Shown here: positions 1 through 48,640 of the stretch, in pieces | How positions within the stretch are numbered: the first letter of the stretch is position 1 | Layout of the letters: the number at the start of each line of letters is the position of its first letter | Notes under the pieces: model-generated | Database searches by the model: none | What the model was told of the DNA's origin: nothing | Seen by the model: only the letters and a program-made list of their open reading frames with translations | Program-made: the position numbers and the translations under genes | Source of the DNA: Betaproteobacteria bacterium | GTDB taxonomy: Bacteria; Pseudomonadota; Gammaproteobacteria; Burkholderiales; SG8-41 | Length of the DNA stretch: 48,640 bases | Direction of reading: 5' to 3' | NCBI GenBank assembly: GCA_016192825.1 | Contig: JACPTK010000120.1 | Location: 1 to 48,640, forward strand

Positions 1-300
1 ATCGTCCATGCCGATGCCGGTAAACCAGCGGAACAGCATGTTGTAGCTCAACTGCTCGCAGATCTGGCGTTCGCTGCGGATCGAGTACAGCGCCTGCAGG
101 ATCAGCGCCCGCAGCAGCCGCTCCGGGGCAATCGATTCGCGCCCAAACTCGGAATACATCCGCGCAAACAGCGTGTCCATCTCCTTGAGCGCCACGTTCA
201 CGATCTCGCGGATCGCCCGCAGCGGATGCTCGACAGGAACAAAATCGTTCAGCGTCTTCACCGTGAACAAGCGCTCTTGCAACACATCGGCTCCGCGCAT
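1..300 (-). CDS. IS5-like transposase, N-terminal part (runs off the window)
   Basis: The minus strand reads 100 codons from an ATG at 298-300 to the window edge with no stop. The product begins MRGADVLQERLFTVK, then has the PEHPLR-like stretch VEHPLRAIREIV, the block SIAPERLLRALILQALYSIRSERQ, split here only by the end of that helix, and LSYNMLFRWFTGIGMDD. This is the typical N-terminal (DUF772-like) part of IS5-family transposases; the DDE catalytic domain lies outside the window. The left end of the element is therefore outside and its right end should lie between 300 and about 355. The AT-rich gene that follows starts 55 bases beyond the transposase start, so the insertion may have cut its 5' end. 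The family is clear; the exact IS is not named. Confidence 0.85.
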   Translation of the reverse strand, partial: MRGADVLQERLFTVKTLNDFVPVEHPLRAIREIVNVALKEMDTLFARMYSEFGRESIAPERLLRALILQALYSIRSERQICEQLSYNMLFRWFTGIGMDD

Positions 301-355
301 CACCGCTCTCCGTCGTTTTGTTCGACCTTTACTATGACATCGACAAGTTCAAAAG

Positions 356-979
356 ATGCCACGAAAATCGAGAGAAATTCAACAGACTGCTAGCTTGATT
401 GTGCTCTTGATGCTCGAATTTGAAGGGGCAATATCGAGGGCGCGTCACTTTGACAAACGAATTCCTGCAAAAAAGATTGACAAGGTGTACGTTCTTCCTT
501 GGATGAGGTCATTGAACAACCCAAAATTAAAGCCGATCATTGACAGACTATCCGAAATCTATTTTTTGAGGGATGCAATTGTTCATAACCATATTTGGAC
601 CTTTAGGCAGACTTGGACTCAAGGTCGGGCGCATTATTCTGACTTTAATTTAGACCTTACTTGGCAAAGCGAGACGCAGAAAGTTAATAGAATCATTGCG
701 GGCACTTTGCCGTTGACATTTATACCTCGCACACGAAAGTTGAATTTGATTGTCGTACCGACTTTCATCGGCCGCAAGGAGGTGGCAGTTGTTTTTAAGA
801 CAGTGAAAGATGCACTCAAGGTTCTTCATGACCTGGATTACATAGACCATTCTCCAAGACTCCTTTACGTGCGATACCGCGGACAACTGAGTTTTCCTTT
901 TTGGGGCTTGATCGGAAAAATCCAAGGATCGTCTTTCAGTAACGTTTCTGGTCTCCAGCGGCTGCCTAGCCGCAACTAA
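356..979 (+). CDS. HEPN-like hypothetical protein, AT-rich, probably acquired
   Basis: This 207-residue protein has clearly lower GC than its neighbours. I do not recognise the whole protein, but residues 66-80 (LSEIYFLRDAIVHNH) contain R72-D-A-I-V-H77. That fits the R-polar-x-x-x-H signature of HEPN-fold RNases, set in a helical context. HEPN domains are common in toxin-antitoxin and defence loci, which suits the position beside a transposase, but no antitoxin or nucleotidyltransferase partner is visible. An in-frame TGA at 335-337 limits any longer start, so the gene either begins here or lost its 5' part to the insertion sequence. There is no good Shine-Dalgarno sequence before the ATG. 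Function is inferred from one motif only. Confidence 0.5.
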   Translation: MPRKSREIQQTASLIVLLMLEFEGAISRARHFDKRIPAKKIDKVYVLPWMRSLNNPKLKPIIDRLSEIYFLRDAIVHNHIWTFRQTWTQGRAHYSDFNLDLTWQSETQKVNRIIAGTLPLTFIPRTRKLNLIVVPTFIGRKEVAVVFKTVKDALKVLHDLDYIDHSPRLLYVRYRGQLSFPFWGLIGKIQGSSFSNVSGLQRLPSRN

Positions 980-1150
980 CTGTTAGCTGAACGTGGGGAA
1001 TTCGTGGGGATTTGGCGGGTTTCTCCACGCGTAGGCGAGTGAGGGCGGGCCTAAAAATAACTAGTTAAGAAACGATCTTCGGCTTTTAATCCGTTGGTCA
1101 GAAGCCGTCCGCCAACGAGAAACGAAATACCGGTGGATGCCGGCTTTCTC

Positions 1151-1171
1151 ATCCCTCATCCCTCATCCCTT
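1151..1171. repeat. Heptamer array, unit CATCCCT (GATGAGG family)
   Basis: Three tandem 7-base units lie directly beyond the 3' end of the chimeric pseudogene that follows. It is the reverse complement of the GATGAGG-type arrays at 33257 and 48566. The rest of 980-1150 shows no gene. Confidence 0.8.
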
Positions 1172-1192
1172 GAATGAACGGACCTCGCCCGT

Positions 1193-1412
1193 TCATTCGG
1201 GCTTCGCGCCCGAGTCGCGAATGACCTTCGCCCACTTCGCGGAATCCTCGCGGATCTTCCGGGCCATCTGCTCGGGCGTGGTCGCGATCACTTCGTCGCC
1301 CAGCGCGGCAAGCCGCTCGCGGACCTCGGCCTGCCGCGGCCTTCTTCTGCGCCTCGGTCATCTTCTCGGGCGGAATCCGCGGCGGGCGCTCGAACGCCTT
1401 GTTCTCGCCCAT
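1193..1412 (-). pseudogene. Chimeric remnant: start of a carboxymuconolactone decarboxylase-like gene joined to the end of a Bug/TctC gene
   Basis: From the ATG at 1410-1412 the minus strand encodes MGENKAFERPPRIPPEKMTEAQKKAA in two short blocks. The PPEKMTEAQKKA part is the usual N-terminus of carboxymuconolactone-decarboxylase family proteins. The frame then becomes meaningless. In the +1 shifted frame the next codons read AEVRERLAALGDEVIATTPEQ followed by MARKIREDSAKWAKVIRDSG and end AKPE-stop at 1193-1195. That is the characteristic C-terminus of a Bug-type solute-binding protein. About 26 codons of one gene are thus fused out of frame to about 46 codons of another, at about 1333-1337. 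Neither could make a working protein. A heptamer array lies immediately downstream. Confidence 0.75.
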
Positions 1413-1428
1413 CGGATCTCTCCCCGCC

Positions 1429-2487
1429 TCATCCGTTGAGACGCGGGAACAATCGCAACGCGTTGTCGCGGTCGATCGCCCGCCGGTCGGCGCCGCTCAG
1501 GCCCGCCTTGTCAAAGTCATCGCTGACCCGCCGGCCACTCCAGAACGGGTAGTCGGTGCCGTAGAGCACCTGCGACGGCGGAATGATGGCGAGCAGCGCC
1601 TTCAGCGCGCCTTCGTGGTGGCCCTGCGCGGTGTCGTAATAGAACTTGCGCAGCTCGTGCATCAGGCCCTTGGGCAGCACCTTCTTCCGGTCCTTCTCCA
1701 CTTCCTCGCGCTGGAAGCGCGACAGCAGGAACGGTGTCACCCCGCCGCTGTGCGAGAAGATCCACTTGATGTCCGGATACTTCGCCGCGCCGCCCTGGAA
1801 GATCAGGCTGATCATCGTGCGCGTCGTGTCCACCGGGCCCTCGATCGCGTTGATCGAGACGTAGGGCATGATCTTCGCGCAGCACTGCGGCGTCGCCGGG
1901 TGCGTGTAGACCACCGCCTTGCGGCGATTCAGCTCCTCGAGGATCGGGAAGAACGCCGGATCGCCCAGCAGTTTGCCCTGGTAGCTCGTCCACAGATAGA
2001 TGCCGTCCGCCTTGAGCGTATCGTAGGCGTACTCGATCTCCTTCAGGCAGCCGTCAATGTCCGGGAACGGGATCGAGGCGAACGAGCCGAAGCGGGCGGG
2101 GTAGTCGCGCATTAGCGTTGCCGCGTACTCATTGGAGATGCGCGCGATCTTCTTCGAGTTCTCGACGTCGCCCATCCACGCCTGCATGCCGGGATTGATG
2201 AGCGAGGTGAAGCAGGTGGCGATGCCGCTCTTTTCCATTTCCGCGATCGAGCCCTGCGGCGACCACCTCGCGTGGCCGCGCATCATCGCCTTGAGGGCCG
2301 AGGAGTATCCCGGCGGCGCAAAGTGGTGATGCACGTCGATGCGGTACGGCCTGCCGCTCGCTGCCGCCATCTCGCCTCCCGTACTCTGGCAGCCCGGCAG
2401 CACCGTGCCCGCCCCGAGCGCGGTCAGCCCCGCGAGAAACCGGCGCCGCGACAGGACGTCCGCGCCGTCGTCAATGATGCTACCCAT
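1429..2487 (-). CDS. Exported ACMSD-type amidohydrolase/decarboxylase
   Basis: This 352-residue protein belongs to the amidohydrolase-2 group that includes aminocarboxymuconate-semialdehyde decarboxylase and related aromatic-acid decarboxylases. Metal-site motifs are visible: DVHHHF near the mature N-terminus, YTHPA, FSHSGG in mid protein and YGTDYPF near the C-terminus. The N-terminus LSRRRFLAGLTALGAG is a twin-arginine signal and is followed by the lipobox-like LPGC, so export and possibly lipid anchoring are likely, which is unusual for this family. I chose the ATG at 2485-2487 because GAGGGAGG lies just before it; the longer reading frame upstream lacks such a site. The doxX-like gene lies 88 bases upstream on the same strand. 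The substrate is unknown. Confidence 0.82.
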   Translation of the reverse strand: MGSIIDDGADVLSRRRFLAGLTALGAGTVLPGCQSTGGEMAAASGRPYRIDVHHHFAPPGYSSALKAMMRGHARWSPQGSIAEMEKSGIATCFTSLINPGMQAWMGDVENSKKIARISNEYAATLMRDYPARFGSFASIPFPDIDGCLKEIEYAYDTLKADGIYLWTSYQGKLLGDPAFFPILEELNRRKAVVYTHPATPQCCAKIMPYVSINAIEGPVDTTRTMISLIFQGGAAKYPDIKWIFSHSGGVTPFLLSRFQREEVEKDRKKVLPKGLMHELRKFYYDTAQGHHEGALKALLAIIPPSQVLYGTDYPFWSGRRVSDDFDKAGLSGADRRAIDRDNALRLFPRLNG

Positions 2488-2575
2488 GCTTCCCCTCCCT
2501 CTTGTCAATCCCACACACTGGTGCCCCTGGGCGCGCTCGCTTGTTGGCCGCTTATGCATCCGTGCGGCACGCCCC

Positions 2576-2959
2576 CTAACGGATATTTTGCAGCAATAAC
2601 AGCAATCCCCCAAGTATAGCGACGCCGTTGAGCAGCAGCAGCCGCAGCGTGTTGCGCCGCGCCGGGTCGGTCACCGTCCAGAAGCGGTGGAAAATCGCGT
2701 TGGCGACGACCGTGAACACGATCAGGCATAGCACGCCGATGTCGGCATGCCAGCCGGTGAGCAGCAGCGCGCACCCGGTAAACTGCAGCGCCATGCCGAA
2801 CCAGAACGCGGCCGTGGGCAATGGGATGCCGAAGCCCGCCAGGCGATCGACGTGGTCCTTGATCCGCGCGGGCGTCAGGTTGTAAAGACCCGCGACCACG
2901 AAGAAGCCGGAGATCAGCAACTTGCCGGCCGTGTCCAGCCACGCAGCGTCATAAATCAT
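2576..2959 (-). CDS. DoxX-family membrane protein
   Basis: This is a 127-residue integral membrane protein with four hydrophobic helices, including the segments starting KLLISGFFVVAGLYNL, PTAAFWFGMALQFTGCALLL, IGVLCLIVFTVVANAIFHRFW and LRLLLLNGVAILGGLLLLLQ. Length, four-helix layout and the NAIFHRFW segment match the DoxX family, whose members are small membrane proteins often linked to redox stress or thiosulfate:quinone chemistry. The start at 2957-2959 is the first Met of the DoxX fold; sequence further upstream is a GTGATTG heptamer array translated by chance. No Shine-Dalgarno sequence is seen because the array reaches to within six bases of the ATG. It is probably co-transcribed with the amidohydrolase gene downstream. 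Confidence 0.8.
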   Translation of the reverse strand: MIYDAAWLDTAGKLLISGFFVVAGLYNLTPARIKDHVDRLAGFGIPLPTAAFWFGMALQFTGCALLLTGWHADIGVLCLIVFTVVANAIFHRFWTVTDPARRNTLRLLLLNGVAILGGLLLLLQNIR

Positions 2960-2964
2960 GACAG

Positions 2965-3015
2965 GTGATTCGTGATTGGTGATTCGTGATTGGTGATTTG
3001 ATCCCCGCACTGCGG
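2965..3015. repeat. GTGATTS heptamer array followed by a CCCCGCA/TGCGGGG hairpin
   Basis: About five 7-base units (GTGATTG/GTGATTC) run from 2965 to 2998. They are followed by CCCCGCACTGCGGGG, a 7-bp stem with one loop base. The same array-plus-hairpin pairing recurs at about 24003-24040, and a decayed form follows 35965, so it is a composite dispersed repeat. It lies between divergent genes. Confidence 0.8.
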
Positions 3016-3098
3016 GGGCCATCCCCATCTCTTGTCCCGCAGTCTTCCTCCCCCGCCTATGTTACGCTTGCGCGACAAACCGTACCAAGGAGGATGCC

Positions 3099-4061
3099 AT
3101 GCGGCTTTCACGCTGCCTCGCCCTGCTGCTCTGCGTCGTTTCAGGCGCCGCGTTGGCCCAGTCCTATCCCGCGCGCCCCATCCGGCTCATCGTGCCGCAG
3201 GCGCCGGGAAGCGCTTCCGACAACATCGCGCGCATCGTCGCCGTCCAGTTGAGCCAGCTCTTCGGCCAGCAGGTGGTCGTGGACAACCGGCCCGGCGGCG
3301 CGCTGGTCATCGGCATGGACCTGATCGCGAAGGCCACGCCGGACGGTTACACCATCGGCTACGCGCCGGTCGGCGCGCTGGCGATCGGCCCCAACCTGGT
3401 GCGGAAGGTCCCGTTCAACGTGCTGACGGATTTCCAGCCGCTCGCGCAGATCGCGTCCAACCAGATGGTGCTCGCCGCCTCGCCATCGCTGCCGCTCAAG
3501 TCGGTCCGGGAAGTGATCGACTACGCCAAGGCGAACCCCGGCAAGCTCCTCAACGCCTCGTCCGGCAACGGCACCCCGGGGCAGGTCGGCATGGAGATGT
3601 TCAAGCTCATGAGCGGAACGCGCATCGTGCACGTGCCCTACAAGGGCGGCGCGGCGGCCATCGCCGACCTCATGGCGGGGCAGGTGCACCTCATGATGGA
3701 GAGCCTCAACTCCGCGACGCCGCATGTCCGCGCGGGCCGCATCCGGCCGCTCGGCGTGAGCGGGCCAAAACGCTCGCCGGCGCTGCCCGACGTGCCGACG
3801 ATCGCGGAGGCCGGCGTGCCGGGCTACGAGGCCACCACCTGGAACGGCATGGTCGCGCCGGTCGGCGTGCCGAAAGCCGTCGTCGCGAGATTGAACGCGG
3901 AGATCAACGGCGCCCTTCGCACGCAGACACTCAGGAAGCGCTTCGCCGCGCTCGGCGCCGAGCCGGTGGGCGGGACGCCGGAGGCGTTCGGCGCGCTCAT
4001 CCGCCGCGAGCACGCAAAGTGGGGCGACGTGATCCGGCGCTCCGGGTCGAAGGTCGACTGA
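3099..4061 (+). CDS. Bug/TctC-family periplasmic solute-binding protein
   Basis: This 320-residue protein has a signal peptide (cleavage expected after GAALAQ) and the family opening YPARPIRLIVPQAPGSASDN. It goes on with VVVDNRPGG, TPDGYTIGY, VPYKGGAAAIADLMAGQV, VPTIAEAGVPGYE and a C-terminal KWGDVIRRSGSKVD. Bug proteins bind small carboxylates in the periplasm for tripartite tricarboxylate (TctAB) transporters or for sensing. No TctA or TctB is nearby, so the ligand and partner are unknown. AAGGAGG stands six bases before the ATG. It converges on the oxidoreductase gene at 4218. Confidence 0.92.
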   Translation: MRLSRCLALLLCVVSGAALAQSYPARPIRLIVPQAPGSASDNIARIVAVQLSQLFGQQVVVDNRPGGALVIGMDLIAKATPDGYTIGYAPVGALAIGPNLVRKVPFNVLTDFQPLAQIASNQMVLAASPSLPLKSVREVIDYAKANPGKLLNASSGNGTPGQVGMEMFKLMSGTRIVHVPYKGGAAAIADLMAGQVHLMMESLNSATPHVRAGRIRPLGVSGPKRSPALPDVPTIAEAGVPGYEATTWNGMVAPVGVPKAVVARLNAEINGALRTQTLRKRFAALGAEPVGGTPEAFGALIRREHAKWGDVIRRSGSKVD

Positions 4062-4215
4062 AGCGTGACTTGATGAATCGTGACATGGTGAAGCGTGACA
4101 TGGTTAGGCGTGACATGGTGAAGCGTGATGGGCTTTTAGTGTTTTGCCAACCACGCATTTCCACGTCACGCGGTACCACGTCACGCCGCATCACGTCACG
4201 TAGCACCGAGTCACG
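4062..4215. repeat. 15-base repeat array in both orientations between convergent genes
   Basis: Units of GCGTGACATGGTGAA occur three to four times at 4065-4130. Reverse-complement relatives (CACGTCACGCNNNAC type) occupy about 4159-4215. The two halves can pair into a long imperfect hairpin, which could act as a two-way transcription barrier between the converging genes. The unit is the same family as the one-way array at 18835-18950. Confidence 0.75.
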
Positions 4216-4217
4216 CT

Positions 4218-5192
4218 TTATCCGATCCTGACGACGACTTTCCCGAGCTGCGCGTTGGACTCGACGTAGGTCTTGGCGGCCGGCAGCTCGTCGAAGGCGA
4301 ACACCTTGTCCACCACGGGCGTGATGCGTCCGTCCGCAAAGCCGGGCAGCAGGTCGCGGGCGAATCCGCGCATCGCCTCCGCCCGCTGCGGCGCGGTCAT
4401 CAGCGCGTTGGAGACGCCGAAGATCTGCAGGCGCTTGCCGTGGACGGTCTCGAGATCGATCTCCGCCTTGTACGTGTTGTCGACGTAGCCGATGATCGCG
4501 ATCCGGCCCTGGTTGGCGGCGGAACGCACCAGGTCCGGGAACACCGTGCCCCCGATCAGGTTGAGCGAAAGATCGACGCCCTTGCCGCCGGTCGCCGCGC
4601 GCACCTTGTCGGCAAACCCGGCGCCGCCCGCCTGAATGCCGACGTCCATGCCGATGGCCTTCAGCTTCTCGAGCTTTTCCTTCGAGCGCGAAATGCCGAT
4701 CACCCTGGCGCCGAGGTATTTCCCGGCCTGCACGGCGATCATGCCAACGCCGGACGCGGCGCCGGCGACGAGCATCGTTTCGCCCGCCTTGAGCTTCCCG
4801 TACTGGCACATGGCCTCGTAGGCCGTCACCGACACGATCGGTACCGCCGCCGCCTGCTCCCAGGACAGGCGTTCCGGCTTCGGCGCCGCTTGCACTGCGC
4901 CCATCACGACGTATTCGGCGAACGAGCCGCGCGCGCGCCCCAGGATCGCGTCGCCGGGCTTGAAGGCGGTGACGCCCTCGCCCACCGCCTCGACCTCGCC
5001 CGCGCAATCGCCGCCGGCGGGATGCGCTTCATGCACCTTGTGCAGGCTGATGCTGGCCATGATCTCGCCGCGGTTGAGCGACGCCGCGCGCACGCGCACC
5101 AGCATCTCGCCCGCCTTGGGTTTCGGCTTGGGCATTTCGCGCGGCTCGTACACGGTCTTGCCGTTTACGGAATCGATGTAGAAGCACTTCAT
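4218..5192 (-). CDS. NADPH:quinone oxidoreductase-like MDR protein
   Basis: This 324-residue protein is a medium-chain dehydrogenase/reductase. The N-terminal GroES-like domain carries AASLNRGEIMAS, GGDCAGEVEAVGEGVTAFKPGD and GSFAEYVV. The Rossmann domain carries the nucleotide-binding run VAGAASGVGMIAVQAGKYLG and ends with the usual GKVVVRIG. The structural and catalytic zinc cysteines of alcohol dehydrogenases are absent, so it is of the zinc-independent quinone-reductase/enoyl-reductase type. It is cytoplasmic. A decayed heptamer array lies immediately upstream of the ATG and there is no obvious Shine-Dalgarno site. Substrate is unknown. Confidence 0.85.
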   Translation of the reverse strand: MKCFYIDSVNGKTVYEPREMPKPKPKAGEMLVRVRAASLNRGEIMASISLHKVHEAHPAGGDCAGEVEAVGEGVTAFKPGDAILGRARGSFAEYVVMGAVQAAPKPERLSWEQAAAVPIVSVTAYEAMCQYGKLKAGETMLVAGAASGVGMIAVQAGKYLGARVIGISRSKEKLEKLKAIGMDVGIQAGGAGFADKVRAATGGKGVDLSLNLIGGTVFPDLVRSAANQGRIAIIGYVDNTYKAEIDLETVHGKRLQIFGVSNALMTAPQRAEAMRGFARDLLPGFADGRITPVVDKVFAFDELPAAKTYVESNAQLGKVVVRIG

Positions 5193-5203
5193 ATATTTGA
5201 TAA

Positions 5204-5285
5204 GGCGTGATTAGTGAGTGGTGAATGGTGAGTGGATTACATCAAAAGCGTGAGCCGTGAATTGCGATCCGTGATCCGACGAAGC
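5204..5285. repeat. Mixed heptamer array (GTGATTR, GTGAGTG, GTGAATG, GTGATCC)
   Basis: Seven-base spaced variants of GTGANTG start 12 bases upstream of the oxidoreductase start and continue toward the next gene, with some decay. They belong to the same family as the other intergenic heptamer arrays. Confidence 0.65.
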
Positions 5286-5306
5286 GGTTGTTGACCGGGT
5301 CCAACA

Positions 5307-6431
5307 CTACTCACGCTTTTTTCGAAAATCGGCGACGGACTTCGCATACTTTCCGTCGCGGGTCTTGAGCGCCCGCGTGACGGGCTTGGTGGCTCCGAAC
5401 GTGTGGATGACCGCCGAGTGCTTGCCGGCGCCGCCGATCACCGCGATCAGCAGGTCCTCCGGCCTTTGCACCATGGGCACCGGCGCGTCAGGCCCGGCGT
5501 TGGCCAATCTCTCCTTCCACGTCACGCGCATGCGGCGCTCGATGTTCTCCTTCGAGAAGCGCCCGAGCGGCAGGTGGGCGTGCTCGACGAGGAAGCGCTT
5601 GGCGTCGGCCTTGCTGTAGCCGCCGTCCGCGACGGTCTTCGCGTGCTCCGGGCCCATGACGACAAGGGGTTCGGCCTCGTAGTAAACGTCGTTCGCCCCG
5701 GCGGCGAGCATCGTGCCGGCGATGGTGGTGAGGATGCCTTCCGCGGTGATGCTCTCGTGGTCGTTCACGTTGTGCGGGCACTCGGCGCCGATTACCGTCA
5801 CCGCGCTTGCCTCGCGCGGCAAGCCGCGCTCGACGTGCAGCGGCTGCCACGGGCTCGCTGCCTCGTTCTCGGCAGCGAGGTAGGAGTACTTGGAGGGCGC
5901 GCCGAAGGTGGACATGTCGCCCAGCGCGGGTATCGCGCCGCCGATGTTGACCAGCGCGAGCCGGATCGCGCGCCCGAGGGTGGCGTTCGCCTGCCAGCCG
6001 GGGCCGAATGCGTTATGGCCGGAGTTGATGTCGAGCTCCTTCGCCACCGGCCCGTTCACGATCACGAGCGGCGCGCACAGGTGCGTCGTCGCCTGGACGC
6101 CGTAGAGGTTGAACGGCTCCTCGCACATCGCCTCGATGGCGAGCACCAGCAGCGGGAAGTACTCGGGCCGGCACCCCGCCATGACCGCGTTGGCGGCGAG
6201 CCGCAGCGGCGTCGCCTCGCCGTAGCGCGGCGCCATCTTCGCCACCGGCTCGTCCCACGGCCGGTCGCAGTACTCGAGCATCCTCTCCACGCGCGCCGCG
6301 GTCGGCGGCACGATGGGCAGGCCGTCGCTCCAGCCGCGGCCGCGAGCGAGCTCGTTGACCGCGTCGAAATCGTCCTCGCACTCAACGCCCGCGCCCGGCG
6401 CTTTCAGCAATTCGGAGATGTCAGCACTCAT
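5307..6431 (-). CDS. Large partner protein of the UGSC selenoprotein (split locus)
   Basis: This 374-residue protein is clearly homologous to the C-terminal two thirds of the fused selenoprotein at 42294-44018. Shared blocks include WSDGLPIVPPTAARVE versus WGDGLPLWPATKERVD, MAGCRPEYFPLLVLAIEA versus MAGGRPEYLPVLVAAVEA, PLVIVNGPVAKELDINSG versus PAVIVNGPIAKQIRLNSG, and NIGGAIPALGDMSTFGAP versus NVGGALPGVGTMAIFGAM. It is soluble, with no signal peptide. It lies downstream of the small Sec protein on the same strand, with 182 to 194 bases between them that contain a 9-base inverted repeat. I use the ATG at 6429-6431; an in-frame TTG four codons earlier is less likely. The reaction is unknown; partnership with the Sec domain is inferred from the natural fusion. 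Confidence 0.75.
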   Translation of the reverse strand: MSADISELLKAPGAGVECEDDFDAVNELARGRGWSDGLPIVPPTAARVERMLEYCDRPWDEPVAKMAPRYGEATPLRLAANAVMAGCRPEYFPLLVLAIEAMCEEPFNLYGVQATTHLCAPLVIVNGPVAKELDINSGHNAFGPGWQANATLGRAIRLALVNIGGAIPALGDMSTFGAPSKYSYLAAENEAASPWQPLHVERGLPREASAVTVIGAECPHNVNDHESITAEGILTTIAGTMLAAGANDVYYEAEPLVVMGPEHAKTVADGGYSKADAKRFLVEHAHLPLGRFSKENIERRMRVTWKERLANAGPDAPVPMVQRPEDLLIAVIGGAGKHSAVIHTFGATKPVTRALKTRDGKYAKSVADFRKKRE

Positions 6432-6445
6432 TCTGAAATTCAAGA

Positions 6446-6592
6446 ATAGAAATAGACAGGATTAACATGATTAACAAGATTAACAAGATTAAGACCAAAC
6501 CAAATCCCGCATTGAATTCAATGAAGTACTGGCGTTCGAGTTTTTGAATTAATCCTGTAAATCCTGTTAATCCTGTCCATTCGCTTTTGATC
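6446..6592. repeat. Inverted 9-base repeat region (ATTAACAAG / AATCCTGTT units)
   Basis: The left part contains GACAGGATT followed by near-tandem ATTAACAAG units. The right part contains AATCCTGTAAATCCTGTT-type units ending TCCTGTCC, which are the reverse complement of the left. The two can fold on each other. A sequence of the same kind, CCTGTTAATCCTGTC, recurs near 27995. It separates the two genes of the split UGSC locus and is visibly AT-richer than its flanks. Confidence 0.65.
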
Positions 6593-6625
6593 TTGTTTGT
6601 GGTTTCGGTCGGGCTTGCTTCCTGT

Positions 6626-7162
6626 CTATTTGAAACTTTCCTTGATGAGTTCCAGCACTTTCGGCACGGCGTGTAGGGCACGGGCCTTGACCCCCTCCAG
6701 GTCGAGGCCACCCAGCGGGTGCGGGATGAGCAGCAGCGGCAGATCCGGCACGCCGAACACGCGCGCCTGCGTCTTTCCCAGCTTGAGGAAGGGCTCGGAG
6801 CAGATCACGGCGGTGGCGAGGCCGCGCTTCCGGAGTTCACACATGTCGTGGACACTCCACGACGTGCATGACCCTCAGTCCGCCATCGCGCTGACGACGA
6901 AATCGGCCTCCGCGGCGAGCTGGTCCAGGATGTCCTTGGGCGCCGGGAGGCTGACGGTCGCCTTGCGCAGCGCGACCACCGAGGCGACGGGCACGGCCGC
7001 CTTGACGCCCTCCACGATGAATTCGAGGAGGTGGTCGGCATTGCCCTTGCTGTTGTCGAGCACGCCCAGGCGCAACCCGCCCTTGCCGGCCTTGCGGCTC
7101 GCGGCGGCGGCTGCGGCTGCGCGCACCGGCGCCTCCGGCACGACCAATGTAACCTTGCTCAT
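6626..7162 (-). CDS. UGSC-family selenoprotein with in-frame TGA (Sec96)
   Basis: The frame opens at the ATG 7160-7162 behind GAGGGAG, runs 95 codons to AMAD, meets TGA at 6875-6877, and then continues without another stop for 82 codons, reading GSCTSWSVHDMCELRKRGLA and later LPLLLIPHPLGGLDLEG, to a TAG at 6626-6628. U-G-S-C is the signature that defines the UGSC selenoproteins first noted in marine metagenomes (recalled, not looked up). The stretch after the TGA is well-formed protein and is homologous in layout to the second Sec protein at 42294-44018. A hairpin of SECIS type starts four bases after the TGA. The product is 178 residues with an alpha/beta (flavodoxin- or racemase-like) look and no signal peptide. 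The Sec-x-x-Cys pair suggests a redox site. Conventional gene callers would truncate it or split it in two. Confidence 0.82.
6838..6870 (-). promoter_or_regulatory. Predicted bacterial SECIS hairpin after the UGSC TGA
   Basis: On the minus-strand RNA, GUCGUGG (6863-6857) and CCACGAC (6851-6845) form a perfect 7-bp stem with the loop AGUGU. The stem is extended below by CAUGCAC against AUGUGUG with six of seven positions able to pair, including wobbles. The apical loop begins 18 bases after the UGA and has a G in its first two positions. Both fit the published general rules for bacterial SECIS elements. Its pairing was found by eye. Confidence 0.7.
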
Positions 7163-7373
7163 CGCTTCTCCCTCAATTTCGGTTCTTCATTATGAAATCC
7201 TAGCACCAAACGGCGTGCGATGAACCGGATTGGCAGGGAATCCGCATTGCCCGCACGCCGTTTATGTAAAAAATGTTCGGTAGTTCCAGGATTAATGAAA
7301 TCCGGACCCAACCGCCTGCGTCAAGCCAGTGTGTGTGAAATTCTCGTCCAAGAACATGGAACGGCGCGCCGGC

Positions 7374-7814
7374 CTAGGATTTCATAACGATCTGCGTCTG
7401 GGTGACGATGGCGGCCGTCGCTCCGTCCGGGTTCCGGATCGTGGTCTGCCACACCATCGTGGTGCGGCCGATGTGCAGCGGAACGGAAACGGCCCGCAGC
7501 ACCGGACCCTCTCCCGACCGGAAGAAGTTGGTCTTCGACTCGAGCGTGCCCGTGCGATGTCCCGGCGGCAGGTTCGCGACGGTCCCGGCCGCGCCCACCA
7601 CGTCGGCGAACGCCATGAGGGCGCCGCCGTTCACGCGCCCGGAGCGGTTGATGTGCATGCGCTTCACCCGCATCTCGGCCACCACCTTCTTCTTCGTGAG
7701 CGAGACCAGGCGCACGCCGAGCGAGCGCGGCATGCCGCTCTTCAGCACCTGCCGCGCCGCCGCAGGCCCCACACCCAGCGCCTTGCGCGCAAGCCTTTTA
7801 CGGGGTCCAGCCAC
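7374..7814 (-). CDS. PaaI-like hotdog-fold thioesterase
   Basis: The frame gives 146 residues. The core from MPRSLGVRLVSLTKKKVVAE through HINRSGRVNGGALMAFADVV, TNFFRSGEGPVLRAVS and TTIRNPDGATAAIVTQTQIVM is the hotdog fold of PaaI-type acyl-CoA thioesterases, with the N-G-G-A-L-M-A-F-A-D helix that carries the active site. The start is uncertain. The GTG at 7812-7814 is the longest choice but sits in a heptamer array with no Shine-Dalgarno sequence; the ATG at 7731-7733 would give 119 residues and still keep the fold. The role is probably hydrolysis of an acyl-CoA in aromatic or fatty acid breakdown. It is transcribed away from the amidohydrolase at 8039. Confidence 0.8.
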   Translation of the reverse strand: MAGPRKRLARKALGVGPAAARQVLKSGMPRSLGVRLVSLTKKKVVAEMRVKRMHINRSGRVNGGALMAFADVVGAAGTVANLPPGHRTGTLESKTNFFRSGEGPVLRAVSVPLHIGRTTMVWQTTIRNPDGATAAIVTQTQIVMKS

Positions 7815-7843
7815 CAGTCACCAGTCACGAGTCACGAGTCACG
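7811..7843. repeat. CACSAGT heptamer array
   Basis: Four to five tandem units of CACCAGT/CACGAGT cover the proposed GTG start of the thioesterase gene and its upstream side. The rest of 7844-8038 is unremarkable GC-rich sequence with no gene. Confidence 0.75.
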
Positions 7844-8038
7844 CCTCCTCGGCCGTGGCGGATTATCCATCCACCCCCCGCCAGTGGCAAACGGGACGGC
7901 ACGACCGTCAGCCGGCCCGATAAGGATTTCGCCGGGCCGCCGCGCGGCGAAATCCCGCGCGGTTGACCTGCACCCGAGCGCTGCGTTAACGTCCCGCTAA
8001 CCCTCGCGCCACGCCGAACAACCCGGGACTTTTCAACC

Positions 8039-8935
8039 ATGCCCAGCAAGACCACCGTCAAGCTCATCCCGCCGCCGGACCCCAATCCCGTCAAGCCGAA
8101 GTACGCGCCGCCGCCGGACGCGTGCGATGGACATTGCCATGTCTTCGGGCCCGCCAAGCGCTTTCCCTATGCGAAGAACCGCACCTACGAGCCGCCGGAT
8201 TCCCCCAAGGAAAAGCTCGCCGCCCTGCACAAGCACCTCGGCTTCTCGCGCGCGGTGCTGGTGCAGGCGAGCTGCCACGGTACCGACAACAGCGCAATGC
8301 TCGACGCGATCAAGTCCTCGAAAGACGCATGGCGCGGCGTGGCGATGGTGGCGAAAAGCACGCCGCAGCACGAGCTTCAGAATCTGAACGCCGGGGGCGT
8401 GCGCGGCCTGCGCTACAACTTCGTGAGGCACCTCGGCGGGATGCCCGAGCTCGACGTGGTGGAGGGCATGGCCGCGCGCATCGCCCCGCTCGGCTGGCAC
8501 CTGCAGCTGCACCTTGATGCCGACGGTATCGTCGAGCAGCGCGCTTTCCTCAGGAAGCTGAAGATCCCGTTCATCATCGATCACATGGGCCGGGTGCCCG
8601 CGCAGCGCGGGCTGGGACAGCCGGCGTTCCGCCAGCTGCTGGAGCTCCTGAAGGACAGCCAATTCGCGTGGGTCAAGATCAGCGGCCCGGAGCGCATTTC
8701 CGCGACCGGCAAGCCGTTCCACGACGCGATCCCGTTCGCGCAGGCGCTGATCAAGGCCGCGCCCGACCGCGTGATGTGGGGCACCGATTTCCCGCACCCG
8801 AACGTGAAGTGGATGCCCAACGACGGCGAGCTGGTCAACCTGTTCGCGATGATGTGCGAGGACGACGCGACGCGGAAGCAGATCCTGGTGGACAACCCCA
8901 CCCGGCTCTATTGGGCCGAGACCCTCAAGAAGTGA
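8039..8935 (+). CDS. LigI-like amidohydrolase (2-pyrone-4,6-dicarboxylate lactonase family)
   Basis: This is a 298-residue TIM-barrel hydrolase. Visible motifs are ACDGHCHVFGPAKRFPY at residues 27-43 (H-x-H metal or substrate site), RGLRYNFVRHLGG, HLQLHLDADG, PFIIDHMGRVPA, WVKISGPERIS and MWGTDFPHPN with the catalytic Asp. This order matches the PDC lactonase (LigI) branch of the amidohydrolase superfamily, which opens ring-cleavage lactones in lignin-aromatic degradation. It is cytoplasmic with no signal peptide. No other protocatechuate 4,5-pathway gene is nearby, so the exact substrate is open. The ATG has a weak ribosome-binding site. Confidence 0.85.
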   Translation: MPSKTTVKLIPPPDPNPVKPKYAPPPDACDGHCHVFGPAKRFPYAKNRTYEPPDSPKEKLAALHKHLGFSRAVLVQASCHGTDNSAMLDAIKSSKDAWRGVAMVAKSTPQHELQNLNAGGVRGLRYNFVRHLGGMPELDVVEGMAARIAPLGWHLQLHLDADGIVEQRAFLRKLKIPFIIDHMGRVPAQRGLGQPAFRQLLELLKDSQFAWVKISGPERISATGKPFHDAIPFAQALIKAAPDRVMWGTDFPHPNVKWMPNDGELVNLFAMMCEDDATRKQILVDNPTRLYWAETLKK

Positions 8936-8956
8936 CCGCCGGCGGGAGATCCGCCG

Positions 8957-9095
8957 CCGGAGTTGGCAGTTGGCAGCCGTCAGCCGCCAGCCGCGAGCTA
9001 TCAGCTACAGGCCACGAGCTACGAGCTGCGGGCTACGAAATGCTCGAAGACGATATCTGGAAGCTCGCAGCTGATTGTTCGTAGCTCGCCGCTGG
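8957..9095. repeat. Mixed heptamer array (AGTTGGC, CAGCCGC, ACGAGCT variants)
   Basis: Several different 7-base units follow one another between convergent genes: GTTGGCA twice, then CAGCCGT/CAGCCGC, then TACGAGCT-type units with point changes. The 7-base spacing is kept while the unit sequence drifts. Confidence 0.7.
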
Positions 9096-9102
9096 TGGGT
9101 TG

Positions 9103-12051
9103 CTACGGTCTGTTCACCCAGAAGCCAACGCCCATGCCGATGTGCTTATAGAAATCTTGGAAGTGCAGGTAGAACTGACTATCGGCATAGGCCTTCACTG
9201 CCGCCAGGCCGCCAGAGGACTCCAGTAGGGGAGAATAGAAGTACCACTTCGCGGCCACCGCGTCCCACACCCACAAGCTGAGGAAGCTATCCGTAGGGAC
9301 CATTCCCGGCGCGGGCGGCTCTAGACTCACGTCGATATTGAACTGGCTCGGAGTGCGTGTGTTCGTATGCGCGATTAAATTGAAGCCCGAAGGCAGGTTC
9401 GCGAACGTGATCGAGTTCCAGTTAAAGGGCGTGCCCGTCTGCGCTGGCAGCGTGATCGGCGCGATCGAGTTCACCCAGTAGCCTTCGCCCGGGTTGATCG
9501 TGGTGAGCACGTCGTAGCCCTTGCTCGCCGCAAACGCAGCGCCGGCCGCGGCGGTCAATTGCGGCGAGTGGAACGCCCAGCGGCCGTCCACCGTGTTCCA
9601 CTTCCAGACCGTCACCACGTTCTCCGTGACGCCAGCGACCGGCGCGTCCTGGTTACCGAAGGTCGACGCCACGTTGATCGTAATGTTGAGCGAATTGCTG
9701 ATGAGGTTGAAACCCGTGAACAGATTCGCTGTGTAATTATTCGCACTGACGAGTAGATTCAAATAGCCTGTCAGGCCGGGACCAATAACCTGTCCTGGAT
9801 AGGACCTCACAATCCCGAGCTGGCCAGTGTTGTTGCTGCCCCATGCCCAAAGCGTGCCGTCGCTCTGCAGCGCAACGGTGTGAACGCCGCCTACGTTTGC
9901 CGCGCTCCAGTTCGTCGCCGTGCCGACCTGCCCTGGGCTCGTACGACCCGACGTCGTTCCATCGCCCAGCTGTCCCCATCCGTTGTTGCCCCATGTCCAG
10001 AGCGTGCCGTCGCTCTTTAGCGCGATGGTGTGAAGGATGCCCGCAGCCACCGCGCTCCAGTTCGTCGCCGTGCCGACCTGCCCTGGGCCCGTACGATCCA
10101 TCGTGGTGCCATCGCCCAGCTCGCCGTTTTCGTTGTCGCCCCACGTCCAGAGCGTGCCGTCGCTTTTCACCGCGACGGTATGCCTCTCGCCTGCAGCTAT
10201 CGCGCTCCAGTTCATCGCCGTGCCGACCTGCCCTGGGCTCGTACGATTCGTTGTCGTTCCATCGCCCAGTTGTCCGTAAGAGTTATAGCCCCAAGACCAA
10301 AGCGTGCCGTCGCTCTTCAGTGCGATAGTGTGGGCGCCGCCCGTGGCCACCGCGCTCCAGTTCGTCGCCGTGCCGACTTGCCCCGGGCTCGTACGATCCG
10401 TCATGGTGCCATCGCCCAACTGCCCCCACTCGTTGAAGCCCCATGTCCAAAGCGTGCCGTCACTCTTCAGCGCGACGGTGTGAATGTCGCCTGCGGCTAC
10501 TGCGTTCCAGTCCGTCGCCGTGCCGACCTGCACCGGGATCAAACTATCCGTCGTCGTTCCATCGCCCAGTTGGCCGTAAAAATTGTAGCCCCACGCCCAG
10601 AGCGTGCCATCGCTCCTCAGCGCGACAGTGTGATAGGTGCCGGCGGCTACCGCGCTCCAGTTTGTCGCTGTTCCAATCCGTACTGGGCTCATACGTTGAG
10701 TCGTTGTGCCGTCGCCCAGTTGACCGTATAAGTTGTAGCCCCACGCCCAGAGCGTGCCATCACTCTTCAGCGCGATGGTGTGATTTATGCCCGTGGCCAC
10801 CGCGCTCCAGTCCATCGCCGTGTCGACCAGCACTGGACTCGCTCGATTCGCCGTAGCGCCATCGCCCAATTGACCGAAAAAATGGTATCCCCATGCCCAG
10901 AGCGTGCCATCGCTCTTCAGCGCGACGGTGTGATAGCCGCCCAAGGCCACCGCGCTCCAGTTCGTCGCCGTGCCGACCTGCCCTGGGTTCATACGATCCG
11001 TCGTGGTGCCATCGCCCAACTCGCCGTAAAAATTGGAGCCCCATATCCAGAGCATGCCGTCGCTGCTCAGAGCGGCGGTGTGATAGATACCTGCGGCCAC
11101 AGCGCTCCAGTTCGTCGCCGTGCCAATCTGTATCGGACTCGTACGCTGAGTCGTCGTGCCATCGCCCAGTTGACCGTAAGTGTTGTCGCCCCAGGCCCAG
11201 AGCGTACCGTCGGTCTTTAGCGCGACGGTGTGACTGGCGCCTGCGGCCACCGCTCTCCAGTTCGTCGCCGTGCCGATCTGCACTGGAATCGTGCAATCCG
11301 GCGTGGCACCATCGCCAAGCTGCCCCGTGCCGTTGTAGCCCCACGCCCAGAGCGTGCCGTCGCCCTTCAGCGCAATAGTGTGAATGCCGCCCGTGGCCAC
11401 CGCACTCCAGTTCGTCGCCGTGCCTACTTGCACCGGGATCGTGCGACCCGTCACGGTGCCATCGCCCAACTGGCACGTGCCGTTATGGCCCCACGCCCAA
11501 ATCGTGCCGTCGCGCTTCATCGCCATGGTGTGATAGGAGCCCGCGGCCACCGCGCTCCAGTTCGTAGCCGTTCCGACTTGCACTGGAATCGTGCGATCCG
11601 TCGTCGTGCCGTCGCCCAGTTGGCCGTAATAGTTGTTGCCCCAGGCCCAAAGCGTGCCGTCGCTTTTCAGTGCGACGGTGTGATAGCCGCCAGCGGCCAC
11701 TGCGCTCCAGTTCGTCTCCGTCCCGACCTGCACGGGGTTCGTACGATCCGTCGTGGTGCCATCGCCCACCTGGCCGTAGCTGTTGTGACCCCACCCCCAG
11801 AGCGTGCCGTCCCTCTTCAGCCCTAGCGCGTGAGTCCAACCCGCCGCAATTTGCGGCTGGAGATCCGCAGCTAGCGTTACATTTGCGCAAACAAACGGAA
11901 ACAACAGCAGCAGGATTTGACAGCAGAAGTTCGGCGCTAGTCTAAATACCGCGGTACTGAAGACGGCCGCTGGTTCAACGCACAAGAAACCGCCGCGGCA
12001 GTTTCCCTCAGTGGACGCGGCCTCTCGATCTGGAGCCTTCCTGTAGAACAA
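9103..12051 (-). CDS. Secreted RCC1-repeat beta-propeller protein
   Basis: This 982-residue protein has 14 tandem units of 50 residues, the last one shortened, with consensus [20 protein letters not shown] followed by [16 protein letters not shown] and [13 protein letters not shown]. At the DNA level the unit is 150 bp. These are RCC1/ATS1-type repeats; fourteen could form two seven-bladed propellers. The N-terminal region has a hydrophobic segment ([21 protein letters not shown]), consistent with export. The true start may lie inside the first 40 residues. The C-terminal 220 residues hold two copies of a domain starting GFNLI and ending GxGxWVN, with no function I know. It was probably expanded by unit duplication. 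Its role is unknown; bacterial RCC1 proteins are often secreted or surface proteins. Confidence 0.85.
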
Positions 12052-12188
12052 GAATTTCTCCCCTAAGTGAGCACTATTCTCCCATGGTGTTTATGCAGTA
12101 GTCTGTCAGGAAATTCCCTACAGGTACCGCCGCCAACCGTTTGACGCCATTGCGGTTTCAGTCAATGATACGCATTGACCGTGACTAA

Positions 12189-12256
12189 GTTGGCAGCCGT
12201 CAGCCGTCAGTGCGCTACGACTGCAAAGTGCCCACTGCAAACTGCCAACTCAGTCT
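12189..12256. repeat. Heptamer-type repeats (CAGCCGT, ACTGCAA, CTGCCAA)
   Basis: Short 7-base spaced units related to the 16600-16880 cluster. The preceding part of the gap (12052-12188) is the upstream region of the RCC1 gene and shows no clear promoter. Confidence 0.55.
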
Positions 12257-12296
12257 GCCAGAACACGACCTACGATCCACGAATCACGGACTTGTT

Positions 12297-13061
12297 ATGG
12301 CTCTTTATCCCGAACTCGCCGGCCGCGTCGTCGCGGTGACCGGCGCCGCGCAGGGCATCGGCGCGGTCACGGCGCGCGCCTTTGCGAAACAGGGCGCGGC
12401 GGTCGCGCTGCTCGACATCGACGAGGCGGGCATGAAAATCGTGGCGAACGCGATCGCGGGCGACCGCGCGCGGGCAACCGCGATCCGCGTCGACGTCACC
12501 GACGAGCAATCCGTCGCCCGGGCGATCGCGGGCGTCGTCTCCAGCCTCGGCGGGCTCGACGTGCTCGTCAATTGCGCCGGCGGCTACGGCCGGCTCGCCA
12601 CGGTGGAAGACATGCCGATCGAGGAATGGGACCGCACGATCGCGCTCAACCTGCGCAGCGTGTTCCTGGTTTCGCGGGCGGCCATCCCTCATCTCAGGCG
12701 CTCGAAGGCGGGACGGATCATCAACGTCTCGTCGATCTCCGGCCGCCAGGTGACCGTCGCGTCCTCTCCGGCCTACGGCTCGGCCAAGGCCGGCGTGATC
12801 CAGTTGACGCGCTTTCTCGCGCAGCAGCTCGGACCCGACGGCATCACCGCCAACGCGATCGCGCCGATCACGACGCTGACGCCGCGCGTCGCGGCGCTGC
12901 GCACGGAAGCCGAGGTCGCGCGCATCGCGGCGCGGGTGCCGCTGAAGCGCCTCGCCGAGCCCGAGGACCACGCCCAGGCAATGCTGTTCCTCGCCTCCGA
13001 CGCGGCGTCCTACATCAACGGCGTCACGCTCGACGTGAACGGCGGACGCATCATGATGTAA
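12297..13061 (+). CDS. Short-chain dehydrogenase/reductase (catalytically intact)
   Basis: This 254-residue classical SDR has all key motifs. The cofactor site is TGAAQGIG near residue 16. NCAGGYG replaces NNAG. The catalytic Ser is in NVSSISG, and Y-x-x-x-K is present as YGSAK. The C-terminus ends in GVTLDVNGGR. It probably oxidises or reduces a hydroxyl/keto substrate with NAD(P). I start at the ATG 12297-12299; codons upstream of it are translated heptamer repeat. Neighbouring TRAP genes are on the opposite strand and convergent. Substrate cannot be read from the sequence. Confidence 0.88.
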   Translation: MALYPELAGRVVAVTGAAQGIGAVTARAFAKQGAAVALLDIDEAGMKIVANAIAGDRARATAIRVDVTDEQSVARAIAGVVSSLGGLDVLVNCAGGYGRLATVEDMPIEEWDRTIALNLRSVFLVSRAAIPHLRRSKAGRIINVSSISGRQVTVASSPAYGSAKAGVIQLTRFLAQQLGPDGITANAIAPITTLTPRVAALRTEAEVARIAARVPLKRLAEPEDHAQAMLFLASDAASYINGVTLDVNGGRIMM

Positions 13062-13208
13062 GTTGCCAGTTGCCAGTTGGCAGTTGGCAGCGATTCAGTG
13101 CGAAGTGCTGAGTGCCGATTGCTGAGTCAACCAGCAGTTGCCGCAAACTGACGGCTGGCAAATGCCAACTGACCGATTGCGAATCACGACTCGCGAATCA
13201 CGACTCAC
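13062..13208. repeat. Mixed heptamer array (GTTGCCA, GTTGGCA, AGTGCTG, CGAATCA)
   Basis: The array begins right behind the SDR stop codon with GTTGCCA and GTTGGCA units and ends 8 bases before the DctM stop with CACGACT-type units. It fills the whole gap between the convergent genes. Confidence 0.7.
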
Positions 13209-13212
13209 GCCT

Positions 13213-14586
13213 TCAAAACATGAGCTTGGGCAGAAGGGTCGCGATGCCGGGAAAGAGCGCAATCAGGACGACGGCGACCAGGAGCACCACCCAGTACGGG
13301 GTCGAGCTCGCGAAGATGGCCCAGATGGAAATGTCCTTGTCGTCGATCGCCGCCTTCACCGTGTAGACCAGGAGGCCGAACGGCGGGGTCAGCAAGCCGG
13401 CCTCGATGGCGAGCACGCCGATCACGGCGAACGCGATCGAATCGAAGCCGACCGCGACGGCGATCGGCTCGAAGATGATCACCGTCAGCAGCATGATCGA
13501 GATCGAGTCGATGAACATGCCCAGCACGAACCAGATCCCGATCATGATCAGCAGGATCATCGCGGGCGCGAGGCCGGCCTGCAGGAAGGCGTCCTGAATG
13601 GCGCTGGTCACGCCCGTCATCGCCAGGGTGCGCGCGTACAGCGACGCCGTGACGAGCAGGATCAGGATCGGCGCCGAGGTCCGTCCCACCGACAGGATGC
13701 ACTGGATGATCTCGCGAAAGCGCAGGCCCTTCATGATGCCGAGGACGAGGGCAACGACGGCGCCCGCTCCGGCGCCCTCGGTCGGCGTGAAGAAGCCGAA
13801 CCAGATTCCGCCCAGCACCGTCACGACGACGAGCACGATGCCGAGCACGCTGGTCCACAGCGAGTACCGGTTCACCGCCTCGGTATCGTCAACGGGAGGC
13901 GCCACGGCAGGTGCAGGATCGTCGGGGGCCGCCCTCGCTCCGGCGGTGGGGCTCCGGCCGGCGCCGACGAGCTCGGGACGCAGGATCGCCGCGCCGAGAA
14001 TGTAGAGGCAGAACAGGCCCGCCACCATGAATCCCGGGATCACGCCGGCGAGGAACAGCGCGCCGATGGATTTCTCCGTCAGGATGCCCCACACGATCAT
14101 CAGCACGCTGGGCGGGATCAGCATCCCGAGGCAGGAGGAGCCGGCGATGACGCCGAGGGCGAAGTTGCGGCGGTAGCCGTAACGCTTCATCTCCGGATAG
14201 GAGATTCGCGAAAAGGCGGCGGCGGACGCGATGCTCACTCCCGTCACCAACGAGAACAGCGCGTTGCCGAGCACGGTTGCAAGCGCGAGACGCCCGGGAA
14301 TGCGCCTGAGCCCCCGATTGATGCCCCGGTAGACGTCCGTCACGGCGCCCGAGCGGGCGATGAACTCGCCCATCAGCATGAACAGTGGAATCACCGCGAA
14401 CACGTAATCGCGCAGGGCTTCATGGGCCGTGCTCGCCAGCATGCGCTCGACGACGGCGAAGTTGCCGGTGACCAGGTAGACGCCGAGCGCGCTCGCCATG
14501 CCGAGGGCGACGGCGATATGCACCCCCATCATCACCATGACGATGAGGCTGACGAACAGCACCACCGCGATGTCGACTTCGAACAC
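13213..14586 (-). CDS. dctM: TRAP transporter large permease
   Basis: This 457-residue, very hydrophobic protein has the many-helix layout of DctM. Family features include GVHIAVALGMASALGVYLV near the start, FAVIPLFMLMGEFIARSG, SCLGMLIPPSVLMIVWGILT and FVLGMFIDSISIMLLTVIIF. DctM is the main channel subunit that uses the sodium or proton gradient to import the acid delivered by DctP. The GTG start at 14584-14586 follows GGAG and lies 21 bases after the dctQ stop, so the two are translationally close. A proline/alanine-rich loop near residue 220 is unusually long. dctP lies upstream on the same strand. Confidence 0.92.
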   Translation of the reverse strand: MFEVDIAVVLFVSLIVMVMMGVHIAVALGMASALGVYLVTGNFAVVERMLASTAHEALRDYVFAVIPLFMLMGEFIARSGAVTDVYRGINRGLRRIPGRLALATVLGNALFSLVTGVSIASAAAFSRISYPEMKRYGYRRNFALGVIAGSSCLGMLIPPSVLMIVWGILTEKSIGALFLAGVIPGFMVAGLFCLYILGAAILRPELVGAGRSPTAGARAAPDDPAPAVAPPVDDTEAVNRYSLWTSVLGIVLVVVTVLGGIWFGFFTPTEGAGAGAVVALVLGIMKGLRFREIIQCILSVGRTSAPILILLVTASLYARTLAMTGVTSAIQDAFLQAGLAPAMILLIMIGIWFVLGMFIDSISIMLLTVIIFEPIAVAVGFDSIAFAVIGVLAIEAGLLTPPFGLLVYTVKAAIDDKDISIWAIFASSTPYWVVLLVAVVLIALFPGIATLLPKLMF

Positions 14587-14607
14587 GGCTCCGGTCCCCG
14601 ACGGCTC

Positions 14608-15153
14608 TCAGTGGTTGGCGGGCATTCCGTCCGCGTCCGCGCGGGCTTGCCCGCCTTCGTCGAGCCCGAAGACGTCGATCAGGGCGGCAACGACGTAGTT
14701 CACGATCGCGAGCGCGCTGCCCAGGATGATCATGAAACGGGTGGGCCAGACGGGCACGCGCAGCGCGCCCTCTCCCCAGAACTCGGACGTGGTCCAGGCA
14801 TGGACGGCCGGGCTGATGGTGCCGCTCAGGATCATGAGAAAGAACACCGCACCCAGCGCATAGCCTGCGGCCAGCACGATCCGCCGCATCATCGCCGGCA
14901 TAGCGAGCAGCAGCGTGTCGGCACGCAGCATCGAATGGCTGCGGATGGCATAGCCCAGCTGCAGGTAGACGATCATGACGATCGAGCTGATGACGATTTC
15001 CCGCACGCCGGGGATGGCGCCTCCGTACACGTTGTTGCCGATGATGTCGGCGACGATCAGCACCGACAGGCCCATGGCCCAGACGGCGGCGAGAATCATC
15101 AGGAATTTCGAAAACTGGTCGCTGAGCCGGATGAGGTGGCGAACGAATGGCAT
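14608..15153 (-). CDS. dctQ: TRAP transporter small permease
   Basis: This 181-residue protein has four membrane segments, such as FLMILAAVWAMGLSVLIVADI and EIVISSIVMIVYLQLGYAIR, in the arrangement of DctQ. It works with DctM in the inner membrane. GGAG precedes the ATG at 15151-15153. The gene lies between dctP and dctM in the standard P-Q-M order, but the gap to dctP (266 bases) contains a truncated copy of the MITE-like element, so the operon has been invaded. Confidence 0.9.
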   Translation of the reverse strand: MPFVRHLIRLSDQFSKFLMILAAVWAMGLSVLIVADIIGNNVYGGAIPGVREIVISSIVMIVYLQLGYAIRSHSMLRADTLLLAMPAMMRRIVLAAGYALGAVFFLMILSGTISPAVHAWTTSEFWGEGALRVPVWPTRFMIILGSALAIVNYVVAALIDVFGLDEGGQARADADGMPANH

Positions 15154-15260
15154 GGGCAGCTCCGGAAGACGAAACGGGGGCTCGAAGGGCTGCTTCCGGC
15201 GGTCAGCTCGCCGCAGGCGCCGGCCGGTCGCGGCGCCGCTCCGGCCGCAAGCCGGCGCGA

Positions 15261-15411
15261 CTAGGAGCTTGTCGGACTAGGGTCCGACAATCTCCTCAGG
15301 CAAAACCGCCCCGGAAAAAAATGCGAAAGTGCCATCAAGAAACCCGCGGAAACGCCCTCCCCACGTGTTGCCCGAGGTGAAGCGACCGTGGAATTGAACG
15401 TTATTCAAAAA
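15261..15411. mobile_element. Truncated copy of the 212-bp CTAG-flanked MITE-like element
   Basis: It starts with CTAG at 15261-15264 and the left hairpin (AGGAG..TTGTCGGA / TCCGACAA..CTCCT, loop CTAGGG). It then has GGCAAAACCGCCCC and a body closely similar to 23821-23930 (for example TGCGAAAGTGCCATCAA and CGAGGTGAAGCG). The right inverted repeat and right hairpin are missing. It sits between dctP and dctQ, where its hairpin could reduce read-through. Confidence 0.75.
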
Positions 15412-15419
15412 TCCGGCCG

Positions 15420-16487
15420 CTACTTGATCTGGTAGCGGTAGGGCCACTTGTGGCCCTGCTTCTCCGCCGCGTCGAGCGTCAGCCTGAGAATCTGGGTCGC
15501 CGGCAGGCCCTTGCCGTCGAGTTCCTTGGCGATCGTGGGCGGCCATGCGCTGAGCGCCTTGGCCCATTCGGTGCGCACTTTGTCATCGATGGCATTCACC
15601 TTGATCAGGCCGCGCAGCGTGCCGATGTCCTTCTGGTAGCGCGCGCGGTTCACCTTGCCCACCTGCTCCTCGAAATCCTTCGCGGTCTGGACCACGATGG
15701 CCTGCACGTCCCCGGGCAGGCGTTTCCAGGTGTTCAGGTTGATCGTGAGGCCGTGCCAGACGATCGTGCCAAAGCCGATCAGCGTGTAAAACGGTCCCAC
15801 CTCGTGAAGCTTGAGATTGACCCAGGCGCTGGGAAACATGATCCAGCCGTCGTACACCCGCGTCTGCATGCTCGTATAGGCCTCCGGCAGCGAGCTTTGC
15901 ACCGGTGTCACGCCGGCATACTTCAGCCAGTTGAGGTTGAGGCCCGCCCCGGCGATTCTGCGCCCCTTCAGATCGGAGAGCGATTTCCACTCGAAGTTGG
16001 TGCCCAGGTTGTAGCTCGAGTCGGTGATCCGCGCGAGCAGCTTCTGGTTGAACTTTTCCTCGAAGACCTTCGTCAGATAGGGAATTTTTGCATAGACGGC
16101 CTGCGCGGTCCTCAGGCTGTCGATCGGATCGACCGGCCCGAAGGGCAGCATCACCTGGAAGGCGTGCATCGGCAGGTTGGCCGGCTCGAAACAGAAGCAG
16201 AAGCCGCCGATGTCCACGATGCCGTCGCGCACGCCGCCGAGGGTCTCGGAGACCTTCACGATGGACCCGCCGTAGCCCTCGACCCACTCGATCTTGTGCT
16301 TGGTTTTGGCCTCGACGCGCTTCTTGAGCTCGACCTGGAAGTAGTCCCTCATCTGGCCCGCGTAGACCACAGCCGGCGGATGACCGGTGGCGATGCGCAG
16401 TCTGAACGTCGCCGCGTGCGCGGCGTCGTCTGTCCAGGGGGCGGTCGCGAGCGCAGAAATGCCGAGAGCCAGCAGGATGCGTTTCAT
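15420..16487 (-). CDS. dctP: TRAP transporter substrate-binding protein
   Basis: This 355-residue periplasmic protein has a signal peptide (cleavage expected near HAATF). The family features are FRLRIATGHPPAVVYAGQMR, the central SLSDLKGRRIAGAGLNLNWL, PVQSSLPEAYTSMQTRVYDG and WHGLTINLNTWKRLPGDVQ. It captures a carboxylate-type ligand for the DctQM permease encoded downstream. The ATG at 16485-16487 has GGAGGGG in front. The stop codon is only a few bases from the end of the truncated MITE-like element, which inserted at the gene's 3' edge. Ligand is unknown. Confidence 0.88.
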   Translation of the reverse strand: MKRILLALGISALATAPWTDDAAHAATFRLRIATGHPPAVVYAGQMRDYFQVELKKRVEAKTKHKIEWVEGYGGSIVKVSETLGGVRDGIVDIGGFCFCFEPANLPMHAFQVMLPFGPVDPIDSLRTAQAVYAKIPYLTKVFEEKFNQKLLARITDSSYNLGTNFEWKSLSDLKGRRIAGAGLNLNWLKYAGVTPVQSSLPEAYTSMQTRVYDGWIMFPSAWVNLKLHEVGPFYTLIGFGTIVWHGLTINLNTWKRLPGDVQAIVVQTAKDFEEQVGKVNRARYQKDIGTLRGLIKVNAIDDKVRTEWAKALSAWPPTIAKELDGKGLPATQILRLTLDAAEKQGHKWPYRYQIK

Positions 16488-16574
16488 AGTCCCCTCCAGA
16501 GTTGGATCGACGGGAATATCGTTGCTTCCGGCGATGTTCCGCATTCTCCCCGCCGGTGTCAAGCCGCCTGAGGC

Positions 16575-16880
16575 TCGTGATCCGTGAGCCGTGATCCGTG
16601 ATCCGCAAGTTGGCAGTTGGCAGCCGTCAGTCGGCAGCGACTGCAAAATGCCGACTGCAGACTGCCCACTTTCCACTGTCCACTGAACACTCAGCACTCA
16701 GCACTGTCCATTGCAAACTGCAAACTGCCTACTGATGGCTGCCACGTTGGGGCAAACGAGCAAGGAGCTACGAGCTACGAGCTACGAGCTACGAGCTGCC
16801 AGCTACCAGCTACGAGCTACGAGCTGCCAGCTACCAGCTACCAGCTGCGAGTTGCGAGCCACAAGTCACGAGTCACGCAT
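16575..16880. repeat. Long compound heptamer array
   Basis: About 300 bases between divergent genes made of successive 7-base units that change in sequence along the array: GTGATCC, AGTTGGC, ACTGCAA/ACTGCAG, CACTCAG, GCAAACT, then CTACGAG and CTGCCAG/CTACCAG units, ending with CACGAGT. It occupies nearly the whole gap between dctP and the ComA-like gene and reaches within 80 bases of the latter. No gene is seen in it. Confidence 0.8.
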
Positions 16881-16957
16881 TAATTGGACATTGTGATTTG
16901 CCGCTTGTTGTTGCATATTGCCGGCGGACCACCCTTCCCTTGCACGGACGACACAAT

Positions 16958-17749
16958 ATGGACAACGCCGCCTTCGGCATGCTGACCCCGCCCCCGCTCG
17001 CGCCCAAGCCGCGCGCGAGCGCCTTGATGATGATGTCGGAGATCGGCATCCCGCTCAGGCAGACCGAGGACCTGCTCGAGATCGCCGCGCCGATCATCGA
17101 TTACGCCAAGATCACCGATCACCTCGGGCTGATGGAGCGCCTGTCGGCGGCCTGGATCCGGCGCAAGATCGCGCTCTACGACGCCTTCGACGTGAAGGTC
17201 GTGCCGGGCGGCATCCCGTTCCAGGTGGCGGTGGTGCAGGGCAAGGTGCCCGACTATTTCAAGGCGGTGCGCGATCTCGGCTTCGCCGGCGTCGAGATGA
17301 GCGAGGACGTGATCGCGCCGCTCGCCGCGGTTCAGCGCGAGGAATGGATCGCGATGGCGCGCGGCATGGGACTGGCCGTGATGACCGAGATGGGCCGGAA
17401 GAACGTGGACGTGAAGTTCGATGCCGAATCCATCGCGCAGCAGGTCGCGCGCGACCTCGAGCTCGGTGTTGCCAAGGTCTACATCGAGAGCGCCGAGATC
17501 CAGCACCTCGTCAGGGACAACCCCGGCGCGCTCGACCGCCTGTTCAAGGGCGGCGGCGGCAAGGCGTTGCTGTTCGAGCTGGGGCTCAACTCGCCGCAGG
17601 AAAAGGCGGTCTGGCTGGTCGAGCGCTACGGCCCCGAGATCAATTTCGCGAGCGTGAGCCCGTACGACGTCGTGGCGGTGGACGCGATCCGGCGCGGGCT
17701 GCACCGCAAGGGCGGCTTCCCCTACATCTTCGGCAAGCGCCCGGCTTGA
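16958..17749 (+). CDS. Phosphosulfolactate synthase-like (ComA family) protein
   Basis: This 263-residue protein resembles (2R)-phospho-3-sulfolactate synthase, the enzyme that adds sulfite to phosphoenolpyruvate. Matching blocks are IIDYAKITDHLGLM, KIALYDAFDVKVVPGGIPFQ, VVQGKVPDYFKAVRDLGFAG followed by VEMSEDVIAPL, MTEMGRKNVDVKF, KVYIESAEI, LLFELGLNSPQEKAVWLVER and INFASVSPYDVVAVDAIRRGL. It is cytoplasmic. I start at the ATG 16958-16960; an upstream start at 16898 would add 20 atypical residues. A TauD-like dioxygenase gene follows after 50 bases, so both may handle sulfonates. ComA homologues in bacteria can have other roles, so the reaction is tentative. Confidence 0.72.
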   Translation: MDNAAFGMLTPPPLAPKPRASALMMMSEIGIPLRQTEDLLEIAAPIIDYAKITDHLGLMERLSAAWIRRKIALYDAFDVKVVPGGIPFQVAVVQGKVPDYFKAVRDLGFAGVEMSEDVIAPLAAVQREEWIAMARGMGLAVMTEMGRKNVDVKFDAESIAQQVARDLELGVAKVYIESAEIQHLVRDNPGALDRLFKGGGGKALLFELGLNSPQEKAVWLVERYGPEINFASVSPYDVVAVDAIRRGLHRKGGFPYIFGKRPA

Positions 17750-17799
17750 CGCTCGCGCGGCCGGAGACGAGAATCGAATCGTCACCTGAGGAGGACCCG

Positions 17800-18789
17800 A
17801 TGCAAACCCGTCCACATGATGGCGCCGCACGCGCGCGGCGCGGCGCTGGCGCCAACATCCTCGCCACGCTCGAGGTCGTTCCCACCGGCGCCGCGGTCGG
17901 CGCCGAGATCCGCGGCGTGGATTTCTCGCTGCCGGTGCCGGAGGACGTGAAGGCCGCGCTGCGCAAGGCGTGGGCCGATCACATGGTTCTGCTGCTGCGC
18001 GGCCAGAGCCTCGACGACGACCGGCTCCTGGAAGCCTCGGGCGTCTTCGGACCGCCGCACGATTCGGCCGCGCGCAACTTCCATCTCGCCGCGGGCCACG
18101 GGGTGGACAACACCTACATGGTGTCGAAGCACCCGAGCATCACGATCATTTCCAATATCGACGGCAGCGGCAAGCCGGTGATGGACAACGGCGGGCTCGG
18201 CAGCTACGAGGTGGTGTGGCACACCGACAACTCGTACGTGGCGGTCCCGCCCGCGGGCAGCATGCTCTACGCGCTGGAAGTCCCGGTGAACGGCGGCGGC
18301 GACACCTCGTTCAACAACCAGTACCGCGCCTACGAGGAGCTGCCGGACGATCTCAAGCGCGCGATCGAGGGCAAGTACCAGGTCCACGACTCGAGCCGCA
18401 ACAGCGCGGGCGTGCTGCGCCCGGGCGTGAAGCTGCCGACGAAGCCCGAGGAGGTCGAAGGGCCGACGCACCCGCTGGTGCGCGTGCACCCGGTGACGGG
18501 CCGGCGCGCGCTCTACCTCGGGCGCCGGCGCGTGTGGCCGTCGAACTACATCATCGGCATCCCGAACGAGGAAAGCGAGAGGCTGCTGGACCGCCTCTGG
18601 GCGCACGCGACGCAACCGAAGTACGCGTGGACCCACCGCTGGAAAGCCGGCGACCTCGTGCTGTGGGACAACCGCTGCTGCATGCACTTCCGCACGGAGA
18701 TCGACGTGAACCAGCGGCGTGTGTTGCACCGCACGACGATCAAGGGCGAGCCGCCCATTGCCCCCTGGGACAAGGCTCGAAATGCGTGA
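17800..18789 (+). CDS. TauD/TfdA-family Fe(II)/2-oxoglutarate dioxygenase
   Basis: This 329-residue enzyme has the iron-binding H141-x-D143 in VVWHTDNSYVAVPPAGSMLY, a distal His near residue 296 in NRCCMHFRTEID and the oxoglutarate-binding Arg in VLHRTTIKGE. N-terminal VVPTGAAVGAEIRGVDFSLP and MVLLLRGQSL are typical of TauD. Such enzymes hydroxylate sulfonates such as taurine, or aryloxyalkanoates, releasing sulfite or a phenol. GAGGAGG stands six bases before the ATG. The ComA-like gene lies 50 bases upstream in the same direction. The stop TGA sits at the start of a GTGATTG-type repeat. Confidence 0.87.
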   Translation: MQTRPHDGAARARRGAGANILATLEVVPTGAAVGAEIRGVDFSLPVPEDVKAALRKAWADHMVLLLRGQSLDDDRLLEASGVFGPPHDSAARNFHLAAGHGVDNTYMVSKHPSITIISNIDGSGKPVMDNGGLGSYEVVWHTDNSYVAVPPAGSMLYALEVPVNGGGDTSFNNQYRAYEELPDDLKRAIEGKYQVHDSSRNSAGVLRPGVKLPTKPEEVEGPTHPLVRVHPVTGRRALYLGRRRVWPSNYIIGIPNEESERLLDRLWAHATQPKYAWTHRWKAGDLVLWDNRCCMHFRTEIDVNQRRVLHRTTIKGEPPIAPWDKARNA

Positions 18790-18955
18790 GTGGTGATTGG
18801 TGAGTAGTGAGTGGATTTCCGTGACCAGCCGGTCACGCCGCACCACGTCACGCCTCACCACGTCACGCCTCACCACGTCACGCCTCACCACGTCACGCCT
18901 CACCACGTCACGCCTCACCATGTCACGCATCATCAAGTCACGCTTTATCAAGGAG
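18790..18955. repeat. Heptamers followed by a 15-base array (CTCACCACGTCACGC)
   Basis: A short GTGATTG/GTGAGTA stretch at 18787-18815 is followed by five near-perfect 15-base units from about 18838, then three diverged ones (CTCACCATGTCACGC, ATCATCAAGTCACGC). The array ends at the AAGGAG ribosome site of the FKBP gene. As 15 is a multiple of three, an open frame encoding VTPHH repeats runs through it from 18811, but I regard this as chance. Confidence 0.85.
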
Positions 18956-18960
18956 ACGCC

Positions 18961-19299
18961 ATGCCCGCCACCCCCAGCGGCCTGATCATCGAGGAAGTCG
19001 TCGTCGGGGAAGGCACTGTCGCCGCCGCCGGCCAGAACGTCCGGGTGCACTACACCGACTGGCTCACCAACGGCATGAAGTTCGATTCGAGCAAGGACCG
19101 CAACGACCCGTTCGTCTTTCCGCTCGGCGGAGGCCGCGTCATCAAGGGCTGGGACGAGGGCGTCGCGGGCATGAAGGTGGGCGGCAAGCGCAAGCTCACC
19201 ATCCCGCCCGCGCTCGGCTACGGCGCGCGGGGAGCGGGCGGCGTGATCCCGCCGAACGCGACGCTGGTGTTCGAGGTCGAGCTGCTCGGCATCGCCTAG
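18961..19299 (+). CDS. FKBP-type peptidyl-prolyl isomerase
   Basis: This single-domain FKBP has 112 residues. It shows the family positions [56 protein letters not shown] and [19 protein letters not shown]. These include the Tyr, Trp and Phe residues that form the proline-binding pocket. It has no signal peptide, so it is cytoplasmic. AAGGAG precedes the ATG by seven bases and directly follows the 15-base repeat array. A TCACGAG array follows the stop. Confidence 0.93.
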
Positions 19300-19304
19300 C
19301 ACTC

Positions 19305-19341
19305 GTCACGAGTCACGAGTCACGAGTCACGAGTCACGAGA
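19305..19341. repeat. TCACGAG heptamer array (5 units)
   Basis: Five tandem, nearly perfect TCACGAG units fill the short gap between the FKBP stop and the end of the DUF1330 gene. Confidence 0.85.
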
Positions 19342-19342
19342 G

Positions 19343-19636
19343 TTAGACTCCCTCGACGATCCTGATGTCCCGCTCCGCCGCGTCCTTGCCGAGCACCTTC
19401 AGCGCGGCCTGGTAGGCGGCGCTGTCGTGCGCGGCGGTGGCCTGCGCGACGCTGTCGAACTCGATCACGACCACGCGCTGGCCGAGCCCCGCCTCGTAGG
19501 TCTTCGCCGGCGTGCCGCGGATGAGAAAACGTCCCCCGGCCGCCTGGATCGCCGGGCCCGCGAGCTTCGCGTACGCCGCCAGTGCGTCGGGATACTTGAT
19601 CGAACGATAAACCGCGACCCAGTATGCCTTTGCCAT
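19343..19636 (-). CDS. DUF1330-family protein
   Basis: This 97-residue protein starts MAKAYWVAVYRSIKYPDALA, then has AIQAAGGRFLIRG and VVVIEFDSVAQATAAHDSAA. This is the dimeric alpha/beta-barrel fold of DUF1330, whose function is not established. GGAGACTG-type ribosome site precedes the ATG at 19634-19636. The last residues lie next to the TCACGAG array. Confidence 0.88.
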   Translation of the reverse strand: MAKAYWVAVYRSIKYPDALAAYAKLAGPAIQAAGGRFLIRGTPAKTYEAGLGQRVVVIEFDSVAQATAAHDSAAYQAALKVLGKDAAERDIRIVEGV

Positions 19637-19747
19637 CGTCAGTCTCCTTGAGAGGGTGATTCGTCACTCACGTCCGGCCGGTGGAGCGGCGTCAGGCTAC
19701 CACTTTCCGCGAACGCGTTCTTGGAGCCTCTAACAAGAACGGCCCTG

Positions 19748-19870
19748 CATCACTCCCCTCCTTTTCAAGGAGGGGTGGATGCGGAGCAGTCGGGGTGGTT
19801 ATGTCGTCACCCATCGCTCCCACCACCCCGCCCGCTTGCGCGGGCACCCTTCCTCAAGCAGGAGGGGAGC
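19748..19870. repeat. Inverted dispersed-type repeat (CCCCTCCTT ... GGAGGGG)
   Basis: The region contains CCCCTCCTTTTCAAGGAGGGG, which is a perfect hairpin, then CGGGGTGGTT, then ACCACCCCGCCC, CGCTTGCGCG and GCAGGAGGGG. The two GGGTGGT motifs are inverted. It looks like a composite REP-type element. No gene is seen in 19637-20028. Confidence 0.6.
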
Positions 19871-20028
19871 CCACTTTCTTTGTTAGGAGTTCTCGGGGGT
19901 TGCCCGGATGGCGCCATGGGATTACGCTCGACACGGGTGGAAGCCGCCGCGCGGTTGGACGGCGGACCGCCGTCACCATGCTAACGAGCTTTGCGTAAAT
20001 GCTTGACGCCGCGCGACCCTCACCCCTT

Positions 20029-20053
20029 CCTCCTCTCCCGAGGGGAGAGGAGG
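20029..20053 (+). promoter_or_regulatory. 11-bp hairpin that covers the Shine-Dalgarno sequence of the next gene
   Basis: CCTCCTCTCCC (20029-20039) pairs perfectly with GGGAGAGGAGG (20043-20053) across a 3-base loop. The right arm is also the purine-rich ribosome site of the ATG at 20058. The sequence resembles common REP-type CCTCTCCC repeats, so translation control may be accidental. Confidence 0.6.
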
Positions 20054-20057
20054 AACA

Positions 20058-21215
20058 ATGAAAACCGTGCTTTCATGGATCGCCGCCGTTGTAGCCGGCG
20101 TCTTGGCTACGAGCGGGCTGGCCGAAACCTATCCGTCCAAGCCGGTGCGCCTGATCGTGCCGTTCGCGCAAAGGCGGCGCACCGGATCTCGGCGAGGGGG
20201 TTGGTCTTGGGGCGGAGACGGGGCGCAGCCGCCGGGATTATGGCACCGCGTGCTCCGGCGATTCGCCATCGCGCTCGTCGCGGTGACCTCACTCGCAGCG
20301 GGCGCATCTTTCGCTCAACCGTACCCGTCGAAGCCGGTGCGGCTGATCGTTCCGTTCGCGCCAGGCGGCGGCACCGACATCATCGCGCGCCTCGTCGCGC
20401 AGCAGCTCGGCCAGAGCTGGGGGCAGACGGTAGTCGTGGACAACCGCGGCGGCGGCGGTGGCACCATCGGCACGAAGCTCGCCACGGAGTCCACCCCCGA
20501 CGGCTACACCATGGTGCTGTGCAGCCTCGGGGTGTCGTATGCGCCCGCGCTGTACCCGAAGCTGCCATTCGACCCCCTGAAAGACCTGGCGCCGATCTCG
20601 CGCGTGGCGCAGCAGCCCTTCGTCTACGTCGTCGTGCCGGCGCTGGGCGCAAACTCGATGAAGGACCTGATTGCCATGGCGAAGGCAAAGCCGGGGACCA
20701 TCCGCTACGGCTCGGGCGGCGCCGGCGGCTCCTCGCACCTCGGCACCGAGTTGCTCAAGGTGATGGCCGGCATCGACATGCAGCACATCCCCTACAAGGG
20801 CACCGGCCCGGCGCTGAATGCGATGCTGGGCGGCGAGATCCAGGTGCAGCTGATCGGCATCTCGTCGGTCGTGCCGCACCTGAAGTCCGGCCGCATGAAG
20901 GCGCTCGCGGTGAGCGGCGCCAAGCGCTCCGCGGCCGCGCCCGACGTCCCGACCGTCGCGGAGAGCGGCGTGCCGGGCTACGCGTTCGACGTGTGGTACG
21001 GCATGCTGTTTCCCGCCCGCGTGTCGCGCGCGCTCGTGCGCAAGGTGAGCGCCGACATCAACAGCGCGCTCAAGTCCCCGGCGCTCGCGCAACGCTTCCC
21101 CGCGCTCGGTGTCGAGGCCGCCGGCACCACGCCCGAGGAATTCGCCAGGATCCTGCGCAGCGAAATCGCGAAGTGGCGCAAGGTGGTGAAAGAGGCGAAC
21201 ATCCGCGTCGGATGA
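20058..21215 (+). CDS. Bug/TctC solute-binding protein with a duplicated N-terminus (chimera)
   Basis: The 385-residue frame begins as one Bug protein (MKTVLSWIAAVVAGVLATSG, then LAETYPSKPVRLIVPFA), runs through about 35 atypical residues, and then begins again as another (LRRFAIALVAVTSLAAGASF, then AQPYPSKPVRLIVPFAPGGG and TDIIARLVAQQLGQ). The rest is a normal Bug protein, with VVVDNRGGGGGTIG, STPDGYTMVL and a C-terminal KWRKVVKEANIRVG. So a 5' fragment of a paralogue is fused in frame. The working start may be the in-frame GTG at 20250-20252, giving 321 residues, the family norm. If translated from 20058 it would have a first signal peptide followed by a second. Confidence 0.8.
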   Translation: MKTVLSWIAAVVAGVLATSGLAETYPSKPVRLIVPFAQRRRTGSRRGGWSWGGDGAQPPGLWHRVLRRFAIALVAVTSLAAGASFAQPYPSKPVRLIVPFAPGGGTDIIARLVAQQLGQSWGQTVVVDNRGGGGGTIGTKLATESTPDGYTMVLCSLGVSYAPALYPKLPFDPLKDLAPISRVAQQPFVYVVVPALGANSMKDLIAMAKAKPGTIRYGSGGAGGSSHLGTELLKVMAGIDMQHIPYKGTGPALNAMLGGEIQVQLIGISSVVPHLKSGRMKALAVSGAKRSAAAPDVPTVAESGVPGYAFDVWYGMLFPARVSRALVRKVSADINSALKSPALAQRFPALGVEAAGTTPEEFARILRSEIAKWRKVVKEANIRVG

Positions 21216-21474
21216 TGTGGATCGCCGTCTCCGATGCGCGGCGCCGACCCCTCTCCGACGCCCTCGCCGTCCGCTATCGCTGGGTCCGCTGTTCACGTTG
21301 CGCGGCCGGGGGTTAAACTGATTGAAAAGCGCGGTCCCCGGTGCCGGCGCGCGCATTGCGCCGGCCGCCGCGAAGGTCCGCGCCTGGCGATCTCCGGGGG
21401 CGGGAAAAGTCGCGAACAAAGCCGCCCCGGATGGGACGTGGGCCACCATGAACCCGCAATGAGAGGAGGGGAAA

Positions 21475-22431
21475 ATGAAAACCGTGCTGTCGCTCGCCGC
21501 TGCCCTGCTCGTTTCCGTCGCTGCCCCGCAAGCGCCTGCCGCGGAGAAGTATCCGACCCGGCCGGTCCGGCTGATCGTGCCGTTCGCTCCCGGCGGCGGC
21601 ACGGACATCATGTCGCGGATTCTCGCGGGACCGGTGTCCGCCTCGCTCGGGCAGACGGTCGTGGTGGACAACCGGCCGGGCGCCGGCGGCGCCCTGGGCG
21701 CCGAGCTCGCGGCGAAAGCCGAGCCCGACGGTCACACGCTGGTCATGGTCTCCAGCAGCTACGCCGCGAGCGCGGCCTATCGCAAGTTGCCCTACGACCC
21801 GGTGAACGGCATCCAACCGGTGGTCCTGATCGGCACGACCGGGCTGGTCATGGTCGTGCACCCGTCGGTGCCGGCGAAGAGCGTAAGGGGGCTGATCGAT
21901 CACGCGAAGGCGAACCCCGGCAAGCTCAACTACGCCACGGTCGGCACCGGCAGCGTCACGCACCTCGCGCACGAGCAGCTGAGGCTGCTCACCGGCATCA
22001 ATATCGTCCACATTCCCTACAAGGGCGGCGGCCCGGCTCTGGCCGCGGTCGTCGCCGGCGAAGCGCAGCTCACGATGATCAGCATGGTGCCCACCCTCCC
22101 GCACGTGAAGGCGGGACGGCTGCGCCCCCTCGGCGTCACCACTCCCAAGCCCATGAGGGCGATGCCCGAGCTGCCGCGCATTGGCGACACCGTGCCCGGC
22201 TTCGAGGTCATCCACTGGTACGGCATCTGGGGCCCGAAGGGCATGCCGAAGGACGTCGTCGCGCGGTGGAACAGGGAAGTCGCGAAGGTGCTGTTTACCG
22301 ACGAGATGAAGACCCGCACGAGCCGGGAAGGGCTCGAGGCCGGCGGCGGCCCTCCGGAGGAACTGCACAAGCTCATCCGGCGCGACGTGGAAAAGTGGCG
22401 GAGAGTGGTCAAGGAGGGGAACATCCGGTGA
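21475..22431 (+). CDS. Bug/TctC-family periplasmic solute-binding protein
   Basis: This 318-residue protein has a signal peptide ending near PAAEKYP. It carries RPVRLIVPFAPGGGTDIMSR, VVVDNRPGAGGALGAEL, YKLPYDPVNG-like YRKLPYDPVNG, IVHIPYKGGGPALAAVVAGE and a C-terminal KWRRVVKEGNIR. GAGGAGGGG precedes the ATG. It follows the chimeric Bug gene in the same direction after 259 bases that hold no gene. Its first six residues MKTVLS match those of the extra N-terminus of that chimera, so a relative of this gene may be the donor. Confidence 0.92.
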   Translation: MKTVLSLAAALLVSVAAPQAPAAEKYPTRPVRLIVPFAPGGGTDIMSRILAGPVSASLGQTVVVDNRPGAGGALGAELAAKAEPDGHTLVMVSSSYAASAAYRKLPYDPVNGIQPVVLIGTTGLVMVVHPSVPAKSVRGLIDHAKANPGKLNYATVGTGSVTHLAHEQLRLLTGINIVHIPYKGGGPALAAVVAGEAQLTMISMVPTLPHVKAGRLRPLGVTTPKPMRAMPELPRIGDTVPGFEVIHWYGIWGPKGMPKDVVARWNREVAKVLFTDEMKTRTSREGLEAGGGPPEELHKLIRRDVEKWRRVVKEGNIR

Positions 22432-22499
22432 GAAGGCTGATCCGCCGGTCACGGGCCGCAGTCTTGCAGCTCCCATCACCCATCACCTGTCACGCATTA

Positions 22500-22719
22500 T
22501 CGCGGACGAGTTCGCCTCGAGAAGATCAGGACCGGCAAGGCGGACATGGCCGACACCCTGGCAGAGGTGCGCAAGCTGCCCCGGTTCAACGGCCGCGCCG
22601 CGGCGACGGGCTTCTGCTACGGCGGCCCCTACGCGATCCTCGGCCCGAAGCGCCTCGGCTACGATGCCGGCATCTCCTGCCACGGCGAAGGCCAGGGGCA
22701 AGCGCGCAGCGCCGCCTAG
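22500..22719 (+). pseudogene. Dienelactone hydrolase fragment
   Basis: The frame ending at the TAG 22717-22719 reads VRLEKIRTGKADMADTLAEV, then RKLPRFNGRAAATGFCYGGP and YAILGPKRLGYDAGISCHG. GFCYGG with the nucleophilic Cys and GISCHG are signatures of carboxymethylenebutenolidase-type hydrolases. The first 90 or so and last 100 or so residues of the family are absent and there is no start signal. The 3' end runs directly into the MITE-type hairpin, which supplies the TAG. Confidence 0.7.
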
Positions 22720-22753
22720 CAGCCTGTCGGACTTGGAGTCCCGACAGGCTGCT
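22716..22753. mobile_element. Solo terminal hairpin of the CTAG MITE-like element
   Basis: CTAG followed by AGCAGCCTGTCGG / CCGACAGGCTGCT, a 13-bp perfect stem with a 10-base loop. It equals the right-end hairpin of the 212-bp elements at 23780 and 41908. It could also act as a terminator stem. Confidence 0.75.
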
Positions 22754-22756
22754 CAA

Positions 22757-22853
22757 TGCGTGATTGGTGATCGGTGATTGGTGATCGGTGATTGGAGGTT
22801 AAGGCCGGCGGTGCCGGCCGTACGTATCACGGCTCACGGCTCACGGATCACGG
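22757..22853. repeat. GTGATTG/GTGATCG and TCACGGC heptamer arrays
   Basis: About five GTGATTG/GTGATCG units at 22757-22795 are separated by a GC-rich hairpin (GGCCGGCGGTGCCGGCC) from three to four TCACGGC/TCACGGA units at 22828-22852. The second set ends 65 bases before the esterase start. Confidence 0.8.
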
Positions 22854-22916
22854 GGTTTAGAGTAAGATTGCCCCTCGCGAAATATCGGCTTTGCCAGATC
22901 TGAAGGGGGATTCCGA

Positions 22917-23783
22917 ATGACGATCGCTTACAATCCCGCGGCCCGGCACGAGATCAAGGTGTGGGACGTTGACTTCCGGACCGCGCCGGGCGGGCGTGCG
23001 CTGAAGGCCCGCATCTATCAGCCGCAGGGCGCGGGGCCGTTCCCGACCCTGCTGGACCTGCACGGCGGCGCGTGGAACGACAAGGACCGCTTCGCCAACG
23101 TGCCGATGGACGAGAACCTCGCGGCGAGCGGCATCCTGGTCGTCGCCATCGACATGACGCTGGCGCCCGAGGCGCCGTACCCCGCCTCGATCCAGGACGC
23201 GAACTACGGCGTGCGCTGGCTCAAGGCGAAAGCGGCCTCCTGGAAGGGCGATCCGTCCACGCTCGGGGTGCTCGGCAGCTCCACCGGCGGCTACGTCGCC
23301 GAGCTGCTCGGCATGCGGCCCGGCGATCCCCGCTACAACGTGCATCCCCTGCCCGAGGCGCTGGGCCTGGACGCGACGGTCAACTACGTGATCGCCCGCT
23401 CGCCGATCAGCGATCCGTTCTCCCGCTTCCAGCAGGCGGAGAAAATGAAGCGCGCGGAAATGGTCCAGAAGACGCGGAATTACTTCAAGCCGTGGGAAAC
23501 GATCTTCGAGGGCAATCCCCAGCAGACCCTCGACCGCGGCGAGGCGGTATCGCTGCCGCCGCTGCTGATCATGCAGGGCGACCTGGACGACAACGTGCTG
23601 CCGGCGCAGCAGGAGAAATTCGCCGCGTCGTACCGCAAGGCCGGCGGCGACTGCAGTCTCGAGATCTTCAAGGGCTGCGAGCACATGTGGGTCGCGCAGC
23701 CCGGCGTGCAAACCGACCGCGCCCACGAAATGGTCCGGGCGTTCGTCGCGCGGCAGCTGACGGCGCTGCGCCGCGCCGCCTAG
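22917..23783 (+). CDS. Alpha/beta hydrolase (esterase/lipase-like)
   Basis: This 288-residue hydrolase has the oxyanion motif LDLHGGAWND near residue 48. The nucleophile Ser122 is in VLGSSTGGYVAEL, the acid is in MQGDLDDNVLP and the catalytic His is in GCEHMWVAQ. This is the HSL/BD-FAE-like group of esterases acting on short acyl esters or N-acyl compounds. No signal peptide is visible. GGGGG precedes the ATG. The TAG stop codon is contributed by the CTAG end of the MITE-like element inserted at 23780, so the original C-terminus may have been longer. Confidence 0.85.
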   Translation: MTIAYNPAARHEIKVWDVDFRTAPGGRALKARIYQPQGAGPFPTLLDLHGGAWNDKDRFANVPMDENLAASGILVVAIDMTLAPEAPYPASIQDANYGVRWLKAKAASWKGDPSTLGVLGSSTGGYVAELLGMRPGDPRYNVHPLPEALGLDATVNYVIARSPISDPFSRFQQAEKMKRAEMVQKTRNYFKPWETIFEGNPQQTLDRGEAVSLPPLLIMQGDLDDNVLPAQQEKFAASYRKAGGDCSLEIFKGCEHMWVAQPGVQTDRAHEMVRAFVARQLTALRRAA

Positions 23784-23991
23784 GAGCATGTCGGACTTGG
23801 GGTCCGACATGCTCCTTAGGCAAAATCGCCCCGGATAAAAATGCGAAAGTGCCATCAAAAACCTGCCGAAACACCATCCGTACACGTTTCCCGAGGTGAA
23901 ACGGCCGTGGAATTAAGCGTTATTCAAAAAAAAGTGGGGCGATTTTGCTTTTAGCAGCCTGTCGGACCATCAAAGTCCGACAGGCTGCTAG
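23780..23991. mobile_element. 212-bp MITE-like element with CTAG at both ends (copy A)
   Basis: It begins and ends with CTAG. The left hairpin is a perfect 15-bp stem AGGAGCATGTCGGAC / GTCCGACATGCTCCT with a 5-base loop (23782-23816). The right hairpin is a perfect 15-bp stem AGCAGCCTGTCGGAC / GTCCGACAGGCTGCT (23953-23989). Between them lie inverted repeats GGCAAAATCGCCCC (23819-23832) and GGGGCGATTTTGC (23936-23948) around a non-coding body. The copy at 41908-42119 has exactly the same length. CTAG fits the YTAR target duplication of IS5-type elements, so an IS5-like transposase may move it. Its insertion created the stop codon of the esterase gene. Confidence 0.82.
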
Positions 23992-23999
23992 GCCCAAAG

Positions 24000-24042
24000 A
24001 CGTGATTGGTGATTGGTGATTCGATCCCCGCACTGCGGGGCC
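24000..24042. repeat. GTGATTG heptamers with CCCCGCA hairpin
   Basis: Three GTGATTG/GTGATTC units followed by CCCCGCACTGCGGGG, the same composite repeat as at 2965-3015. The following bases contain CATCCGC/CATTCGC 7-base units up to about 24105. Confidence 0.75.
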
Positions 24043-24113
24043 CTGCTCCTCCCCTCGACGCGCTATCCTTCCGCCATCCGCCATCCGCCATTCGCCATTC
24101 GCGATAGCTCCGC

Positions 24114-24467
24114 TCACCCCTGCCACACCCCGTAGCCCTTCTCTCTCAGGTGTATGGCGAGCTCGACCTCCATGTCGAGCGCTGCCTCGTACGGCATCGG
24201 GTTGTAGCACTCGTAGAGCTCGGGCATCAGGCGCAAGCCGTATAGCCTGACGTACTTGTTGGACTTGATGCCCGCCTTGTGCTTGTCGAAGCGCACGTCG
24301 GGGCTCTGTCCCGTCATGCCGACGTAGACGCAGGGCTTGTCCGGATCGTAATCCGGGTTGCACCGCCTGAACTTCGACTCGTAAAGAACGTCTTTCGACA
24401 GCAAGACAACGTAAACGGCGTGGTGATGCCGCGGCGCCCGCTTTTTTTTCCTCGCCGGACCGCTCAT
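24114..24467 (-). CDS. GIY-YIG-like small protein
   Basis: This 117-residue basic protein has HAVYVVLLSKDVL, then CVYVGMTGQSPDVRFDKHKA at mid length. It resembles the GIY-YIG nuclease fold (AVYVV for the first GIY strand, VYVG for the YIG strand, R-F-x-x-H for the catalytic Arg helix), followed by VRLYGLRLMPELYE, a Glu-containing MEVELAIHLREKGYGVWQG and a short tail. Such small proteins are often stand-alone and of unknown role. It follows the metalloprotease-like gene by 19 bases on the same strand, so the two form one transcription unit. Confidence 0.7.
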   Translation of the reverse strand: MSGPARKKKRAPRHHHAVYVVLLSKDVLYESKFRRCNPDYDPDKPCVYVGMTGQSPDVRFDKHKAGIKSNKYVRLYGLRLMPELYECYNPMPYEAALDMEVELAIHLREKGYGVWQG

Positions 24468-24486
24468 CGACCGTTACCGCCCTGCA

Positions 24487-25245
24487 TCATCGCCGGTTGG
24501 CGAACTGCCGCCAGACGAGCCAGCCGGCCCAGGCAAGCGAGGCGGCGAGCATCGCAATGCCCAGCCGGTGCACCGCGTAGCCGACCGCCTGCGCCTTCTC
24601 GAGCAGTCCGAGGTCGGCGAGCACGTCGATGAAATCGTGCGCGCCCTCGTCGCCGGTGCGGCCCGTCAGCAGGATGTGCTGCGGCTGCTGGGCGTCGTAG
24701 ATGTAGGGCGCGATGTCCATCACCGCCACTGCGGACCACCACAGCATGGCCGCGGCGGCGAACGGATCGCGGTTTTTCACGAGGAATATCCCGCCGAGCA
24801 CGAGCGGCAGCGCGGCCTGGAACAGCGAGCCGCCGAGGAGATGCATGAACTCGCCGAGCGGCATGAACAGGACGTGCCCGAATTCGTGGAAGGGAACCAT
24901 CGGCAGGTGGATCAGCGACCGGGACATTTCCCACGACGGGACGTCCATCGCGGCGAGCTTCACGCCGTACACCACCAGCGCCGCCAGCAGCGCCGCCCGC
25001 GCGTAAACGTGCACCGCGCTCACTTCCCCGGGGACAAAGAGAAACAGCGCTTTTGCCCGCGCTGCCAGCCCGTCTTCCGCGTCCCCGGAGGAACCCGTCG
25101 CGGCGGTTGCGGCGGGCGGCGCGACCGCCGAAAGCCGCGACTTCAGGTACTTGGAGAAAATCAGCCCGCAGGCGGGACAGGCGTCCGCGGATTGCGGCTC
25201 ATCCGCCGCGCGCTCGTGTCCGCACTTCGGGCATTTTCTGTACAT
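24487..25245 (-). CDS. Zinc-ribbon membrane protein with HEFGH metalloprotease motif
   Basis: The 252-residue protein starts with a zinc ribbon (C5-x2-C8 ... C23-x2-C26), then a linker, then about six membrane helices. Between helices is PFHEFGHVLFMP, with H120-E-F-G-H124 matching the HExxH zinc site. This recalls site-2-protease-like M50 peptidases, but the second zinc-ligand motif (N/S-P-D-G) is not evident; GEFMHLLGG or YDAQQ might take its place. It may be a regulated membrane protease or a catalytically altered relative. The GIY-YIG-like gene is downstream. Confidence 0.65.
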   Translation of the reverse strand: MYRKCPKCGHERAADEPQSADACPACGLIFSKYLKSRLSAVAPPAATAATGSSGDAEDGLAARAKALFLFVPGEVSAVHVYARAALLAALVVYGVKLAAMDVPSWEMSRSLIHLPMVPFHEFGHVLFMPLGEFMHLLGGSLFQAALPLVLGGIFLVKNRDPFAAAAMLWWSAVAVMDIAPYIYDAQQPQHILLTGRTGDEGAHDFIDVLADLGLLEKAQAVGYAVHRLGIAMLAASLAWAGWLVWRQFANRR

Positions 25246-25276
25246 CGGCCTAACTGCAACTGCGTGAGTAGTGAAT

Positions 25277-25318
25277 CCCTTATCCCTTATCCCTTATCAC
25301 CTATCACTTATCACGCAT
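25277..25318. repeat. CTTATCC/CTTATCA heptamer array
   Basis: Six tandem units (CCCTTAT three times, then CACCTAT, CACTTAT and CACGCAT) between two genes of the same direction, ending near the Bug stop codon. Confidence 0.85.
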
Positions 25319-25334
25319 CAGGTATTGGCAGCGA

Positions 25335-26312
25335 TCACTGAGCGGTGATCCCCGCCTCGCGTATCACCTTGCCCCACTTCGCGATCTCGCCCGCGAGGTG
25401 CTTGCGCAGAACGTCGGGCGGCCCGGGCAGAGGTTCCGCCCCCTGCACGAGCAGGCGGTCGCGCGTCGCGGGCTCTTTCATCAGCGCCACGATTTCGGTG
25501 TTGAGCCGCGTGACGATGGGCCGCGGGGTTCTGGCCGCGGCGAAGACGCCGAACCAGCCGACCGCGTGGAATCCCGGCATACCCGATTCGGCGAGCGTCG
25601 GCAGCTCGGGATAGACGACCGAGCGCTTCGAACTGGTCACGCCCAGGCCGCGCAGCACGCCTTTCTTGATATGCGGCGTGAGCACCAGCACGTTGTCGAT
25701 GGCGAGATCCAGCCGGCCGCCCAGCAGGTCGGGCATCACTGCGCCGGTGCCTTTGTACGGCACGTACAGGATGTCGATGCCGGCAGTGCGCTTCAGCAGT
25801 TCGCCGGCGAGCCGCTGCAGCGAGCCCGGCGTGGAGCCGGCGATGGTCAGCTTGCCCGGGTTCGCCTTGGCATGGCCGATCAAGTCCGACAGCGTTTTCA
25901 CCGGCAGCTTCGCCTGCGCCACCAGCACGTACGGCGAGGTGCCGATGAACGCGATCGGCGCGAGGTCCTTCTGGAGGTCGAACGGCAGCTTGTAGAGCGT
26001 GCTGATCGTGCCCCAGGAGCCCGCCGCCATGATCAGCGTGTGCCCGTCCGGCTGCGAGTTGACCGCGAGCGTGATGCCGATGATGCCGCTCGCGCCCGGC
26101 CGGTTGTCCACCACGACCTGCTGCCCGAGGCGCTCGGTCAGCTTGGCCGCGACGATGCGGCCCATGACGTCGGTGCTGCCGCCGGCCGGCAGCCCGATCA
26201 CCATGCGGAGCGGGCGCTGCGGGTAACCCTGCGCCCAGGCGCTCGCCGTGCAGAACGCGCCCCACGCCGCCGACAGCGCGATCAGCGCGCCGCAAACCCA
26301 TTTCGATCGCAT
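25335..26312 (-). CDS. Bug/TctC-family periplasmic solute-binding protein
   Basis: This 325-residue protein has a signal peptide ending near SAWAQGYP. Family blocks are RPLRMVIGLPAGGSTDVMGR, VVVDNRPGASGIIGITL, PFDLQKDLAPIAFIG, ILYVPYKGTGAVMPDLLGG, YPELPTLAESGMPGF and a C-terminal KWGKVIREAGITAQ. GGAGAGAG precedes the ATG. It is an orphan with no permease nearby. It serves well as the intact comparator for the deleted paralogue at 45568. Confidence 0.92.
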   Translation of the reverse strand: MRSKWVCGALIALSAAWGAFCTASAWAQGYPQRPLRMVIGLPAGGSTDVMGRIVAAKLTERLGQQVVVDNRPGASGIIGITLAVNSQPDGHTLIMAAGSWGTISTLYKLPFDLQKDLAPIAFIGTSPYVLVAQAKLPVKTLSDLIGHAKANPGKLTIAGSTPGSLQRLAGELLKRTAGIDILYVPYKGTGAVMPDLLGGRLDLAIDNVLVLTPHIKKGVLRGLGVTSSKRSVVYPELPTLAESGMPGFHAVGWFGVFAAARTPRPIVTRLNTEIVALMKEPATRDRLLVQGAEPLPGPPDVLRKHLAGEIAKWGKVIREAGITAQ

Positions 26313-26336
26313 CTCTCTCTCCTTCTCAAAAAAATG

Positions 26337-26366
26337 CGTGATTGGTGATTCGTGATTGGTGATTGG
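26337..26366. repeat. GTGATTG heptamer array
   Basis: Four units of GTGATTG/GTGATTC upstream of the Bug start. A complementary set (CATCACCAATCACGAATCA type) lies at 26560-26592 at the other side of the same gap, so the gap is framed by inverted heptamers. Confidence 0.8.
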
Positions 26367-26433
26367 ACTTAAAGCCGACGCCTGTCGGCGAGCATGTTGT
26401 CCTGCAAATCAGTTTCATGCCCAACATCGTCTT

Positions 26434-26488
26434 GCCGGTGGAAACCGGCATCCAGCAAGGAATCCTGGATTCCGGCCACCGCCGGAAT
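26434..26488. repeat. Two-hairpin REP/BIME-like element
   Basis: GCCGGT-GGAA-ACCGGC (26434-26449) and ATTCCGGC-CACC-GCCGGAAT (26469-26488) are perfect stems with four-base loops. Sequences of the type ATCCTGGATTCCGG are widespread extragenic repeats in proteobacteria. Confidence 0.7.
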
Positions 26489-26593
26489 GACGATCCGGCT
26501 GCTCCAGAATTTCCGGGACACGATACTGGAAGCCGCTCCTTCACACTAATCCCTGATCTCCCATCACCAATCACGAATCACCAATCACGCATC

Positions 26594-27799
26594 TCAAAGC
26601 GTGGGACTGGTGAATTCCCCTCCCAGCGCCACCAGCGCCCACGGCGGCAGCTGCGCGTCGGTGCTGAAGCTGATGTGGCCGGCGGCGGCGCGCGCGTCGC
26701 GAAAGACGCGTTGCAGCGGATGGCGCTCGTAGATGCCGTTCCCGCCCGCCATCTCGTAGAGCGAGTCCACCGCTTTCACGCACAGGCCCACGGCGTAGGC
26801 GCAGTTGCGCCGGTAGCGCAGCTTCGCTTCCATGTCGAGCCTGCCCCCGGTCTCGTAGACGCGCTGCGCCTCGAGCAGGTCGTTGCGCATGAGCAGCCCC
26901 GCGGCGTCGATGCTCGCGCCCGCCGCGCCGATGCGCAGCTGCACCGTCTGGAAGTCGCGCATCCGCGCGCCGGTGTAGCTGGTGCTGCGCGACTTGACCA
27001 TGTCGATCGCGAGCTCGAGCGCCGCCCGCGCATTGCCCACCACGCAGCCGCCGATGCAGGTGCCGCCCAGCGCGGAGGTGGGGATGCGGAAATGCGGGTT
27101 GCGGTGCACGGCGAGCCCCGGCCACGCATGGTCCTGGCGCGCGACGTGCATGGACACGACGCGATAGGCCGGCACGAACACGTCCTTGCAACGCACGGTC
27201 TTGCTGCTGGTCGCGCGCATGCCGAGCGTGTGCCAGTCATCCACGACCTCGTACTCGGAACGGTTGAGAAGGCAAAAGACGTAATCGACCGGCTTGTCGC
27301 CCTCGCGCACGACGCACGCGAGCATGCTCCAGTCGGAATGATCGGTGCCGGAGGAGAAATTCCACTCGCCGGACAGGACCACGCCGCCGTCCCGCCGCGC
27401 GCCCTGCCCCTGGTGGAACGCGATGCCGGACGCGATTCCGGCATCGGGATTGGCGCCCCAGACCTCGGCCTGCGCCTTCGGGTCCCACCACGCGAGATTG
27501 CGGTGGTGCGAGCCGAGATTCGCGACCACCCAGCCGACGGAGATGTCGCCGCGAGAGAGCATTTCCGGGACGTCGAAGTAGGCGACAAACGGCAGCTCCA
27601 TGCCGCCCCACGCCTTGGGCTGCAGGGTGCGAAACAGCCCGGCGCGGTGCAGCGCGTCCATCACCGCGGGCGTGAGACGCCGCAGCGCCTCGCCCTTGGA
27701 CGCCTCCTCGCGCAGCAGAGGGATCAGCGCGCGCCCCCGCCGCATCGCTTCGTCGTAGCCGACATCCACGAAGCCCGTGGCCGGCTTTTGCATGTCCAT
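26594..27799 (-). CDS. Flavin-dependent monooxygenase of the acyl-CoA dehydrogenase fold (HsaA/HpaH-like group D)
   Basis: This 401-residue protein has the acyl-CoA dehydrogenase layout: helical N-terminus (RLTPAVMDALHRAGLFRTLQ, then PKAWGGMELPF), a beta domain (SGEWNFSSGTDHSDWSMLAC), MRATSSKTVRCKDVFVPAYR and a C-terminal helical domain with YEMAGGNGIYERHPLQRVFR. The catalytic Glu of true dehydrogenases is not apparent. The pattern is that of two-component monooxygenase oxygenases that hydroxylate phenols using reduced flavin from a separate reductase. No reductase is nearby. The ATG at 27797-27799 is chosen as the family N-terminus begins there; upstream codons are heptamer repeat. Confidence 0.8.
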   Translation of the reverse strand: MDMQKPATGFVDVGYDEAMRRGRALIPLLREEASKGEALRRLTPAVMDALHRAGLFRTLQPKAWGGMELPFVAYFDVPEMLSRGDISVGWVVANLGSHHRNLAWWDPKAQAEVWGANPDAGIASGIAFHQGQGARRDGGVVLSGEWNFSSGTDHSDWSMLACVVREGDKPVDYVFCLLNRSEYEVVDDWHTLGMRATSSKTVRCKDVFVPAYRVVSMHVARQDHAWPGLAVHRNPHFRIPTSALGGTCIGGCVVGNARAALELAIDMVKSRSTSYTGARMRDFQTVQLRIGAAGASIDAAGLLMRNDLLEAQRVYETGGRLDMEAKLRYRRNCAYAVGLCVKAVDSLYEMAGGNGIYERHPLQRVFRDARAAAGHISFSTDAQLPPWALVALGGEFTSPTL

Positions 27800-27837
27800 G
27801 GCGGCATGGTAGCAATAATCCGGTGACGAGGGATGAG

Positions 27838-28092
27838 GAGTTTGCAGTTCGCAGTGGGCAGTGCTGCGTGCCAAGTGCTGAGTTCTGAGTGCTGAGTGTT
27901 TAGCGTTCAGTAGACAGTGGGCAGTTTGCAGTTTGCAGTTTGCAGTTTGCAGTCGCTGCCAATTTACGGCTGCCAACTGACAACTCCTGGTCCTGTTAAT
28001 CCTGTCTGTTTCTCGATCTTCTTGGCGGCCTTGGCGTCTTGGCGGCTAATTCAGATCTGCTTTCTTGGCGGTCTTGGCGTCTTGGCGGTTCA
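27838..28092. repeat. Compound repeat: heptamers (GTTTGCA, AGTGCTG) then 9-base CTTGGCGGC/CTTGGCGTC units
   Basis: At 27838-27960 7-base units change from GTTTGCA-like and AGTGCTG-like to four tandem GTTTGCA. After a CCTGTTAATCCTGTC motif, 28018-28090 contains two blocks of CTTGGCGGN-CTTGGCGTN units of 9 bases. No gene is visible in 27800-28150. Confidence 0.75.
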
Positions 28093-28169
28093 AGTTTCCC
28101 GTCACCCTCAATCGGCGCGCCATGTTCTGCTAGACTAGGGGCTCGTCAATTTCGAAAGGAGGTGATCCC

Positions 28170-28253
28170 GTGAGAGACCTTAAAGGCAGCACCGACCTGC
28201 ACAGCTCGAACAGCGGATCAACCCGCGACCAGAGGACGTTCGACCGGCGCTAG
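28170..28253 (+). CDS. Candidate 27-residue small protein with near-ideal ribosome site
   Basis: A GTG at 28170 opens a 27-codon frame encoding MRDLKGSTDLHSS followed by NSGSTRDQRTFDRR and TAG. The 14 bases AAAGGAGGTGATCC at 28155-28168 match the full complement of the 16S rRNA 3' tail, and the AGGAGG core is about seven bases from the GTG. A strong intrinsic terminator lies 25 bases behind the stop. The product is hydrophilic, with no Cys and no membrane segment. The gene stands alone. I know no family for it. The combination of ribosome site, short frame and own terminator makes a real small protein or a translated leader plausible. Confidence 0.55.
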   Translation: MRDLKGSTDLHSSNSGSTRDQRTFDRR

Positions 28254-28278
28254 GCCGGCGTGCCTTGGAAGTAACAAG

Positions 28279-28315
28279 ACGCCCCGGGGCTTGACGTCCC
28301 GGGGCGTTTTCTTTT
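28279..28315 (+). terminator. Rho-independent terminator of the small ORF unit
   Basis: ACGCCCCGGG (28279-28288) pairs with CCCGGGGCGT (28298-28307), giving a perfect 10-bp stem with a 9-base loop, followed by TTTTCTTTT within the next eight bases. Confidence 0.88.
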
Positions 28316-28412
28316 GGCACGGGGTCCGGGCCCTTGACCCCTGAATCGTCATCCCTCAACCTTGTGCCCTGCCCACGTTACGTGAATTCGGACCCGACCC
28401 CAGGGAGATCCC

Positions 28413-29648
28413 ATGTCCACGAAATCGCTCCTGTCCGCGCTCGCGGCTTCGCTGCTGTGCGCGACTCCGTCCGCCCATGCCCAGCAGAAACCGGTGAACC
28501 TGCCCGACGGCCCCGGCAAGGAGCAGGTCGCGACCTACTGCAGCGGCTGCCACGGCCTCAACCGCGTGATGAATTCCGGCTACCCGCAGGCCTACTGGAA
28601 CACCACCATCCGGATGATGCTGAACTTCGGGGTCCCGATTCCGCCGGACCAGGTGCACATCGTCACCGATTACCTGTCGAGGAATCTTCCGGAGAAGCCG
28701 AAGCCCGACGCCAACATCCTCCACGGGCCGGTGAAGGTCGCGATCAGGGAATGGCAGGCGCCGGTCCCGGGCTCGCGGCCGCACGATCCGCTCGCCACCC
28801 GCGACGGCGCCATCTGGTACACCGGCCAGATGAGCAACCGGCTCGGCCGCGTCGACCCGAAAACCGGCCAGGTCCGGGAATTTCCATTGAAGTCGCCGAC
28901 CACCGCGCCGCACGGACTGGTCGAGGACAAGGACGGCAACATCTGGTTCACGGGGAATCACATCTCGATCGTCGGCAAGCTCGACCCCAAGACGGGCAAC
29001 GTCACCGAGTACAAGATGCCCGACCCGAAAGCGCGCGATCCGCACTCGCTCGCGTTCGCGCACGACGGCATGCTGTTCTTCACCCTGCAGCAATCCAACA
29101 TGATCGGCCGGCTCGACCCGCGGACGGGCGAGATCAGGCTCGTCACCTCGCCGACGCCGCGCTCGCGGCCCTACGGCATCATGGTCAACTCCAGGGGCGT
29201 GCCCCACGTCGTTCTTTTCGGCACCAACAAGATCGCGCGCGTGGATCCGCAGACGATGGAGATCAAGGAATACCCGCTGCCGGACCCGCGCGCCCGCCCG
29301 CGCCGCATGGCCTACGACGGCAACGACGCCATCTATTACTCGGACTTCCCGCGCGGCATGCTGGGGCGGCTCGACCCGGAGACCGGCCAGGTCACCGAGT
29401 GGCCATCACCCGGCGGGCCGCGGTCGCAGCCTTACGGCATCGTGTTTGCGAAGGGCGCGGTGTGGTACAGCGAATCCGGCACGCGCCCCAACACGATCGT
29501 GCGCTTCGACCCGGCCACGGAGAAGTTCCAGACCTGGGCGATTCCCTCCGGGGGCTACATCGTGCGCAAGATGGACGTCACGCCCGACGGCAACCCCGTG
29601 ATCGCCACCAGCACCATCAACGGCGTGGGCCTGGTCGACGTGAAGTAG
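28413..29648 (+). CDS. Exported cytochrome c fused to a Vgb-like beta-propeller
   Basis: The 411-residue protein has a signal peptide (cleavage near AHAQQ). One c-type heme site C43-S-G-C46-H47 lies in a short cytochrome domain (to about residue 95). From about residue 110 there are seven or so propeller blades with LGRVDPKTGQVREFPLK-type repeats, as in virginiamycin B lyase (streptogramin lyase) relatives. The Vgb-type active His and Glu cannot be assigned by eye. The fusion suggests a periplasmic electron-transferring enzyme or sensor, not an antibiotic lyase. GGGAGA precedes the ATG. The gene lies 100 bases behind the small-ORF terminator and so has its own promoter. Confidence 0.82.
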   Translation: MSTKSLLSALAASLLCATPSAHAQQKPVNLPDGPGKEQVATYCSGCHGLNRVMNSGYPQAYWNTTIRMMLNFGVPIPPDQVHIVTDYLSRNLPEKPKPDANILHGPVKVAIREWQAPVPGSRPHDPLATRDGAIWYTGQMSNRLGRVDPKTGQVREFPLKSPTTAPHGLVEDKDGNIWFTGNHISIVGKLDPKTGNVTEYKMPDPKARDPHSLAFAHDGMLFFTLQQSNMIGRLDPRTGEIRLVTSPTPRSRPYGIMVNSRGVPHVVLFGTNKIARVDPQTMEIKEYPLPDPRARPRRMAYDGNDAIYYSDFPRGMLGRLDPETGQVTEWPSPGGPRSQPYGIVFAKGAVWYSESGTRPNTIVRFDPATEKFQTWAIPSGGYIVRKMDVTPDGNPVIATSTINGVGLVDVK

Positions 29649-29657
29649 CCGGGACCG

Positions 29658-29735
29658 GTTACTCGTTTCTCGTTTCTCGTAGCTCGCAGCTCGTAGCTCG
29701 CACCTCGCAGCTCGTAGCTCGTAGCTCGTAGCTAC
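29658..29735. repeat. CTCGTAG heptamer array
   Basis: About ten tandem units starting as CTCGTTT and becoming CTCGTAG/CTCGCAG. It lies between convergent genes and runs up to the stop codon (TCA at 29735 side) of the Bug gene, reading in the reverse direction as CTACGAG. Confidence 0.85.
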
Positions 29736-30718
29736 TGAGCGTCGAGCTTGATCCCTGCGGTCCTGATGATCTTGCCCCACTTGGCCGTTTCGCTCCGCAT
29801 GTACTCCGCCAGCTCCTGCGGGCTCGAGGACAGGGCGTTGGCGCCCAGCGGCTCCAGCCGCTGCTTCGTCTCGGGCGCCTGCAGCGCCGCGACCAACGCG
29901 CCGTGCAGCTTGGACACGATGTCCTTCGGTGTCGCGGCGGCGACGATGACCCCGTACCAGTTGTCCGCATTGACCGCGGGGTAGCCCGCTTCGGCCATCG
30001 TGGGAACGTCGGGCAGCACCGGCGAGCGCTTGGCGGTCGCGAGCGCGAGCGCGCGCATCTTGCCCGCCTTCACGTGCGGCAGCAGCACCGGGATGTCGAG
30101 TATGGTCGCCTGCACGTGCCCGCCGAGGAGGTCCGCGACAGCCGGCGCGGCGCCCTTGTACGGCACGTGCAGGATGTCGACGCGGGCCGCGATCTTGAAC
30201 GACTCCATCGCGAGGTGCGGCATGTTGCCGTTGCCGGTCGAGCCGTACAGGAGCTGTTTCGGGTTGGCCTTCGCGAGCGCGGCGAAGGCCCTCGCGGTCT
30301 TCGTCGGCAGCGACGGGTGCACGGCCAGCAGCTCCGGCACGGCGACCGCGAGCGTGACCGGCGCGAAGTCGCGGGTGAGATCGTACGGCAGCTTGCTGTA
30401 CAGGCTGGGATGGAGCGCGAGCACGGCGCTGCTCGCAAGGTAGACCGTGTAGCCGTCGGCCGGCGCCCTCGCAACGATTTCGGTCGCCAGGATGCCGCCC
30501 GCGCCCGGGCGGCTGTCGACGACGATCTGCTGCCGCATGATCCCGGTCAGCTTCGCCGCGATGGTCCGGCTGAACATGTCCGCCGGTCCCCCGGCGGGAA
30601 AGCCGTAAATCAGCCTCACGGGCTTGCTCGGATAACCGGCGGCGCCGGTTTGCGCAAGAGCGCTTGCCGCCGCGAGTGAAGCACAAAGGGCGAAAATCCA
30701 TGCGGGAAACCGGAACAT
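29732..30718 (-). CDS. Bug/TctC-family periplasmic solute-binding protein
   Basis: This 328-residue protein has a signal peptide ending near SALAQTGAAGYP. Family blocks are KPVRLIYGFPAGGPADMFSR, IVVDSRPGAGGILATEI, LPYDLTRDFAPVTLA, ILHVPYKGAAPAVADLLGGH, LPDVPTMAEAGYPAVNADNW and KWGKIIRTAGIKLDAQ. AGGAGG stands seven bases before the ATG. The cupin gene lies upstream on the same strand, 99 bases away across a heptamer-type stretch. Confidence 0.92.
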   Translation of the reverse strand: MFRFPAWIFALCASLAAASALAQTGAAGYPSKPVRLIYGFPAGGPADMFSRTIAAKLTGIMRQQIVVDSRPGAGGILATEIVARAPADGYTVYLASSAVLALHPSLYSKLPYDLTRDFAPVTLAVAVPELLAVHPSLPTKTARAFAALAKANPKQLLYGSTGNGNMPHLAMESFKIAARVDILHVPYKGAAPAVADLLGGHVQATILDIPVLLPHVKAGKMRALALATAKRSPVLPDVPTMAEAGYPAVNADNWYGVIVAAATPKDIVSKLHGALVAALQAPETKQRLEPLGANALSSSPQELAEYMRSETAKWGKIIRTAGIKLDAQ

Positions 30719-30817
30719 GCGTATCCTCCTGATAGTCTGTTATGAATCGTGACTCGCGGCTCGTGGATCGTGACTGGGCTCCGCTTGATGCGCGCGAGGC
30801 TTATCACCTGTCACTCG

Positions 30818-31393
30818 TCACTTCTTCCCGAGTTGATCCGCCAGTTCCGACGCGAACTGGCCATCAATGAGGACATAAAGCATCTTCACCGGCTTGCCCG
30901 AGCGATTGCTCCAGGCGTGACTGGTGCCGCGCTGGATCACGACGTCGCCCGACTTGAGCTGGACGTCCTCCTTGTCGAGAACCAGCGTGATCTCGCCCTC
31001 GAGCACCACGGCATAATCGACCGTTTCCGTGCGGTGCATCAGCGGATGCCGGCCGCCGCGCCCGAAGGTGGAGGCCGCTTCGTTTCCCATGGCGCGAAAC
31101 GCTTCCCGCGCCTGCTCCGGCGTCATGTCGCGAATCGCATCGCTTTCCGGCGGCACTTCCGAAATGCGGAAAACCGTGCCGCGCGGCGCCGGGTGGAGCT
31201 GCCTCGGCCCCGCGACGGGGTCGGGCTCCTCCCGGGCAATGGGCACGGGCGCGGCGTTCGTCTTCCAGATCTCGTGCGCGAGCTGCCCGGGGCGCAGCGG
31301 ATTAGTGCGGACCGGCACGCGGCCGTCGGAGACGACGACGGCCTTGCCGTCCCGATCGTGGCCGGTGACCACGCGCCGGATTTTTCCTTCCAT
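30818..31393 (-). CDS. Cupin-domain protein
   Basis: This 191-residue protein has an N-terminal part (KIRRVVTGHDRDGKAVVVSD) and a C-terminal cupin with HRTETVDYAVVLEGEITLVL and SGDVVIQRGTSHAWSNRSGK. His, Glu and the second-motif His that bind metal are present. This two-part form is common beside aromatic-degradation and Bug genes, but its enzymatic role is not known. The ATG at 31391-31393 starts the family N-terminus. It is divergent from the Bug gene at 31494, and the 100-base gap should hold both promoters. Confidence 0.85.
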   Translation of the reverse strand: MEGKIRRVVTGHDRDGKAVVVSDGRVPVRTNPLRPGQLAHEIWKTNAAPVPIAREEPDPVAGPRQLHPAPRGTVFRISEVPPESDAIRDMTPEQAREAFRAMGNEAASTFGRGGRHPLMHRTETVDYAVVLEGEITLVLDKEDVQLKSGDVVIQRGTSHAWSNRSGKPVKMLYVLIDGQFASELADQLGKK

Positions 31394-31493
31394 CCTTGAC
31401 CCCGTGAGTCGCAATGCGTGAGCTGCGGGCAGCGCGCTGATGATACCCCATCCCTTGTCACTTATAATGACCTCCAGGGGAGGAGCATTCAAC

Positions 31494-32453
31494 ATGCGGA
31501 CTTGGACGGCAATGGGTTGCGCGCTGCTGCTCTGCGGCGGCGGCGCGGCCGCGCAGGGCTATCCCGAAAAACCGGTCACCATGGTTGCGCCGTTTCCCGC
31601 CGGCGGATCCGTCGACCTCGTCGCCAGGGCAGTCGCTCAGCAGATGAGCGAGATCTGGAAGCAGCCCGTCCTCGTCTCGAACCGGCCGGGCGCGAGCGGC
31701 AACATCGGCACCGAGGCGGTCGTGCGCGCCGCGCCCGACGGCTACACCCTGCTGATGGGCACGACCGCGCTCTCCAGCAGCCCGGCGGTCTACTCGAAGC
31801 TGCCCTACGACGTGCAGCGCGACCTCGCGCCGGTGAGCCTCGTCGTCCGGATGACCAACATCCTGGTGGTGCACCCGTCGCTGCCCGCGCGCTCGGTGAA
31901 GGAGCTGCTCGCGCTGGCGAAAGCACGGCCCGGCGCGCTCAACTCGGCCTCGGCGGGCGTGGGCAGCTCGAACCACCTCGCGCTGGTCATGTTCAACATG
32001 CTCTCCGGCGCCAACATCGCCCACATACCCTACAAGGGCGCGGCGCCGGCAGTGACGGACGTGATCGGCGGCCACGCGCACATGACGTTCGCGCCCATCG
32101 CCGCGGTGGTGTCCCCGATCAAGTCCGGCAAGATGCGCGCGCTCGCCGTGACCGCCGCCGGCCGCTCGGCGCTGTTCCCCGCGCTGCCGACGATCGCGGA
32201 GGCCGGCGTGCCGGGCTACGACGCCTCCGGCTGGAACGCCCTGCTCGCGCCGCGCGCGACGCCGCGCGACATCGTCCTCAAGGTCAACCAGACGCTCGTG
32301 GGAAGCCTCAATTCGCAAAAGGTCAGGGAGATCCTGCTCGCTTCCGGCGCGGAAGCCATCGGCAATTCGCCCGAGGACTTCGCCCGGTTCCTGCAGAGCG
32401 AGATGGCGAAATGGGGCAAGGTGGTGCGGGCGGCGGGCATCAAGAGCCAGTGA
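31494..32453 (+). CDS. Bug/TctC-family periplasmic solute-binding protein
   Basis: This 319-residue protein has a signal peptide ending near GAAAQGYP. Family blocks are KPVTMVAPFPAGGSVDLVAR, VLVSNRPGASGNIGTEA, KLPYDVQRDLAPVSLV, IAHIPYKGAAPAVTDVIGGH and KWGKVVRAAGIKSQ. GGGGAGGAG precedes the ATG. Its TGA overlaps the ATG of the SDR gene by one base, so the two are translationally coupled. Confidence 0.92.
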   Translation: MRTWTAMGCALLLCGGGAAAQGYPEKPVTMVAPFPAGGSVDLVARAVAQQMSEIWKQPVLVSNRPGASGNIGTEAVVRAAPDGYTLLMGTTALSSSPAVYSKLPYDVQRDLAPVSLVVRMTNILVVHPSLPARSVKELLALAKARPGALNSASAGVGSSNHLALVMFNMLSGANIAHIPYKGAAPAVTDVIGGHAHMTFAPIAAVVSPIKSGKMRALAVTAAGRSALFPALPTIAEAGVPGYDASGWNALLAPRATPRDIVLKVNQTLVGSLNSQKVREILLASGAEAIGNSPEDFARFLQSEMAKWGKVVRAAGIKSQ

Positions 32454-33244
32454 TGGACCTGGGACTGAAAGGCCGCAAGGCGTTCATTACCGGCACGAGC
32501 CGCGGCATCGGGCTCGTCATCGCCAAGGCGTTCGCGGCCGAAGGCGTGCACCTCGCCCTGTTCGGGCGCGACCGGGAACGCTGCGATGCGCTCGCAGCCG
32601 AGCTGCGCGCGCAGTATCCGGCGCAGAAGGCGTTCGCGGTATGGCACGACTTCCACAAGCCGGAAACGCTCAAGCCGGCGGTGGACAAGGCGGCCGCGGA
32701 GCTCGGCGGGGTGGACATCCTGGTCAACTGCGCCGGCGGCGCGTACCGCGGCCGTCTCAGCGAGATTCCCGATGAAGAATGGGAGCGCTATTTCAGGGTC
32801 AAGCCGCTGGGACTCATCCGGATGACGCGCGAAACGCTCCCCTACCTGAGGCAATCGGATCAAGGGCGGGTGATCAACCTTTCGGGGACGCGCGGGCGCG
32901 AACCCGAGGCGCACTCGATGATGTCCGGGCCGATCAATCTCGGCACGCTGAGCCTGACCAAGGCGATGGCCAACGAGTTCGGGCCTTTCGGCATCACCGT
33001 CAACGCCATCGCCCCCGGCTCCACCGCCACGCGGCGCTGGACCGAGCTCGTCGGGATCACCGCGCGCGAGCGCGGCCTGTCCACCGCGGAAGCCGAGAAA
33101 CATCTCCTGCGCGAGGTGCCGCTCGGCAAGGTGATCACGCCCGAGGCGATCGCCGACCTCGCGGTGTTCCTCGCCTCGGCGCGCGCCGCCCTGATCAGCG
33201 GCACCGCGATCAACGTCGACGGCGGCAGGACGCGCGGCATCTGA
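32453..33244 (+). CDS. SDR-family protein lacking the catalytic Tyr and Lys
   Basis: This 263-residue protein has the SDR cofactor site TGTSRGIG, NCAGGAYRG, the catalytic-Ser strand RVINLSGTRG and the C-terminal GTAINVDGGR. At the place of Y-x-x-x-K the sequence reads SGPINLGTLSLTKAM. When aligned on LTKA, Tyr is replaced by Ser and Lys by Asn. It may therefore bind a nucleotide without standard SDR chemistry or use other residues. It is coupled to the upstream Bug gene by a TGATG overlap, which suggests the two share a substrate pathway. Confidence 0.83.
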   Translation: MDLGLKGRKAFITGTSRGIGLVIAKAFAAEGVHLALFGRDRERCDALAAELRAQYPAQKAFAVWHDFHKPETLKPAVDKAAAELGGVDILVNCAGGAYRGRLSEIPDEEWERYFRVKPLGLIRMTRETLPYLRQSDQGRVINLSGTRGREPEAHSMMSGPINLGTLSLTKAMANEFGPFGITVNAIAPGSTATRRWTELVGITARERGLSTAEAEKHLLREVPLGKVITPEAIADLAVFLASARAALISGTAINVDGGRTRGI

Positions 33245-33256
33245 CCGAAATTCCGG

Positions 33257-33277
33257 GATGAGGGATGAGGGATGAGG
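33257..33277. repeat. GATGAGG heptamer array (3 units)
   Basis: Three GATGAGG units between the SDR-like stop and the truncated end of the cytochrome fragment. It marks the point at which that gene was cut. Confidence 0.85.
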
Positions 33278-33300
33278 AAATTTTGATGCGGGGTGCGGCT

Positions 33301-33538
33301 CAGCACGTCATTGCAGTTGCGCCTGAACCACTTCTCGACTCTGGCCGCGTCGGTGAAGCGCTGCGGGTTCGTGCCCGGCGCGAGCGGCTCGATGGTCTTG
33401 CCGGTTTTGGCGTGTCGCCCCGCGCCGAGCGGGTTTGCGGTGTGGCACGAGGCGCAGCTCCACTCGCCGCCGTGGGTTGACTTGAAGAACTGCTCGCCCC
33501 GCTGCGCGGAGAAACCCGAGAAACCGGGGGCGCTGCTT
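33301..33538 (-). pseudogene. DUF1924 cytochrome c fragment
   Basis: The minus strand reads PGFSGFSAQRGEQFFKSTHG, then GEWSCASCHTANPLGAGRHA, LAPGTNPQRFTDAARVEKWF and RRNCNDVL. S-C-A-S-C-H is the heme site and the pattern matches DUF1924 c-type cytochromes. The signal peptide and N-terminus are missing, and the C-terminal C-T-x-x-E-K-G-D-V end is replaced by frame running into the GATGAGG array. It is a remnant. Confidence 0.75.
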
Positions 33539-33641
33539 AAGAAACGACATGAGGGGAGTTCCCTTCGTGCTCCCCTGCATCCGGGGTCGGGCGGCTCCTG
33601 CGGCTGCGGCGAAGTGTGCGAAAATCCGCACATCTCACTGA

Positions 33642-35942
33642 GTGAACCTTCCAATGCGCCGTGAAGATCTTCGGCTGGTCTCCGGCCATGGCCGCTATAC
33701 GGCCGACTGGATTCTGCCGGGCCAGTTGCACGCCGCCTTCCTGCGCGCCGACCGGGCGCACGCCGAGATACTGCGGCTCGACGCTTCCCGGGCGCTCGCC
33801 CACCCCGGCGTCAAGGCGGTATTGACCGGCGACGATGCGCGCGAGGCCGGCTTCAAGTCGCTGCCCAACATCGTCGGCTACCCCGGGAAGGACGGCCAGC
33901 AACTGAAGAAGCCGCACCACCCGGTCCTCGCTACCGGCCGCGTGCGCTTCGTGGGCGAGCCGGTCGCGATGATCGTCGCCGAAACGGCGGCGATCGCGGA
34001 GGACGCGCGGGAACTGATCGAGATCGAATATCGGGATCTCCCTGCCGTGGCGAGCTTCGACGCCGCGGTGAAGGACGGCGCGCCGCGGCTCCACGACGAC
34101 GTGCCCGGCAATCTCGCGTTTGAATACGAATCGGGTGACGCGCAGGCGGCGGCCGCCGCGTTCGCGCAGGCAAGGCATGTCAGCAAGGTCACCATGGAGA
34201 GCCAGCGGCTCGTCGGGAACATGCTGGAGCCGCGCGCGTGCCAGGTTGCTTTCGATCCGCCAAGCGGCCGCTATACCTTCCACGTGCCCCTGCAGGGCGT
34301 CGGCGGCATGCGCGGGCAGATCGCAGCGGTCAGCGGGCTCGACAAGGACAGCATCGTCATCGCCACCCAGGACGTCGGTGGCAGCTTCGGCGTGCGCGGC
34401 CCGGCCTATCCGGAGTACTTCGCGGCGATGCTCGCGGCGCGCAAGCTGGGGCGCCCCGTCAAATGGGCGGGAACGCGCGGCGAATCCTTCATGAGCGATT
34501 TCCAGGGCCGCGCGCTGTCGCTCACCGGCGAGATCGCGCTGGACGCGGACGGGAAGTTCCTGGCGATCCGCTTCGACGACCGCGCTGACCTCGGGGCCTA
34601 CGCCGCGGCGTTCGGGGCCTTCATCGCCACCCGCAACCTGAGCATTACCGCCGGGGGTGTCTACCGGATTCCGGCCATCCACGTCCGCACGCGCCTGGCG
34701 TACACCAATACCGCGCCGGTGTCCGCTTATCGGGGCGCCGGGCGGCCCGACATCGCTTACGCCATCGAGCGGCTGGTGGACTACGCCGCCCACGAGCACG
34801 GGTTCGACCCGGTCGCGCTGCGGCGGAAGAACTTCGTCCCGCGCGACGCCATGCCCTACAAGACGCCGAACGCGGGGACCTACGATTCCGGCGACTTCGA
34901 AGCGGTGATGGACGACGCGCTGAAGCGCGCCGACTGGGCCGGCTTTCCAAGACGCCGCTCGGCCGCGAAGCGCGCCGGCAAGCTGCGCGGCATCGGCATC
35001 GCGACCTACCTCGAGGCGGGCGGCGGCGGCGCGGCGCCGAAGGACCAGGTTGCGGTGGAGTTCGACACCAACGGCGACATGACGCTGTTCGCCGTCACGC
35101 ACTCCTCCGGCCAGGGGCACGAGACCGTCTTTCCGCAGATCGTCGCCGGGGCGCTCGGCATCGATCCCGCACACATCCGCTTTCACCCGCGGCCGCCGGC
35201 GGCGGAACTGGTCGGCAACGGCACCGGCGGCTCGCGCGGCGTGCTCGGCACCGGCAGCGCGTTCCGGGTGCTGGGGGAAAAGCTCATCGATCTCGCGCGC
35301 CCTCACGCCGCCGCAATGCTGGCCGTGCCGGAGCACAGGCTGGACTACGAGGACGGACGTTTTCACGCCGGCCGCCGCTCGGCCGGCTTCCTCGAGATCG
35401 CGCGCGCGCTGGCCGGGCCGAAGCCGCACCCGCTCGATACCGTCGCCGAGGGCACCTTCGGCACCACCTACCCCAACGGCTGCCACATCGCGGAGGTCGA
35501 GATCGACCCGGAGACCGGCGCCGCGGCGATCGCGCGCTACACGGCGGTGGACGATCTCGGCCACGTCGTCAATCCCACGCTGGTCGAAGGCCAGGTCCAC
35601 GGCGGCGTCGTGCAGGGCGCGGGACAGGTGTTCGGCGAGCACGCGGTGTACGAGCCCGCCACGGCGCAGCTCCTGACCGGCAGCTTCATGGACTACGTCA
35701 TGCCGCGCGCTGGCTGGCTGCGCGACATCGAGGTCCACGACCACCCGGTGCCGACGCCGACCAACGCGCTCGGCGCGAAGGGCGTGGGCGAGTCCGGTTG
35801 CAGCGGCTCGCTGCCCGCGCTGGTCAACGCGACGATCGACGCGCTTCGGCCCCTTGGCATCCGCCACCTCGACATGCCGTTCACGCCGGCGCGGCTGTGG
35901 CAAGCCATGCGCCGGGCGCGGCTCGAACGGCGTGATTCGTGA
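33642..35942 (+). CDS. Molybdenum hydroxylase large subunit (xanthine dehydrogenase/aldehyde oxidase family)
   Basis: The 766-residue protein is the molybdopterin-binding subunit. It has the N-terminal a/b hammerhead domain (HAAFLRADRAHAEILRLD), cofactor loops QDVGGSFGVRG and AYRGAGRPDIAYAIERLVD, GTGGSRGVLGTGSAF, and the active-site Glu loop GAKGVGESGCSGSLPALVNA. It lacks the AYRCSFR loop of form I CO dehydrogenase. Medium (FAD) and small (2Fe-2S) subunits are not adjacent, so it works with distant partners or is an orphan. The start is GTG 33642 or ATG 33654. The last codons and TGA lie inside a GTGATTG array. A ModA-like gene follows. Confidence 0.88.
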   Translation: MNLPMRREDLRLVSGHGRYTADWILPGQLHAAFLRADRAHAEILRLDASRALAHPGVKAVLTGDDAREAGFKSLPNIVGYPGKDGQQLKKPHHPVLATGRVRFVGEPVAMIVAETAAIAEDARELIEIEYRDLPAVASFDAAVKDGAPRLHDDVPGNLAFEYESGDAQAAAAAFAQARHVSKVTMESQRLVGNMLEPRACQVAFDPPSGRYTFHVPLQGVGGMRGQIAAVSGLDKDSIVIATQDVGGSFGVRGPAYPEYFAAMLAARKLGRPVKWAGTRGESFMSDFQGRALSLTGEIALDADGKFLAIRFDDRADLGAYAAAFGAFIATRNLSITAGGVYRIPAIHVRTRLAYTNTAPVSAYRGAGRPDIAYAIERLVDYAAHEHGFDPVALRRKNFVPRDAMPYKTPNAGTYDSGDFEAVMDDALKRADWAGFPRRRSAAKRAGKLRGIGIATYLEAGGGGAAPKDQVAVEFDTNGDMTLFAVTHSSGQGHETVFPQIVAGALGIDPAHIRFHPRPPAAELVGNGTGGSRGVLGTGSAFRVLGEKLIDLARPHAAAMLAVPEHRLDYEDGRFHAGRRSAGFLEIARALAGPKPHPLDTVAEGTFGTTYPNGCHIAEVEIDPETGAAAIARYTAVDDLGHVVNPTLVEGQVHGGVVQGAGQVFGEHAVYEPATAQLLTGSFMDYVMPRAGWLRDIEVHDHPVPTPTNALGAKGVGESGCSGSLPALVNATIDALRPLGIRHLDMPFTPARLWQAMRRARLERRDS

Positions 35943-35966
35943 TTGGTGATTGGTGATTGGTGATTC
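35932..35966. repeat. GTGATTG heptamer array overlapping a stop codon
   Basis: Five GTGATTS units starting inside the coding end of the molybdenum hydroxylase gene; the TGA at 35940-35942 is part of the second unit. A decayed CCCGCACTGCGG hairpin follows as at 2965 and 24000. Confidence 0.85.
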
Positions 35967-36027
35967 GACTCCCGCACTGCGGTTGTTTCCAGACTCCTGA
36001 CGCGTATCACGGAAGGCGTGAGCAAAC

Positions 36028-36723
36028 ATGACGGCGCGGATAAAGCTGCTGACCTCGAACAGCGTGCACGGCGTGCTGGACGAGTTGCTGCCGCGGTTCG
36101 AGGGTGCGCGCGGTCATAAGGTCGAGGTGAGTTACGACCCGGCGAAGGTGATGCTCGCCCGCATCAGAGCCGGCGAAACGGCGGACCTGGCGATCCTCGG
36201 CGCATCCGCCATCGACGCGCTCGTGAAGGAGGGTCGGATCGTCGCCGCCAGCCGCCGCGAGCTGGCGCGCTGCGGCGTCGGGGTCGGCGTGCGCAAGGGC
36301 GCGCCCAGGCCGGACATCGGCTCGGTCGAGGCCTTCAAGCAGGCGCTGCTCGGCGCGAAATCCATCGCCTACACGCTGGAAGGCGCGAGCGGCATCCATT
36401 TCGCGGGCCTGATCGAGCGCTTGGGAATCGCGGCGCAGGTGAGGGCCAAGGCGAGAACGCAGGCCGGCGGGCTGGTCGGCGAACTCGTAGCGCGGGGCGA
36501 GGCCGAGCTCGCCGTGCAGCAGATCCCCGAGATCATGGCCGTGCCGGGCGTGGACTACGCGGGCCCGCTGCCGAAGGCGCTTCAACTGATTACCACGTCG
36601 GCCGCAGGCATCTTCGCCGACGCCGCGCAACCCGATGGGGCGCGGGCACTGCTGGACTTTCTGGCGGCGCCGGCCTCCGCGCGGGTGTTCGAAGCGAAGG
36701 GGCTGGAACCCTCCAGGGGATGA
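36028..36723 (+). CDS. ModA-like substrate-binding domain protein without signal peptide
   Basis: This 231-residue protein has the periplasmic-binding-protein type II fold of Mod[57 protein letters not shown], a mid-protein [19 protein letters not shown] and [20 protein letters not shown]. No signal peptide is present, so it is probably cytoplasmic or exported otherwise. ABC-transporter permease genes are absent. It follows the molybdenum hydroxylase gene, so a molybdate or cofactor role is tempting but not shown. Confidence 0.78.
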
Positions 36724-36732
36724 GGGGGGAAA

Positions 36733-36851
36733 GCAGTTGGCAGTTGGCAGTTGGCAGTTGGCAGTTGGCAGTTGGCAGTTGGCAGTTGGCAGTTGGCAGT
36801 TGGCAGTTGGCAGTTGGCAGTTGGCAGTTGGCAGTTGGCAGTTGGCAGTTG
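36733..36851. repeat. Perfect GCAGTTG heptamer array, 17 copies
   Basis: Exactly 119 bases of unbroken GCAGTTG repeats start 9 bases behind the stop of the ModA-like gene. The copies show no sequence change, so the array is recent or homogenised. It is followed by drifted CTGACGG/CTGGCAA units to about 36885. Confidence 0.97.
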
Positions 36852-37038
36852 CTGACGGCTGGCAACTGACGGCTGCGGACTGGGCTTAACCACTCACGCC
36901 CTTCCAAGTAAGAGATGCGCGGGCGGCTCCGCCCGCCGCCGTCTGTCCCGCCTACTCGAAGCGGACGAAATTGCCCTGCAAAAGGCGGACGAGTAGGCTC
37001 GAAATGAAGTTTTCATTGCTTTTTGCCTCCCTTTTCGT

Positions 37039-37091
37039 GCAGGCGGTTTTGCATAAGGAGTTTGTCGGAGCCAAGTCCGGCAAACTCCTAG
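37039..37091. mobile_element. Right end of a CTAG MITE-like element (partial)
   Basis: GCAGGCGGTTTTGC (37039-37052) equals the inner inverted repeat of copy B at 41908. It is followed by a hairpin AGGAGTTTG.CGGA / TCCG.CAAACTCCT (37056-37089) and CTAG (37088-37091). The left part (from about 36950) is diverged. The TAG stop of the following minus-strand gene lies in the CTAG. Confidence 0.65.
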
Positions 37092-37408
37092 AGCTCGCGA
37101 TTGCGCGGCGGGCTCGCGAACTCGCCGGGCCCGACGCCCGAACGATCCGCCGTCACCACGCATTGCGACTTGTTGTTGGCAAGGTCTTTCCGGTTCCGGC
37201 AGTGGAACGGACGGAAGTTTTCGGGCGTATCTGGGCCGCCGGCGACGGTCTTCTCGATTTTCCAGCCGAATTCCGAGAGCTCGCGACCCAACTGGTCGCG
37301 CCGCATCCACGCCCCGCAGGCATCCTGCCGCCACACGGACGAATTCGCCTCGGGCAGCGCCCGGCCCTGCTCCCACACGCGTTCGATCAACTCCGGTGTC
37401 CATTTCAT
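37088..37408 (-). CDS. Small HNH-like protein, probably degenerate
   Basis: This 106-residue protein contains SSVWRQDACGAWMRRDQLG, SEFGWKIEKTVAGGP, NFRPFHCRNRKDLANNKSQC. It resembles small HNH-like proteins in which the D-H pair of the first HNH strand stands after GW-x-I; here that position is IEK, so the catalytic His is missing. The later N-x-x-x-x-H-x-x-N part is kept. It may be a structural relative of no nuclease activity. The stop codon is donated by the MITE-like element, so the native C-terminus may have been longer. Confidence 0.55.
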   Translation of the reverse strand: MKWTPELIERVWEQGRALPEANSSVWRQDACGAWMRRDQLGRELSEFGWKIEKTVAGGPDTPENFRPFHCRNRKDLANNKSQCVVTADRSGVGPGEFASPPRNREL

Positions 37409-37554
37409 GGTCCGTGCTTCCCCAATGTCAGAAAGTGGCTCGGTTGCCCCGCGTCTCGTAGCGCGTTTCCCCTCATCCAACGTTACAAGGACCCGGGCCA
37501 CGGGACTTTGACCTAGCGCAAACGCAGGCGGGTCTGGCGGCGCACAATTTTGAA

Positions 37555-38517
37555 ATGACACAGGCAACGGTGCGCGAGCGCGCATTCATCCCGGCCTACC
37601 GCAGCTTGCTGGAGAGCGGCGAGCTTGCGCGGCGCGCCGCGGCGGCCTGGCAGCGCCTGGAAGACTGCGACCTTTGCGCGCGCTACTGCCGAGTGGACCG
37701 CAGGAAGGGCATCGCGGGCGCCGTGTGCCGTACCGGGGAGCGCGCGCTCGTCGCGAGCTACGGGCCGCACCATGGCGAGGAGGATCCGCTGCGCGGCACG
37801 GCCGGCTCCGGGACGATCTTCTTCAGCTGGTGCAACCTGCGCTGCGTCTACTGCCAGAACTGGGACATTTCCCAGCGCCGCGCCGGCCGCGAGGTCGAGC
37901 CGCGCGAGATCGCGGACATGATGCTGGAGCTGCAGCGCCTCGGCTGCCACAACATCAACTTCGTTACGCCGAGCCACGTCGTCGCGCAGATCATCGCCGC
38001 GGTCGAGGACGCCGCCCGCCGCGGCCTGGCGCTGCCGCTGGTCTACAACACGGCGGGATACGACAGCCCGGAGGCGCTGGGGTTGCTCGACGGCATCATC
38101 GACATCTACATGCCGGACCTCAAGTACGCCGATTCGCGCCTCGCGCACCAGTACTCGAAGGTGCGGGATTACGCGGAGGTCAACCGCGCGGCGGTGAAGG
38201 AGATGCACCGGCAGGTGGGCGATCTCGTGCTCGACGCGCGGGGAGTCGCGCAGCGCGGCCTGCTGGTGCGGCACCTCGTGCTGCCGCATGGCATCGCGGG
38301 AACGCGCGAGGTGCTGCGCTTCCTCGCGGAGGAGATCTCGCGCGACACCTACCTCAACCTGATGGACCAGTACCACCCTTACCATCACGCCAGCGAGTAC
38401 GACGAGCTCGCCCGGGCGCTCACGCGGGAGGAATATCGCGAGGCGCTCACGTTCGCCGCGGAAGCGGGACTGAAGCGGCTCGACCACCGGCTGGAATACC
38501 GGCGGGGCTGGGTGTAG
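37555..38517 (+). CDS. Radical SAM protein, COG1313/PflX-like
   Basis: This 320-residue protein has the radical SAM cluster motif C93-N-L-R-C97-V-Y-C100 in FFSWCNLRCVYCQNWDIS. An N-terminal cysteine set C38-D-L-C41-x-x-x-C45 and C58 may bind a second metal site. GHNINFVTPSHVVAQII, YNTAGYDSPEALGLLDGIID and YMPDLKYAD are typical of the PflX-like family, which resembles pyruvate-formate-lyase activases. The substrate is unknown. A membrane protein gene begins 27 bases after its stop in the same direction. Confidence 0.87.
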   Translation: MTQATVRERAFIPAYRSLLESGELARRAAAAWQRLEDCDLCARYCRVDRRKGIAGAVCRTGERALVASYGPHHGEEDPLRGTAGSGTIFFSWCNLRCVYCQNWDISQRRAGREVEPREIADMMLELQRLGCHNINFVTPSHVVAQIIAAVEDAARRGLALPLVYNTAGYDSPEALGLLDGIIDIYMPDLKYADSRLAHQYSKVRDYAEVNRAAVKEMHRQVGDLVLDARGVAQRGLLVRHLVLPHGIAGTREVLRFLAEEISRDTYLNLMDQYHPYHHASEYDELARALTREEYREALTFAAEAGLKRLDHRLEYRRGWV

Positions 38518-38544
38518 CGGCGCGCGGCGGGCCGGCCTACGCTC

Positions 38545-39654
38545 ATGGAAACGATGCGACTGCGCGCAACCGGCGTACTGCTGCTGGCGATGTTCATCGC
38601 GTGGGCGGCGCCCCTCGCCGGGCTCGCCGCGGCCGGCCAGCCGGTGGCGCGCTTCCTCGACTTCCCCCCGCGGACCGAATACGTGTCTCACGCTTCCTTC
38701 GCCTGGAGCGCCTTCATCGCGCTGTCGGTGCCGCTGCTCGGCGCGGTGGCGCTATTCGCCTCGGCGATCGTCAGGGCGAAGCCGGCGCCAGCTGCCGCCT
38801 CCGATTCCGGCCGCTTTCCGTGGTGGGGATGGGCGGCGCTCGCGTTGATCGCCGCCGGCTGGGTGCTCGCATGGACGGAGGGCATGGTGCCGCCCGGCTG
38901 GCGGCGCCACACGTTTACGCCACTCTGGCTCGGCTACGTCCTCGCCATGAACGCGCTCGCCTGGCGCCGCACCGGCCGCTCGCCTCTCACGCACCGCACC
39001 GCGTGGTTTCTGTCCCTTTTTCCCGTCAGCGCGGCCTTCTGGTGGCTGTTCGAGCATCTCAACCAATTCGTGTCCAACTGGTATTACAGCGGGATACACG
39101 CCTCGGGCGATTGGGACTACTTCCTGCAGGCAACCCTTCCGTTCTCCACCGTGCTGCCGGCGGTGGCGAGCACGTGGGCCTGGCTCAGGGGATTTCCCCG
39201 CCTCGAGGCGCTCGCCCTGCCCGCCGTGCGCGGTCATGCTTCGCTCGCCTGGCTCGCGCTCCTCGCGGGCGCGCTCGCGCTCGCCGGCGTCGGCTTCCGC
39301 CCCGAGGTCCTGTACCCCGCGCTCTGGCTGGGCCCGCTCCTCGTTCTGTGCGGGCTTCAACACCTGCTGCTGGGCGACTCCCTGCTCGCGCCGGTCGCGC
39401 GCGGCGACTGGCGGCCGCTGCTGCAGCCCGCGCTCGCGGCGCTGGTCTGCGGCTTTTTCTGGGAGTTCTGGAACTACGGCAGCCTCGCGAAATGGCATTA
39501 CAGCGTCCCGTACGTGCAGCGCTTCCACGTCTTCGAGATGCCGCTGCTCGGCTATGCGGGCTACCTGCCCTTCGGCGTCGTGTGCGCGCTCGTCATGGAC
39601 CTCGTGGCGCGGCTCGTCGAGCGCGGCCCCTTGTACCTCCGGAGCATCGCCTGA
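38545..39654 (+). CDS. Polytopic membrane protein of unknown function
   Basis: I do not recognise this 369-residue protein. It has about nine or ten hydrophobic segments, with WWLFEHLNQFVSNWYYSG and GFFWEFWNYGSLAKWHYSVP, two loops of similar type (E-x-x-N / W-x-Y), which hint at an internal duplication. The latter is followed by RFHVFEMPLLGYAGYLPFG. It follows the radical SAM gene by 27 bases and is likely co-transcribed, so it may be a partner or substrate in the same membrane pathway. Confidence 0.75.
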   Translation: METMRLRATGVLLLAMFIAWAAPLAGLAAAGQPVARFLDFPPRTEYVSHASFAWSAFIALSVPLLGAVALFASAIVRAKPAPAAASDSGRFPWWGWAALALIAAGWVLAWTEGMVPPGWRRHTFTPLWLGYVLAMNALAWRRTGRSPLTHRTAWFLSLFPVSAAFWWLFEHLNQFVSNWYYSGIHASGDWDYFLQATLPFSTVLPAVASTWAWLRGFPRLEALALPAVRGHASLAWLALLAGALALAGVGFRPEVLYPALWLGPLLVLCGLQHLLLGDSLLAPVARGDWRPLLQPALAALVCGFFWEFWNYGSLAKWHYSVPYVQRFHVFEMPLLGYAGYLPFGVVCALVMDLVARLVERGPLYLRSIA

Positions 39655-39706
39655 TGCAGGTCGACGTCAACCCCCTCGCTTCGCCGTTGCCCGGCGCGCA
39701 GCCATC

Positions 39707-39949
39707 ATGGTCAAGCAGCATCCCCAGCGCGACGAACCGAAGGTGGACAGCGTCGAGCAGGACGAGATACCTCCGAAGTGAGATGCGCGTGACGCGCTTG
39801 CCCGCCTGTGGAGCGCGCGGCGGGCCGATCCGACCGAAGGCGGCATCGTGGTGGACGGGCCACCAGTCGTCCAGCGCAGAACGGCCACGGGCTTCGAAAC
39901 ATGGCCGCGGCCCGGGGTCGACGACATCACGAAGGCCTTTGCCGCATGA
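39707..39949 (+). other. Possible decayed ORF with one internal TGA
   Basis: An ATG at 39707 opens 24 codons (MVKQHPQRDEPKVDSVEQDE and IPPK), a TGA at 39779-39781, then 55 sense codons in the same frame (starting DARDALARLWSARRADPTEG) to a TGA at 39947-39949. Codon use looks protein-like on both sides, but I recognise no family and no hairpin follows the internal TGA. It is probably a decayed gene. Nothing else is seen in 39655-40066. Confidence 0.3.
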
Positions 39950-40066
39950 GATGAAACGTCGAGTCATCCCGGCACGATGCGCTGCAAGGCGCGGCCGCGG
40001 CTGGCCTTGACGCAAGTCAGTACCCTCTCCGGTCGCGCGACGTAGCCTGCGGGCAGGAGCAGCCGC

Positions 40067-40483
40067 ATGCACGGATGGATCGTCCCGCCGCCCAAGACGC
40101 CCGCCAGGAGCGCCGCCGACCACGAGCGGGAGCGCCGGCGCAAGGTGTGCTGGCTGGAGGCTCAGGGCCTGCTCGGGTCCCCGCGCATCAGGGCAGCGCT
40201 GCTCAAGGTGCGGCGCGAGGACTTCATCCCCCGGCAGTACCGCGACTACGCCTACGAGGAAGTGCCGCTGCCTCTGCCCGGGGCGTCGGCGACGATCTCC
40301 TGCCCGCACAGCTATCCCCTGTTCTACGAGCCGCTTGGGCTCGACTGCGGCCATCGCTTCATGGAGATCGGCACCGGCTCCGGCTACGACGCCGCCGTCG
40401 CGCGCGAGGTGGTCGGCGACGACGGGCTCGTGGTGTACGTCGCGCTGCGCGGCGCCTACGGCACGGTGGGAGAAACAGCATGA
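40067..40483 (+). pseudogene. Protein-L-isoaspartate methyltransferase with internal deletion
   Basis: The 138-residue frame starts like PIMT: RRKVCWLEAQGLLGSPRIRA, LLKVRREDFIPRQYRDYAYE, ISCPHSYPLFYEPLGLDCG and the SAM motif I FMEIGTGSGYDAAVAREVVG. It jumps right after GDDGLVV to VYVALRGAYGTVGETA, which looks like the family's last strand (VxFVPLxGxYG). About 80-90 residues with the other SAM-binding motifs are absent, without loss of frame. GGAG precedes the ATG. Its TGA overlaps the ATG of the next gene. The product is most likely inactive; it may persist for coupling. Confidence 0.65.
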
Positions 40484-40839
40484 GAATCGAAAGCACCGAA
40501 TTCGGAAGCATCACCATCGACGGCGAGACGTACGACCACGACGTGCTGATCCGGCTGTCCGGCGAGGTCGTCAAGCGCAAGAAAAAGCTGTCCAAGAAGT
40601 ACTACGGCACATCCCACACGATTTCGCGCGAGGAGGCCAAATTCGTCTACGAGAAGGGCTGCCGCGAGCTGATCCTGGGCACCGGCCAGTACGGCAACGT
40701 GGCGCTCTCGCCCGAAGCCGCGGAGTTCTTCGAGGCGAAGCGCTGCCGCATCCTCGCCCAACGGACTCCGGACGCCATCAAGAGCTTCAACCGGTCGTCA
40801 ACCAAGAGAAAAATCGGGCTGTTCCACGTGACGTGCTGA
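40480..40839 (+). CDS. Mth938/DUF498-domain protein
   Basis: This 119-residue protein shows SITIDGETYDHDVLIRLSGE, KKLSKKYYGTSHTISREEAK, LILGTGQYGNVALSPEAAEF and SSTKRKIGLFHVTC, all hallmarks of the Mth938-like fold. Its biochemical role is not known; relatives include a mitochondrial complex I assembly factor. The ATG overlaps the stop of the deleted methyltransferase (ATGA), so the two are coupled. Confidence 0.88.
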   Translation: MRIESTEFGSITIDGETYDHDVLIRLSGEVVKRKKKLSKKYYGTSHTISREEAKFVYEKGCRELILGTGQYGNVALSPEAAEFFEAKRCRILAQRTPDAIKSFNRSSTKRKIGLFHVTC

Positions 40840-40950
40840 AGCCGCGCACCCCGGCTTCGTCTGGCGCTCGTCATGCCCTCGGCATCCGGCCCGGCCGGAT
40901 GCACGCTGGCTCCGTGGAAGGAGCCCGATAGCCAGGGTCGCGGGTCGCGC

Positions 40951-41841
40951 TCAGTAAGTCAGCCGCCCCGGCACCTTGACCCGCACGCGGTAGAGCGAGG
41001 TGATGCCGGTGAGGTAGAGCGAGCGCAGGTCGTCGTCGCCCCACGCGATGTTGGTTACCCTCTCGGGCGTGCGGATGACGCCGAGGCAGCGCGCGCGGGG
41101 GTCGAGCACGTGCACGCCGCCGGGACCGGTGCAGTAGAGGTTGCCGGCGCTGTCGAGCTTCATGCCGTCGGGCCGTCCCTCGCCCTCGCCGGTCAGCGCG
41201 GCCCAGACTTCACCGCCCGTGAGCGTGCCGTCCGACTTCACGCCGAACACGCGGATGTGGCCGCGCATCGTGTCGTTCACGAACAGCCGCTTCTCGTCGA
41301 GCGCGAAGCAGAGCCCGTTCGGCTGTTCGAAATCGTCGGCGAGCAGCTGCGTCGGCGCGCCGTCGCCCGCGACGCGGTAGACACCGCGGAAGGCGAGCTG
41401 CAGCTCGCGCGGCACGCCCACGTCCTCGCGGATGCGCCCGTAGGTGGGGTCGCTGAAGTAGATCGCGCCGTCGGACTTCACCACGATGTCGTTGGGGCTG
41501 TTGAGCTCCCGGCCGCCGTAGTGCGTGGCGAGCACGGTCATCGCGCCGTCCTTTTCCTGGCGCACGACGCGGCTGGTGGCGTGCTCGCACGACACCAGCC
41601 GGCCCTGCCGGTCGTAGGTGTTGCCGTTCGCCTTGCCGCTCGGCTGGCGGAAGGTGCGGATGCCCTCGCCCGTCCGCCAGCTGCGCATGTGGTCGTGCTT
41701 CATGTCGCTGAAGATCACCCGCTTCCCGGCGCGGTCCCACACCGGTCCCTCGCCGAAGCCGAATCCCGTCGCGAGCCGCTCGGCGGCCGCTTCGGCGCCC
41801 GCCACGTCGAGCATCCCCTTTTCGCGAATTTCCAGCGTCAT
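40951..41841 (-). CDS. SMP-30/gluconolactonase-type lactonase
   Basis: This 296-residue six-bladed propeller has FGFGEGPVWDRAGKRVIFSD at the start, which includes the metal-binding Glu, RLVSCEHATSRVV, LNSPNDIVVKSDGAIYFSDP with the Asn ligand, and GRPDGMKLDSAGNLYCTGPG with the Asp ligand. Such enzymes hydrolyse sugar or other lactones with a divalent metal. No signal peptide is seen. The ATG at 41839-41841 behind GAGAAAG is preferred over an upstream TTG. No sugar pathway gene is close. Confidence 0.88.
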   Translation of the reverse strand: MTLEIREKGMLDVAGAEAAAERLATGFGFGEGPVWDRAGKRVIFSDMKHDHMRSWRTGEGIRTFRQPSGKANGNTYDRQGRLVSCEHATSRVVRQEKDGAMTVLATHYGGRELNSPNDIVVKSDGAIYFSDPTYGRIREDVGVPRELQLAFRGVYRVAGDGAPTQLLADDFEQPNGLCFALDEKRLFVNDTMRGHIRVFGVKSDGTLTGGEVWAALTGEGEGRPDGMKLDSAGNLYCTGPGGVHVLDPRARCLGVIRTPERVTNIAWGDDDLRSLYLTGITSLYRVRVKVPGRLTY

Positions 41842-41857
41842 CGGATTCTTTCTCAAA

Positions 41858-41892
41858 ATCGTGAGTGGTGATTGGTGAGTGGTGAGCGGACC
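41858..41892. repeat. GTGAGTG/GTGATTG heptamer array
   Basis: Four to five GTGAGTG/GTGATTG units directly upstream of the lactonase start and 16 bases before the MITE-like element. Confidence 0.8.
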
Positions 41893-41907
41893 TTCAAAGT
41901 CCCGCGC

Positions 41908-42119
41908 CTAGGAGTTTGTCGGACTTAGGGCCGACAAACACCTGATGCAAAACCGCCTGCGCAAAAACGGAAGAAAACGGTTGCAAAAAGCCCTATTTTC
42001 AGCCTGCGCGCGTGCCCGTTGGAGGCCAGGAAGGGTCGTCATCCCGAATTTCATTTGAAATGCGCAGGCGGTTTTGCTGTTAGCAGCCTGTCGGCTTGCC
42101 AAGTCCGACAGGCTGCTAG
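41908..42119. mobile_element. 212-bp MITE-like element with CTAG at both ends (copy B)
   Basis: The same length and plan as copy A: CTAG, left hairpin (AGGAGTTTGTCGG.. / ..CCGACAAACACCT), inner inverted repeats GCAAAACCGCCTGCGC (41947-41962) and GCGCAGGCGGTTTTGC (42062-42077), right hairpin with AGCAGCCTGTCGG and CCGACAGGCTGCT (42082-42117), CTAG. Its body differs from that of copy A, so only the ends are conserved. This suggests that the termini are what a transposase or structure-forming process recognises. No protein is encoded. Confidence 0.82.
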
Positions 42120-42217
42120 GCTATCCCGCTCTCGCGGACGCAGCGCCCGTTACTTTCTTTCCGCGAGCCGGCCTTCCGGCAGGGCGAGCAGCGCGTCGTA
42201 GATCCTGCATTCGGTAT

Positions 42218-42290
42218 GCGTCAGCCGTCAGTCGCCCGACAAGCACCGGTCACGGGTCACCAGTCGCGAGTCACGAATCACGAATCATGG
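42218..42290. repeat. GTCAGCC and TCACGAG/TCACGAA heptamers
   Basis: CAGCCGTCAGTC units followed by CACGGGT, CACCAGT, CGCGAGT, CACGAAT, CACGAAT at 7-base steps; they run to the stop codon of the fused selenoprotein. 42120-42217 shows no gene. Confidence 0.75.
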
Positions 42291-42293
42291 AAG

Positions 42294-44018
42294 TTAGATG
42301 CGGCACGCATCCTCCCCGCACCCGAGGTCCCGGTCGGCGTCGGCGAGCAGCTGCTCGAACGTCTCCGGCACGCGGACGACGCGCCCGATGACCGCCGGGG
42401 AATGCGCCTGCAGCCAGTAGCTGTGGGTCGGATGCCCGCCGCCGGCGACGACGAGCGCGATGTTGTCGGGCTTCTGGCAGATCGGCCACGGATCGAGGGA
42501 GAGGCTCGCACGCGTTACCGGGTTCGCGTCGATCTCGATCCATGCCGGCGCGCCCGCCCGCCGCATCTGCGCCATCGGGATCTTCGAGTTCTCCCACAGG
42601 AACTCGCGGATCGAGCGCTGGGTCCAGCCGAGCTCCGCCATCCGCCGCGCGACGATCGGCGCGAGCATCATGATGCCGGGCGTGCCCTTCTCCCATCCGG
42701 CGAGCGCCGCGAGGTTGGGCGTGCGCATGAAGTCCGCCATGCGCCACATGCCGTTCAGCGCATCTTCCTCCGGCGTTTCCTTCTTCGCGCCCCGGCGCCG
42801 GACATTGGTGACCCCGCTCGCGAAGGCGACCGAGACCGAATTCGTGCCCGGCGCGAAACCGTGGCGCTGGGTCGCGTGCGGCTGCCATCCTGGCGGGAGT
42901 CCCTCCTCGTCCTCGGCGAAGACCGCGTTGGTGTAGCGCATGGCCCCGAAGATCGCCATCGTGCCGACGCCCGGCAGCGCGCCGCCCACGTTCTGCTGCA
43001 GGAGGCGCAGCGCGCGCCCGATGCTCGCCCCGGCGGGCCGCTGCGGGTCCGGCCCGAGCAGGCCGAACCCCGAATTGAGGCGGATTTGCTTCGCGATCGG
43101 CCCGTTGACGATAACGGCGGGGAACGGTCCGCCCGAAGTGGCCTGCAGCTGGTCGAAACCCTCGGACGCGAGGCATGCTTCCACCGCGGCAACCAGCACC
43201 GGCAGGTACTCGGGCCGCCCCCCGGCCATGGCGAGCGTGATGGCGCAGGTCTCGACGGTGGTGACGCCGCCGCGCGGCGGGAACTTGCCGAGCACGTGCG
43301 TGCGCGGAGCCGTGGAGCCCCGGAGCATCCAGTCCACGCGCTCCTTCGTTGCGGGCCACAGCGGCAGGCCATCGCCCCACAGGTTGGCAAGCAGGAGGTT
43401 GTTGGCCTTGACGAGAGCGTCCTCGTAGCTGGCGCCCTCGACGGAGAGCATCGTTGCCGAGCCCGCCGCCTGCGCGAACTCCGATTTCCAGCGGGTAAGC
43501 CCGTCGTAGAACTCGCGCTTGCGCGCCTTGAGGGAGGCGAGATCGCTCCCCGGCAGGAACATCTGGATCGGGAACGTGACCATGGCCGCGTCGGGCGCGA
43601 ACCCGATCCCGGACACGGCGTTCTTCATGACGCCCACGAAATCCGTCCGCGTGAGCGTGACGGTGGGGATCCCGAGCGCTTCTATCCTAGCGGCTGCACG
43701 GCCGCATGCTGTGGCGCAGGCCCCTCAAGCCGCGTTGCCGACGATGACGGCGTCGACGCCGCTCTTTTTCACGGCCGCGGCGGTTTCCTCCGTGCCGATC
43801 AAAGCGTTGCCCTGCGGGAAGGCGTCGATCGGCAGCACGGTGACGCCCGGAAAATCGGCCTCGAGCATCTCCTTCAGCATCGGCAGCATGCGATAGGCCT
43901 GCCACTGCTCGTTGCTGACGAAGCCGATGCGCCTGCCCTCGAGCGAGGCGAGCCGCGGCGCGTGCGGCTGCGTCACCTCGAGCGCGCCCGACGGGTCGTG
44001 GAACTCCAGTCTGATCAC
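42294..44018 (-). CDS. Fused UGSC-type selenoprotein (Sec98) with large C-terminal domain
   Basis: A GTG at 44016-44018 behind GGAGGAGG opens 97 codons ending VIVGNAA. TGA follows at 43725-43727 and the frame then stays open for 476 codons: GACATACGRAAARIEALGIP, LTRTDFVGVMKNAV and on to CGEDACRI. The product is 574 residues. Residues 1-160 resemble the UGSC protein at 6626 (Sec-G-A-C here); residues 180-574 resemble the partner protein at 5307. Reading the TGA as stop would cut off a strong N-terminal domain; starting downstream would leave the large domain without it. Hence Sec insertion is the best explanation. The protein is cytoplasmic. It follows a small lysine-rich gene by 17 bases. The reaction is unknown, but Sec-x-x-Cys suggests redox chemistry. 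Confidence 0.78.
43692..43722 (-). promoter_or_regulatory. Possible SECIS hairpin after the fused selenoprotein TGA
   Basis: On the minus-strand RNA GGC(C)UGC pairs with GCAGCC (one bulge), and GCC-A-CA pairs with UG-C-GGC above it, leaving a GCA loop that begins 15 bases behind the UGA with G first. The structure is less regular than the one at 6838-6870 and has a three-base bulge on its 3' side. Confidence 0.45.
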
Positions 44019-44035
44019 GGCACCTCCTCCTGCTT

Positions 44036-44236
44036 TCAGCCGTTCGATTCGCCCGTCCCGGACGCCCCCTCGGCGGCGGGTTCCGCCGGGCCGGGCGTAT
44101 CCGTCGCAGCGGCCGGCTCCGCGTCGCCGGCGGCGGCCTGCTTCGCGGCGAGCTTGCGCAGGCGCTTTTCCTCCTGTTTTTTTCTCTTCGCCAGGTCCCT
44201 CTGGCGCCTCTCGAACTGGTAGTTGGGTTTTGCCAA
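44036..44236 (-). CDS. Small charged protein of unknown function
   Basis: This 66-residue protein starts MAKPNYQFERRQRDLAKRKK and continues QEEKRLRKLAAKQ, then has an Ala/Pro/Glu-rich tail. The strongly basic helical N-terminus is common to short hypothetical proteins found in betaproteobacteria. It may bind nucleic acid or be a ribosome-associated factor. It lies 31 bases behind cspA and 17 bases before the fused selenoprotein gene, so it may link these in one transcript. Confidence 0.75.
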   Translation of the reverse strand: MAKPNYQFERRQRDLAKRKKQEEKRLRKLAAKQAAAGDAEPAAATDTPGPAEPAAEGASGTGESNG

Positions 44237-44267
44237 GCGGTGACTCCCGGTCGCGGCCGACGCCAGG

Positions 44268-44474
44268 TCAGGCCGTCTTCAGATTGTCGGCAGAGGTCTT
44301 TCCGTCCTTGCCGCGGACGAGCTCGAACTGGACCTTCTGTCCGTCCGAGAGCGTGCCGAGGCCGGCGCGCTCGACGGCGGAGATGTGCACGAACACGTCC
44401 TTCGAGCCGTCATCCGGCTGGATGAAGCCGTAACCCTTCGTCTTGTTGAACCACTTCACCGTTCCGCTGGGCAT
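44268..44474 (-). CDS. cspA: Cold shock protein of the CspA family
   Basis: This 68-residue protein has the RNP1-like KGYGFIQPDD and RNP2-like VFVHISAVE motifs, the start GTVKWFNKTKGYGF and the end GPQA-like GKTSADNLKTA. It is an RNA chaperone or transcription antiterminator. AGGAGAG precedes the ATG. An intrinsic-terminator-like hairpin with a T run lies in the 51 bases upstream, so the gene has its own promoter or is subject to leader control. Confidence 0.93.
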   Translation of the reverse strand: MPSGTVKWFNKTKGYGFIQPDDGSKDVFVHISAVERAGLGTLSDGQKVQFELVRGKDGKTSADNLKTA

Positions 44475-44491
44475 TGCGATCTCTCCTGGAA

Positions 44492-44517
44492 GAAAAAAAC
44501 ACGACGGGACACCCGTC
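44492..44517 (-). terminator. Intrinsic terminator upstream of cspA
   Basis: On the minus strand GACGGG-TGT-CCCGTC (44517-44503) is a perfect 6-bp stem with a 3-base loop, followed by GTGTTTTTTT. It would end the transcript of the gene at 44526 and insulate cspA. Confidence 0.8.
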
Positions 44518-44525
44518 CGGCCGGA

Positions 44526-44705
44526 TCATTTCCCGCCGGGCGCATGAGCGAGCTTGGTAACGCGATAGTTGATGGCGCCGGAGCCGTGCCGCCCGGCGTT
44601 GGTGAACTTGTGGTAACCGTTGCAGTGCGCGCAGCGGTGCAGGAACTCGTCGCCTTTCCCGGTCGTGCGGACCTCGGTCGTCTTGCCGCAATGATGGCAT
44701 CTCAT
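44526..44705 (-). CDS. Small zinc-ribbon-like protein
   Basis: This 59-residue protein has C3-x2-C6 (RCHHCGK) and C-x2-C (HRCAHCNGYHKF), forming a likely zinc ribbon, then a basic tail. Short proteins of this kind may bind RNA or regulate transcription. Its stop codon lies 9 bases from the terminator. I know no precise family. Confidence 0.7.
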   Translation of the reverse strand: MRCHHCGKTTEVRTTGKGDEFLHRCAHCNGYHKFTNAGRHGSGAINYRVTKLAHAPGGK

Positions 44706-44953
44706 GTGGATTCGGTCACGCGGGAGCCGATAGGGCCTGAAAAGCGGTTCATTCCGACTCGTTAACGAGGGGCGTTGGAAGGGTTGCCCGCCATGACGGC
44801 AACGGCGCGGGGCGTGGAAGGTATCAAGCGGCGTATCCGGGTGCCCAATGATACACCCATCGGGGCGGGAAGTCCCGGTTTCGCGGCGCTTTGGTGTTCC
44901 GCAGTCCGATCGCGCCCGTTCCCCGGCGCGCCGTGGCCGCCCGGCCGCCGCGG

Positions 44954-45475
44954 CTAATCCGGCTGCAGGCCGAACGTGGCGGCGAGCGTGCAGGCGAGAT
45001 CCATGATGCCCACGAGCGCGGCGATCTCCACGATTTCCTTCGCGGAAAAGTGCGCCGCAAGCTTCGTCATCAGGCCCTCCCCGACCGCGCCTGCCGACCG
45101 CACCATCGCCTCCGCGAATTCGAGCGCGGCGGCTTCTCCCGCATCGAGCGCGCGGTAATCCGAGCGGGCGATAGCGTCCAGTTCCTCGCCGCTCACCCCG
45201 TGCTTGAGCGCGTAGCGCCCGTGGGAGCCCGTGCAGTAGGCGCTCCCCCGCAGCCGCGCGACCCGGTACGCGATCTTCTCCTTGAACGCCCGCGGCAGCG
45301 TCCCGGCGTCGAGCGCGGCGTGGAAGTAGGCGCGGTGCGCCGCGAGGATCTCCGGCCGGTGCGCGAGCGTGCGGTACATCCCGGGCACGCGCCCGCGCGT
45401 TTGGCGCAACTGCTTGAAGACTTCCCGCAGCTCCGCGGGCTCGTTGTGCGGCTCGACCATCGGTATGCGTGGCAT
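44954..45475 (-). CDS. AhpD-like/carboxymuconolactone decarboxylase-family protein
   Basis: This 173-residue alpha-helical protein has RVPGMYRTLAHRPEILAAHR, AFKEKIAYRVARLRGSAYCT and GSHGRYALKHGVS, with C-T-G-S-H in place of the C-x-x-C-x-x-x-H of AhpD. So it lacks the second Cys and is probably of the peroxidase-like or decarboxylase-like branch with a single Cys. It is cytoplasmic. The gap to the next gene (44706-44953) holds nothing I recognise. A heptamer array lies upstream. Confidence 0.82.
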   Translation of the reverse strand: MPRIPMVEPHNEPAELREVFKQLRQTRGRVPGMYRTLAHRPEILAAHRAYFHAALDAGTLPRAFKEKIAYRVARLRGSAYCTGSHGRYALKHGVSGEELDAIARSDYRALDAGEAAALEFAEAMVRSAGAVGEGLMTKLAAHFSAKEIVEIAALVGIMDLACTLAATFGLQPD

Positions 45476-45482
45476 GGCCCGA

Positions 45483-45517
45483 ATGCGTGATTGGTGAGTA
45501 GTGAGTGGTGATTGGAC
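45483..45517. repeat. GTGATTG/GTGAGTA heptamer array
   Basis: Five GTGATTG/GTGAGTR units start nine bases upstream of the AhpD-like start codon and fill most of the gap to the deleted Bug gene. Confidence 0.8.
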
Positions 45518-45567
45518 GTTGCGCTATGGCGCACACGCCGCCGGTCGCCTGCCGCGCGTCACGGCCC

Positions 45568-46161
45568 TCATTGCGGCCGTATACCCGCTTGCCGCGCGAG
45601 CTTCGCCATCTCGGCGACCTGCTCGGCGATCAGCTCGTCGAACCCGGCGGGCGTGGTCGGGTCGGGCTCGACGCCGAGCGCGGTCATCTTCTGATGGATC
45701 TCCGGCAGCGCGAGAATGCGGGTGATCTGCGCGTGCAGCTTGTTGATGATCGCGCGCGGCGTCTTCGCCGGCGCGAGCACCCCGGACCACGTGTCGAAGC
45801 GGAAACCCGGCAGCGCGGACTCGGCGAGCGTCGGCACGTCGGGGATCGCGCCGACGCGCTTCAGGCACGACACCCCGAGCGCCCGCAGCTTGCCCGCCTT
45901 CACGAGCGGAATCGAGCCGGAGAGCGGCGACATGAAGAACTGCACGCGGCCGGCAATGGTGTCGTTCAGCGACTCGGTGAGCTTCGCCCCGATCATCCGC
46001 GAGGTAATGTCGGGTGTGCCGCCCGGCGTGAACCCGATCACGACGCGGACCGGCCGCGCCGGGTAGCGCGAGGCCTCGCCGCTCTGCGCCGCCCAGGCGG
46101 CCGCGGGAATGAAGCAAGCAACCGTCAAGAAAACCGTAGTGCGCGTGAAGCGTAATTTCAT
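45568..46161 (-). pseudogene. Bug/TctC solute-binding protein with a 120-residue internal deletion
   Basis: The 197-residue frame has an intact signal peptide (MKLRFTRTTVFLTVACFIPA, then AAWAAQ) and Bug start YPARPVRVVIGFTPGGTPDI. After GAKLTESLN it jumps to DTIAGRVQFFMSPLSG and then goes on normally with KAGKLRALGVSCLKRVGAIP, PTLAESALPGFRFDTW and the usual C-terminus. In the intact paralogue at 25335 about 120 residues separate these points, including the VVVDNRPG and PYKG ligand loops. The deletion keeps the frame. A working ligand site is unlikely. Confidence 0.82.
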
Positions 46162-46332
46162 ATATCGGACTTTTCCCTGCGTTCGAACATTGACGCGTGA
46201 CAGTATATCCGCGGAGCAGCAATTCGGGTTCAGAAATGCCCACCACGCATCACCATCACTGCCGCCGTCGCGTTGACTGCCGCGACCTCGCGTTATACGC
46301 TACGGCGCGCCCACCGCAGACGAGGAGGCCGC

Positions 46333-47505
46333 TTGAACGCGCCCGTCGACGCCCCGCCGAAATACTTCACCTATTACCCCGGCAACTACCGCTGGTCGGC
46401 GGAGATGCTGGTCATCCTCAGCACCGCGCCGTACGGCGGCGCGGAGATCTCCGAAGTGGACCGCATCGGGCGCGGGCTGCGCGACCGTGTGGGCGACGAC
46501 GAAGCGTGGTTCGAGGCGTGGCGCGAGGGCGCCGATCTGCTGCGGCTGCGCGCCGGGGAAGCGGAGGCGAAAGGCCACGCGCTGACGGCAGCGTCGAATT
46601 ATCTGCGCGCGAATTTCTACTACCAGACCGCCGATCACTTCCGTCAGCCCAAGGACGAAAAGGCGCTCGCGGTCTACCGCCAGTCGCTCGAGTGCTTCCG
46701 CCAGTTCGCCGCGCTCACCGACCGGCCGCGCATCGAGACGGTCGAACTGCCGTTCGAGGGCGGCTCTTTCCCCGCCTACTTCGTGCACGCGGTGAACGCC
46801 GGCGGGAAGCGCAATCCATGCGTCGTGCGCTTCGGCGGCTTCGACACGCAGAAGGAAATGCAGTACCTGCGCGGCACGCCCGAGCTCGCGCGCCGCGGCA
46901 TCTCCTACCTGCTGGTGGACGGCCCCGGCCAGGGCGAGTCGATCCGCTTTCGCGGCCTGCACCTGCGCCACGATTTCGAGGTCGCAGGCAGCGCGGCGCT
47001 CGATTACCTCGCCACGCGCGGGGACGTGGACATGGCGCGCGTAGCCGTCATGGCGATGAGCCTCGGCGGCTACTACGCGCCGCGCATGGCGGCGATGGAC
47101 CCACGCTACAAGGCGTGCGTGACGTGGGGCGCGATCTGGGACTACCACGCCACCTGGGTGCGGCGGCTCGAGCGGATCAAGCAGGCCGCGCTGCCGGTGC
47201 CGGCGGACCACCTGCTGTGGGCGTGCGGCGTGGACGACTACGACGCGGCGCTGAAGAAAATCGAGGGCTTCCGCCTCGACGGCGTCGCGCAGAAGGTGAA
47301 ATGCCCGTTCCTGCTGCTGCACGGCGCGGCCGACGCGCAGGTCTCGATGGCGGAGGCGCAGCGGCTGTTCGACGCGATCGGCTCGAAGGACAAGACCTTC
47401 CGCGTGTTCACCGAAGCGGAAGGCGGCGCCCAGCATTGTCAGCGCGATTACCTGACGCGGGCGATCGACGTCATGGCCGACTGGCTCGATGAGAAACTCA
47501 AATGA
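46333..47505 (+). CDS. Alpha/beta hydrolase of the DUF1100/pseudooxynicotine-hydrolase-like group
   Basis: This 390-residue protein has a long helical N-terminal part (EAWFEAWREGADLLRLRAGE, ASNYLRANFYYQTADHFRQP) followed by the hydrolase core. The nucleophile Ser243 is in VAVMAMSLGGYYAPR, the acid in LLHGAADAQVSM and the His in GAQHCQRDY. The architecture resembles 2,6-dihydroxypseudooxynicotine hydrolase and FrsA-like enzymes that split C-C or ester bonds. I prefer the TTG start at 46333-46335 since GAGGAGG lies five bases before it; an ATG at 46273 would add 20 atypical residues. It is divergent from the deleted Bug gene. Confidence 0.82.
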   Translation: MNAPVDAPPKYFTYYPGNYRWSAEMLVILSTAPYGGAEISEVDRIGRGLRDRVGDDEAWFEAWREGADLLRLRAGEAEAKGHALTAASNYLRANFYYQTADHFRQPKDEKALAVYRQSLECFRQFAALTDRPRIETVELPFEGGSFPAYFVHAVNAGGKRNPCVVRFGGFDTQKEMQYLRGTPELARRGISYLLVDGPGQGESIRFRGLHLRHDFEVAGSAALDYLATRGDVDMARVAVMAMSLGGYYAPRMAAMDPRYKACVTWGAIWDYHATWVRRLERIKQAALPVPADHLLWACGVDDYDAALKKIEGFRLDGVAQKVKCPFLLLHGAADAQVSMAEAQRLFDAIGSKDKTFRVFTEAEGGAQHCQRDYLTRAIDVMADWLDEKLK

Positions 47506-47572
47506 CTGGCGGCTCGCGGCTCGTGACTGGTGTTTTGTGCACTATCTATAAGAATCCCGAGGAGGACGGTTT

Positions 47573-48559
47573 ATGAAGATGCGCTCGCTGTCGCTTGTTT
47601 CCCTTTTCCCTTTTGTCCTGTGCCTCGGGCTATCGCCTGCCACCGCGCAGGAATGGAAGCCGTCGCGCAACATCGACATCATCGTGTCCTCGGGGGCTGG
47701 CGGCGCCGCGGACCGGGAGGCAAGGGAAACCCAGCGCTTCCTGCAGCAACTGCCCGGCATGCCGCCGGTGACGGTAATCAACCGCCAGGGCGGCGGCGGA
47801 ACAGTGGCCTGGAGCTCGGTGATACAGCGCAAGGGCGACGCGCACACGATTTCTACGCTCAATGTGGCGCTGCTCACCAACCAGATTCTCGGCACCGCGA
47901 AGATCGGCTACCGCGATCTCACGCCGCTTGCCGTCCTCATGCGCGAGTACGTCGCGGTATGGACCCGGACCGCGTCGCCGATTGGCTCGGCCAAGGATCT
48001 CGTCGAGCGGCTGAAGACGGATCCCTCGTCGGTGAGCTTCGGCCTGTCGCCGGCGCTCGGCAATCAGAACCACATCGTGCTCGGCATGATCGCGAAGGCC
48101 GCGGGCATCGATCCGAAGGCGCTGAAGATCGTGGTCTACTCCTCCGGCGGCCAGGGCATGACCGCGGCGCTGGGCGGTCACGTGGAGGTCTGGGCCGGCA
48201 CGCTCGGCGGTGCGCTGGCCCGCGCGAAGAAGGGCGGTGGAGTCCGCGTGCTCGGCGTAAGCGCGGAGCAGCGCGCCCCCGGCGCGGCGGCGGAGCTGCC
48301 GACCTTCCGCGAGCAGGGCATCGACGCGGTCTACGCGGCCTTTCGCGGCTGGCAGGGCCCCCCGGGCCTGACACCGGCGCAGCGCGCGTTCTGGGACCAG
48401 ACGTTCTCGACCATCGTCCAAAGCGACGAATGGAAGGAGGTCGAGCTGAAGAACGCGTGGGGCAGCGGCTACCTCGACAGCGCCGCCACGCGCAAGCACC
48501 TCGACGCCGAGTTCGAGTCGCTGCGCAAAACGCTGGCGGAGCTGGGCGTCATCAAGTAG
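47573..48559 (+). CDS. Bug/TctC-family periplasmic solute-binding protein
   Basis: This 328-residue protein has a signal peptide ending near ATAQEWKP. Its N-terminus RNIDIIVSSGAGGAADREAR is less typical than those of its paralogues, but VTVINRQGGGGTVAWSSVIQ, YRDLTPLAVLM, LKIVVYSSGGQGMTAALGGH and KNAWGSGYLDS are of the family. It may belong to a divergent branch. GAGGA precedes the ATG. A GATGAGG array starts seven bases behind its stop. Confidence 0.87.
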   Translation: MKMRSLSLVSLFPFVLCLGLSPATAQEWKPSRNIDIIVSSGAGGAADREARETQRFLQQLPGMPPVTVINRQGGGGTVAWSSVIQRKGDAHTISTLNVALLTNQILGTAKIGYRDLTPLAVLMREYVAVWTRTASPIGSAKDLVERLKTDPSSVSFGLSPALGNQNHIVLGMIAKAAGIDPKALKIVVYSSGGQGMTAALGGHVEVWAGTLGGALARAKKGGGVRVLGVSAEQRAPGAAAELPTFREQGIDAVYAAFRGWQGPPGLTPAQRAFWDQTFSTIVQSDEWKEVELKNAWGSGYLDSAATRKHLDAEFESLRKTLAELGVIK

Positions 48560-48565
48560 CCCCTT

Positions 48566-48640
48566 GATGAGGGATGAGGGATGAGGGATGAGGGATGAGG
48601 GATGAGGGATGAGGGATGAGGGATGAGGGATGAGGGATGA
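48566..48640. repeat. Perfect GATGAGG heptamer array, runs off the window
   Basis: At least 10.7 unbroken copies of GATGAGG (75 bases) reach the window edge. The full length is unknown. It matches shorter arrays at 33257 and (inverted) 1151. Confidence 0.95.

Follow-up and report, generated by a model that had tools for sequence, protein, structure and literature searches.

A selenocysteine-type fusion of a UGSC domain with a large partner domain in a betaproteobacterial genome

Introduction

Does the TGA triplet inside a long open frame near the end of a betaproteobacterial contig encode selenocysteine (Sec), and if so, what kind of protein is made from the frame? The stretch of DNA analysed here, called the window throughout, comprises 48,640 nucleotides. 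An earlier note, made from its sequence, had read the locus as a selenoprotein that joins two otherwise separate proteins, a small Sec domain with a U-G-S-C-like motif and a large partner. The note had also regarded a fused selenoprotein of this kind as undescribed. This claim did not hold, since a UGSC protein fused with a conserved domain called Unknown_1 was reported by Zhang and Gladyshev in 2008 (PMC2398784), and seven more fused copies are present in the window's own genome. Like the window protein, the 2008 fusion combines a UGSC selenoprotein with a conserved domain of unknown function; Unknown_1 may or may not correspond to the partner domain studied here.

The row for UGSC-containing proteins in a 2016 survey holds the values 26 and 33, which we read as organisms and proteins, and the largest bacterial selenoprotein set then known comprised 39 genes (both PMC5029168). 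A function of the UGSC domain or of its partner is not named in the excerpts of PMC2398784, PMC13188914, PMC9312934 and PMC5029168 at hand.

Results and Discussion

Gene layout and reading frame

Read directly, the minus strand from 44018 to 42294 is a single frame that opens with GTG and runs over 97 codons, a TGA (43727-43725) and 476 further codons to a TAA (Table 1). The earlier note had given the same coordinates, start codon, ribosome binding site, codon counts and U-G-A-C motif, and all of them are confirmed. Upstream of the gene lie a small frame (44236-44036) and a gene for a cold-shock protein (44474-44268); a gene of the SMP-30/gluconolactonase type (41856-40951) follows downstream.

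Table 1. Features of the fusion locus and of related loci in the window.
Feature	Coordinates	Strand	Basis or remarks
Single-chain UGSC/partner selenoprotein gene, 574 residues, Sec at 98	42294..44018	-	GTG start, TAA stop 42296-42294
Ribosome binding site AGGAGGAGG 5' of the GTG start	44023..44031	-	Read directly; strong
Selenocysteine codon TGA (residue 98; motif U98-G-A-C101)	43725..43727	-	Row alignment and Sec machinery
SECIS-like hairpin, stem GCGGC/GCCGC, loop CGUGCA	43690..43705	-	Loop starts 24 nt after UGA; -8.1 kcal/mol alone
N-terminal UGSC domain, residues 1-180	43479..44018	-	PF24696, AlphaFold model, GrdB/PrdB kinship
C-terminal partner domain, residues 187-574	42297..43460	-	Homology to 5307-6443
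Separate UGSC protein, TGA 6877-6875, U-G-S-C	6626..7162	-	PF24696, 146.8 bits
Separate partner protein, 378 residues, order as in fusion	5307..6443	-	Sequence match to fusion
TctC receptor gene in the vicinity of the separate UGSC and partner genes	3099..4061	+	Profile match
TctC receptor gene near the fusion, 5'-truncated	45568..46161	-	Profile positions 143-272 only

The TGA codon across genomes

In a search of 60 genomes (the window's own genome included), 40 had a match to the fused protein. The matches listed include at least 32 long ones in 25 other genomes, with 52-92% identity, two of which are truncated by the end of a contig; one internal TGA is found in 31 of the 32 and two in the remaining one. 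A sequencing or assembly error at 43725-43727, which the earlier note had named as a possible refutation, would therefore have to recur in all these matches, and in 25 aligned ones at the Sec column itself. Nothing in favour of such an error was found, and we reject it as having a negligible probability.

A wider alignment holds 115 fused rows, namely 79 from a genome collection, eight from the own genome and 28 from relatives. Starts were chosen automatically, 35 partially covered segments were left out, eight rows with two or more internal TGAs were included, and one record was entered twice (L051 and L139). The Sec column of this alignment contains TGA in 107 rows, Cys in six, Ser in one and a gap in one. 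The motif reads UGSC in 68 rows, UGAC in 19, UGGC in ten and UGTC in six, and its second Cys is retained in 109 of the 115. The window's U-G-A-C is thus indeed a variant of U-G-S-C, as the earlier note had it, but holds no special status.

The six Cys forms are full-length homologues, which the earlier note had considered the decisive check. Two of them read CGTS (L009 from the own genome, and L060) and four CGSC (L066, Nonomuraea corallina; L075, a Sphingomonas MAG; L107, a Mycobacteriaceae MAG; L130, Novosphingobium flavum); the frame of L075 contains a TGA at another place. Sec and Cys forms can be close kin: L088, with TGA in a UGTS motif, shares 71% identity over 532 columns with the CGTS protein L009, and the two are sisters in a quick tree (SH-aLRT 95). 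In one fused frame (L089, 2116-3834) Ser-Gly-Gly-Ser takes the place of the Sec motif; this frame stands immediately before a Sec-type fused copy and is possibly an inactive or differently working paralogue.

Under the standard code both halves of the frame exist as open frames, and the TGA could accordingly be a true stop that separates a 97-residue protein from a 447-residue protein started on its own at a GTG (43637). The Cys forms already contradict this reading, as they are read straight through. Furthermore, the orthologues align across residues 1-574, so that conservation at the protein level goes on beyond the TGA, and the sequence across the TGA and up to the next start is conserved in 26 orthologue rows (25 distinct ones, L051 and L139 being one record). 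Homologues in which the two parts are always separate and end at the TGA, the refuting case of the earlier note, were sought and not found: in the seven of ten separate UGSC genes of the own genome that were examined, the frame extends 80-108 codons beyond the TGA. The two proteins thus part only beyond the complete UGSC domain, and no domain boundary falls on the TGA. With both the separate UGSC frames and the Cys forms continuing past it, a protein break at the TGA is rejected, and a true stop is very improbable.

Signals and machinery for Sec insertion

Bacterial SECIS elements are described as having a loop of 3-9 nt with a G in its first two positions, an upper stem of 4-16 bp, a distance of 16-37 nt from the UGA and a minimum free energy of at most -7.5 kcal/mol (PMC13188914, excerpts). 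The hairpin at 43690-43705 fits these constraints with its 6-nt loop, five base pairs, spacing and energy (Table 1). The earlier note had asked for SECIS folding of 43690-43727, and the constraint-fitting hairpin lies in this place. The best 54-nt fold includes it in 12 of the 26 orthologue rows and leaves it out in the window. Taken alone the window's hairpin is unexceptional, with 20% of other positions in the gene scoring as well.

Synonymous conservation in the 26 orthologue rows reaches its maximum just 3' of the TGA, at codons 101-110 (mean synonymous excess 0.317 versus 0.118; 317 informative codons), and conservation at codons 99-114 has a random-sample p of 0.0012. Over the 107 TGA rows the SECIS-type stem score averages 17.9, compared to 8.1 further downstream in the same genes, and scores are lower in seven non-TGA rows (rank test, p 1.5e-4). 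Among these 107 rows, the most frequent distances from the UGA to the best loop are 17 nt (38 rows) and 24 nt (28 rows), and 54 of the best loops start with CGUG; the stem stands out within its own gene at the 5% level in only 54. A codon-shuffle energy test is weak overall (mean z -0.46 +- 0.19; controls -0.23 +- 0.05) and gives +3.1 for the window, a sign opposite to expectation. Rfam returned no match over the window at gathering scores.

The own genome carries the required machinery: selA adjoins selB on contig C50, tRNA-Sec follows selB, and two selD matches exceed the cut-off, one of them with a TGA of its own. SelB was compared in 48 genomes, which hold 50 of the 80 loci from the collection. 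It was found over cut-off in 37 of 43 genomes with non-Cys loci (including L071 and L080, whose locus is of the split form), leaving six without, versus one of five with Cys loci (Fisher p 0.005). Among the latter, the genome of L130 has a full SelB, and that of L060, one of the four below the cut-off, has SelB pieces on two contigs.

The TGA at 43727-43725 almost surely encodes selenocysteine. That the gene as a whole specifies a Sec-containing fusion of a UGSC-type domain and a large partner in one chain we hold to be close to certain.

Fused and split members of the UGSC family

Residues 7-151 match the UGSC family PF24696 (E 3e-20; 73.5 bits, cut-off 25), as do all 64 members of the fused alignment, and U98-G-A-C101 conforms to the family's Sec/Cys-Gly-x-Cys motif. 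The window protein thus shares its N-terminal domain, its Sec motif and the position of that motif with this family (PF24696, NF041046, the 'UGSC-containing protein' of Zhang and Gladyshev 2008). As differences, it carries the partner domain and stays below the cut-off of the NCBIfam equivalog NF041046 (45.2 bits, E 9e-12; cut-off 125). In the tree it forms a subfamily of its own with one row from Burkholderiales (L051, 76% identity) and two from genomes that are Chloroflexota by title (L052, L053).

The earlier note had described the fusion as the two proteins encoded separately at 5307-7162. For the partner half this is well founded, with residues 181-527 sharing 33% identity (E 1e-41) with the separate partner (6443-5307). 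The UGSC half is kin to the separate UGSC protein (7162-6626) by profile and hardly by pairwise comparison (BLASTP E 0.11 over 45 residues), and the two are only distantly related.

Matches in the own genome number 19 for UGSC and 20 for the partner. An in-frame TGA is present in 18 of the UGSC matches, one of these 18 being a remnant. Eight UGSC copies are fused; besides that of the window, six have TGA and one has Cys. Ten UGSC genes are separate, with a partner up- or downstream in nine and none listed for the one on C102. One partner (on C3) stands without UGSC, and two partner pieces belong to the remnant, which is scrambled (L012, 2322-3383; contig C30, about 15588-16124) and whose pieces are 77% and 64% identical to 5307-6443. 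With the UGSC family alone, this genome already has a large selenoproteome: its 18 TGA-bearing matches stand against the 26 and 33 of the 2016 survey. A partner-domain tree of 88 domains contains nine changes between fused and split states, at least three of them forced by well supported branches of this quick tree; fusion or fission therefore occurred more than once.

Several related genomes hold at least 22 or 23 matches each to the fused protein. UGSC fusions also occur in MAGs titled Bordetella parapertussis (L063, L067, L082, L100, L112, L118, L123), titles that may be wrong.

Kinship of the Sec domain with GrdB and PrdB

GrdB and PrdB are the substrate-binding Sec subunits of amino-acid reductases (PMC13188914, excerpts), and their Sec acts as a nucleophile (PMC10838667, excerpts). 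A UGSC profile aligned to a profile of 13 GrdB/PrdB-like proteins from related genomes with E 9.4e-8 and with Sec on Sec, whereas column-reversed decoys reached E 0.14 and 0.3. In the two GrdB-like frames examined in full, one each from G003 and G010, a TGA interrupts the frame at the aligned site. Weak matches (E up to 0.1) to PrdB were obtained for 25 of the 64 members and to GrdB for 18; the window protein itself gave no hit to PF07355 at E up to 1. As judged from these sequence comparisons, the Sec domain of the UGSC family is distantly homologous to that of GrdB/PrdB (PF07355; glycine/betaine/sarcosine and D-proline reductases), enzymes that cleave a C-N (or C-F) bond reductively.

The resemblance extends to gene arrangement: in G003, a genome of the same genus, all five full GrdB-like genes (contigs C19, C21, C22, C43 and C44) lie beside a GrdE-like gene, so that there too a large second protein adjoins the Sec subunit. 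The UGSC partner is nevertheless not of the GrdE/PrdA type (PF09338). Against a GrdE profile built on five of six GrdE-like genes the partner reached a probability of 0.1%, which indicates no kinship, and its comparison with the GrdB profile was null; the own genome holds one PrdB-like gene and no match to GrdE (PF09338). The motifs differ as well, being U-x-x-C-x-x-x-C in the window protein (U98, C101, C105) and UxxCxxC in GrdB (PMC13188914, excerpts).

Structure and the partner domain

The AlphaFold model of the whole chain (64 sequences) is confident, with pLDDT 90.6 and pTM 0.93. Its N-terminal domain alternates strands and helices, and Sec98 follows strand 90-96 and directly precedes helix 99-114. 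A Foldseek search of the whole chain against PDB retrieved nothing that matches most of the chain; the best matches were dehydroquinate synthases (E 4e-4; TM-score, normalised to query length, 0.17), which, to judge by their length, probably cover the N-terminal domain.

The partner domain modelled alone (72 sequences) reaches pLDDT 87 and has no match in PDB (best Foldseek E 0.33). A domain modelled with confidence and without counterpart in PDB is a new finding. The cyanuric acid hydrolase 'Toblerone' fold and the RidA fold returned repeated weak matches (probability 0.03-0.21), which we do not claim. Sequence searches of PDB, run with the protein itself and with profiles of the fusion and of the partner, gave nothing credible. 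In Pfam and NCBIfam the 64 members matched the UGSC and GrdB/PrdB models; all other hits were scattered and confined to one or two members each. A conserved Cys of the partner (in MAGC) is Gly in the window member.

These models bear on the question whether the protein could be a general thiol/selenol oxidoreductase that reduces peroxides or disulfides, with the partner as a mere docking or target domain. The modelled U-x-x-C motif at the N-terminal end of a helix would suit such a role, and a thioredoxin-like fold was suggested for the UGSC family in 2008 (PMC2398784, excerpts). This fold is not supported by the whole-chain matches, as none of the 50 PDB matches listed, whose top is taken by dehydroquinate synthases with low TM-scores, is described as a thioredoxin. 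The profile kinship, moreover, points to GrdB/PrdB, and a general redox protein would hardly need about 18 divergent copies, of which almost every one comes with a large partner. We consider a general oxidoreductase unlikely, if still worth bearing in mind.

A putative reductase of small organic acids

By analogy with GrdB/PrdB, we suggest that UGSC protein and partner together most likely reduce small organic acids in a Sec-dependent reaction for which the partner binds the substrate. On the computational evidence, UGA codon 98 is decoded by the genome's own SelA, SelB, tRNA-Sec and SelD, with a SECIS-type hairpin immediately 3' of it, and the resulting chain is the fused form of a two-part system that occurs both fused and split in one genome. 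Fusion would hold the two halves at a fixed stoichiometry. In the scheme proposed, the partner domain may bind a small organic acid and present it to Sec98, which would act as a nucleophile on the carbon adjoining a leaving group, as GrdB and PrdB do on amino acids; Cys101 would then resolve the intermediate state, and thiols would re-reduce the enzyme. The paralogues may be versions for different substrates supplied by nearby uptake receptors of the TctC type. As a whole, this explanation appears to us slightly better than an even bet, and its reductive mechanism and class of substrate, which lean on analogy, somewhat short of one.

A precedent for such chemistry outside amino acids is monofluoroacetate, for which a GrdB/GrdE-like pair has been proposed (excerpts of PMC13188914 and PMC10838667). 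With more reserve we raise the possibility that UGSC and partner represent a separate class of Sec-dependent reductive enzymes, with a GrdB/PrdB-type Sec domain and a partner of new fold, which radiated in Chloroflexota and in TctC-rich Burkholderiales. If this were true, genomes of both groups would carry at least a dozen paralogues, every one with its own environmental carboxylate as substrate, and the system would rank among the largest that use selenium in catabolism outside the classical anaerobes and are still unexplored. New in this study are the link of the Sec domain to GrdB/PrdB, the unmatched fold of the partner and the size of the UGSC expansion. The UGSC family is widespread, and its function can now be tested through the kinship with GrdB/PrdB, the link to the partner, and the coexistence of fused, split, Sec and Cys forms. 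This coexistence also means that a single-chain Cys form could be produced in a standard laboratory strain and tested for activity.

Genomic neighbourhood and TctC receptors

The own genome contains at least 150 TctC receptors. A listed receptor lies within 2 kb of ten of the 18 UGSC loci, where about 3.4 are expected (p 6e-4); the test used the best 150 of 303 candidates, and p becomes 0.09 if 300 receptors are assumed. The window's locus does not count towards the ten, as the truncated TctC gene next to it falls outside the listed receptors. Near 20 orthologues a TctC-type receptor is present in 19 of the 20 loci, at varying positions, and a comparison of the window's frames at 36000-48640 with these loci found no widely recurring neighbour except TctC. 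In the excerpts of PMC10838667 we found no link between UGSC and TctC.

The neighbours of the 20 orthologues comprise 134 proteins (up to seven nearest called genes of at least 120 residues per locus, from 248 called), of which 26 match TctC and two match arylmalonate decarboxylase. The latter two would agree with a different chemistry, in which Sec serves in acid-base or addition steps as Cys does in Asp/Glu racemases and the protein is an isomerase, lyase or decarboxylase. The UGSC domain presumably resembles Asp/Glu racemases, and the modelled alternation of strands and helices, with the active residue at a helix start, fits this too. The 16 Pfam families matched by the 64 members (E up to 0.1) include no racemase, however. 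Nearly all rows retain the second Cys of the motif, as given above, and Sec is rarely employed for acid-base work. Such a role therefore seems improbable to us, and the reductase reading is preferred.

Seven genes or fragments of the TctC type lie in the 48 kb of the window (3225-4043, inside the gene 3099-4061 of Table 1, 20382-21200, 25350-26159, 29753-30568, 31620-32438, 45568-46161 and 47573-48559).

Other features of the window

A palindromic repeat that looks like an intergenic element of the REP type occurs in two copies, at 42081-42118 (with 14-nt arms) and at 22720-22751; L010 has a comparable repeat behind the stop codon of its fused gene. Finally, the minus strand at 9103-12051 encodes a protein of 982 residues that consists of RCC1 repeats (13-14 stretches), which to our knowledge is unusual for bacteria.
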